This document shows, piece by piece, positions 1 through 32,694 of a DNA stretch of 32,694 nucleotides. The position numbers and the translations under genes are program-made. The notes beneath the pieces were generated by a model, which was not told the origin of the DNA, searched no databases, and saw only the letters and a list, made by a program, of their open reading frames with translations. Origin of the DNA: a virus; IMG/VR virus record IMGVR_UViG_3300031857_000805, positions 1 through 32,694 of that record. The stretch is one strand, 5' to 3'. Every line of letters starts with the position of its first letter. The stretch's first letter is position 1.

Positions 1-174
1 GTAATCACGGAGAGAATCGCCTCGGAGAAGGGCACGTGCAAAGCCACCGGCAATGAAACCACCATTGTGGAATGAATTTCGCAGGCGAGCAGAACCATTG
101 AGGATGGCTCTCATGTACTCCATGTTCTCACCCTTGACAACATCGAGGACGTGGGTCTCTGCGAACTGGGTCAT
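1..174 (-). CDS. Partial protein, possible nucleotidyltransferase N-terminus
   Basis: The 58 visible codons run open off the left edge, so only the N-terminus is seen. The start is an ATG at 174 with an AAGGTG ribosome-binding sequence just upstream. The protein begins MTQFAETHVLDVVKGENM and contains a GGFIAGGFARALL segment followed by a charged stretch ending D-S-L-R-D-Y. A Gly-Gly-(x)-Ala-Arg pattern before an acidic stretch resembles the start of poly(A)-polymerase/CCA-type nucleotidyltransferases, but the diagnostic Asp-x-Asp pair would lie outside the window. The function is therefore a guess. It lies immediately downstream of the tRNA-Lys gene on the same strand, which would suit a tRNA-related enzyme. 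Confidence 0.55.
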   Translation of the reverse strand, partial: MTQFAETHVLDVVKGENMEYMRAILNGSARLRNSFHNGGFIAGGFARALLRGDSLRDY

Positions 175-205
175 TGTACACCTTGAGAAGGGCTGGTGTT
201 TGAGA

Positions 206-281
206 TGGTGGACCGGGACAGGATTGAACTGTCGACCGTAGCATTAAGAGTGCTCTGCTCTTCCAGCTGAGCTACCGGTCC
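206..281 (-). tRNA. tRNA-Lys (anticodon CTT)
   Basis: The reverse complement folds as a cloverleaf. The acceptor GGACCGG pairs with CCGGTCC, the D-stem is GCTC/GAGC, the anticodon loop is CTCTTAA and the T-loop is TTCAATC. CCA is encoded at 206-208. The anticodon stem has one mismatch at its outer pair. It reads AAG codons, which this genome uses heavily. Its 5' end overlaps the last codons of the HNH endonuclease gene. Confidence 0.93.
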
Positions 282-853
282 GTGATTGAGGACGTTTTCC
301 TCATGAAAGATTGTATATCAGGGAAGTACTTGTTCAACACTCTGCGAACGTGTGTGTGTGAACAATCCATCTTCTTTGCGATCTTGCCCACAAAACCGAA
401 TTTTGCAATGTCGACGGAATTGATTGCAAGTCTCCAACTTTCAAGATCAGCTGGAGTTAGAACGTTACTTCCCCCACCAGCTCTTCCACCAGCGCTAGCC
501 GCTTTCTTTTGCAGAAGTCTTGCATTTTCTAAGCCATGCTTTTCTACAACTCGAGTGTAGCAAGATTTCCAACGTCCTGATTCTTTAGTATCGATGACGT
601 TGTCAGCAGGAGTCCCCCAGTACAAATGCCGAGGGTTTGAGCACTTTGCGTTGTAACATGCATGGCAGACATAGATTCTGTAGTCTCCGACTGTCGTGCG
701 TAAGAAGTGAGCAACAAGATTTCTACAGGTTCTTGAGTCTCCTCCAATCTCAATGCAATCTTCATTGAGACGAAGGTGCTCTCTTCTTTCTTCCCTTGAT
801 CGAAGCATATACTCGCTAATGTCAACGAAATGTTCCACTTGAACCTCCAACAT
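272..853 (-). CDS. HNH homing-type endonuclease
   Basis: About 193 residues. The central part carries an HNH_3-like signature: CHACYNAKCSNPRHLYWGTP followed by ADNVID, matching the family pattern of Cys-x-NP-x-HL-x-x-GT-x-x-N-x-x-D, with a cysteine pair likely to bind a metal. The C-terminal part (IAKKMDCSHTHVRRVLNKY) looks like a helix-turn-helix DNA-binding segment typical of homing enzymes. The chosen ATG at 853 follows an AAGGAA ribosome-binding sequence; an ATG seven codons upstream lacks one. The gene is wedged between tRNA-Arg and tRNA-Lys, and its TAG stop is formed by bases 8-10 of tRNA-Lys. It is probably a free-standing mobile endonuclease rather than part of an intron, since both flanking tRNAs are intact. 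Confidence 0.82.
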   Translation of the reverse strand: MLEVQVEHFVDISEYMLRSREERREHLRLNEDCIEIGGDSRTCRNLVAHFLRTTVGDYRIYVCHACYNAKCSNPRHLYWGTPADNVIDTKESGRWKSCYTRVVEKHGLENARLLQKKAASAGGRAGGGSNVLTPADLESWRLAINSVDIAKFGFVGKIAKKMDCSHTHVRRVLNKYFPDIQSFMRKTSSITDR

Positions 854-882
854 AACTATTCCTTGCAGGTTCAAGTTGTCAA

Positions 883-957
883 TGGCGGGTCTACCTGGAT
901 TCGAACCAGGAACAAAGGATTAGAAGTCCCTCGTGATATCCCTTTCACCATAGACCC
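883..957 (-). tRNA. tRNA-Arg (anticodon TCT), first copy
   Basis: Acceptor GGGTCTA/TAGACCC, D-stem GTG/CAC, anticodon loop CTTCTAA, T-arm CCTGG-TTCGAAT-CCAGG, and an encoded CCA at 883-885. The variable loop is four bases. It reads AGA. The sequence differs widely from the adjacent second TCT tRNA, so the pair is not a recent tandem duplication. Confidence 0.9.
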
Positions 958-961
958 AAAG

Positions 962-1037
962 TGGCGGGGCGTGAGGGAATCGAACCCCCACAAGGCAGGG
1001 TAGAAACCTGCTGCACTGTCCGTTATGCTAACGCCCC
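962..1037 (-). tRNA. tRNA-Arg (anticodon TCT), second copy
   Basis: Acceptor GGGGCGT/ACGCCCC, D-stem GCAT/GTGC, anticodon stem GCAGG/CCTGC with loop TTTCTAC, T-loop TTCGATT, encoded CCA at 962-964. The anticodon reads TCT by position. It is four bases from the other TCT tRNA, so the two are likely co-transcribed. Position 38 is C, which is unusual, so the identity deserves a check. Confidence 0.85.
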
Positions 1038-1098
1038 AAGATATCCGTCTTTCCGGATTGCCAACCCAGCGACATGATCGTGATGCCCTGAGTGCGAG

Positions 1099-1174
1099 TG
1101 GTAGGCGGGGTGGGGATTGAACCCACGACCAATCGGATATAAGCCGACCGCTCTGACCACTGAGCTACCCGCCT
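1099..1174 (-). tRNA. tRNA-Ile (anticodon TAT)
   Basis: Acceptor AGGCGGG/CCCGCCT, D-stem GCTC/GAGC, anticodon loop CTTATAT (anticodon TAT, reading ATA), T-arm GTGGG-TTCAATC-CCCAC, encoded CCA at 1099-1101. A TTGAAC/TATAGT promoter lies about 60 bases upstream. Confidence 0.9.
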
Positions 1175-1236
1175 GTAAGGGTGAGTGTCATTATTGAGCG
1201 GATTTAGCGGCATCCACGATTGGACCAGCATGATAG

Positions 1237-1264
1237 ACTATAAACAGGAAGGAGAAGTGTTCAA
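1237..1264 (-). promoter_or_regulatory. Sigma70-like promoter before the tRNA-Ile/Arg/Arg group
   Basis: On the minus strand TTGAAC (1259-1264) and TATAGT (1237-1242) are separated by 16 bases. The -35 overlaps the end of the thioredoxin gene, so the tRNAs can be transcribed independently of it. The same two hexamers recur before tRNA-Asn. Read by eye; the start site is untested. Confidence 0.55.
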
Positions 1265-1572
1265 AGGCTCCGCAACTTCTCAACCAATTCCCTCACTCCA
1301 GCTTCGTTGGCACCGACCAGAGTGTCGACCACCTTGCCGTTGTGGAATCCGATGACAGTTGGGACTGCCTGCACCTTCATCTTCTGGGAGAACTGCTCAC
1401 CGCCCTCGATGTCGACGTAGGCGAAGACGATGTCAGGAGTCTCGAAGGAGATCTTGTCAGTCTTCGGCTTCAGGACCTTGCAGGGTCCACACCAGGTGGC
1501 ACCGAACTGGACGATCACGTGGGTGTTGCCGTCGATGAGTTCCTGGATGTTGTCATCGTTTCGGGTAATCAT
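1261..1572 (-). CDS. trxA: Thioredoxin
   Basis: A complete 103-residue thioredoxin fold protein, the usual length of the family. The active site WCGPC is at residues 27-31 and the cis-proline motif AVPT lies in the second half. It reduces protein disulfides in the cytoplasm using a thioredoxin reductase, presumably the host's; phage versions commonly serve ribonucleotide reductase. Residues 1-20 lack a signal peptide. The start follows an AAGGAG ribosome-binding sequence, and the ATG overlaps the stop of the upstream membrane-protein gene by four bases, so the two are translationally coupled. No ribonucleotide reductase gene is in this window. Confidence 0.95.
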   Translation of the reverse strand: MITRNDDNIQELIDGNTHVIVQFGATWCGPCKVLKPKTDKISFETPDIVFAYVDIEGGEQFSQKMKVQAVPTVIGFHNGKVVDTLVGANEAGVRELVEKLRSL

Positions 1573-1847
1573 CTCTTCTCCTTGTATGGTGTGACCATTG
1601 ACATGAACTTGGCAGGATCTACCCTCAGGTATGTCCTCCCTGAGAATGGATTGTCCTCCTCAGTTCGAACCACCGTGACCTCATTTGTGAGAGGGTGATG
1701 ATCGACGACCTCAGCAACGTAACGTTTCATGTAGGTCCCGTATCCCCACTTGGTCCCGATAGCAGGAAACCTTGAGGCTCGACGACGCAGGAACCATGAC
1801 ACATGAGTCACTATTGCAACGATGAGGATCGAAGATAGAAGCAACAT
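1569..1847 (-). CDS. Small membrane-anchored protein of unknown function
   Basis: 92 residues beginning MLLLSSILIVAIVTHVSWFL, a single N-terminal membrane helix or uncleaved signal, followed by RRRAS, which would keep the rest in the cytoplasm by the positive-inside rule. The remaining ~65 residues (TYMKRYVAEVVDHHPL, then VTVVRTEEDNPFSGRTYLRV) look beta-rich. The ribosome-binding site is weak. The stop overlaps the thioredoxin start (ATGA), so the pair forms a small operon. Pairing with thioredoxin could suggest a redox partner, but this protein has no cysteine and I do not recognise a family. Confidence 0.75.
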   Translation of the reverse strand: MLLLSSILIVAIVTHVSWFLRRRASRFPAIGTKWGYGTYMKRYVAEVVDHHPLTNEVTVVRTEEDNPFSGRTYLRVDPAKFMSMVTPYKEKR

Positions 1848-1868
1848 GTGTCTTAAGTATGTCGTCCC

Positions 1869-2351
1869 TCAACCCTCGATCTGAAGCATTCCTACCGGAG
1901 TCTTCAGCTCAATTTCCCAACCGGAGAGGTCCGGAGAGGAAGAAAGTAGATCCTCAAGCTTCACTTGAAGCTGGGATGTGAGGGTGCAGAAACCTCGCTT
2001 GTAGTCGTACTTCTTCACCGAGAATTCGATTAGATCCTGAGAGTGAAAGTCCTCGGAGATCGCCTCGCTGAGGGATTCCGCATCGATGGGATCAGTCTCC
2101 TCATCGGCATCATCAGGATCATCGATGACGCATGCATCAACAAGCTCATCGAGGACCGACTGTTGCGTCTCACCACCGAGGTGGAACACAAGGTCACAGA
2201 ATCGACTTACGACGTCCGTGTTCCGCAAGGCATCCTCGACCTCGGTCTCATTGTGAAGAAACACATCGCAGCCGTCTGAGTATGTGAGGGTGACGACAGT
2301 GTCCATTGGAAGGTTGAGGCTCTTGAGCTTGTCGACGTATTCCTGACTCAT
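1869..2351 (-). CDS. Acidic hypothetical protein
   Basis: About 160 residues starting MSQEYVDKLKSLNLP. The ATG at 2351 follows GAGGA at good spacing; an ATG four codons upstream lacks a site. The middle is very acidic (DDPDDADEETDPIDAE), and the C-terminal third (FSVKKYDYKRGFCTLTSQLQV) reads as mixed alpha/beta. No membrane segment or known motif is visible. It lies between tRNA-Asn and the membrane-protein/thioredoxin pair on the same strand and may share their transcript. The function is unknown. Confidence 0.75.
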   Translation of the reverse strand: MSQEYVDKLKSLNLPMDTVVTLTYSDGCDVFLHNETEVEDALRNTDVVSRFCDLVFHLGGETQQSVLDELVDACVIDDPDDADEETDPIDAESLSEAISEDFHSQDLIEFSVKKYDYKRGFCTLTSQLQVKLEDLLSSSPDLSGWEIELKTPVGMLQIEG

Positions 2352-2370
2352 GTGTTTCCTCATTGTGAGG

Positions 2371-2445
2371 TGGCGCCTGAGGCTGGGAATGATCCAGCGA
2401 CCTAGCGGTTAACAGCCGCTTGCTCTACCACTGAGCTACTCGGGC
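2371..2445 (-). tRNA. tRNA-Asn (anticodon GTT)
   Basis: D-stem GCTC/GAGC, anticodon stem AGCGG/CCGCT with loop CTGTTAA, T-arm GCTGG-ATCATTC-CCAGC and encoded CCA at 2371-2373. The acceptor stem GCCCGAG/CTCAGGC has one C-A mismatch at the fourth pair, and the T-loop begins AT rather than TT. Both are mild departures from consensus but the cloverleaf is otherwise complete. Confidence 0.87.
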
Positions 2446-2457
2446 ATTTGATTTTGA

Positions 2458-2486
2458 ACTATACCAACTGTTTCAAGAATGTTCAA
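2458..2486 (-). promoter_or_regulatory. Sigma70-like promoter before tRNA-Asn
   Basis: TTGAAC (2481-2486) and TATAGT (2458-2463) on the minus strand with a 17-base spacer. It overlaps the 3' end of the GIY-YIG gene and gives tRNA-Asn its own promoter, which suggests the endonuclease gene was inserted upstream without breaking expression. Confidence 0.6.
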
Positions 2487-3129
2487 ACTTCATTTTGCGA
2501 CCCTTGATCCACCCTATTGACAACCAAGATTCTACTTCATCGACTGGGACTCTAATCGATCTCTTCTCTTCAAGAGAATGAAGCCAGACATTCCCAAAGT
2601 TTGAATTACCAGAACCTGATTGACGTTTCGAGTTTGCCTCACCAATCTTTCTCTTTGTCTCATCAGAGTGAGTTCTCCCATTCCAATCAGGAATGGGAAG
2701 TCTTCCTTCTGCATGCAACCTTTTCGAAGTCTCAGAGAGTCTGATACGTTGCCTTTCCCTAAACTCAGGGTCGGACCACGTCTTAGAGTTCATGGAACGT
2801 GCAGCTTTAGCATTCTTCAACCGTCGTAGTTCATCATTGGAATTGATAGCGTACCAGCTTCCGTTTCCACCCACAGTTAGATTGTAGGTGTCTTTTCTTT
2901 CCACCAATTCTGTGGTCACAATCTCTCTTTCGTATTCAAGAGCTTGTGAAGCAGTTTCAAAGAAACGAAGAATCTCTTTGCTAAAGTTCTCTGCGCCGTA
3001 TTTTGCAATCGCTCTCTTCAAGAGAGAACCGCTTCCCATGTAACCATCATCGACATACTCAGTTGAGTGCTTGCCAATGTAGAACATTCCGTTCTTGAGG
3101 TTAGTGATTTTGTAGACGTAGTGAACCAT
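2473..3129 (-). CDS. GIY-YIG homing-type endonuclease with NUMOD3-like motif
   Basis: 218 residues. The N-terminal domain (about 1-90) has HYVYKITN, a F-Y-I-G-K-H variant of the second GIY-YIG strand, and conserved YGAENF...EILRFF and TYNLTVGGNG segments typical of Seg-type phage endonucleases. The C-terminal half holds GRTHSDETKRKIGEANSKR, a NUMOD3-type DNA-binding motif, and ends in a basic tail. Such enzymes nick or cut specific sites and promote their own spread. It sits between tRNA-Gly and tRNA-Asn. No Shine-Dalgarno sequence is visible, but a TATAGT hexamer lies about nine bases before the ATG, so the transcript leader may be very short. Confidence 0.92.
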   Translation of the reverse strand: MVHYVYKITNLKNGMFYIGKHSTEYVDDGYMGSGSLLKRAIAKYGAENFSKEILRFFETASQALEYEREIVTTELVERKDTYNLTVGGNGSWYAINSNDELRRLKNAKAARSMNSKTWSDPEFRERQRIRLSETSKRLHAEGRLPIPDWNGRTHSDETKRKIGEANSKRQSGSGNSNFGNVWLHSLEEKRSIRVPVDEVESWLSIGWIKGRKMKFEHS

Positions 3130-3167
3130 GATCTAACTATACTCTGGTTCGACTCCCGTAAATAAGA

Positions 3168-3241
3168 TGGAGCTTCGCACCGGAATCGAACCGGTTTAGG
3201 TAGCTTGGAAGGCTACTGCCCAACCAATGGGCCAGCGAAGC
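3168..3241 (-). tRNA. tRNA-Gly (anticodon TCC)
   Basis: Acceptor GCTTCGC/GCGAAGC, D-stem GCCC/GGGC, anticodon stem GTAGC/GCTAC with loop CTTCCAA, a T-arm with TTCGATT and an encoded CCA at 3168-3170. It reads GGA, the dominant glycine codon in the genes of this window. Confidence 0.92.
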
Positions 3242-3248
3242 AAAGAAC

Positions 3249-3322
3249 ATGGAGACCCGGAGCTCGTACAGCGTCTGCCTTCCCGGTTCGGCTGTGCTCC
3301 CCATTTGCATGGGATACTGTAC
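3249..3322 (-). other. Structured spacer between tRNA genes, possible ncRNA or tRNA relic
   Basis: The 102 bases between tRNA-Gly and tRNA-Arg(CCT) carry several pairable segments on the transcribed minus strand. GTACAG (3317-3322) can pair with CTGTAC (3266-3271), CCCAT with ATGGG around a GCAA loop (3300-3313), and, as an alternative, ATGGGGA (3298-3304) can form a seven-pair stem with TCTCCAT (3249-3255). The latter resembles an acceptor stem, but only 42 bases separate the arms and no T-loop consensus is present. It may be a degenerate tRNA or a small structured RNA processed from the tRNA transcript. Confidence 0.35.
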
Positions 3323-3343
3323 ACCCGCCGTCCATATTCAAAG

Positions 3344-3420
3344 TGGCGTCCACGACAGGACTTGAACCTGTGACCCCCGGTTTAGGAAACCGGTGCTCTA
3401 TCCAGCTGAGCTACGAGGAC
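3344..3420 (-). tRNA. tRNA-Arg (anticodon CCT)
   Basis: D-stem GCTC/GAGC, anticodon stem CCGGT/ACCGG with loop TTCCTAA, T-arm ACAGG-TTCAAGT-CCTGT and encoded CCA at 3344-3346. The acceptor GTCCTCG/CGTGGAC has one T-T mismatch. It reads AGG, a frequent arginine codon here. It is the first tRNA behind the strong promoter at 3456-3484. Confidence 0.9.
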
Positions 3421-3455
3421 ATTGTGTTGATTGATTTGTTCCAACCAACTTTTAG

Positions 3456-3484
3456 ATTATACCACGTGTGTCCAGGATTGACAA
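3456..3484 (-). promoter_or_regulatory. Strong sigma70-like promoter of the tRNA cluster
   Basis: TTGTCA (3479-3484), a 17-base spacer and TATAAT (3456-3461) on the minus strand, with TGG just before the -10 as in extended -10 promoters. The ten bases GTGGTATAAT are identical to those before DNA ligase and the topoisomerase subunit. It directs transcription into tRNA-Arg(CCT), whose 5' end is 36 bases downstream of the -10. Confidence 0.7.
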
Positions 3485-3496
3485 CGCTTCCTTCGA

Positions 3497-3763
3497 TTAT
3501 TTTGCGAAGTTTGTCGGAACAAGGTGGTCCTCAGTGAACCACAGGTTGCGTCCACCGACGTACACAAGCCACATCTTGTGCCTGCCACCGGTGTCAAACT
3601 CAGGACCATCGACCACGAGTCCGACCTCACCTTTCTGTGGAAAGTATCCTCGACCCGGCATGATCCTGTCCATGAGGTCCCTGGATATGAGACCCTCCGC
3701 GAAGACGAGATCCACCGAGGTCTCAACAGGAGCAAAACTCACCAGCACACCAGGCTCGATCAT
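3497..3763 (-). CDS. Small SH3/KOW-like barrel protein (predicted)
   Basis: 88 residues. The pattern GVLVSF...GEVGLVVDGPEF...MWLVYVGGRNLWFTEDHLVP matches the recurring small-protein plan of this window: a G-x-L-V opening strand, a G-x-V-G-x-V turn, a W/V-L-V strand and a closing D-x-L. No catalytic motif is seen. The ATG overlaps the stop of the upstream gene by four bases, making it the last gene of a five-gene operon (5375 to 3497). The fold assignment is inferred from strand pattern only; the function is unknown. Confidence 0.7.
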   Translation of the reverse strand: MIEPGVLVSFAPVETSVDLVFAEGLISRDLMDRIMPGRGYFPQKGEVGLVVDGPEFDTGGRHKMWLVYVGGRNLWFTEDHLVPTNFAK

Positions 3764-4299
3764 TCCCAGAACACCTTGTCACCGCGCTTGTAGTGACGGA
3801 GGTTCTCCTTTGCAGAGTCCTTTGAGAAGTGTCCGTCCTTGTAGGTCGCGTAGTTGTTGGGCAGGAGGGCAAACTGCCCACTCTCGAGGGCAATGAGGTT
3901 GAGTGGCTTGTGCTCCTCGGGGTACCGACTGTAACCGTCTGCCCAGTCCACCATGATGCCTGTGTGTCGACCCTTCGCCTTGAAGGGAGCGTGAACCTCA
4001 CAGGAGAGGCCCTCGAGGTACCTCACGTAGAATGTTTCGAGCTCCTCACCCATTGCTGCCCAGGGCATTAGATGCTCTCGTGGGATGCTGAAGTCGGCCG
4101 TTGTTGACATTGCGTGGAATGGAAGACCACTCCAGTGTGCGCCGGATTCGAGGAAGACGTGACACATGAGGGTCTGGTACTCCCTCGAGTAGACCGCATG
4201 CCAGATCGCTGGTGTGACCCCCTTCGGCATGTTGGGACCGAGGAACTCGTTGTTGACGTTCACGTAGATGTGAAACGGTAGATTTGCATGCCTGCTCAC
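3760..4299 (-). CDS. Hypothetical protein
   Basis: About 179 residues, starting MSRHANLPFHIYVNVNN if the GTG at 4299 is used. That GTG follows GAGGTG at good spacing and overlaps the upstream stop as GTGA, which I prefer over the ATG at 4314. The sequence is rich in aromatic and histidine residues (WHAVYSREYQTLMCHVFLES, HWSGLPFHAMS) with a C-terminal VDWADGYSRYPEEH. No membrane segment or known catalytic motif is evident. It sits in the middle of the small-gene operon. The function is unknown. Confidence 0.75.
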   Translation of the reverse strand: MSRHANLPFHIYVNVNNEFLGPNMPKGVTPAIWHAVYSREYQTLMCHVFLESGAHWSGLPFHAMSTTADFSIPREHLMPWAAMGEELETFYVRYLEGLSCEVHAPFKAKGRHTGIMVDWADGYSRYPEEHKPLNLIALESGQFALLPNNYATYKDGHFSKDSAKENLRHYKRGDKVFWE

Positions 4300-4712
4300 T
4301 TTTTCACCTCGCATGAGTCACAAAGAGTTTTGATCCAACCGCCCTTCCTCTGCTTGCCGGGATTGCCACAATTCTCGCAGACTCTGGTGGACATGGATTC
4401 AGCCATTGCAAGTATTCCTCTCACGTACTCGTCTGAGTTGTCTACGTAGAAGCGAAGACCACCGAACTTCTCCTTCACCTGCGCCGCCTTCGTCTGAATG
4501 CTCTCCTCGAACTCCTTTGGTGTGAGGTGTTTCTTTGCCCGGTGGTGTTCCATGTGACTCTGAATGTTGATGCATGCAGAATCGATAATGTTGTACCACC
4601 CGTCACCGACGCCAATGCCGTAACTAACGACTTCGTGCTCACCGTACTCGTTTGTTCGAGTGAAGATCTCGGGATACTTCTCGATGAGTTTGTTCTCGAG
4701 TTCTGGTGACAT
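4296..4712 (-). CDS. Zinc-ribbon hypothetical protein
   Basis: 138 residues. The C-terminus has two Cys pairs, CENCGNPG and LCDSC, 19 residues apart, a typical zinc-ribbon layout. Before it lies QVKEKFGGLRFYVDNSDEYV, a segment I associate with a widespread phage and prophage family of unknown role. A GGAG site precedes the ATG, which overlaps the upstream stop by one base (TAATG). The ribbon would suit nucleic-acid or protein binding, but no activity can be assigned. Confidence 0.82.
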   Translation of the reverse strand: MSPELENKLIEKYPEIFTRTNEYGEHEVVSYGIGVGDGWYNIIDSACINIQSHMEHHRAKKHLTPKEFEESIQTKAAQVKEKFGGLRFYVDNSDEYVRGILAMAESMSTRVCENCGNPGKQRKGGWIKTLCDSCEVKK

Positions 4713-5047
4713 TAGTCCTCCTTCGGTTTTGATATCTCGTCAACATAACCAGGATAGTACCCTGTTCCTTCTTTCAGGTGACGCACAAGGTTCTGTGGGC
4801 CATAACCTTCACTGTCACAGTGGGACTCCCAGTGTTCGACAATCTCCTGGTGTGCAGCCATCATCACCGTACGAAGTCGCAGGTTTTCCTGCGCGAGTCG
4901 TGTGACCTCATTTTGTAGGGCTTGCACTCGATTGGGTTCACTCACCCATTGGGCAAACTGTCGAATGACGCCCTTGTCTGATTGCAGGAGACGGGCAATG
5001 TCTGATTCGTCAATGTGATGAATCCACTTGGGATGAGACTCACTCAT
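4712..5047 (-). CDS. Coiled-coil hypothetical protein
   Basis: 111 residues. The segment RVQALQNEVTRLAQENLRLR (about residues 40-60) has a clear heptad spacing of hydrophobics and polar Gln/Glu/Arg, so a short coiled coil and self-association are likely. The start overlaps the upstream stop region by eight bases and the stop overlaps the next ATG, consistent with coupled translation. No catalytic motif is seen. Confidence 0.75.
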   Translation of the reverse strand: MSESHPKWIHHIDESDIARLLQSDKGVIRQFAQWVSEPNRVQALQNEVTRLAQENLRLRTVMMAAHQEIVEHWESHCDSEGYGPQNLVRHLKEGTGYYPGYVDEISKPKED

Positions 5048-5375
5048 TTCCTTCTTCCTTCTTTAGCTTGAGACCCACCAGCCATGTATTGAAAGCCTCA
5101 GGATCCCATTCGTCTTTGGTGTGATCAATGGACGGGTCATTTGCCCACTGAGACCTGAGCCATCCATCAACAATCTTGCGCCACAGGGTCACATCGATTC
5201 GGAGTCCAAGCTTTGGTCGTGGTCCTGTGTCCTCTCTCCAGTCGACGTTTGCTGTATCAAGGGACGCAGACCACCCATCACCATCGAGCTGCAGGTAGAC
5301 GTTATCGTTCTCGAAACACTCTTGGTAGAGGTGAAAGTCATTCTGGTCATATGCAATTGTGCATCTGGTACTCAT
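5040..5375 (-). CDS. Hypothetical protein of the MSTRC type
   Basis: 111 residues if started at the ATG encoding MSTRCTIAYDQNDFHLYQEC (5375). An ATG 11 codons upstream (5408) is in frame, but the MSTRC... opening with FHLYQEC...VYLQLDG resembles the usual N-terminus of a small phage protein family, so I chose the shorter form; neither has a strong ribosome-binding site. The rest contains WREDTGPRPKLGLRIDVTLW and an acidic C-terminus. It is the first gene of the minus-strand operon ending at 3497 and is divergent from the gene at 5432. Confidence 0.72.
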   Translation of the reverse strand: MSTRCTIAYDQNDFHLYQECFENDNVYLQLDGDGWSASLDTANVDWREDTGPRPKLGLRIDVTLWRKIVDGWLRSQWANDPSIDHTKDEWDPEAFNTWLVGLKLKKEEGNE

Positions 5376-5431
5376 ATTAAAAGGTATGAGATGATCGACT
5401 GTGTTCATATTGCGTCGTATAATTTAAATCT

Positions 5432-7225
5432 ATGAGACTTCACAGACTACAGCGAACGAACGCAAGGGTTGACTTCATACTGACAGAGTCACCGAAACTT
5501 GCCCCATTGATGCTGTTGACATCACTTGAAGCAAGGTCACCAGGACAGATCTTTGAGACCGATTGGCACCTCTTTCGTGCTTACATAAATTCAAATTCAT
5601 TGCTCCTGGAGCATGAGCTGAGGGCAGGAAAGATCGTTTATGAGGGCTTTCTCGATGCTCTTAGCGCAATGGCATCGAAGGTCGGTGGAGGAATTAAGGC
5701 AGCAGGTCAGGCTGTGATCGACTCTGCCAAGAAGGCAGCCGACACACTTGGCAATAACCTCAAAGCTTTTACCGATGTTGTAGGTGAGAAGATTGACGAC
5801 ATTATCGCTTGGGCAATCTCAAACCTCCCAGGTGGCAAGGCAGTTTATGACTTCTTGACCAACGCAGGAGAGAAGATAGAGAGTTTCTTGAACGAAGTTT
5901 TCAAGAGGGCCAAGAATACACTAGCTGATTTTGCTGAGAAGGGTCGACAGATACTTGTTGACAAAGTCATTGGACTTGTTGCAAAAGATGAAACTGTAAA
6001 GAAAGAAATTGCACAAGCTCTTGGTATTGACGAGCCACTGATCCAAAAGTGTGGTGAGGAGATAGAACAGGCAGAATCATCAGGTGAAGACCCAGATGGG
6101 CCGAATGCCGGAGACGAAGCTCAAACTGAATCTTATGCTCGCAAAAGAAAGATCATTAGAGAAGCAGCTCTAATTGGTTTCGATACCTTTGCAAGGAAGG
6201 AACTTCTTGGAGAAAGTTTGGTTGAGTCTACCTCTGTCTACAATTCAATGATCCTTGAAAGGGATCTCAAAGAATTCTTCGGATTCGGAGATGATGACGA
6301 TGAAGAAGAAGATGATGATGCCGACGATGACGGAACTCCTGATGATGAAGATGATGACGACGACAATGACGGCATACCAGATGATGAAGACGACGATGAC
6401 GACAATGACGGAACTCCTGATGATGAAGAAGGAGGAGGAGATGAGGAAGAAGAAGAGGAAGAGGAAGAAGAGGATGACTCTGCATGTGGTGTGAGGGATC
6501 TATTTGATAAGTCCACAATACCGCAATTCAAGCCAGCACAGGTCTACAAGAAAGGAGTGTCAGGTGTCAAGAATGCAATGACATTCCTGGGAACTATGCA
6601 GAAAATGTTCTCAGGTGACCTGACTGGAGGAGACCTCGAAGCTGCAGCTCGCGGAGCCCTTGCTACAGTTTTTGAAAAAGTGTTCGATATCTGGTACAAA
6701 CTGGGTTCAAAGAATGCTGCAAGATACTTTGAACCACTCCTAAAGAGTGAGCTGTTTCAAAGGTTCAAGAACGGTTTCATGACGGCCCTGGGTGGTATCA
6801 TGGGAATCGCAGCATCTGTAGATCTAGAGTTCGAAAAGGTAAAGAATTACATACTTGCGATAGTCGAAGGCTCAAAAGCAGGAAATTCTGAGACCAAGAC
6901 AGCGGACGGCAAGCCCTACTTTGAGAACATGATGATGCTGAATGGGGCTGCACTGCTGAAGGATCTTCTTCTCGGATTGATCAAAGGAAGTAATATTGAG
7001 AACGTAGTGAGGGGTCTAGTGGGTGACCCTATGGCAATCAAAAGATTCATCAAGACGATTATGAAGAGTCTCAAGGGCGCCGTGAAGAAATTCATAAATG
7101 CAAGTAAAGGTGAGATGTTGAAGAGATTCTTTGGCCAGCTCCCCTTCTCAGACATTATCATTAAGAATGCCGAGAAGCTTGTCGATCCAATCTTTGCAGG
7201 GATAGATAAACTGCTTCCTGATTGA
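5432..7225 (+). CDS. Acidic structural-type protein with Asp-rich repeat segment
   Basis: 597 residues. The first 200 residues are Ala/Lys-rich and helical (GIKAAGQAVIDSAKKAADTL), like internal head or tape-type proteins. Residues about 285-350 are almost purely Asp/Glu with repeats of DDDNDGIPDDE, matching the calcium-binding thrombospondin type-3 pattern. The C-terminal 240 residues are again helical with a Gly/Ala/Met-rich hydrophobic stretch (FMTALGGIMGIAASV). A KRKIIREAALIGF segment before the acidic tract resembles the tag motif of neighbouring genes. No Shine-Dalgarno sequence precedes the ATG; TATAAT ends nine bases upstream, so a leaderless message or a later start is possible. It is probably a virion component; the exact role is unknown. 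Confidence 0.8.
   Translation: MRLHRLQRTNARVDFILTESPKLAPLMLLTSLEARSPGQIFETDWHLFRAYINSNSLLLEHELRAGKIVYEGFLDALSAMASKVGGGIKAAGQAVIDSAKKAADTLGNNLKAFTDVVGEKIDDIIAWAISNLPGGKAVYDFLTNAGEKIESFLNEVFKRAKNTLADFAEKGRQILVDKVIGLVAKDETVKKEIAQALGIDEPLIQKCGEEIEQAESSGEDPDGPNAGDEAQTESYARKRKIIREAALIGFDTFARKELLGESLVESTSVYNSMILERDLKEFFGFGDDDDEEEDDDADDDGTPDDEDDDDDNDGIPDDEDDDDDNDGTPDDEEGGGDEEEEEEEEEEDDSACGVRDLFDKSTIPQFKPAQVYKKGVSGVKNAMTFLGTMQKMFSGDLTGGDLEAAARGALATVFEKVFDIWYKLGSKNAARYFEPLLKSELFQRFKNGFMTALGGIMGIAASVDLEFEKVKNYILAIVEGSKAGNSETKTADGKPYFENMMMLNGAALLKDLLLGLIKGSNIENVVRGLVGDPMAIKRFIKTIMKSLKGAVKKFINASKGEMLKRFFGQLPFSDIIIKNAEKLVDPIFAGIDKLLPD
6283..6480 (+). repeat. Purine-rich GAN trinucleotide tract encoding poly-Asp/Glu
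   Basis: About 200 bases of mostly GAT, GAC and GAA/GAG codons with an imperfect internal repeat (ACGGAACTCCTGATGATGAA occurs twice near 6329 and 6409, and a variant encodes GIPDDE between them). All frames are open here because of the low complexity. It is prone to slippage and to assembly errors. Confidence 0.8.
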
Positions 7226-7255
7226 TTTAGAATTCAAGACTGGATACATACAACC

Positions 7256-7990
7256 ATGCGCATTGGAATCTTTGGCGGCGGATTCAAGCCGTTCACATCA
7301 GGTCACTTTTCGAAGCTTGCCCTTGCATCTGCTGAGAACGACAGGGTCCTCCTATTCTACGGTATTGCAGAGAGGAAGAAGGGATCCGACTACCTCTACA
7401 CGAAGGAGATGGCCGAGCAGGTCTTCGAGATCGCAAAGGGCGCAATCGAGAGGGAGATGCCCAACGTCACGGTCATCAAGGCAAAGCCCACCCCCATCGT
7501 CATGGCCTTCGAGGCAATTCAAGCATTTGCAGGTGTCCTCGATTCTCCAAAGTTCTTTCGCTACGCTGATTACGGAATCAACGTTGCAGACGTAGAAGAA
7601 GTCACCCTTTACGGTGACCAAGAGACTGTGAGTGAGTACATGGTCTACGCAGAAGATCCTGTGAAGGGACCAAGATACTACGGCACAACATTGCAGGACG
7701 GCACCCTTCACTTTGACACAGGAATGGTCGAAGGAGACGACTCCCGAATCATCAACGCTGTGATGAAGTTTCATCCCGGTGGAGACGCCGGTGAGATTCG
7801 TGCACGAAATCTCGTTAGAGGCTCAGAGGTGAGGGCATCGATTGCGTCCAGGAATCCTGAATCGATCACACGTTTCCTTCCTCCCATCTACACGCCAGAG
7901 GAGAAGACAGCTGTGATAGACATCCTCTATCGAGGGCTCTCAGAGAACACACTTCGGCGTGCCATCCGCGCAATGATTATGGTGGGATGA
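7256..7990 (+). CDS. Nucleotidylyltransferase of the HxGH/cytidylyltransferase-like superfamily
   Basis: 244 residues. The N-terminus MRIGIFGGGFKPFTSGHFSK carries the Rossmann-fold nucleotide-binding signature, with T-S-G-H in place of the usual H-x-G-H; Thr for the first His is a known variant. Near residue 195, VRGSEVRASI corresponds to the ISSTxxR motif. Both support adenylyl- or cytidylyl-transfer to a phosphorylated substrate (as in NMN, pantetheine or glycerol-phosphate enzymes), but the substrate is not readable. The last 20 residues, LSENTLRRAIRAMIMVG, match the tag found at the N-terminus of neighbours. The stop overlaps the next ATG by four bases, so it is coupled to the ligase-like gene. 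Confidence 0.85.
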   Translation: MRIGIFGGGFKPFTSGHFSKLALASAENDRVLLFYGIAERKKGSDYLYTKEMAEQVFEIAKGAIEREMPNVTVIKAKPTPIVMAFEAIQAFAGVLDSPKFFRYADYGINVADVEEVTLYGDQETVSEYMVYAEDPVKGPRYYGTTLQDGTLHFDTGMVEGDDSRIINAVMKFHPGGDAGEIRARNLVRGSEVRASIASRNPESITRFLPPIYTPEEKTAVIDILYRGLSENTLRRAIRAMIMVG

Positions 7991-9261
7991 TGATCAGACA
8001 GCTTATCCGAGAGATGCTAATGCTGGAGAACGGTCCCGAGGCCCACATCCTCAACTTCTATGAAGACCTCGACATGCCCCTCTCCGAGTTCAAGGAGGCC
8101 ATCAGGGCCCTCCTCGATGCCCAGGTGGAGGACGTCGAGGAGAAGATGGACGGTCAGAACCTCACCTTCACCGTGAGGAACGGAGAGGTGGAGACATTCT
8201 CCAAGGGAGCCTCATGGGCATCCGTCCAGCGTGGTGGAAAGAAGATCGCCGACTACGAGGCGCAGTACGCTGACCGTCCACAGGTGAGAGATGCTTTCAA
8301 GAGGGCGTATGCTTCACTTCAGGCCGCGGCAGATGTCGATCCGGGCCTCACGTCTCGGCTCTTCAGGGACGGCGGTGTGGTGGTGGAGTCACTCATGATG
8401 CTCCCAGAGAATCCCAACACCATTGTCTATGACAGGCCCACCATCCGCTTTGTGAGGGCCTACCCGATGGACCCGGCGCTCGGTGGTCAGGTGGACCAGG
8501 AGGCCTACCGGCAGTTCCTGGGCTCGGCCTCCTCCCTTGATGTTGCCGTTCCGATGGGTGAGGTTCCTATCTTGAGACTGCAGAAAGTCCTCAACTCGGA
8601 CCAGGTTGCCGGTGAACTCGAAGCTGAGTTAGATTCACTCATGGCCGAGGCCGGTGTCAACGATTCCTCCACTATGGGCGATCTCATCGTGGGACTCGTG
8701 AAGACCCGACTGGAGTCCGATGGAATGAGTCCTGATGTCGCCGCAAGGGTGGCAATTCGACTCGGTCGCGGTGAGAAGGCGGCGTTCTCTGCGAAGGACG
8801 CGAAGGCGGTGGGTCCCGGCGTCTGGGAGAAGGTCCAGGGAATGGAGTCCGGTCCATACGTCGACGAGGCCATCATCCCCATCGAGAGGATCCTCCAGAA
8901 GCTCGCAGTCCAGGTCTTCCGCAACCTGGAGTTCGTCCTCTCCTCCAACCGCACGGAGTCCGGTGATGCACTTCGATCCTTTGTCCGGCAGACCCGGGAC
9001 GCCGTGAAGGGTGGAAGGCTCATCGCTGACCCATCCCAGACCGAGTCCATCAGGGTTGCACTCGAGAGGATCGGTGACGAGGCGGCATTCGAGAAGGCGG
9101 TTGAGGGAATCGTCTTCCGGTGGAAGGGAAAGACCCGGAAGCTCACTGGACTCTTCACACCCATCAACAAGCTCCGCGGATTCTTCGCCTACGGTAAGAC
9201 TCCAGCGAGGATTTCAACAGAGTCTCGAAAGAGATACTTACCATTCGGAAGGATTGGATAA
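7987..9261 (+). CDS. Predicted ATP-dependent RNA/DNA ligase-superfamily protein
   Basis: 424 residues. EEKMDGQNLTF (Lys53) matches motif I (K-x-D-G), where the lysine is adenylylated. GVVVESLMMLP near 138 could be motif III, and EGIVFRWKGKTRKLTG near 373 matches motifs IV/V. The order and spacing fit the covalent nucleotidyltransferase family, but the long helical insert between III and IV is unusual and no known subfamily is recognised. The N-terminus MMIRQLIREMLMLENG is another version of the tag motif. It overlaps the upstream nucleotidylyltransferase gene by four bases and is followed after one base by a tagged small gene. RNA repair or end sealing is plausible but inferred. Confidence 0.7.
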   Translation: MMIRQLIREMLMLENGPEAHILNFYEDLDMPLSEFKEAIRALLDAQVEDVEEKMDGQNLTFTVRNGEVETFSKGASWASVQRGGKKIADYEAQYADRPQVRDAFKRAYASLQAAADVDPGLTSRLFRDGGVVVESLMMLPENPNTIVYDRPTIRFVRAYPMDPALGGQVDQEAYRQFLGSASSLDVAVPMGEVPILRLQKVLNSDQVAGELEAELDSLMAEAGVNDSSTMGDLIVGLVKTRLESDGMSPDVAARVAIRLGRGEKAAFSAKDAKAVGPGVWEKVQGMESGPYVDEAIIPIERILQKLAVQVFRNLEFVLSSNRTESGDALRSFVRQTRDAVKGGRLIADPSQTESIRVALERIGDEAAFEKAVEGIVFRWKGKTRKLTGLFTPINKLRGFFAYGKTPARISTESRKRYLPFGRIG

Positions 9262-9262
9262 C

Positions 9263-9658
9263 ATGAGAATCACAGAGTCACAGCTTAGAAAGATCGTCCG
9301 TGAAGAGATCCTGAGGGAATCGTTGTACGATGATGACATCATGAGGAACATTCCCGGACGTCCGTGGACCGACACCTTCAAGCAGAAGGAGAGTGATGAC
9401 TGGCGTGATCCATACAGTCCTGTGTGGAAGCAGAAGGTGTTCTTCAAGCACGGAGATGCGGTGAGGATCAACCTCAACGTCAACATGCCGAAGGGTGCAC
9501 CTGGAAGAATCCATTCCGACAAGACCAAGGCCGCCAATGGAATGGAGGGTGTCGTGGTTCCTGGACCGGAAGGTCGAGAGCAGTACCGTCACCACTACGT
9601 GAAGCTGGAGGATGGAACACAGATGCTCCTTCATGATGTGGACATCGAGCACGTATAG
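9263..9658 (+). CDS. Tagged small protein with SH3/KOW-like C-terminal domain
   Basis: 131 residues. It opens with MRITESQLRKIVREEILR, the clearest form of the recurring amphipathic motif, then a polar linker, then a domain with FFKHGDAVRINLNV, GMEGVVVPGPEG and HHYVKLEDGTQMLLHDVDIE, which follows the small-barrel plan seen in many minus-strand genes here. It therefore joins the two genome-specific patterns in one protein. The ATG at 9263 is one base after the upstream stop; an open frame extends further back without a sensible start. No catalytic motif is seen. A virion-associated or packaged role is an inference from the tag. Confidence 0.82.
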   Translation: MRITESQLRKIVREEILRESLYDDDIMRNIPGRPWTDTFKQKESDDWRDPYSPVWKQKVFFKHGDAVRINLNVNMPKGAPGRIHSDKTKAANGMEGVVVPGPEGREQYRHHYVKLEDGTQMLLHDVDIEHV

Positions 9659-9666
9659 GAGACAAC

Positions 9667-9888
9667 ATGAGAATCACAGAGTCAATGCTTCGCAGCATAG
9701 TCGCAGATGAGGCCAAGAAGTTCAAGAGGGGTAAGAGAGTCAACGAAGCAATGAGTGCTTTTGCCAACGAAGACTTGAACAATGCACTGCACGAATGGTA
9801 CTCGGCAATGGCAGAAGAATTAGGTCACGAGAGAGCACTTGACGAACTACAGAACGAGGTGATGGGATTCATCGAGGAGTACAGATAG
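9667..9888 (+). CDS. Small tagged alpha-helical protein
   Basis: 73 residues beginning MRITESMLRSIVADEAKKF. The first 18 bases of the gene are identical to the first 18 of the gene at 9263, after which the two diverge. The rest (EDLNNALHEWYSAMAEELGH, ALDELQNEVMGFIEEYR) is strongly helical and acidic, probably a helical hairpin. A TAGGAG site lies six bases before the ATG. The stop codon is directly followed by the ATG of the next gene, so translation is likely coupled. No known family is recognised. Confidence 0.8.
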   Translation: MRITESMLRSIVADEAKKFKRGKRVNEAMSAFANEDLNNALHEWYSAMAEELGHERALDELQNEVMGFIEEYR

Positions 9889-10701
9889 ATGGGAGGAGAG
9901 GCTTTCAAGGGACCCGATGGGACCCCACTTACGACAACAATCAAGCAGTCCGAGGTCGGTCCTACCCTTGACTCTCTCCTGAGAGAAGTTCTCCAACCCA
10001 TTGGAATCAAGTCATTCGTACCACTGGGCTCCACAGGCAAGAAGGCGGTGTCAGGTGACCTTGACATTGCAATCGGACCTGTACCGACTTCTGACCCAAA
10101 GTCACTGAAGGCCTTCAAGGATGCACTGCTTCAAGGAATTCAGGCATCCGTAGGTGCTGACAAGGCAAAATTGGTTGGGCAGAACATTGGAATCATGTTC
10201 CCAATCGTTGGATCTCCCAACAACTTCGTGCAGGTCGACCTCATGCTGTCATCATCACCTGAGAACACAGGGTGGCTGATGTCAGGCACTGGTTCCGGCG
10301 TGAAGGGTGTCTACAGGAACCTCATGCTGGCCTACATTGCAAAGCTGCGGTCCGAGGCAAATCCTGGCACAAAGATCACAATCTCATTCCCCGGCGGCGT
10401 CCAATCCATGAAGGATGGGCAGGTCGTTGTTCCAAGAACAGAGGATCCTTCGACAATTGTGGCCACCCTCGGATTGAATGCGGATCCATCAGAGATCAAC
10501 ACCTTCGAGGAGTTGGTATCCATATTGGCAATGGACCCCGAGTTATCAGGGAAGCTTGCAGGATTCGAGACCTACATCGCAAGGTACATCCAAGATCCAC
10601 ATACTTCCATTGAGGCGATGAAATCGATATCAGCCCTTAAAAATGCGCTCGGCCTCATGGAGACCGTGCGCAAGGCGATCAGGAAGTCAATCCTCAGGTG
10701 A
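9889..10701 (+). CDS. Polymerase-beta-type nucleotidyltransferase
   Basis: 270 residues. LGSTGKKAVSGDLDIAIG (about 46-63) is the Gly-Ser...Asp-x-Asp motif of the pol-beta nucleotidyltransferase superfamily, and FVQVDLMLS (about 109-117) supplies the third carboxylate, so the metal-binding triad is complete. Such enzymes add nucleotides to RNA, antibiotics or proteins; the substrate cannot be told. The C-terminus ends LGLMETVRKAIRKSILR, another match to the tag motif, here at the C-terminus. The gene begins immediately at the stop of the preceding gene and ends by converging with the minus-strand gene at 10694, overlapping it by eight bases. Confidence 0.85.
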   Translation: MGGEAFKGPDGTPLTTTIKQSEVGPTLDSLLREVLQPIGIKSFVPLGSTGKKAVSGDLDIAIGPVPTSDPKSLKAFKDALLQGIQASVGADKAKLVGQNIGIMFPIVGSPNNFVQVDLMLSSSPENTGWLMSGTGSGVKGVYRNLMLAYIAKLRSEANPGTKITISFPGGVQSMKDGQVVVPRTEDPSTIVATLGLNADPSEINTFEELVSILAMDPELSGKLAGFETYIARYIQDPHTSIEAMKSISALKNALGLMETVRKAIRKSILR

Positions 10702-11227
10702 TCTGAATGTCCTTCACGGACACTTGGAATGTCGTGCACCAGGGATCCTTGGACTCTGCATCAAGCTCATCAAGGGCAATTGCAACAGGCACTGCCTTGA
10801 ATGTCCACGTCTCAAACTGATTGTCATCTCGATCAGTGAGTCGAAGGGTTACCTTCCTCTCCTTTGGAGCAGACAACCATCCAAAGATGGTGGCATTGAC
10901 TCCCTTACCAGGGAGGAACTCAAATACGACCTGACCAGAATTCTGCTCACCAGGTGTGAAGACAGGAAACTTCATACCCGATGCCGTGAGCTTCTGGAGG
11001 CCGTCAATATCTACCTCCCAGACAGGGGAGCGATCCTCCTCATCATCTTCCTCCATCTCGCCCAGCTCCTCCTCCGTGAGGACCATGAGGCCCGGTGGGA
11101 GGTGCTGCATCATCTCTCCTGCCTGTGCGGCAAGAGCCTGTTGGATCTGCTGAACGTGGACAGGATCCACCAGCAGAGGTAGGCCCTGGTCCTTCTCCTG
11201 AAGCTCAACCTTCTTCTTGCGTGGCAT
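10694..11227 (-). CDS. Hypothetical protein with acidic linker
   Basis: 177 residues starting MPRKKKVELQEKDQGL. This ATG has GGAG at good spacing; ATGs further upstream do not. Residues about 30-60 are Gln/Ala-rich and helical (VHVQQIQQALAAQAGEM), followed by an acidic run (EEELGEMEEDDEEDR) and a beta-rich C-terminal domain (VTLRLTDRDDNQFETWTFKAV). It could be a phage structural or assembly protein, but no family is recognised. It overlaps the upstream small gene by 23 bases and shares its operon. Confidence 0.75.
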   Translation of the reverse strand: MPRKKKVELQEKDQGLPLLVDPVHVQQIQQALAAQAGEMMQHLPPGLMVLTEEELGEMEEDDEEDRSPVWEVDIDGLQKLTASGMKFPVFTPGEQNSGQVVFEFLPGKGVNATIFGWLSAPKERKVTLRLTDRDDNQFETWTFKAVPVAIALDELDAESKDPWCTTFQVSVKDIQIT

Positions 11228-11411
11228 TCTCATTCTCCGTTGCTCGCTTAATTGCATCAAGGAACTCCACCTGGGCGCGCTCTTCGTCCCACTCGGAGAT
11301 CCCCCACAGATTCATCAGAAACTGCTTCGTCTCATCGTCAAACTCTAGAAGAAGACGGGCAGACCCATCAGGGTTTTCAATGACCTCAACTACCTTGACC
11401 TGGTGTGGCAT
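11205..11411 (-). CDS. Small hypothetical protein
   Basis: 68 residues starting MPHQVKVVEVIENPDGSARL. The ATG at 11411 follows GAGGAG by six bases; an upstream in-frame start at 11429 has none. The sequence reads as beta strands (VKVVEVI, ARLLLEF) then a helix (ETKQFLMNLWG, ERAQVEFLDAIKRA). No motif or membrane segment is visible. It is translationally overlapped with the downstream gene. Confidence 0.75.
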   Translation of the reverse strand: MPHQVKVVEVIENPDGSARLLLEFDDETKQFLMNLWGISEWDEERAQVEFLDAIKRATENENATQEEG

Positions 11412-11450
11412 AAATCTCCTCTGAATCAATCATACAGGAATCGACAGTCT

Positions 11451-12248
11451 TTACACAGACTTCTTTGCACGAGGCTTGCGAACCTTGGGGAAGATAAGCT
11501 TCTCCATGTTGACTGCATGGACTTCCCCATTGACGAGGGCATCCACCATCAGCATCCCGTGGTGAGAGAAGGAGCGATTGCCGAGAACAAGGGCGTCGAG
11601 AGCCTGGATGGACTCATCGCGACGCCCCTGCCAGCCAGGAAGGTGCCAGGGGTTGACCTGACAGAGAGCACCGGTCTTCTCAGGAGCTGAATCCCACAGG
11701 GCAACCACGGCCTTGAACTGGGAGCGAAGGAACTCGACATCCTCCACCTCAACCTCATTCTGCTGGATGATCTTGTTGATGGTCCGATCGATTCGATTGG
11801 AAGTCGCAGGCTTGTTACCCCAGTAGTACTGGGACATGTTGATCTTGCGACGGTAGAGGCCATTTGCGAGTGTGCGGAGTTCGTCGTCGACCGCCACAGA
11901 AGTGATAGGACGCTGAGAACCGACCATGATGCGCTCGGCATATGCCTTCTGACGGTCGGTGAGATCCCGCCCCTGAAAGATCTGGGCAGCAAAGCTCCGG
12001 AGAGTGTCAGCCTCGTCCTTTCGGAGGCAGGATTCTGCGACAGTGAGGTAGTCCTTCGCCTTGTTCCAGGAGGGCCAGGTGTTGGGCTCACCCTTCTCCA
12101 TGAGGTCACGGAGGATGTTCACCCCATTGCCTCGCGGCTGCTTACCTTCGGCAGCGAGGGATGCGAGGAATCCACCGGACCAGGTGCCACCGAGGCCTGC
12201 ATCCTTGTACGCCTGGGAGAGGGTGCGAACCTTGTCGAGATCGAACAT
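11451..12248 (-). CDS. Hypothetical protein with basic C-terminus
   Basis: 265 residues starting MFDLDKVRTLSQAYKDAG behind a strong AAGGAGG site. The protein is mainly helical with many Trp/Arg/Lys residues, and the C-terminus is basic (FPKVRKPRAKKSV), which would suit nucleic-acid binding. No catalytic motif is recognised. An extended -10-like sequence (TGTGGTACAGT, 12266-12276) lies upstream. The function is unknown. Confidence 0.8.
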   Translation of the reverse strand: MFDLDKVRTLSQAYKDAGLGGTWSGGFLASLAAEGKQPRGNGVNILRDLMEKGEPNTWPSWNKAKDYLTVAESCLRKDEADTLRSFAAQIFQGRDLTDRQKAYAERIMVGSQRPITSVAVDDELRTLANGLYRRKINMSQYYWGNKPATSNRIDRTINKIIQQNEVEVEDVEFLRSQFKAVVALWDSAPEKTGALCQVNPWHLPGWQGRRDESIQALDALVLGNRSFSHHGMLMVDALVNGEVHAVNMEKLIFPKVRKPRAKKSV

Positions 12249-12286
12249 TGATCCTCCTTACATTTAGACTGTACCACACTAAGTGG

Positions 12287-12517
12287 TCAATTGGAAGGAC
12301 TATTTTGATCTTCTTCAACAATCTTTAGGCGGTCTGCCCTGTACCAGTGAAGTGAATCTGCCTCATTCGGATACACAACAAGAATCTCATCCGGAGCATC
12401 ATACATCCCAGGACAGGGTGACTCTCGAACCTCCACAACGATGCCAGGGGTACCGGCAATTCCAGTCCTGTCAACGACCAGGGAGCCTACTGTTGGAAAC
12501 CTTTCATTCACAATCAA
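12287..12517 (-). CDS. Small SH3/KOW-like barrel protein (predicted), start uncertain
   Basis: About 76 residues. The recognisable part is FPTVGSLVVDRTGIAGTPGIVVEVRES...EILVVYPNEADSLHWYRADRLKIVEE, with the G-x-L-V opening and closing W-Y-R-x-D-x-L of the small-barrel group. No ATG lies just before it. A TTG at 12517 (GGA six bases upstream) or a GTG at 12511 are the best starts; using an ATG much further up would overlap the divergent gene at 12554. The function is unknown. Confidence 0.62.
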   Translation of the reverse strand: MIVNERFPTVGSLVVDRTGIAGTPGIVVEVRESPCPGMYDAPDEILVVYPNEADSLHWYRADRLKIVEEDQNSPSN

Positions 12518-12553
12518 TATTATTCCATAAGCTAGATTGGTTTGGAAATAGTT

Positions 12554-13492
12554 ATGGGAATGAAGTACACAGTCACTGAAAATAGACTGCGATATGCAGT
12601 CAGACATGCGCTCCTGAATTCTGGTCACAACAAGTGGACCTTGAACGAGGGTTTCATCTCCATGTTCTTTGGAGCTCTCTCAAATGCATACAAGGACCTT
12701 GCGTCTCAGTACAAGCAGGATCAACAGAGAGAGGTTGCAGCAAAGTTTCTACTCACAAGGAAGAACTTGGTAGCAGCGATTGGTGCCGAGATGGAAGCCA
12801 AAGGCCTCAGCAGCCAGCGTGGAGGCATGGGATCCGACAAGGGGCAGTTCAGTCAGTACAGGGGATTCGCTGAGTATGACTGGTCTGACAAGGAGTCAAA
12901 CGCCGTCATCACTGAAGTCATGACAAACAGGATGAATGAATCCCTCCCAAGGGCAACCAGAACTATCAATGCTGTGGCCGCAATGCCAGCAATTCCAGGA
13001 ATCACAAAGGACGGGCAGTCACCTGTCTCAGACTCAAAAGATGAGGGTGAGCAAGCAGACGCAATTAAAAAGGAAGCCCAGACGCAAAATAAGACGATTG
13101 ATGATGCTGCTCAAGCGGTAACTTTTCCTTTCGGTGACATTGCGACCCTATTTTCAGGGACTTCAACATACGATGACCTTGAGATGCTGATCAAGGACGC
13201 AGGATTCGGCTTCACACCTGTCGACTTCCTGCACAAGGTCAAGCACATTGACACCATTGTAAGAAATGCGAACTATGGTTCAGCAAAATTCCCACCAGAA
13301 ATCTCTTCACTTGTGAAGAAGGCCTGCCTCACCCTAAGAAGAGATGCTGAAACTGGTCTCAGCAAGTACGAGAAGCAAGGTAACTACAAGGAAATGTCAC
13401 CGCTTGCTCTTCCATCCGAAGCAATTCAGGGAAAAGCAGCTCCTCAAACAGGAGGAGAGTCGGCTGAGGGTTCAGAGACTGCTGAGAAGTGA
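12554..13492 (+). CDS. Tagged protein, possible virion component
   Basis: 312 residues. It starts MGMKYTVTENRLRYAVRHAL, a version of the recurring tag with T-E-N-x-L-R and R-x-x-L, followed by helical sequence (MFFGALSNAYKDLASQYKQD), a Ser/Asp/Gln-rich linker (about 150-185) and a helical C-terminal domain. The last 30 residues are low-complexity. The ATG at 12554 follows GGAAA; an ATG two codons later is also possible. It is the only plus-strand gene between 10701 and 15421, flanked by minus-strand genes, and overlaps the convergent gene by 21 bases. The function is unknown; the tag links it to the 7.2-10.7 kb cluster. Confidence 0.78.
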   Translation: MGMKYTVTENRLRYAVRHALLNSGHNKWTLNEGFISMFFGALSNAYKDLASQYKQDQQREVAAKFLLTRKNLVAAIGAEMEAKGLSSQRGGMGSDKGQFSQYRGFAEYDWSDKESNAVITEVMTNRMNESLPRATRTINAVAAMPAIPGITKDGQSPVSDSKDEGEQADAIKKEAQTQNKTIDDAAQAVTFPFGDIATLFSGTSTYDDLEMLIKDAGFGFTPVDFLHKVKHIDTIVRNANYGSAKFPPEISSLVKKACLTLRRDAETGLSKYEKQGNYKEMSPLALPSEAIQGKAAPQTGGESAEGSETAEK

Positions 13493-13699
13493 AGGCTCCA
13501 TGAGGTAGAGAGACCCTTCGTACATTACGATTAGTTTCTCACCAATTTTCGAACTACCTGTGACGAGGACGACTTCACCTACTTCTATGATCCTGTGGTG
13601 AGTTGGACTCGTGATTGAGTATGCAGAAGCTACAGCACCACGAGTCCACTTTGAAGGTCTCATGACTCTTGCAAGTTGCCCTGGTTCAAAGTCAGTCAC
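13472..13699 (-). CDS. Small SH3/KOW-like barrel protein (predicted)
   Basis: 75 residues starting with GTG: MTDFEPGQLARVMRPSKW. EPGQLARV, then EVGEVVLVTGSSKIGEKLIVMYEGSLYLMEPSLL, follows the small-barrel plan. The ribosome-binding site is weak. The 3' end overlaps the convergent plus-strand gene by 21 bases. No catalytic residues are visible. Confidence 0.65.
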   Translation of the reverse strand: MTDFEPGQLARVMRPSKWTRGAVASAYSITSPTHHRIIEVGEVVLVTGSSKIGEKLIVMYEGSLYLMEPSLLSSL

Positions 13700-13723
13700 C
13701 TACAAATTTAGGAGACTTTGAGA

Positions 13724-14020
13724 TCAGGTAACCTGTGAGTTCATGCTTCGAATGACATCTTCAGTCCTCATACCAGGTCCTCCCCAAGGGCACTCCTGCC
13801 ACTCTGTGACATTGCCTTCATCGTCACATGGGAAAACCAGCGTCTCGTCAATAGCGAACCTGCCACTTCCGTGATTAGCATCTGAGATCATGTAGTGTCG
13901 ACCGTTAGTCATTGTGACATGGCTTCGGAAGATGATGCCGCCCTTCTTCACAAAAGCGCCATTTTCGAAGTGGTCATCTACGACCAGCGGTTCCTTGAAA
14001 GTCACGAACTTGTCAATCAT
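13724..14020 (-). CDS. Hypothetical protein downstream of DNA ligase
   Basis: 98 residues starting MIDKFVTFKEPLVVDDHFENG. The ATG overlaps the ligase stop as ATGA and follows AAGGAG, so it is coupled to ligase. The sequence is beta-rich (GGIIFRSHVTM, HYMISDANHGSGRFAIDETL) and ends in WQECPWGGPGMRTEDVIRSM. No family is recognised; a small beta domain is likely. Confidence 0.72.
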   Translation of the reverse strand: MIDKFVTFKEPLVVDDHFENGAFVKKGGIIFRSHVTMTNGRHYMISDANHGSGRFAIDETLVFPCDDEGNVTEWQECPWGGPGMRTEDVIRSMNSQVT

Positions 14021-15333
14021 GCATTCTCCTTCCAATTATCGTAGGCTGCAAGGACCTTGGGGTCCACGTCAGAGGGGTCTCGGAACCGGCAGAATACCGG
14101 AAAGCGGAGCTTGCCGTCCGGAGTGAAGGGAGGCTGGTGCTCACACTCGGCGATTCGACCAACATAGGTGTCAGGACCGTCCTTGAAGATCTGGTCCTTG
14201 AGCTTGTCAGTGTATCCGCCACCGACTCGGGTCACCACACCGTTCGGGGTGAGGACCTTGAATCCACCGAACTGTCCAGCACGCTTGGTTCGGGAGGCAG
14301 CCTCGTACCAGCCGACCACCACACCCTCCTCGGTTGCAACCGGCTTGAGCTTTAGGATGGCCGAGGAGCGCTTCCACTGATAGACTGCCTTGAGGTCCTT
14401 GAGCATCACACCCTCGTAGGACTCATCAAGGCACTCCTCGTAGAAGGAGCGGAGCTCGACTTCGTTGTTGGCCATGGTGGACTTGACGTACCGGAATGGT
14501 GTGCCGGTGGTGTCGCCAATGATGGTGTGGAGGTCAAGGAGGCGGGCTCGGTAGTGGAGCTCGGACTTTTGAGCCTGCCAGTCGGTGAAGGGGACACAGT
14601 CGAACACGTGGTAGCACATGGTGGAGTCGTCCTTCTTGGACTTCGCCGACATCACCACCGAGGCGGACTCGTTCCAGTCCTCACCCATCGCCTCACCGTC
14701 AAGGACAAAGTCATCGGAGGAGAGCGCCTCGATGGCCGCCTTGATCCGGGGAAGGGTCTCGAGGACCGTGCCGTTTCGGGTGTAGAGGGTGACCTCACCC
14801 TTGGACTTCACAGCGATCACTCGGAGTCCGTCCAGCTTCGCCTCCACTCGTACCGGGTAGGCAACCGGCTCCGAGAAGACGAAGTTTCCGTTGACCCCCT
14901 TGGTGGGAAGTGTGCCGGCCAGGGCCACCGCGAACGGAACCACCGTGCCAGGCCAGAGCTTGTTGACGGTGGTGGAGGAGACACCACAGCGGAGGTTCCG
15001 CCAGAGGAGCCGCTCCAGCCACTTCTGAGCCAGGGTGTCACCGGACCCGATGATGTCCGAGACCGCCTTCTTGGCAGCATTCCCCTTCAGTTCTCGCCTG
15101 TCGAGGCGGATGAGGAGGTCCAGGAACTCACCGACGAGATCATCCCCGTGTCCTCGGGGACCAGGCGCCTTGGGCCGGTCGTACTTGGTCACACCCCAAT
15201 TCTTCCAGGGGTCAGATGCGAGTCCGAAGAACCGGTGGAGGAGCTCGTTCCCAACCTGGGGGTTAAGGATTGCCTCCTTTGCATTGCGAGAACCATCAGA
15301 TTCCAGGGCTTCCAGGATTTCGATGACCGACAT
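14017..15333 (-). CDS. ATP-dependent DNA ligase
   Basis: 438 residues, close to T4 gp30 in length. Motif I EAKLDGLR puts the adenylylated lysine at about residue 166. LDGEAM (motif III), EGVMLK (motif IV) and WKRSSAILKLKP (motif V) follow in order, then an OB-fold region with RVGGGYTDK. It seals nicks in replicating phage DNA. The start is the ATG at 15333, with GGAGG correctly spaced; an ATG four codons earlier lies inside the ribosome-binding site. A TTACAA-17-TATAAT promoter stands just upstream. The first ~150 residues form the usual N-terminal helical domain. Confidence 0.95.
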   Translation of the reverse strand: MSVIEILEALESDGSRNAKEAILNPQVGNELLHRFFGLASDPWKNWGVTKYDRPKAPGPRGHGDDLVGEFLDLLIRLDRRELKGNAAKKAVSDIIGSGDTLAQKWLERLLWRNLRCGVSSTTVNKLWPGTVVPFAVALAGTLPTKGVNGNFVFSEPVAYPVRVEAKLDGLRVIAVKSKGEVTLYTRNGTVLETLPRIKAAIEALSSDDFVLDGEAMGEDWNESASVVMSAKSKKDDSTMCYHVFDCVPFTDWQAQKSELHYRARLLDLHTIIGDTTGTPFRYVKSTMANNEVELRSFYEECLDESYEGVMLKDLKAVYQWKRSSAILKLKPVATEEGVVVGWYEAASRTKRAGQFGGFKVLTPNGVVTRVGGGYTDKLKDQIFKDGPDTYVGRIAECEHQPPFTPDGKLRFPVFCRFRDPSDVDPKVLAAYDNWKENA

Positions 15334-15353
15334 TCCTTCCTCCATCTAAGATC

Positions 15354-15382
15354 ATTATACCACAAAGATTCCGGTTTTGTAA
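15354..15382 (-). promoter_or_regulatory. Sigma70-like promoter of DNA ligase
   Basis: TTACAA (15377-15382), a 17-base spacer and TATAAT (15354-15359) on the minus strand. The bases GTGGTATAATGAT are identical to those in the topoisomerase promoter, and the first ten also match the tRNA promoter. The -10 lies about 20 bases before the ligase start codon. Confidence 0.65.
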
Positions 15383-15420
15383 GCGATTTTGACCTATTTA
15401 CAAACAAAAGGAGAGTCGTA

Positions 15421-15894
15421 ATGGATAACGCAGCAGACATCATCAGCGCAGCTGGTGGAGGAAACATCTGGGCCGTCCTCGGCCTTGCAGTCTCAGGTGG
15501 ACTTGGTAAGTACGCCTGGGACTTCTACAAGAAGAAGGCTGACCTCAACTTCAAGGCCAACGACAATGTCCGTAAGGACGTCAAGGAAGAGAAGCTTCTC
15601 GACCGCAAAGAAAGGAACGAGTACAAGGACGATCTCAAGGAGCGTGTTGCCGCTCTTGAAGTGAAGCTCGAGGGCGCGTTGAAGGCGAAGGAGGACCTCC
15701 TCGAGCAGGTCGGGGAGCTCAAGGCTAAGCTGGCCAAGATAGAAGTGAAGCTCGAAATCCTCCTCGCAGGTGGCAAGGTATCACCAGAACCTCCAACTGA
15801 TGAGAAGCCAAAGACAAAGCCCAAGGCAAAGCCTGCACCTGAACCTGAGCCCGCACCCGCAGCAAAGCGTGGAAGGGCCAAGAAGAATGGCTGA
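15421..15894 (+). CDS. Single-membrane-helix protein with coiled coil and Pro/Lys tail
   Basis: 157 residues. A hydrophobic Gly/Ala-rich segment at about 15-35 (IWAVLGLAVSGGLGKYAW) is followed by a long charged coiled coil (about 40-115) and a Lys/Pro/Ala-rich tail (PKTKPKAKPAPEPEPAP). An AGGAG site precedes the ATG; the reading frame is open far upstream but antisense to ligase, so I use the ATG. The layout resembles envelope-spanning phage proteins such as spanin or holin-accessory types, but there is no lipobox. It overlaps the next gene by eight bases. A lysis role is inferred from its neighbours. Confidence 0.78.
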   Translation: MDNAADIISAAGGGNIWAVLGLAVSGGLGKYAWDFYKKKADLNFKANDNVRKDVKEEKLLDRKERNEYKDDLKERVAALEVKLEGALKAKEDLLEQVGELKAKLAKIEVKLEILLAGGKVSPEPPTDEKPKTKPKAKPAPEPEPAPAAKRGRAKKNG

Positions 15895-16564
15895 TCCATG
15901 TGTGGTAAAGTCCGGTGAGGTAGTCAGCATAGACGACCCAAGGCTCAGTGACACAGGTTGCACAATTGAGGCTGGTGTCATTATTAGGCCACCGGTGGAT
16001 GAAACGACTGTCGCAAAGGTCGAGACACCTGCTCAGATTCTGGAGCAGGTAGCTCAAGTGCAGGCACCTCGGAAACCCAAGGCAAAGAAGAAGGAAGAAC
16101 CAAAGGTCGAAGCAGTCAAGGAGGTTGCACCTGTTGTAAAGAAGGCGTCAGAAACTTCTAAACCAGCGACAAAGGCGCAGGTATCTGTGCAGCCTCCTGA
16201 ACCAAAGGAAGAAACTTACCTTGGAATGAGCCCTGAGATGGCAACTGTCGCTGCTGTCGGAGCTGTAGCAGCCGTTGGTGGGGCGGTCGCAACATCAACA
16301 ATGAGTGGTTTCAGTGCCATACAGGCAAAGCTCACTTCCCTCTTCGGATCAAAGGCGACTGCAACAGTAGCAGGTGGTGCAGTTGTAACTGCCGGCATGA
16401 TTGTTGCCGTGAAGGCCCTTGAGTCTAAGATGGGCAGCCTCGAAAAGGACATGAACAAGGCAAAAGAGGAGGTCGGTGGTGCCGCCTCCTCGATCGATCG
16501 AATCGATGCCTTACTGAGCCGAATTGGCGGAGACAACGACGACAAACTCGACCCTTCGGTTTAG
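15887..16564 (+). CDS. Two-membrane-helix protein with Lys/Pro/Glu linker
   Basis: 225 residues starting MADPCVVKSGEVVSIDDPRL. Residues about 60-145 are a Lys/Pro/Glu/Val-rich low-complexity linker. Two Ala/Gly/Val-rich hydrophobic segments follow (MATVAAVGAVAAVGGAVATS and ATVAGGAVVTAGMIVAVKAL, about 155-205), then a short coiled coil. This could be a membrane-spanning or holin-like protein. It is coupled to the upstream gene (eight-base overlap) and its last 54 bases overlap the end of the convergent 1238-residue gene. The function is unknown. Confidence 0.75.
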   Translation: MADPCVVKSGEVVSIDDPRLSDTGCTIEAGVIIRPPVDETTVAKVETPAQILEQVAQVQAPRKPKAKKKEEPKVEAVKEVAPVVKKASETSKPATKAQVSVQPPEPKEETYLGMSPEMATVAAVGAVAAVGGAVATSTMSGFSAIQAKLTSLFGSKATATVAGGAVVTAGMIVAVKALESKMGSLEKDMNKAKEEVGGAASSIDRIDALLSRIGGDNDDKLDPSV

Positions 16565-19500
16565 AGCCTGCCCTTCAGGTGTCCCAGAGGTGTCGAGTGG
16601 TGATGTGTCTCCCTTGCCCTCGATTGATACCCTTGAGGCATCAACACCCTTGGTAATCAGGTAGTCGGCAGCTGCCTGCGCCCTTTCAATCGACAGTTCC
16701 TCCGGGTGTTTGAACTGCATCTCTGAACTGTCGGCATATCCAACTACCTTCACTCCATAGCCTGGTCTGAGATTTAGGACTGTCCACACTCCGTCAAGGG
16801 TTGCCTGTGACTTGGTGTTGAGCTTGGTGTCACCTGGCATGAATCCAATGCCGACCTCCTGCTTTGGTGGTGAAGTAACATCAGGCTTTGCGGGAACAAC
16901 TATCACGATCGGCTGTGGTGCCTCGACAGGTGCATTGCATTCACACGAAGGCGGCGGTGGCATCATTGGAGCAACTTCAGGAACCTCATCATCTGGGCCA
17001 AATGTGATCTGGGCCAGTGCCTGCCAGTCACCGTCACCAGGCTGGCGAATGATTCCCTTGCTGATTGCAGCACCTATTGAGAAGTTACCGATCGTCCAAT
17101 CCAAGGACGAACCCACGAACAGAGATGAAACAGGCTCCTCACCGATATTGTGAAAGGCCTGGGAATCTACACCAAACGTGAAGTCGCCAAGAGCGTATGA
17201 ACCTGCCGCTGTAATGTACGGTCCAGATCCAAGCTCATAACCCTCAAGGTTGACATTCGGATAGACCATGAATCCTGCTCCGAGCAGTCCTCCGATGTTT
17301 CCGAACTGCATCTCTCCACCGATCTCAAGGGTCGATGCCCAACCTGGATGTGAGACACCGAGGCCTGCTCCTGTAGGTGCAACGACCGCGACGTCTCCAT
17401 AGACTCCTATTCCATCCGTGCTGAATGCCTTCGTGCTGGCCCTTGCACCACCCCACATGTCACCGAGCCTTGCGACTCCGTCGTTTCCCAAGGTTGCTGG
17501 AACACCGAAGTCTACCGAGAAGTGTTCGAATGTGTAGCGATTGGTGGTCCAGCCCCAGTACACATCATCTATGACCACGACTTCCTCGCCGTCGGGATTG
17601 ATGTATGACAGGGGATCTGTAACAACACCTCCCACAATCGCGCTCTCGTTTCCGAGGAACCTTGACTCACCACGGGGTGGAAGTGGAACAACGCTCATCT
17701 CAGGAACCTCACCACCAGAAGCTCCCATTAGAAGAGGAAATCCGAGAAGGAGAGAAAGAATGCCCCTGCGTCTCGAAGCGAGGACGGCTCCAAGGGCAAC
17801 CAAGATGATGCTTCCACCACTTCCACCACCGGTCGTCGAGCAACCGCTGCCTGGCACATAGGATCCCTTACTTGGTGACCTGTTGTCAGTGTCAACAGTG
17901 TCTTCGGTATCAGTTTCAGTGCCTGAATCAGTTCCCGTCTCAGTGTCCGTGTCAGTTCCACTGTCTCCCGTATCAACAGTACCGCTGTCACCTGTGTCTG
18001 TTGGCCTATCATCAATCGGATCGCAAGCGTCTCCAATTCCGTCACCATCTGCGTCTGCCTGGTCATTCGCAAGTCCAAGGCAGTTGTCAGAATCGTCCGG
18101 AACAAGGTCACCGTCGACGTCAGCGTCGCAAGCATCACCAATGTCATCCGAATCGAAGTCATCCTGACTTGGGTTTGAGACGTCGACGCAATTGTCTAGC
18201 ATTGCGCAGACACCGTCGATGTCCGCATCGTTCAGGTTGTCAGCAAGGCACAGATCCTCAGAGTCGCAGATGCCATCGGCATCATCATCATTGAGAGGAT
18301 CGAGTGGACATGGGTCTGAATCTGCACACTTGCCATCAGAGTCGATGTCATCCTCAGGATCCAGAGGACATAGATCGCAACCATCGGCAACTGCGTCGAG
18401 ATCAGAGTCCACGAGGTCATTCGAGTCTGGGCAGGCATCAACATCACCGCAGACTCCGTCCTCGTCAGAGTCGTTGTCTGCATCATTTGGACATGTGTCC
18501 ACATCTCCACAGATATCGTCAGAGTCTGCGTCATTGAGCGGATCAAGTGGGCATTCGTCTACAGATTCGCAGGCTCCATCACCGTCCCTGTCATCCAGGG
18601 AGTCATTGGGGCATGTGTCCACATCTCCACAGGTTCCGTCTCCATCGACGTCGTTGAGCTCATCAAGGGGACAGGTGTCACAGTCGTCTGCTAGACCGTC
18701 ATCATCGGAATCCATCGTATCGTCGAAACCTGGACAGATATCGGCTGAGTCACATGATCCGTCGGCATCTGAGTCATCAGTCAAGTCATCCGGACAGGTG
18801 TCGCATCCGTTGGGGACCGCATCACCGTCCGAGTCAAGGGAGTCATCAGCGCCTGGACATATGTCGTCAGAGTCACAGGATCCGTCGGCATCTGAGTCGC
18901 CGAGGGAGTCGAATGGGCAGGTGTCGCAGCCATCAGGTGTGAAGTCCGCATCTGTGTCGAGTCCGTCATCAGCACCGGGACAGATGTCGTTGTTACCGCA
19001 CACACCGTCCGAGTCTGCATCGTTGAGAGGGTCAACTGGGCATGCATCGCAGCCGTTCGGAATGCTGTCAGCATCAGAATCCACAAGGTCGCTGTGACCG
19101 GCACACACATCGACATCACCGCAGACACCATCGCTGTCGACATCATCGAGTGGATCGTTCGGGCATGTGTCACAACCGTCAGGTATGAGATCCAGGTCAG
19201 CATCTAGAAGGTCATCGTGACCTTCACAGATATCAAGTTCTCCACAGATTCCATCAGCGTCTGCATCGTTGAGTGGATCGGATGGGCAGGTGTCTGAGAC
19301 GTCTGGTGTGCCGTCACCATCAGCGTCAGGCTCAACAGGAGCCTCGGCACAATCTGTGGCTGCCGTTATCGCAGTGTCATCAAGTGCGTAGATAACTCGA
19401 AAGCTCTCAACCTGTCCTGGCGACATGTCACCGATCCTGACCGAGAGTGAGATGGCAGCATCATCGGACACAGAGCTTCCGACCGCTGAATAAAACCCAG

Positions 19501-20227
19501 AACCTGACCAGATGTCTGATCCGTCGGCGTTGTAGAACCCACCGTGTGTGACCCTGGCGTTTGGATGAGAGGTGAGGAGGTAGAGGTCAGACCCGTCACC
19601 TCCGGTGGCCTTCACCTCGGCGAGGTCGGAAACATCATTGGGCTGAGATATGATAGTGTTCGTCGTGCTATATCCATGTCCTGTCATCACGGCATTGTCA
19701 GGATCCACGTTACGGAACCAGTAGACGTCCGGAATCGTTGCAGTTCCATTGTTCGTCAGTGTGACAGTCATCACAATGTAGAGTCCATCATTCACGACAC
19801 CGTGCTGGGTCTCGATTCCGAGGTCTCCCTGAGTTCCAGTCCACACGACCGCTCCACCGAGGTTCCCGCAGATATCAACATTGCACTCAGGATCTCCAAG
19901 AGACCCAGGAATGCTCTGTGAACCGTTGAAATTGGTGTAAGATGTCCCGTCGACCTCGATTCCCCATCCCTCAAGGGGAGATCCAGGTGAGAAGAAGTCA
20001 CCATAGAAGCTCGCCCATGAGTTTGCCTGTGGGTTGGCTACAAATCCGAGCTGACCGGTGTTCGACCGATAGTGCCAACCAGATGGGTAGCCACCCTCAC
20101 CGAATGCTCCTTCCTCTCCGATGCCAAACTCAACGTAGGAGTTTCTCACGAACGCGGAAGTACCGGGATCGTTTACTTCACAAAATCCAGATGCGTATGC
20201 AAGTCCAGCAAGAGTAAGAAGGAGCAT
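16511..20227 (-). CDS. Giant outer-surface protein: TSP3 repeats, MYXO-CTERM-like segment, beta-barrel and OmpA domain
   Basis: 1238 residues. A short signal peptide (MLLLTLAGLAYASG) leads into a beta-sandwich-like domain (about 15-295), then roughly 20 thrombospondin type-3 repeats (about 298-745) of the D-x-D-x-D-G-x-C...CP type that bind calcium, and a Thr/Asp/Gly/Ser linker. About 790-820 is GSGCSTTGGG, a hydrophobic helix and SRRR, resembling the MYXO-CTERM sorting signal. Directly after lies a second signal-like stretch (ILSLLLGFPLLMGASG), a beta-rich barrel-like region (about 840-1100), a Pro-rich linker and an OmpA-type peptidoglycan-binding domain (about 1150-1235, ending NRRVEFVVVV). 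It looks like two bacterial envelope proteins fused in one frame. A GGAGG site precedes the ATG, four bases after the lysin-like gene, so it is third in the holin-lysin operon. Confidence 0.88.
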   Translation of the reverse strand: MLLLTLAGLAYASGFCEVNDPGTSAFVRNSYVEFGIGEEGAFGEGGYPSGWHYRSNTGQLGFVANPQANSWASFYGDFFSPGSPLEGWGIEVDGTSYTNFNGSQSIPGSLGDPECNVDICGNLGGAVVWTGTQGDLGIETQHGVVNDGLYIVMTVTLTNNGTATIPDVYWFRNVDPDNAVMTGHGYSTTNTIISQPNDVSDLAEVKATGGDGSDLYLLTSHPNARVTHGGFYNADGSDIWSGSGFYSAVGSSVSDDAAISLSVRIGDMSPGQVESFRVIYALDDTAITAATDCAEAPVEPDADGDGTPDVSDTCPSDPLNDADADGICGELDICEGHDDLLDADLDLIPDGCDTCPNDPLDDVDSDGVCGDVDVCAGHSDLVDSDADSIPNGCDACPVDPLNDADSDGVCGNNDICPGADDGLDTDADFTPDGCDTCPFDSLGDSDADGSCDSDDICPGADDSLDSDGDAVPNGCDTCPDDLTDDSDADGSCDSADICPGFDDTMDSDDDGLADDCDTCPLDELNDVDGDGTCGDVDTCPNDSLDDRDGDGACESVDECPLDPLNDADSDDICGDVDTCPNDADNDSDEDGVCGDVDACPDSNDLVDSDLDAVADGCDLCPLDPEDDIDSDGKCADSDPCPLDPLNDDDADGICDSEDLCLADNLNDADIDGVCAMLDNCVDVSNPSQDDFDSDDIGDACDADVDGDLVPDDSDNCLGLANDQADADGDGIGDACDPIDDRPTDTGDSGTVDTGDSGTDTDTETGTDSGTETDTEDTVDTDNRSPSKGSYVPGSGCSTTGGGSGGSIILVALGAVLASRRRGILSLLLGFPLLMGASGGEVPEMSVVPLPPRGESRFLGNESAIVGGVVTDPLSYINPDGEEVVVIDDVYWGWTTNRYTFEHFSVDFGVPATLGNDGVARLGDMWGGARASTKAFSTDGIGVYGDVAVVAPTGAGLGVSHPGWASTLEIGGEMQFGNIGGLLGAGFMVYPNVNLEGYELGSGPYITAAGSYALGDFTFGVDSQAFHNIGEEPVSSLFVGSSLDWTIGNFSIGAAISKGIIRQPGDGDWQALAQITFGPDDEVPEVAPMMPPPPSCECNAPVEAPQPIVIVVPAKPDVTSPPKQEVGIGFMPGDTKLNTKSQATLDGVWTVLNLRPGYGVKVVGYADSSEMQFKHPEELSIERAQAAADYLITKGVDASRVSIEGKGDTSPLDTSGTPEGQALNRRVEFVVVVSANSAQ

Positions 20228-20231
20228 GGTC

Positions 20232-20822
20232 TTATTCCTCCACCACTAGCGTGTAAGTGAAGGTCTTGTATCCGTTCACGGAGACCTGCTTCCTGCAGAG
20301 TGCCATGAACTCTTCAAAGTCTGCGTCCTTCGACCAAACCTGGCAACCTGCCGACCACTTGTCAACGTTGGTTGAGTTTGCACCTGCACGATGGAGGTTG
20401 ATTCCGTAGAGCCCCTCGGTGATCGTTGACTCGTTGAGGTCGAGCTTGCCATCCTTATTATTGTCACGATAAGTCTTTACAGGCTTGATCTGGACAAGGG
20501 CAGCCTTTCCGTGGTGGTCACCGATCTGCCAGGCTCCTCGGTACTGACCAGGAACAACGCAGGCAGTGCCCAGCTTGTTCATGGTGTTCTGCATCCAATA
20601 GAGGCCCGGATCAGTCGTAGCAGTCCAACCCCAGAGCTTGAGCGCTCCGGTGTCATCCTTGCAAACTACGAATATCTTGTCATCGAACTTGTTAGGAGTT
20701 CCGTCCTTCTTCCTCACTCCAATGATGTTGAGGTCCCAAGCCTTGGATTCGAATGTTGCAAAACCCTTTGACTTCACCCAATCTAGGAGTGCACGAGGAT
20801 CCTTGATGTCAGGTATCATCAT
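20232..20822 (-). CDS. Putative lysin, L,D-transpeptidase-like cysteine enzyme
   Basis: 196 residues. YGINLHRAGANSTNVDKWSAGCQVW (about 145-170) gives a His...Ser-x-Gly-Cys arrangement like the HxnSxGC active site of YkuD-type L,D-transpeptidases; related phage proteins act on peptidoglycan cross-links. There is no signal peptide, as expected if the adjacent holin releases it. A DNNKDGKLDLNES segment looks like a calcium-binding loop. The ATG overlaps the holin-like stop as ATGA behind GAGGTG. A muralytic role is supported by position and the motif but is not certain; the family is only approximately recognised. Confidence 0.7.
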   Translation of the reverse strand: MMIPDIKDPRALLDWVKSKGFATFESKAWDLNIIGVRKKDGTPNKFDDKIFVVCKDDTGALKLWGWTATTDPGLYWMQNTMNKLGTACVVPGQYRGAWQIGDHHGKAALVQIKPVKTYRDNNKDGKLDLNESTITEGLYGINLHRAGANSTNVDKWSAGCQVWSKDADFEEFMALCRKQVSVNGYKTFTYTLVVEE

Positions 20823-21307
20823 GATGACACCTCTTCACCTGCACCAGCAGGCTCTTGTGGTACGTTTGCCTTCGTGCCGAAGTAGTAGCTGAACACCATC
20901 AGTGTGATGTCCTTGATGAATGTGAGAAGTTGGCTGCTCTCACCTGCCTCAAGGAGTTCAGTCGACGGACCTGCTATAAGCTTGTCAGCAATCCAAACGC
21001 CAACAATGAGGGCGAACATCGATGTCACGAACTGCGTGAGGGCCTTGTGATCGGCCTTCTCTCTCGTGAAGATCTTACGGACTGTCCACTGAATGCCGCC
21101 AATTATGCCAATACCGATGGCAATTGCAGCGACTGTGGTAGGAAGTGTATCGTACAGGCTGGGGTAGACCTTCTCAGCAGGAGCACTTGCAGCAACAGTG
21201 ACTGCAGTAACAGGTGCCGCCGCCTCATTAACTTGGGGGACAATTTCTACTGGAGCAGGAACAGTAACGTCAGTTCCCTCTCCGTGATTCTCTACAACTG
21301 GATCCAA
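20819..21307 (-). CDS. Putative holin
   Basis: 162 residues. A Pro/Ala/Val-rich N-terminus (about 1-50) is followed by three hydrophobic segments: TTVAAIAIGIGIIGGIQWTV, VTSMFALIVGVWIADKLIAG and FIKDITLMVFSYYFGT. The C-terminal tail is short and acidic. Three membrane spans directly upstream of a lysin-like gene with a four-base overlap is the classic holin-endolysin arrangement. The start is TTG (21307) behind GAGGTGA; no in-frame ATG lies before the first hydrophobic segment. A membrane anchor of another kind is the main alternative. Confidence 0.72.
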   Translation of the reverse strand: MDPVVENHGEGTDVTVPAPVEIVPQVNEAAAPVTAVTVAASAPAEKVYPSLYDTLPTTVAAIAIGIGIIGGIQWTVRKIFTREKADHKALTQFVTSMFALIVGVWIADKLIAGPSTELLEAGESSQLLTFIKDITLMVFSYYFGTKANVPQEPAGAGEEVSS

Positions 21308-21327
21308 AGCTCACCTCGTAGTTTACA

Positions 21328-21371
21328 CGCTGTGGGCCTTCGGTAACCGTTATAGATTACGTCCTACAGCG
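21328..21371 (-). promoter_or_regulatory. Structured intergenic element before the holin-lysin operon
   Basis: On the minus strand CGCTGT (21366-21371) can pair with ACAGCG (21328-21333), enclosing GTAATC/GGTTAC (21355-21360 with 21343-21348) around a six-base loop. The inner stem needs a G-U pair that only works in minus-strand RNA. It lies in the 69-base gap between 21377 and 21307, so it could be a terminator-like or leader structure for the lysis genes. No T-tract follows, so a classical terminator is unlikely. Confidence 0.4.
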
Positions 21372-21376
21372 CAATC

Positions 21377-21607
21377 TTAACTATTCCAATCGAGGTCAAG
21401 GTCAGGACAAAGAAGTCCTGGGATTGGATCGCATTGCTTTAATTTGTGCCCAAGTAGAACTGTTTCCTGCGTAACGCCTGGTTCCATGTACCATTTCTCA
21501 CCACTCATGGAAACCCATTGCTCCATGATTCTACCGTTCCTGTGGGTAAAGTAGTTCACTCGGTAACTGTTTCCATCCGTTTCGTCACGGAACCACTTGG
21601 TACGCAT
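21377..21607 (-). CDS. Small hypothetical protein
   Basis: 76 residues starting MRTKWFRDETDGNSYRVNYF, with AAGGGG before the ATG and only three bases from the upstream stop. The sequence has beta-like strands (YRVNYFTHRNGRIMEQWVSM) and a C-terminal CDPIPGLLCPDLD with two cysteines. No family is recognised. It is the last gene of the DUF3310 operon before the structured gap. Confidence 0.7.
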   Translation of the reverse strand: MRTKWFRDETDGNSYRVNYFTHRNGRIMEQWVSMSGEKWYMEPGVTQETVLLGHKLKQCDPIPGLLCPDLDLDWNS

Positions 21608-21610
21608 CTC

Positions 21611-21850
21611 TCACCCCTTGGGCTTTTCTTGATTGACCTGCTTAATGTAGCGGTCAATGTACCACATTGCCTTGCGCAGGTCCTCGCCTGCTGTGTCAGT
21701 CCCCTTTCGACCCTGTCTTGCAATGTACTTCACGGCATTCCCAAGACAGAAATCCAATCCCCATGCCTCAATGACATCGATAACCTCGAAACCAGTGTCC
21801 TTTCGATAATGTGACGGATGATCGACACTTTCCTTCTTTTTCTCTTCCAT
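21611..21850 (-). CDS. DUF3310 family protein
   Basis: 79 residues starting MEEKKKESVDHPSHYRKDTG. The VDHPSHY opening, GFEVIDVIEAWGLDFCLGNAVKYIARQGRK core and DLRKAMWYIDRYI end are the full signature of the DUF3310 family (sometimes called phage SaV-like or nucleotide-kinase-like), found in many tailed phages. The molecular function is not established. The ATG at 21850 follows GGAG; an earlier in-frame ATG has no site. Confidence 0.92.
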   Translation of the reverse strand: MEEKKKESVDHPSHYRKDTGFEVIDVIEAWGLDFCLGNAVKYIARQGRKGTDTAGEDLRKAMWYIDRYIKQVNQEKPKG

Positions 21851-21898
21851 TGCAACTCCGTTCAAGTGTAAAAGTCTCAATGAGATTGTATTGAGATC

Positions 21899-22126
21899 TC
21901 AAGACACTTTGGTTACCCAGCCAGGCCAGAGGTTGACGCTCTCTTCTCGACACATTACGGTAATGTTCGGCTCAGGATCCTTTATGAGGTCTTCACTGGA
22001 ACCATCAATGATGTCCCTTCCAATGACCATGCCGTAATGACCCTTGTAGTGTCTAGGGCCTGTTTCAACTAGTACGAGGTCGCCTACTTCAATCCCGAAG
22101 AAGAAGTCTTTTATTTTCTTTTCCAT
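21899..22126 (-). CDS. Small SH3/KOW-like barrel protein (predicted)
   Basis: 75 residues. IEVGDLVLVETGPRHYKGHYGMVIGRDI...ITVMCREESVNLWPGWVTKVS is one of the cleanest examples of the small-barrel plan: G-D-L-V-x-V, then G-x-V, a hydrophobic strand and a closing W-V. A helical MEKKIKDFFFGI precedes it. GAGAGGAT lies just before the ATG. No catalytic motif is seen. Confidence 0.72.
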   Translation of the reverse strand: MEKKIKDFFFGIEVGDLVLVETGPRHYKGHYGMVIGRDIIDGSSEDLIKDPEPNITVMCREESVNLWPGWVTKVS

Positions 22127-22162
22127 ATCCTCTCGAGGATACGAAGCAGTTCGTATGAGAAG

Positions 22163-22381
22163 TTACCGAACATCTTCCTTGCGCCACTTTCCATGACCTT
22201 CATCGCAGAAACAGGCATGTTCAAAGTTGTAAATAGGAGTGATCGATCCTTTCGGAAGACACGAATTTTCACACCTTTCCTCGAACTCTCGTGTCATTGC
22301 TCCCCAAACAAGAATGCTCATGAATCCTGCAAACAGGAAGAACCAAGTCACAAGATTCTCTACCTTCTGGTCCTGCTCCAT
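22163..22381 (-). CDS. Small membrane protein with cysteine-rich outer domain
   Basis: 72 residues starting MEQDQKVENLVTWFFLFAGF. One membrane helix at about 10-28 (LVTWFFLFAGFMSILVWG) is followed by a domain with four cysteines (ERCENSCLPKG, ACFCDEGHGKW), likely disulfide-bonded if exported with the N-terminus inside. The ATG lies one base after the AAA+ ATPase stop and uses AGAGGA within the ATPase end, so the two are coupled. No family is recognised; it could be an envelope-modifying or superinfection protein. Confidence 0.75.
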   Translation of the reverse strand: MEQDQKVENLVTWFFLFAGFMSILVWGAMTREFEERCENSCLPKGSITPIYNFEHACFCDEGHGKWRKEDVR

Positions 22382-22382
22382 C

Positions 22383-23534
22383 TCAGAAATCCTCTCGGCC
22401 AAAGTTGTAGGAGCTCATTCCACCACCCTTACGGACCTCAGTGAAGACCACCTCAAACTCGGTTTCGTAGTCCTCAACACGGAATGTGTAGGTACCGGTG
22501 TTGGGATCGACCTGGAAGAGGTGCTCCTGCCGCAGCTCGAGGTAGAGGCGCTCATCGCTCTCGGCCCACTCGTCACCGTCATCGTCGCTCGCCTTCTTCG
22601 CGACTCCGATCTCCTCAATTCGCAGGCTGATCTGGTTGTCGTACCTTTCGTTGGCGACCATGAAGAGGGGTGAAGTGTCGACCTGCTTGTGGACGGACTT
22701 CCACTTGCGTCCCTTCTCCTTCGGTGTGGTGACAGTCGGGACCCAGGTTACCCCTCCGTTCCCACCGATGGGCTTCACATTGAGGACCTCGATGGCGTCG
22801 TCGAACTCTCCTCCGTAACGATTGAGTTCGTCCACGAGGACCTGGAGCATGTCGAAGTTGAAGTCGTCGCAGAGAGCAGAGAGGGTGGTGATCTTCTCGA
22901 GGTACTTCTCGCAGTCATTGAGCTTGTCCTCGCAGTACTCCTTGATGAAAGCAATATCGAGTCGGTCATAGGAGATCGCGTAACGGAGACGGCTCGGTCG
23001 GTTGTGGAAGAAGCCCTTCACCTTGTAGCGGTCATTGCAGGTGATGACCATCACCTTGTTCTGGGCAGTGTAGACGCCATCAAAGAGGGTGAGGATGGAC
23101 TCCTGCGCGTCCTCATCGTAGAGCTTCTCGAACTCATCGAATATGACAACCGCCGGTTGCTCGATTCCCTGTATTGTGCGCATGAAGCGCTCATCAGAGA
23201 AGGGGGTGTTGACGATGATGGTAGGTAGTCCAGACTTCACGGCAATGTACTTTGCCAAGAGTGTCTTGCCGGAGCCTTTCAGGCCACTGAGGAAGACTCC
23301 TACTTGAGTGCCGGCCTGTCGATCCTGAAAGGTGTCAAGGATTCTGCGACCGTAGCGTTCAGTCTTGCCGTAGAGTTTCGAGGGTAAGAAGAAAGGCTCA
23401 CTCTCCTCGAGGTAGTACTCGCCAGTGAGGGGATGCTTGCACACTGTGAAGTTACCGGGAGGCAACTGGTCACGGACGTCCATTCGAGAATCGGGGGCCA
23501 GGGACCAAACATTGCCAGACTTGTGGAACTTCAT
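22383..23534 (-). CDS. AAA+ ATPase
   Basis: 383 residues. Walker A is GLKGSGKT (about 84-91), Walker B VVIFDEFEKL (about 130-139), sensor 1 VMVITCNDRY, and NRPSRLRYAISY holds the probable arginine finger. The N-terminal ~75 residues (FYLEESEPFFLPSKLYG-type region) and a C-terminal beta-rich extension (residues ~270-383) are typical of a phage AAA+ group often annotated FtsH- or RavA-like, of unclear role. It probably remodels protein or DNA complexes in the cytoplasm. A GGAGAAAC site precedes the ATG. It is followed directly by the small membrane protein. Confidence 0.9.
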   Translation of the reverse strand: MKFHKSGNVWSLAPDSRMDVRDQLPPGNFTVCKHPLTGEYYLEESEPFFLPSKLYGKTERYGRRILDTFQDRQAGTQVGVFLSGLKGSGKTLLAKYIAVKSGLPTIIVNTPFSDERFMRTIQGIEQPAVVIFDEFEKLYDEDAQESILTLFDGVYTAQNKVMVITCNDRYKVKGFFHNRPSRLRYAISYDRLDIAFIKEYCEDKLNDCEKYLEKITTLSALCDDFNFDMLQVLVDELNRYGGEFDDAIEVLNVKPIGGNGGVTWVPTVTTPKEKGRKWKSVHKQVDTSPLFMVANERYDNQISLRIEEIGVAKKASDDDGDEWAESDERLYLELRQEHLFQVDPNTGTYTFRVEDYETEFEVVFTEVRKGGGMSSYNFGREDF

Positions 23535-23554
23535 TGTTTCTCCAGATTTTGATT

Positions 23555-23794
23555 CTAAGATTCGCTTTCGGTTTGTTCAAGAGGAAGAAGGGTGTAACTT
23601 GCTGTATTGAGATACAGTCTGGAACTTCCATCCCATATCTCAAAGTGCCAGAGATTGTTGGCATCCACGTCAGGCCAACTAAGAGTTCCTGGTGGACATA
23701 TCCTCAGAAGTACGCAGTGATAATCTTTCTGTAGGCACCAGTTGTCAACAACTCGATAGGTCTGGCCTGTGGGGAGGTTACGTTGTGCTGACAT
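23555..23794 (-). CDS. Small SH3-like hypothetical protein (predicted)
   Basis: 79 residues starting MSAQRNLPTGQTYRVVDNW. TGQTYRVV, DYHCVLLRICPPG and LWHFEIWDGSSRLYLNTASYTLLPLE follow the small-barrel pattern, with a Ser/Glu tail. The chosen ATG overlaps the end of the upstream gene by 17 bases; the ribosome-binding site is weak, and an in-frame start further up would be buried in the upstream gene. The function is unknown. Confidence 0.6.
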   Translation of the reverse strand: MSAQRNLPTGQTYRVVDNWCLQKDYHCVLLRICPPGTLSWPDVDANNLWHFEIWDGSSRLYLNTASYTLLPLEQTESES

Positions 23795-24020
23795 CGATAG
23801 TCTCGAGATCAGAAGAATGCACGAAACCTGTGCGACCTTCCCAGAGGACCTCAACCCAATTCATGGATGTGACATTGGTGAGCGTCTTTGACCAGACACT
23901 GATAACGAGAAGGTCAGTCCCCTTGGAGATGAATGTCTCATTATCGGAGCTCGGATCCAATGGGTCAAATAGAGTCTGCGCCCTGGTTCGCATCAGAGTT
24001 CCGGGTGTGACAATTCTCAT
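23778..24020 (-). CDS. Small SH3-like protein (predicted)
   Basis: 80 residues starting MRIVTPGTLMRTRAQTLFDP. The segment TDLLVISVWSKTL, NWVEVLWEGRTGFVHSSDLETID is a recognisable SH3-type ending (strand, G-R-x-G-x-V, then x-x-L). The ATG overlaps the stop of the upstream small membrane gene as ATGA, so translation is coupled. The function is unknown. Confidence 0.68.
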   Translation of the reverse strand: MRIVTPGTLMRTRAQTLFDPLDPSSDNETFISKGTDLLVISVWSKTLTNVTSMNWVEVLWEGRTGFVHSSDLETIDVSTT

Positions 24021-24190
24021 ATTCCGAGTTGTATCCTTATCGCTGAGAAGATCAGGTGGAAGAACCAGATGAAAGCTGCCTTGATAAGGGTATCGACAAC
24101 GAAGACTCCGAGTCGAGAATGACCGTGAGACTCCTTATCACGTCCTCCCTCATCTCCTCGATCCTTCCGCCCCTGAATCTCACTGTCCAT
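24017..24190 (-). CDS. Small membrane protein, overprinted on the gene at 24052
   Basis: 57 residues starting MDSEIQGRKDRGDEGGRDKE, a hydrophilic head followed by a C-terminal membrane helix (LGVFVVDTLIKAAFIWFFHL). GGAG lies seven bases before the ATG, and its stop overlaps the next start as ATGA, both signs of a translated gene. For 139 bases it shares DNA with the gene at 24052-24306 in a different frame. One of the two may be spurious; the signals favour this one at the 3' end. Confidence 0.55.
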   Translation of the reverse strand: MDSEIQGRKDRGDEGGRDKESHGHSRLGVFVVDTLIKAAFIWFFHLIFSAIRIQLGI

Positions 24191-24306
24191 CCTCCGACTC
24201 CACACTTCCAAAGTACGATGAAGTACTCGAATCCCTCGTTCGGTGGAGTAAGTTGGAAGTACTTCTTTCCCCACGTCCGAAGCTGGCCTGGGCTGACAGT
24301 ACTCAT
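24052..24306 (-). CDS. Small hypothetical protein whose start lies in a palindrome
   Basis: 84 residues starting MSTVSPGQLRTWGKKYFQLT. The N-terminal two thirds (YFIVLWKCGVGGWTVRFRGGRIEEMREDVIRSLTVIL) look like a genuine small beta domain of the barrel group; the last 20 residues are Ser/Leu-rich and could be a by-product of overlap with the gene at 24017. No Shine-Dalgarno sequence is present: the ATG lies in the ten-base loop of a perfect 16-bp inverted repeat, with codons 2-6 in its 3' arm. Expression may be controlled by that structure. Confidence 0.55.
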   Translation of the reverse strand: MSTVSPGQLRTWGKKYFQLTPPNEGFEYFIVLWKCGVGGWTVRFRGGRIEEMREDVIRSLTVILDSESSLSIPLSRQLSSGSST

Positions 24307-24329
24307 GTTTTATAGTACTGTCAGCCCAG
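24288..24329 (-). repeat. Perfect 16-bp inverted repeat around a start codon
   Basis: CTGGGCTGACAGTACT (24288-24303) and its exact reverse complement (24314-24329) flank the ten-base loop CATGTTTTAT. On the minus strand the loop reads ATAAAACATG, so it contains the ATG of the gene at 24052-24306 and an AT-rich -10-like patch. No T-tract follows on either side, so it does not look like a terminator. It may be an operator or an RNA hairpin. Confidence 0.85.
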
Positions 24330-24342
24330 CAATTTGAAAGAT

Positions 24343-24618
24343 TCAGCTTTCAATTTTGTGAATGAACCTCGAAGGCACATTGAGCTTCTTACCATCCACA
24401 ACCAGCACACAGTGAGGATCATTGTCTTCCTCGCTGTGTGGACTTCTGTCTATCACAAGCCCATTTGACCCTGGTGAGATCTTCTTTCGAAGTCCAGACC
24501 TGACCTCTCGTGATGTCATGCCAACCATGTTACCAGAATATGTCCATCCCCATGGGGGCTCAATGCCCTCACAGTCCCAGGGTTCAACCTTGACAAGGTC
24601 ACCAATCTCGATCTTCAT
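24343..24618 (-). CDS. Small SH3/KOW-like barrel protein (predicted)
   Basis: 91 residues starting MKIEIGDLVKVEPWDCEGIE. IGDLVKVEPWD, GSNGLVIDRSPHSEEDNDPHCVLVVDGKKLNVPSRFIHKIES is a full small-barrel plan with an insert. GAGGG precedes the ATG. It is just upstream of the palindrome; a 7-bp stem (24334-24340 with 24347-24353) overlaps its stop codon. No catalytic motif is seen. Confidence 0.75.
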   Translation of the reverse strand: MKIEIGDLVKVEPWDCEGIEPPWGWTYSGNMVGMTSREVRSGLRKKISPGSNGLVIDRSPHSEEDNDPHCVLVVDGKKLNVPSRFIHKIES

Positions 24619-24624
24619 AGTCCC

Positions 24625-26118
24625 TCAGTACCTGTAATTGTCACTCTTGTACGGACCGTTTACATCGACTCCGATGTAATTTGCCTGAGAATCGGTGAGC
24701 TTCGTGAGCTTTGCTCCGAACTTGTCCAGGTGAAGTCGAGCGACCATCTCATCAAGGTGCTTCGGAAGAGTGACAACGCTGACGTTGAGGTCAGGAAGCT
24801 TGATTCGATTGTGACCGTAAAGATCAGAGAACTTATGAAGATCGATCTGTGCAAGCACCTGGTTTGTGAAACTGTTGCTCATCACCAGGCTCGGGTGACC
24901 GGTTGCGCATCCGAGATTCACGAGTCGGCCCTCAGCAAGGATGAGAATCTTTCGACCTGTGCTGCTGAACTCCCACTCATGGACACCTGACTTCACCTCG
25001 GTCTTTGTCACCAATCGATCGCGACGCATCTTCTCGAGGCCTGCCATGTCGATCTCATTGTCAAAGTGACCGATATTGCAGACAATGGCACCGTCCTTCA
25101 TCTGGGACATGTGTTCGGCTGTGATGATGTTCTTGTTGCCAGTCGCAGTGACAAAGATGTCGGTGTGAGGAAGCGCATCCTCGACAGTGGTAACCTCAAG
25201 GCCCATCATGCAGGCCTGAAGCGCACAGATTGGATCGATCTCTGTGACTGCGACTCGAGCGTACTGGCCTCGGAAAGAATCGACTGATCCCTTGCCAACA
25301 TCACCGTAGCCACAGACAAGGACCCTCTTACCAGAGATCAGTACGTCTGTAGATCGATTGATAGCGTCCACAAGAGAGTGACGACATCCGTAGAGGTTGT
25401 CAAACTTCGACTTGGTTACCGAATCGTTGACATTGATCGCCGGGAACAGGAGAGTTCCTGCATCTCGCATCTCATAGAGGCGGTGAACGCCGGTGGTCGT
25501 CTCCTCGGAAACTCCCTTGATGTTCGAAGCGAGCGGAGTCCAAAAGTTGTTGCCCTTCTCCTTTCGAACGTCACGGATGAGCTGGAAGATGACTGCTTCC
25601 TCCTCAGAGGATGCCGCTGCCGGATCTGGTAGAGTGCCATTCTTCTCATGCTGGTAACCGAGATGAACCAGAAGGGTTGCGTCGCCACCATCGTCAAGGA
25701 GAAGAGTAGGGCCTGAGCCATCGGGCCACACAAGTGCCTGGAGGGTACACCACCAGTACTCCTCAAGCGTCTCACCTGCCCATGCAAACACTCGAGTGTC
25801 GGTTGCAGCAATCGCAGAAGCAGCGTGATCCTGCGTCGAGAAGATATTGCAGCTCACCCACTGTACATCCGCTCCGAGGTCCTTGAGAGTCTCAATCAGG
25901 ACAGCGGTCTGGATGGTCATGTGCAAGGATCCCATGACCCGAGCCCCACTCAGGGGCTTCTCATCCTTGAATCGATTGCGAACTGACATGAGACCAGGCA
26001 TCTCATTCTGAGCCAGCTCAATTTCCTTTCGTCCCCAGGCAGTCGTCTTCTCAGAATCGTCCTTCACCTTGCTTTGTAGGCCAGAGAACAGCTCCAGGCC
26101 GGTATTCATGAACTTCAT
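24625..26118 (-). CDS. ahcY: S-adenosylhomocysteine hydrolase
   Basis: 497 residues. The NAD-binding motif [11 protein letters not shown] is near 270, and [19 protein letters not shown] carries the conserved Lys/Asn/Asp/Cys active-site cluster. The C-terminus ends KSDNYRY as in canonical enzymes. A bacterial-type insert ([14 protein letters not shown]) is present. It splits S-adenosylhomocysteine into adenosine and homocysteine, removing the inhibitor left by methyltransferases. The ATG at 26118 overlaps the stop of SAM synthetase (TAATG) behind GGAG; upstream in-frame starts lie inside that gene. The two enzymes are therefore coupled. Confidence 0.97.
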
Positions 26119-27281
26119 TAGATCTCCAGGAATCGCTTGATTGTGTCTACCATGTTCGTCTCCTCCCAAGAGAAGCCGGTTCTTCCGAAGTGACCATATG
26201 CCGCTGTTGGAAGGTACTTCTGTTCAGTGAGCTTGAGGTGCCTGATGAGACCCTTGGGCTTGAGAGGGAAAATGTCCCTCACACACTTCGCAATCTTCTC
26301 ATCGCTTGCGTTTCCGGTACCAAATGTGTCGACCATAACGCTCACAGGCTCGGCAACACCGATTGCGTATGAAAGCTGAACGAGGGCTCGATCACACGCT
26401 CCAGCAGCAACGAGATTCTTTGCAATGTATCGTCCCATGTAGGCTGCAGAGCGGTCAACCTTGCTCGGATCCTTGCCTGAGAAGGCTCCTCCACCATGCG
26501 CACCATGACCACCGTAGGTGTCCACGATGATCTTGCGTCCTGTGAGGCCGGAGTCTCCCATGGGGCCACCGATAACGAACTTTCCTGTCGGATTTATGAA
26601 GAAACGTGTCTCTCGATCCAACATGTCCTCAGGAAGGACCCTCTTGATGAGGTTTTCTACCACTTGAGCGTGGATTTTCTCATGCTCACGAGGAGCGTGC
26701 TGGGTCGAAAGGACAACCGTGTCAATTCGACGAGGCTTGCCGTCCTTGTACTGAATTGTAACCTGCGCCTTGCTGTCCGGTCGAACCCACGACCACTCAG
26801 GATCCTTCTTTCTGAGTCTCGAGAGCTCACGCATGAGGTCATGTGAGTACTGAATGGTCGCCGGCATGAGCTCTGGAGTCTCGTTTACGGCATAACCGAA
26901 CATCATGCCCTGGTCACCGGCACCCTGCTCGGCAAAGAGGCCACTTCCTTCATTCACGCCTTGCGCAATGTCGGGACTCTGCTCTTCGAGAGCCACCATG
27001 ACGGAACATGTGTTGCCGTCGAAGCCCTTGTCGGAGTGGTCGAAGCCGATCTCGTTGATTGTCCGTCTCACAATCTTCGGAATATCGACCTTGACCTCGG
27101 CAGGTGCCGTAATTTCACCGGCAACGACTACGAGGCCGGTCTTGACGAGGGTCTCGCATGCCACACGAGACTGCGGGTACTGTGCAATGTACTCATCAAG
27201 GATGGCGTCTGAGATCTGGTCACAGATCTTGTCTGGATGTCCTTCACCGACGGATTCGGATGTGAACAGGTAGTTCTTCAT
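26118..27281 (-). CDS. metK: S-adenosylmethionine synthetase
   Basis: 387 residues, the usual length. [20 protein letters not shown] at the N-terminus, [12 protein letters not shown] near 118 and [16 protein letters not shown] near 261 are the family's ATP/methionine-binding motifs. It makes SAM from methionine and ATP. The ATG at 27281 follows GGAGGAG one base after the QueF-like stop; the longer in-frame extension lies inside that gene. No missing active-site residue is apparent. It is followed by SAH hydrolase, giving two steps of the methyl cycle in one operon. Confidence 0.97.
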
Positions 27282-27282
27282 C

Positions 27283-27690
27283 TTACCACTCCTCCCCAAG
27301 TCCGACCCAATCCTTGTACTTTTCCTCACCACCGCGAGCCTTCCAGTCTGAATCGATGGTCAGCTTTGAACTGATGCCACCCCTTGGGTTGAAGACCATG
27401 ACGATTCGGAGGCGATCAGGCTCATACACGGCCATCAGGTCATCGTAGATGACGTTGATGAGACGCTCATACGAGATAATCTTCTCACGAAACTGCTGGA
27501 GGTAGTACTTCAGAGACTTTAGCTCAACTACCTTTCCATTCGGGTACACCGTAATGAAGAGGTCAGCAAAGTCAGGCTGGTCCTTGACTCCAAGGAACGT
27601 GACCTCGGGTGACTTGATCTTTACTTCGTACCCCTGAGATGAGGGGTTCGGAATTACCTTTAGGATTGAAGGATCGCTCCACACTCTTGA
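27283..27690 (-). CDS. QueF-family (7-cyano-7-deazaguanine reductase) homologue lacking cysteine
   Basis: 135 residues from a TTG start (27690) behind AAGGAG; the frame has no ATG near the family's N-terminus. [47 protein letters not shown] and VVFNPRGGI-type [14 protein letters not shown] follow the tunnelling-fold QueF pattern closely, including the E-L-K-S-L-K strand, the Asp of QPDF and a Glu at S-Y-E. However, the segment holding the catalytic Cys (FTSLCPxTGQPDF in normal enzymes) is one residue shorter here, and the whole protein has no cysteine. Reduction of preQ0 through a thioimide therefore looks impossible by the known mechanism. It may be a binding protein or act differently. Confidence 0.85.
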
Positions 27691-27741
27691 CAACAGAATC
27701 TCCTTGTTGTTTGATACTGTACCCAGCACCAAGGAGAAGTA

Positions 27742-28047
27742 CTATCTGCCTACAATTTTGTCTGAGTTTTCCGAGCCTGATCCCTCAGATATGAAGAGCA
27801 TGAGACCACCTTTGCCAAGGATCAGGCGATGCCACGAATCCTTTGGAATGTGGAACTTGTCACCGGGATTCAGTTCAACCGGTAGCGAATTCTCAAATTG
27901 AAACTTCCAGCCCCTGCCTTCAATCACTGTCACAGTCCTATCACGCTCGTCGCGATGCCAGGTAAGTTCCGACTCATTGAGAGATCCTGAGAACTCTCTG
28001 ATGAATTCGGACTTGGTGAGAATCTCGTCGTTGAAGGGCCTTACCAT
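27742..28047 (-). CDS. Cupin-fold protein
   Basis: 101 residues. LTWHRDERDRTVTVIEGRGWKFQFENSLPVELNPGDKFHIPKDSWHRLI is a cupin signature: His-x-Asp/Glu at the first motif, then P-G-D-x-F-x-I-P-x-x-x-x-H-R at the second. The His residues could hold a metal. Similar short cupins are common in marine T4-like phages without known function. The start overlaps the preceding stop by seven bases. A Ser/Gly tail ends the protein. Confidence 0.87.
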   Translation of the reverse strand: MVRPFNDEILTKSEFIREFSGSLNESELTWHRDERDRTVTVIEGRGWKFQFENSLPVELNPGDKFHIPKDSWHRLILGKGGLMLFISEGSGSENSDKIVGR

Positions 28048-28682
28048 CGTCCCTTGAATTTAAGGCCAAGCTGCTTCTTGTATCTGTGAATGTTGCATGC
28101 CCACCAGCGAGCCTTCCACCTGGGACCGGGGGTGTCACAGTTGTGCCGTGCAAGGAATGACTTCACTCTTGCAGGACTGTGTGTCTTGATCTTGACACCA
28201 GGCTGTCCGAAACCGACCTTGACAACGTTTCCCTTGTCGTTTTTCACATACACAGAGAACTTTGCCTTGCCTCCGCCACGCATCGGCTTGTTGAGGTCAA
28301 CCTTTCGACCCTTGTACTCGGCCTCTGTGACCGGACCAGGAACAAGATCCTCCCAGTGCTCGAAAGGAAGGTCAAGTGGGACCATCCTGCCCTGGTACTC
28401 TCCCCACTCACCGAGGTTGGTCTCAAGGATAAACTTGTCATCCGAGTCCACACTGAGGTGACCCCTCCTCCAGAGGGACCTTGCCTCTCGGATCATGTCG
28501 AGGTGTGAGTCAGACCCAAACCTGAATATTGTCTCACGGAGCGGGAGCCCCATCTCAACGTGATATTGCAAACCTTCCGACAACCCACCGCCCAAAGATA
28601 CAGGTGGGCCAGGAACTGTTGGGTCAAGCTCCCTTTGTACTAGGGTCCTGATTGCTTCTTCTGTTAGGACGTTGGTCTTCAT
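28041..28682 (-). CDS. DUF5872-like phage protein with tag-like N-terminus
   Basis: 213 residues. The C-terminal half contains KFSVYVKNDKGNVVKVGFGQ, PARVKSFLARHNCDTPGPRW and KARWWACNIHRY, which I recognise as a conserved block of many T4-like phages (DUF5872-type), often near head and core genes. The N-terminus MKTNVLTEEAIRTLVQREL fits the recurring tag pattern (T-E-x-x-I-R-x-L-V-x-x-E-L). The start overlaps the previous stop as ATGA. A structural or packaged role is likely but unproven. Confidence 0.82.
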   Translation of the reverse strand: MKTNVLTEEAIRTLVQRELDPTVPGPPVSLGGGLSEGLQYHVEMGLPLRETIFRFGSDSHLDMIREARSLWRRGHLSVDSDDKFILETNLGEWGEYQGRMVPLDLPFEHWEDLVPGPVTEAEYKGRKVDLNKPMRGGGKAKFSVYVKNDKGNVVKVGFGQPGVKIKTHSPARVKSFLARHNCDTPGPRWKARWWACNIHRYKKQLGLKFKGRW

Positions 28683-28933
28683 GCACCATAACTATCATTT
28701 CGAAGTGACTGCTTACCATGAAGTATCTTGGTTTCCTTCTCGTCCACGAAGTATGCCTGAGGTGTCTTGACAATCTCACCCAGGGGACTCAAGAATTCCC
28801 CGTATGACCTATCACAATGGTCATCACAGATCCGCAGAAAGACCCACATCTCATTCTCAACAAGCAACCAATCACCTATGTAGTCATCAAAGACTCTGCG
28901 TCTTACAAGGTCACCTTCTTTAAATCTTTGCAT
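28679..28933 (-). CDS. Small SH3/KOW-like barrel protein (predicted)
   Basis: 84 residues starting MQRFKEGDLVRRRVFDDYIG. F-K-E-G-D-L-V-R-R opens the barrel plan; WVFLRICDDHCDRSYGEFLS and AYFVDEKETKIL supply further strands. The ATG follows AAGGTG inside the end of the upstream gene, and its stop overlaps the next start. No catalytic motif. Confidence 0.72.
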   Translation of the reverse strand: MQRFKEGDLVRRRVFDDYIGDWLLVENEMWVFLRICDDHCDRSYGEFLSPLGEIVKTPQAYFVDEKETKILHGKQSLRNDSYGA

Positions 28934-29174
28934 CAATCACCTTGATCTCATCCGGAAAGAGCCACCCCACACCGTGCTCACAGGAGATGAGTGGCATTGG
29001 CTCATCCTTGTCCCAGGGTCTTGTCCACACACCGACGACAAGGGCATGAGTGCCGATGGGTATCTTGATTTCCTCTTCTCTGTCATCCGTGAAGCCGAGA
29101 GTGACCAGGTCATTGCCGAGATGACCACTTTTCACCTCGACTAAGGTCCCAGGCTTAGGGAGCTTTGACTTCAA
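28920..29174 (-). CDS. Small SH3/KOW-like barrel protein (predicted), TTG start
   Basis: 84 residues from a TTG at 29174 (GGGAG nine bases upstream): MKSKLPKPGTLVEVKSGHLG. KPGTLVEVK, GTHALVVGVWTRPWD, MPLISCEHGVGWLFPDEIKVID follows the family plan very well. ATGs further upstream would fuse an unlike segment that is antisense-like within the upstream gene. It overlaps both neighbours by 14-20 bases. Confidence 0.68.
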   Translation of the reverse strand: MKSKLPKPGTLVEVKSGHLGNDLVTLGFTDDREEEIKIPIGTHALVVGVWTRPWDKDEPMPLISCEHGVGWLFPDEIKVIDAKI

Positions 29175-29346
29175 AGAGTTCGGCTCCCTTCCAACCGTAA
29201 GAGATACCACCGGTGCTGGGTACGAAGACGTCATAGTCGCTCTGTCCACGCCAGTCAAGTTCTGATTTAACGATGATGGCATAAAGTTCACCACCTACGA
29301 TCTTGAACCTTACCAGAGTTCCTACAGGGTACAGAATCTCTATCAC
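29155..29346 (-). CDS. Small SH3/KOW-like barrel protein (predicted)
   Basis: 63 residues from a GTG at 29346 behind GAGGAG: MIEILYPVGTLVRFKIVGGE. YPVGTLVRF, YAIIVKSELD, YDVFVPSTGGISYGWKGAELFEVK is close to a bare single barrel domain. It starts a run of three consecutive family members (29346 to 28679), the best sign of tandem expansion. Confidence 0.7.
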   Translation of the reverse strand: MIEILYPVGTLVRFKIVGGELYAIIVKSELDWRGQSDYDVFVPSTGGISYGWKGAELFEVKAP

Positions 29347-29387
29347 TGAGACTCCTCAACAAGAACATTTTTAAATTAAGGGTGAGA

Positions 29388-30173
29388 CTAGGGATGTTCA
29401 ACAAGATCCCTAATTCGATCCAGCGACTTGTTGTAGTATCCTACGTCCTTCTCACAGCCGACGAATCGTCGGCCATTTTTAAGGGCAGCAATCGCTGTTG
29501 AACCAGCTCCTGAGAATGGATCAAGTACAAGGTCACCAGGTGCTGTATGAGCTAGAACCATCCTCTCTAGAAGAGCGACAGGCTTCTGGGTCGGATGCCA
29601 CCCACAGTACTCTCGACTGGTAGTGTGGTTGTTCTTCTGCCAGACATCTGTGGGAACCTTCCCACGTCCAAAGTCCTCTCCGGTGCGGATGTTCTTGGTC
29701 ACCTTTCGAGGCACCTCAACGTTCTCGGGATACCACCTCATCTCATTGCCCTTAGAGTACATGAGGCAATCCTCGTGCTTTCGAGGCCAGGTCTTCTTTG
29801 TGCGTCCTCCCCAGTCATAGGACCAGACGATCCAGTTTCGGTACTCCAACTTTGGGACTGAGCTCATCACGTTGAGCTTGAAACGCAGGAAGGTGTCCGT
29901 CTTGGTGGTCCCCCAGATGTACATGGCACCACCAGGCTTTAGAACAGCCGAGCACTGTCTGACCCATGCATCGCACCATGCCATGTACTCTGACTCACTC
30001 TTCCACTGGTTGTCCCAGTCATTTCCGATGATCTCGAAGTAAGGTGGATCGGCGATGATGACGTCCACACTCTCTTCAGGAAGGGACGTTAGGAGATCCA
30101 TGCAGTCCAGATTGCGGAGGTCCATGTTCAGGGAAGGATTAGGATTGGAATCTGAATGGTCAACCATGTTCAC
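29388..30173 (-). CDS. DNA methyltransferase, N6-adenine or N4-cytosine type
   Basis: 261 residues. IIADPPYFEI (motif IV, DPPY) is near 41, HPTQKPVALLERM (motif X-like) near 195 and VLDPFSGAGSTAIAA (motif I, SAM binding) near 218. This order, catalytic motif before SAM-binding motif, is the beta class. A variable region between them (NWIVWSYDWGGRTKKTWPR) should hold the target recognition. There is no adjacent restriction enzyme, so it is likely an orphan methylase protecting or marking phage DNA. The GTG start (GAGAG at good spacing) is chosen; an ATG lies two codons on. SAM synthetase and SAH hydrolase lie nearby. Confidence 0.93.
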   Translation of the reverse strand: MNMVDHSDSNPNPSLNMDLRNLDCMDLLTSLPEESVDVIIADPPYFEIIGNDWDNQWKSESEYMAWCDAWVRQCSAVLKPGGAMYIWGTTKTDTFLRFKLNVMSSVPKLEYRNWIVWSYDWGGRTKKTWPRKHEDCLMYSKGNEMRWYPENVEVPRKVTKNIRTGEDFGRGKVPTDVWQKNNHTTSREYCGWHPTQKPVALLERMVLAHTAPGDLVLDPFSGAGSTAIAALKNGRRFVGCEKDVGYYNKSLDRIRDLVEHP

Positions 30174-30210
30174 AGGAAGCTCTCTGGTTTCATTGGTGGG
30201 TGATGATATG

Positions 30211-30239
30211 GATATACCTTACCATCAGGGGTGATTCAA
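30211..30239 (-). promoter_or_regulatory. Sigma70-like promoter before the methyltransferase
   Basis: TTGAAT (30234-30239), 17 bases, TATATC (30211-30216) on the minus strand, 37 bases before the methyltransferase start. It overlaps the end of the NlpC/P60-like gene. Moderate match by eye. Confidence 0.5.
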
Positions 30240-30746
30240 CTGGGTGTCACTGGTGTCTTCCTTCGGGAGGTCGGCAACCTGACTGAGGATACTGTAGAGC
30301 TTGCCTGGGTGGAGGTCAGGAAGCTCATAGATGCCGAGCTTCTTCCACTTCACGATGCCTGCGTGGCTCAGCGCGTGGGCGATCCACGAGGAACAGTACC
30401 ACCGGCCCTTGCCCTTCACAATGAATGGGAGGACCTGAGAAAGGAGCATGCCTGTCCAGTCATAGCCATCACCGGTCGTCTCGGAGATGAAGTCCTTGAG
30501 AGCATGCATCTCTTCTGGTGTGACGCTAAAGTTGAGGTAGTCCCAGTCGTCGGGAGGAACTTGAGTCCTCACACGGGCAGCAACACGGGTGAAAAGGAAT
30601 GGAGAGATGGAGACCCAAGTCTCACCATCGAGGACAATCTCGGCATGGGAGTATGGGCTTCGGGTCCACCAACGGATGAAACGGTGGTGCCACTCATGGC
30701 GGTCGCCTTTGAAGAAGGCAATACGAATGTGTTCAGTCCTGCGCAT
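30225..30746 (-). CDS. Permuted NlpC/P60-like (papain-fold) protein
   Basis: 173 residues. RSPYSHAEIVLDGETWVSIS carries the conserved His of the permuted papain-like group, and GRWYCSSWIAHALSHAGI the catalytic Cys near residue 120, in the circularly permuted order. Such proteins act as amidases, peptidases or acyl-transferases on cell-wall or lipid substrates. No signal peptide is seen. The start overlaps the previous stop by 14 bases. A virion-associated or late enzyme is plausible; the substrate is unknown. Confidence 0.82.
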   Translation of the reverse strand: MRRTEHIRIAFFKGDRHEWHHRFIRWWTRSPYSHAEIVLDGETWVSISPFLFTRVAARVRTQVPPDDWDYLNFSVTPEEMHALKDFISETTGDGYDWTGMLLSQVLPFIVKGKGRWYCSSWIAHALSHAGIVKWKKLGIYELPDLHPGKLYSILSQVADLPKEDTSDTQLNHP

Positions 30747-30918
30747 TGATGGGCTCCAAGTTCTTGACCGGTTGCACTTGGAACACTCCTTCTACGAGGA
30801 CGATCGTCCACCCGCCCTTTGGATCATTCGTTACCAGTCCAACCTTTCCGATGTCCTCGTTGAGAAAATGTGGGAGCTGAAAATTATTGACGAGTCGAAC
30901 GAGGTCACCCTTCTGCAT
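30733..30918 (-). CDS. Small SH3/KOW-like barrel protein (predicted)
   Basis: 61 residues starting MQKGDLVRLVNNFQLPHFLN. QKGDLVRLV, IGKVGLVTNDPKGGWTIVLVEGVFQVQPVKNLEPI is a textbook single-domain small barrel with the G-x-V-G-x-V turn. The ATG at 30918 follows GAGG and overlaps the upstream stop; a longer in-frame form would be buried in the upstream gene. Confidence 0.78.
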   Translation of the reverse strand: MQKGDLVRLVNNFQLPHFLNEDIGKVGLVTNDPKGGWTIVLVEGVFQVQPVKNLEPINAQD

Positions 30919-31156
30919 TGATGACCTCGATGTCTTCCCACTCGAACGGGATCTTCCTTCCACCAACTAGCACCTCTGCGAGGATGTCCTCCTGCGGTGG
31001 CAGCCCCGGATAGACTATTGTACCAACCAGCAGGCCATGTTTCTCCTGCCAGAGGTCATTCCACTCTGCAAAGTCGGCATCATGCTCAAGCCGCAGGAGG
31101 TCACCTTCACGGTACACCTTGCCATCCTTCCTCGTATAGAGGACTTCACCGAGCAT
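30905..31156 (-). CDS. Small SH3/KOW-like barrel protein (predicted)
   Basis: 83 residues starting MLGEVLYTRKDGKVYREGDL. VYREGDLLRLEHD, KHGLLVGTIVYPG, LAEVLVGGRKIPFEWEDIEVIN matches the group. The start overlaps the topoisomerase stop by 11 bases and its own stop overlaps the next family member, so two copies sit in tandem behind topoisomerase. Confidence 0.77.
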   Translation of the reverse strand: MLGEVLYTRKDGKVYREGDLLRLEHDADFAEWNDLWQEKHGLLVGTIVYPGLPPQEDILAEVLVGGRKIPFEWEDIEVINAEG

Positions 31157-32516
31157 GGCTCTTCTCTACCTGCGAGCGGAGGTCCTTGAGGTCCTGCCGG
31201 TAGAAGTCGGCTGGCTTCGTCTTCTCAACCTTCTCCTTCTCCTTTCGCTTCTGTTCGACCTTCTTCTGGAGCTCTACGAACTTCTCGAAGGTGAGTGACC
31301 AGATTGGCATGCTGAGGAGGAAGTCGTGGGAGCCGTCCACCTTGGGAATTCCTTCGGCTTCGATGGACTTTAGGAGGTCAGGCTTCTTCTCATTTGCCAC
31401 CACAATGCGACCGCGAATCACCGCATCAATGAACTGCATCCTTGCTGTAAGGATATCAAGTTCCTCGGTGAGGTCCTTCAGGAGTCGAGCCTTCCTCTTC
31501 TCGTAGTAGCTGAGACGGAGGTCTACGAAGTACCTGACGATGTCCTCCGATGTCTCGAACACACGAAGCCTACCGTGCTCATCGAGTGTCGTGAGGTTCT
31601 CACCCTCCTGCTCACGCATCTTCAGGAGGTCGCCGAGACGATCCTTCTTTTGATACTCAGCAAGAGTGGCTCGTGGAAACTTGAGGACGTAGTTGATTCG
31701 ATCAGAGGAGTGGTCATCGTAGGAAGCAAGCACACCCTTCTCAACCAATGCATCGAGGTGAGCTTCATACTTCTCGTACGTGAAGGATGGCGGAATCTCC
31801 GTGACCTCGACTGTCGAAGTGTTCTTGACCTCGTACTTTCCACGGAGGACCCAGCTTCGAGGTGAACCGACTACAGGCTCGACATCTCCCCAGAAGCCAT
31901 GAATCCACGGACGAAGTGCCTTGATGTCCTTTCCGTCAAGGACTGACATGCACGCGTCGATGAGGTCGAGTGGATGGCGATTGAGGATGTTTGTCGCGAA
32001 ACCGACTGCGATTCCTGAGCCTCCATTGAGGAGGACGGTAGGAATGATGGGCAGGAAGAAGCGAGGCTCAATCTCCTCCCCCTCCTCATACTGCGGTGTG
32101 ACTAGCTCGAAGTCCTTGTAGAGGAGCCTGAAGTTCTCGTTGAACTTCACACCGATGTATCGAGGCGCACCTGCGATCGGGGAGCGGAGAGATCCGAACT
32201 GGCCAATGCCCTGGAAGATGGGCATGGAGTTCTTGAATTCCTGCGTCATGCCGATGATGGTGCCGTCCAATGATCCGTGATGGAAGAACGACATGGCCGC
32301 GGCCTGGCCACCGAGCTGAAAGACCTTCATCGGCTTCTCGTTACCGGTCTTCCAAAGCCTGCTTGCCGCGTAGGCAATCTTTCGTTGGGAGGGTTTGAAT
32401 CCGTCGATTACAGATGGGATTGCACGATTCTCAATCGTGTAGATCGCGTAACCCTTGTACTCGTTGTCGAAGAAGTCCTCGACAGGACGGACTGGAACCT
32501 GTTGGGTCTCTTCCAA
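31146..32516 (-). CDS. DNA topoisomerase II medium subunit (T4 gp52-like)
   Basis: 456 residues from TTG. GYAIYTIENRAIPSVIDGFKPSQRK, the catalytic GAPRYIGVKF (Tyr about 120) and LLNGGSGIAVGFATNILNRHP are the winged-helix and tower signatures of the GyrA/ParC-like cleavage subunit; the short C-terminus lacks a gyrase beta-propeller, as in T4 gp52. It cleaves and religates DNA with a separate ATPase subunit, not seen here. The ATG at 32534 lies within the -10 hexamer of the promoter, so I choose the TTG at 32516, five bases after AGGAGG. It heads the operon to 30225. Confidence 0.94.
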   Translation of the reverse strand: MEETQQVPVRPVEDFFDNEYKGYAIYTIENRAIPSVIDGFKPSQRKIAYAASRLWKTGNEKPMKVFQLGGQAAAMSFFHHGSLDGTIIGMTQEFKNSMPIFQGIGQFGSLRSPIAGAPRYIGVKFNENFRLLYKDFELVTPQYEEGEEIEPRFFLPIIPTVLLNGGSGIAVGFATNILNRHPLDLIDACMSVLDGKDIKALRPWIHGFWGDVEPVVGSPRSWVLRGKYEVKNTSTVEVTEIPPSFTYEKYEAHLDALVEKGVLASYDDHSSDRINYVLKFPRATLAEYQKKDRLGDLLKMREQEGENLTTLDEHGRLRVFETSEDIVRYFVDLRLSYYEKRKARLLKDLTEELDILTARMQFIDAVIRGRIVVANEKKPDLLKSIEAEGIPKVDGSHDFLLSMPIWSLTFEKFVELQKKVEQKRKEKEKVEKTKPADFYRQDLKDLRSQVEKSHAR

Positions 32517-32532
32517 TATGACCTCCTGAATC

Positions 32533-32561
32533 ATTATACCACAGGCAGCCAGGAAGAACAA
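32533..32561 (-). promoter_or_regulatory. Sigma70-like promoter of the topoisomerase operon
   Basis: TTGTTC (32556-32561), 17 bases, TATAAT (32533-32538) on the minus strand, with TGG before the -10. The bases GTGGTATAATGAT match the ligase promoter exactly. Its position decides the TTG start of the topoisomerase gene. Confidence 0.68.
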
Positions 32562-32569
32562 CTATTTGT

Positions 32570-32692
32570 TTACATTCTTGACAGCGTATACTCGACACCG
32601 AAGTGGAGACGCCTTCCCATCACGCTTGCACCAGATCTCAGCTTTGACATTGGAATCCACTGGAAGTCGTCTGTCTCACCATCATTAGACAC
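32570..32692 (-). CDS. Right-edge partial reading frame, uncertain
   Basis: A minus-strand frame enters from the right edge and ends at 32570 with GVEYTLSRM after 40 codons. A second frame ending at 32562 (IWCKRDGKASPLRCRVYAVK) is also open over about 35 codons. Only one is likely to be coding, and the window is too short to decide. No domain is readable. Confidence 0.3.
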   Translation of the reverse strand: MSNDGETDDFQWIPMSKLRSGASVMGRRLHFGVEYTLSRM

Positions 32693-32694
32693 CA

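Follow-up and report, generated by a model that had tools for sequence, protein, structure and literature searches.

The closest described systems place N-terminal propeptides on proteins of the phage head. In phage T4, the gp21 protease cleaves after L/I-X-E, and the propeptides of its capsid-targeting sequences (CTSs) comprise 10-19 residues (PMC9026906). The T4 internal proteins Ip1-3 have nothing but their leader in common; once injected, they inhibit type IV restriction enzymes (PMC12373910). The inner-head (ejection) proteins of phages SPN3US and phiKZ likewise carry N-terminal propeptides, which are cut off by the prohead protease after x-x-E (PMC5694885). Here we describe a short N-terminal tag on unrelated proteins of environmental phages, which very probably represents a T4-type capsid-targeting propeptide that would direct both packaging and cleavage of its passengers.

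The analysis started from a 32,694-base fragment of an IMG/VR virus (hereafter the window). Among its genes are one for a topoisomerase subunit resembling T4 gp52 and one for an ATP-dependent DNA ligase of the phage type. By gp52, its nearest named records are uncultured phages of 462-642 kb (48-54% identity). Seven tRNA genes (three Arg) lie at 206-3420, with a GIY-YIG-like gene at 2473-3129. On the minus strand, an adenosylhomocysteinase-like gene stands beside an S-adenosylmethionine-synthetase-like gene (24625-27332 and 29388-30173, assigned by reading), and with a DNA methyltransferase-like gene nearby the pair may form a SAM-recycling module. The same strand encodes, at 16511-20227, a protein of 1238 aa that combines acidic repeats of the calcium-binding type with a MYXO-CTERM-like segment and ends in an OmpA-like region; such a protein is unusual for a phage and is perhaps host-derived.

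The genes beginning at 9263 and 9667 both open, at their ATGs, with ATGAGAATCACAGAGTCA, a sequence that has no third copy in the window. Identity between the two loci extends three bases upstream (ACA), giving 21 bp in total versus 18 bp within the genes, and only about 0.008 repeated 18-mers would be expected by chance in 32.7 kb, even before both copies are required to lie at start codons. The original prediction that the 18 shared opening bases lead into unrelated proteins was confirmed: the 18-base identity is exact, and BLASTP aligns only residues 1-15 (11/15 identical) and detects no similarity beyond. We trained a tag HMM on independent IMG/VR sequences and ran it on the window frames; the 9263 and 9667 proteins scored 31.2 and 17.8 bits, respectively. 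No other window frame passes, and the sole leftover match (6.2 bits, E=4) falls inside a short frame.

The gene at 9263-9658 (plus strand) encodes a 131-aa putative cargo protein whose tag or propeptide, MRITESQLRKIVREEILRE, spans 9263..9319. The predicted cut follows residue 19 at L-R-E|S (ILRE|S), leaving a predicted mature body of 112 aa (9320..9658, including the stop codon) that has no match in Pfam or PHROG. An orthologue in the related record G020 is 92% identical and retains both the tag and the site ILRE|S. The AlphaFold model of this protein places a helix on the tag, but its low confidence (pLDDT 37) makes it too poor for a fold search. The second gene (9667-9888, plus strand) encodes a 73-aa putative cargo protein with the tag MRITESMLRSIVADEAKKFKRGKRVNE at 9667..9747, a predicted cut after residue 27 at V-N-E|A (RVNE|A) and a predicted mature body of 46 aa plus stop (9748..9888), again without a family match in Pfam or PHROG. 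Orthologues in G006 and G043 (42-47% identity) keep the tag and the site as RINE|S and RLNE|S.

Genes resembling a cytidylyltransferase, an RNA ligase (weak PF09414, E=0.002) and a nucleotidyltransferase surround the tagged genes at 7256-10701, and these neighbors are conserved in G006 at 68-97%. A bare 17-codon tag with its own stop (MRITESQLRKIVREEYR*) occurs in G006 (L172, 15139-15192) directly 5′ of the nucleotidyltransferase-like gene of the type found at 9889 in the window. It overlaps the start of that gene out of frame, as a decayed or frameshift-joined tag might.

Three further openings, at 28682, 12554 and 7987, had been proposed as relatives of the tag. The first belongs to a minus-strand gene in which tag and linker (MKTNVLTEEAIRTLVQREL...GGGLSE|G) occupy 28575..28682, with a predicted cut after residue 36 at L-S-E|G (GLSE|G) and a predicted mature body of the phrog_7595 type (E=2.2e-9) at 28041..28574. 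This N-terminus scores below the tag HMM threshold; we nevertheless regard it as a divergent true member because homologues of the same protein bear canonical tags (L077, MKITEAKLKQIIKEE; L042, MKITESKLKSIIEEE; also L084). Alignments with its relatives mostly begin near residue 34, and 13 readable relatives retain [LIV]xE|G where the body starts. Its AlphaFold model (pLDDT 65, pTM 0.38) is too poor for a fold search; it predicts a helix at residues 8-19, on the tag, with low confidence at 23-32. In L225 and L272, relatives of the protein form the last part of a longer open frame, and [LI]xE|G marks the junction.

The opening at 12554 is a plausible member, since the pattern fits and a site follows: the candidate divergent tag MGMKYTVTENRLRYAVRHALLNSGHNKWTLNE|G spans 12554..12649 on the plus strand, with a predicted cut after residue 32 at L-N-E|G (TVTENRLRYAVRHALL...TLNE|G). 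A search of IMG/VR returned no relatives that could back its membership. The opening at 7987 (MIRQLIREMLML) was rejected as a member, as it neither matches the HMM nor carries an [LI]xE|[AGS] site; its relative in G043 aligns from residue 16 on only. A C-terminal LSENTLRRAIRAMI on the 7256 protein does not score as a tag, and real C-terminal tag-like matches are few. The 597-aa product of 5432, which includes a long acidic stretch, has L-T-E|S at residue 19 (5432..5488, plus strand) with no recognizable tag; it has no tag HMM match and no relatives in IMG/VR, and is a weak candidate for a head-protease site.

Beyond the window, the tag has the consensus MK[LI]TExxLRxII+EE[LI]xxL(N/x)E|[AGS]. 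The strict degenerate pattern M-[KR]-x-[TS]-E-x-x-L-[RK]-x-I-[IV]-x-E-E matches at least 119 stretches in IMG/VR, giving at least 144 tagged ORFs. The same pattern finds only two stretches in 84,980 GTDB species genomes of bacteria and archaea (257 billion bases), both on MAG contigs of about 8 kb, and the HMM does not confirm one of these (L187). The tag is thus nearly confined to phages. A looser pattern matches 41 of 49 virus records, whereas a reversed control matches none (0/49). With the HMM we gathered 198 tagged proteins with non-redundant bodies, most of them small (median 121.5 aa, quartiles 96-190). The richest record, G019 (113 kb), has 22 matches scoring 8 bits or more; almost every one stands at the start of a gene, and they cluster at 17.4-38.6 kb beside a protease gene at 15.0 kb; G020 and G043 have 10 matches each. 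The profile search proposed earlier therefore places the motif on many other proteins.

The original prediction had overlooked a protease-type site that lies downstream of the tag. The strict site [LI]xE[AGS], with E at residues 17-40, is present in 87 of the 198 tagged proteins versus 16.4±3.8 in shuffled sequences (maximum 27), and [LI]xE in 158 of 198 versus 67.7±5.8, although these shuffles overstate independence somewhat because tagged members share tag ancestry. A downstream block of the same width (residues 67-90) has the strict site in only 10 of 142 proteins. Among close kin of the window, 22 of 33 tagged proteins carry it (2.4±1.4 shuffled), compared with 37 of 397 untagged ORFs, and the tag-end tripeptides of these kin (ILRE|S, ILKE|A, LLRE|T) recur in the major capsid protein (MCP) motifs described below. 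The P1 residue lies at positions 18-33 (18, 19, 21, 22, 27 or further), and this variable spacing argues against the site being just the terminal part of a rigid motif. The conserved LNE may owe part of its conservation to inheritance along with the tag, not to selection for cleavage. About half of the tagged proteins lack the strict site, and one fifth lack even [LI]xE at 17-40.

Phages with the tag encode head machinery of the expected type. Peptidase S77 (PF03420) was detected in 21 of 49 records, many of which are fragments. Of the 15 records above 110 kb that bear the tag, 14 have it; the exception, G001 (154 kb), has no PF03420 match in a record that may be incomplete. The 32.7-kb window itself contains neither a prohead protease nor an MCP, and both are inferred from its kin G020 and G043. 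The MCPs of tagged phages carry ENQA..[LV][LIV][RKQSD]E|[ASTV] near residue 60. This motif resembles L-[RK]-E|[AS], the same motif that follows the tags, which suggests that the S77 protease may cut the MCP at a tag-type site. In G043 (L157, 88364-90076) and LR756508 (156507-158102), the protease gene is seemingly interrupted by an intein-like insert, with open frames of 570-576 aa that hold two separated S77 pieces. Frames of 635-769 aa occupy the protease position in the huge-phage records LR756500, LR756502, LR756504 and LR745206.

The tag also reaches into the head operon. In G020, the gene order is terminase, portal, a 285-aa protein, the protease, a 134-aa protein, 157-aa and 91-aa proteins whose N-termini resemble the tag, further frames, a scaffold-like acidic protein of 613 aa (10554-12395) and then the MCP. 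The 91-aa family forms a gradation from MKLTSTVLKRIIAEE (G025) to LTPALLRKIVLEE (G020), and its neighbor has a similar helix followed by L[SAM]E|G or IIE|G. Nine of 15 records have a tag of at least 8 bits no more than 2.5 kb from the protease, and in G004 and G015 a tagged protein is 85-88 bp from the protease match; four of the 15 protease neighborhoods are without any tag match.

The site enrichment, the S77 protease, the MCP motif, the head-operon N-termini and the near confinement to phages all favor the T4-like capsid targeting that was originally put forward from the shared openings alone. Docking is a generic role of amphipathic helices, and the tag might instead attach its passengers to some other structure of the phage or the host (membrane, replication compartment or RNA polymerase), the protease-like site being coincidental. 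The absence of the strict site from about half of the tagged proteins fits this explanation, which nonetheless is improbable, as it leaves the enrichment, the protease, the head-operon placement and the MCP motif unexplained. Docking to a shared scaffold, which had been offered as a separate alternative, is really the capsid-targeting model itself because T4 CTSs act by binding the prohead core.

It is also conceivable, at rather long odds but less so than docking elsewhere, that the tag marks only proteins of the prohead core or scaffold, whose passengers would shape the head and then be degraded or leave without delivery to the host. In single-tag genomes, the tagged protein beside the protease does resemble a core component, and T4 gp67, gp68 and gp22 are core proteins (PMC9026906). 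In multi-tag genomes, however, the bodies are diverse and variably present, resembling an accessory cargo island rather than a fixed set of structural genes, and a core role would have to accommodate the approximately 22 tagged genes of G019.

Comparison of related loci reveals exchange of cargo at the tags. DNA similarity between the window and G006 spans gene 7987 and ends 45 bases into the 9263 tag, while similarity to G020 spans gene 9263 and ends 36 bases into the 9667 tag. Because similarity breaks inside the tags, different bodies stand behind the same tag at the same locus. Two further loci, L102 and L118, are 99.96-99.97% identical on either side of a 280-bp deletion in L118, where the start of one L102 tag is fused in frame to the remainder of the tag of the next gene, with the loss of one cargo gene. 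The junction has an exact repeat of about 19 bp. Misassembly is unlikely to account for the deletion, since a repeat of this length is shorter than the usual assembly k-mers; the same joined form is present in G019. Over all locus pairs, five distinct breakpoints among 77 block ends fall at tags, which make up 1.5% of the bases, an enrichment that is suggestive only because the locus pairs are not independent.

Such recombination, together with the near-identical DNA among the tags of one genome, would be expected of a nucleotide-level element (a translation enhancer or recombination sequence) whose encoded peptide is incidental. This explanation is very hard to sustain, as the conserved tag residues stay fixed while using several synonymous codons inside single genomes, and the same peptide appears in many divergent phages. 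The helical hydrophobic moment of residues 5-20 is 0.402, compared with 0.285 for shuffled sequences. Judged by its sequence, then, the tag works as a peptide signal that forms an amphipathic helix.

On the capsid-targeting model, the helix TExxLRxIIxEEL of these large T4-like phages would bind the assembling prohead core and bring its passenger into the head. At head maturation, the S77 (gp21-type) protease would cut after the [LI]-x-E that lies beyond the helix and free the passenger, which would then probably be ejected into the host along with the DNA. The tag itself probably derives from, or is common to, a core protein of the prohead whose gene lies next to that of the protease. Duplication has probably carried it onto a large number of small proteins unrelated to one another, after which recombination between copies would swap or delete cargo while the label stays in frame. 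We lean towards the view that this is an undescribed packaging-address system, widespread among T4-like phages of the environment, and that the tag serves in it as head label and recombination joint at once. If so, the injected arsenal would be large (about 22 proteins in one record) and exchangeable, with each protein still labeled.

By analogy with T4, it is reasonably likely that the packaged cargo acts in the host. Among the 150 longest tagged bodies, Pfam gave isolated matches only (LRR, DUF285, LPD11, DUF5824, EF-hand and Sec15), and PHROGs gave 17 families, all of unknown function except for one tape-measure match. Since T4 Ip1-3 are injected anti-restriction proteins, anti-defense is the leading guess for what the cargo may do, and the few Pfam matches make the tagged proteins a concentrated source of unknown, possibly anti-defense proteins. 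As the T4 internal proteins illustrate, the survival of a phage in the face of host defense can depend on the cargo that it injects. To our knowledge, nobody knows which proteins are packaged in most phages. Tag and cutting site together could serve as a rule for listing packaged proteins from sequence alone, and the tag could thereby reveal the injected proteins of uncultured phages. The tag is also a candidate fusion tag for loading heads, and its copies illustrate a way of reshuffling the cargo repertoire without loss of frame.

We found no description of the tag in open-access papers, and a search of phage records for cultured tagged phages with proteomics returned none. A tblastn search of 50,697 phage records, T-even phages included, with two 22-aa tag consensuses and one 38-aa tagged N-terminus recovered only LR756508, an uncultured phage of 484 kb in which the pattern finds five tag copies. 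There were no copies in 11 other complete or large records that include the nearest cultured relatives, and Acj9 (Straboviridae) has no pattern match. Judged by protease, the cultured phages most closely related are Flavobacterium phage vB_FspM_immuto and Microcystis phage Mel-JY01. They share the order terminase-gp20-protease-scaffold-gp23 and have the MCP motifs VSE|A and ISE|A, but their complete records are without any tag copy. In immuto, a protease-adjacent protein (L189, 10916-11998) with ..HFIAE|A resembles a T4-like internal-protein leader.

The SPN3US and phiKZ proteins resemble the tagged proteins in bearing N-terminal propeptides on packaged products, packaging here being predicted from the genes. 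However, several of their propeptides exceed 100 residues, their protease is of the S80 type and they have no single common motif (PMC5694885). The tag sites at residues 18-33 and the S77 protease set the new tag apart from this long-propeptide class. The T4 and T-even CTSs of IPI-III and Alt are closer: a short N-terminal propeptide is common to otherwise unrelated small proteins, as on the 198 bodies gathered here; it ends in L/I-x-E for a gp21-type protease, as in most tagged proteins; and the accessory cargo is variable (PMC9026906; PMC12373910). The S77 protease and the MCP motif accompany the tag in G020, G043 and other tagged records outside the window. Unlike the T-even CTSs, the new tag is typically about 18-30 residues long versus 10-19, occurs on about 22 genes in one record and also on head-operon proteins, and was found in none of the cultured phages searched. 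What is new here, as read from these genomes, is a CTS-like tag with a sequence other than that of T4 and a much larger set of predicted cargo.
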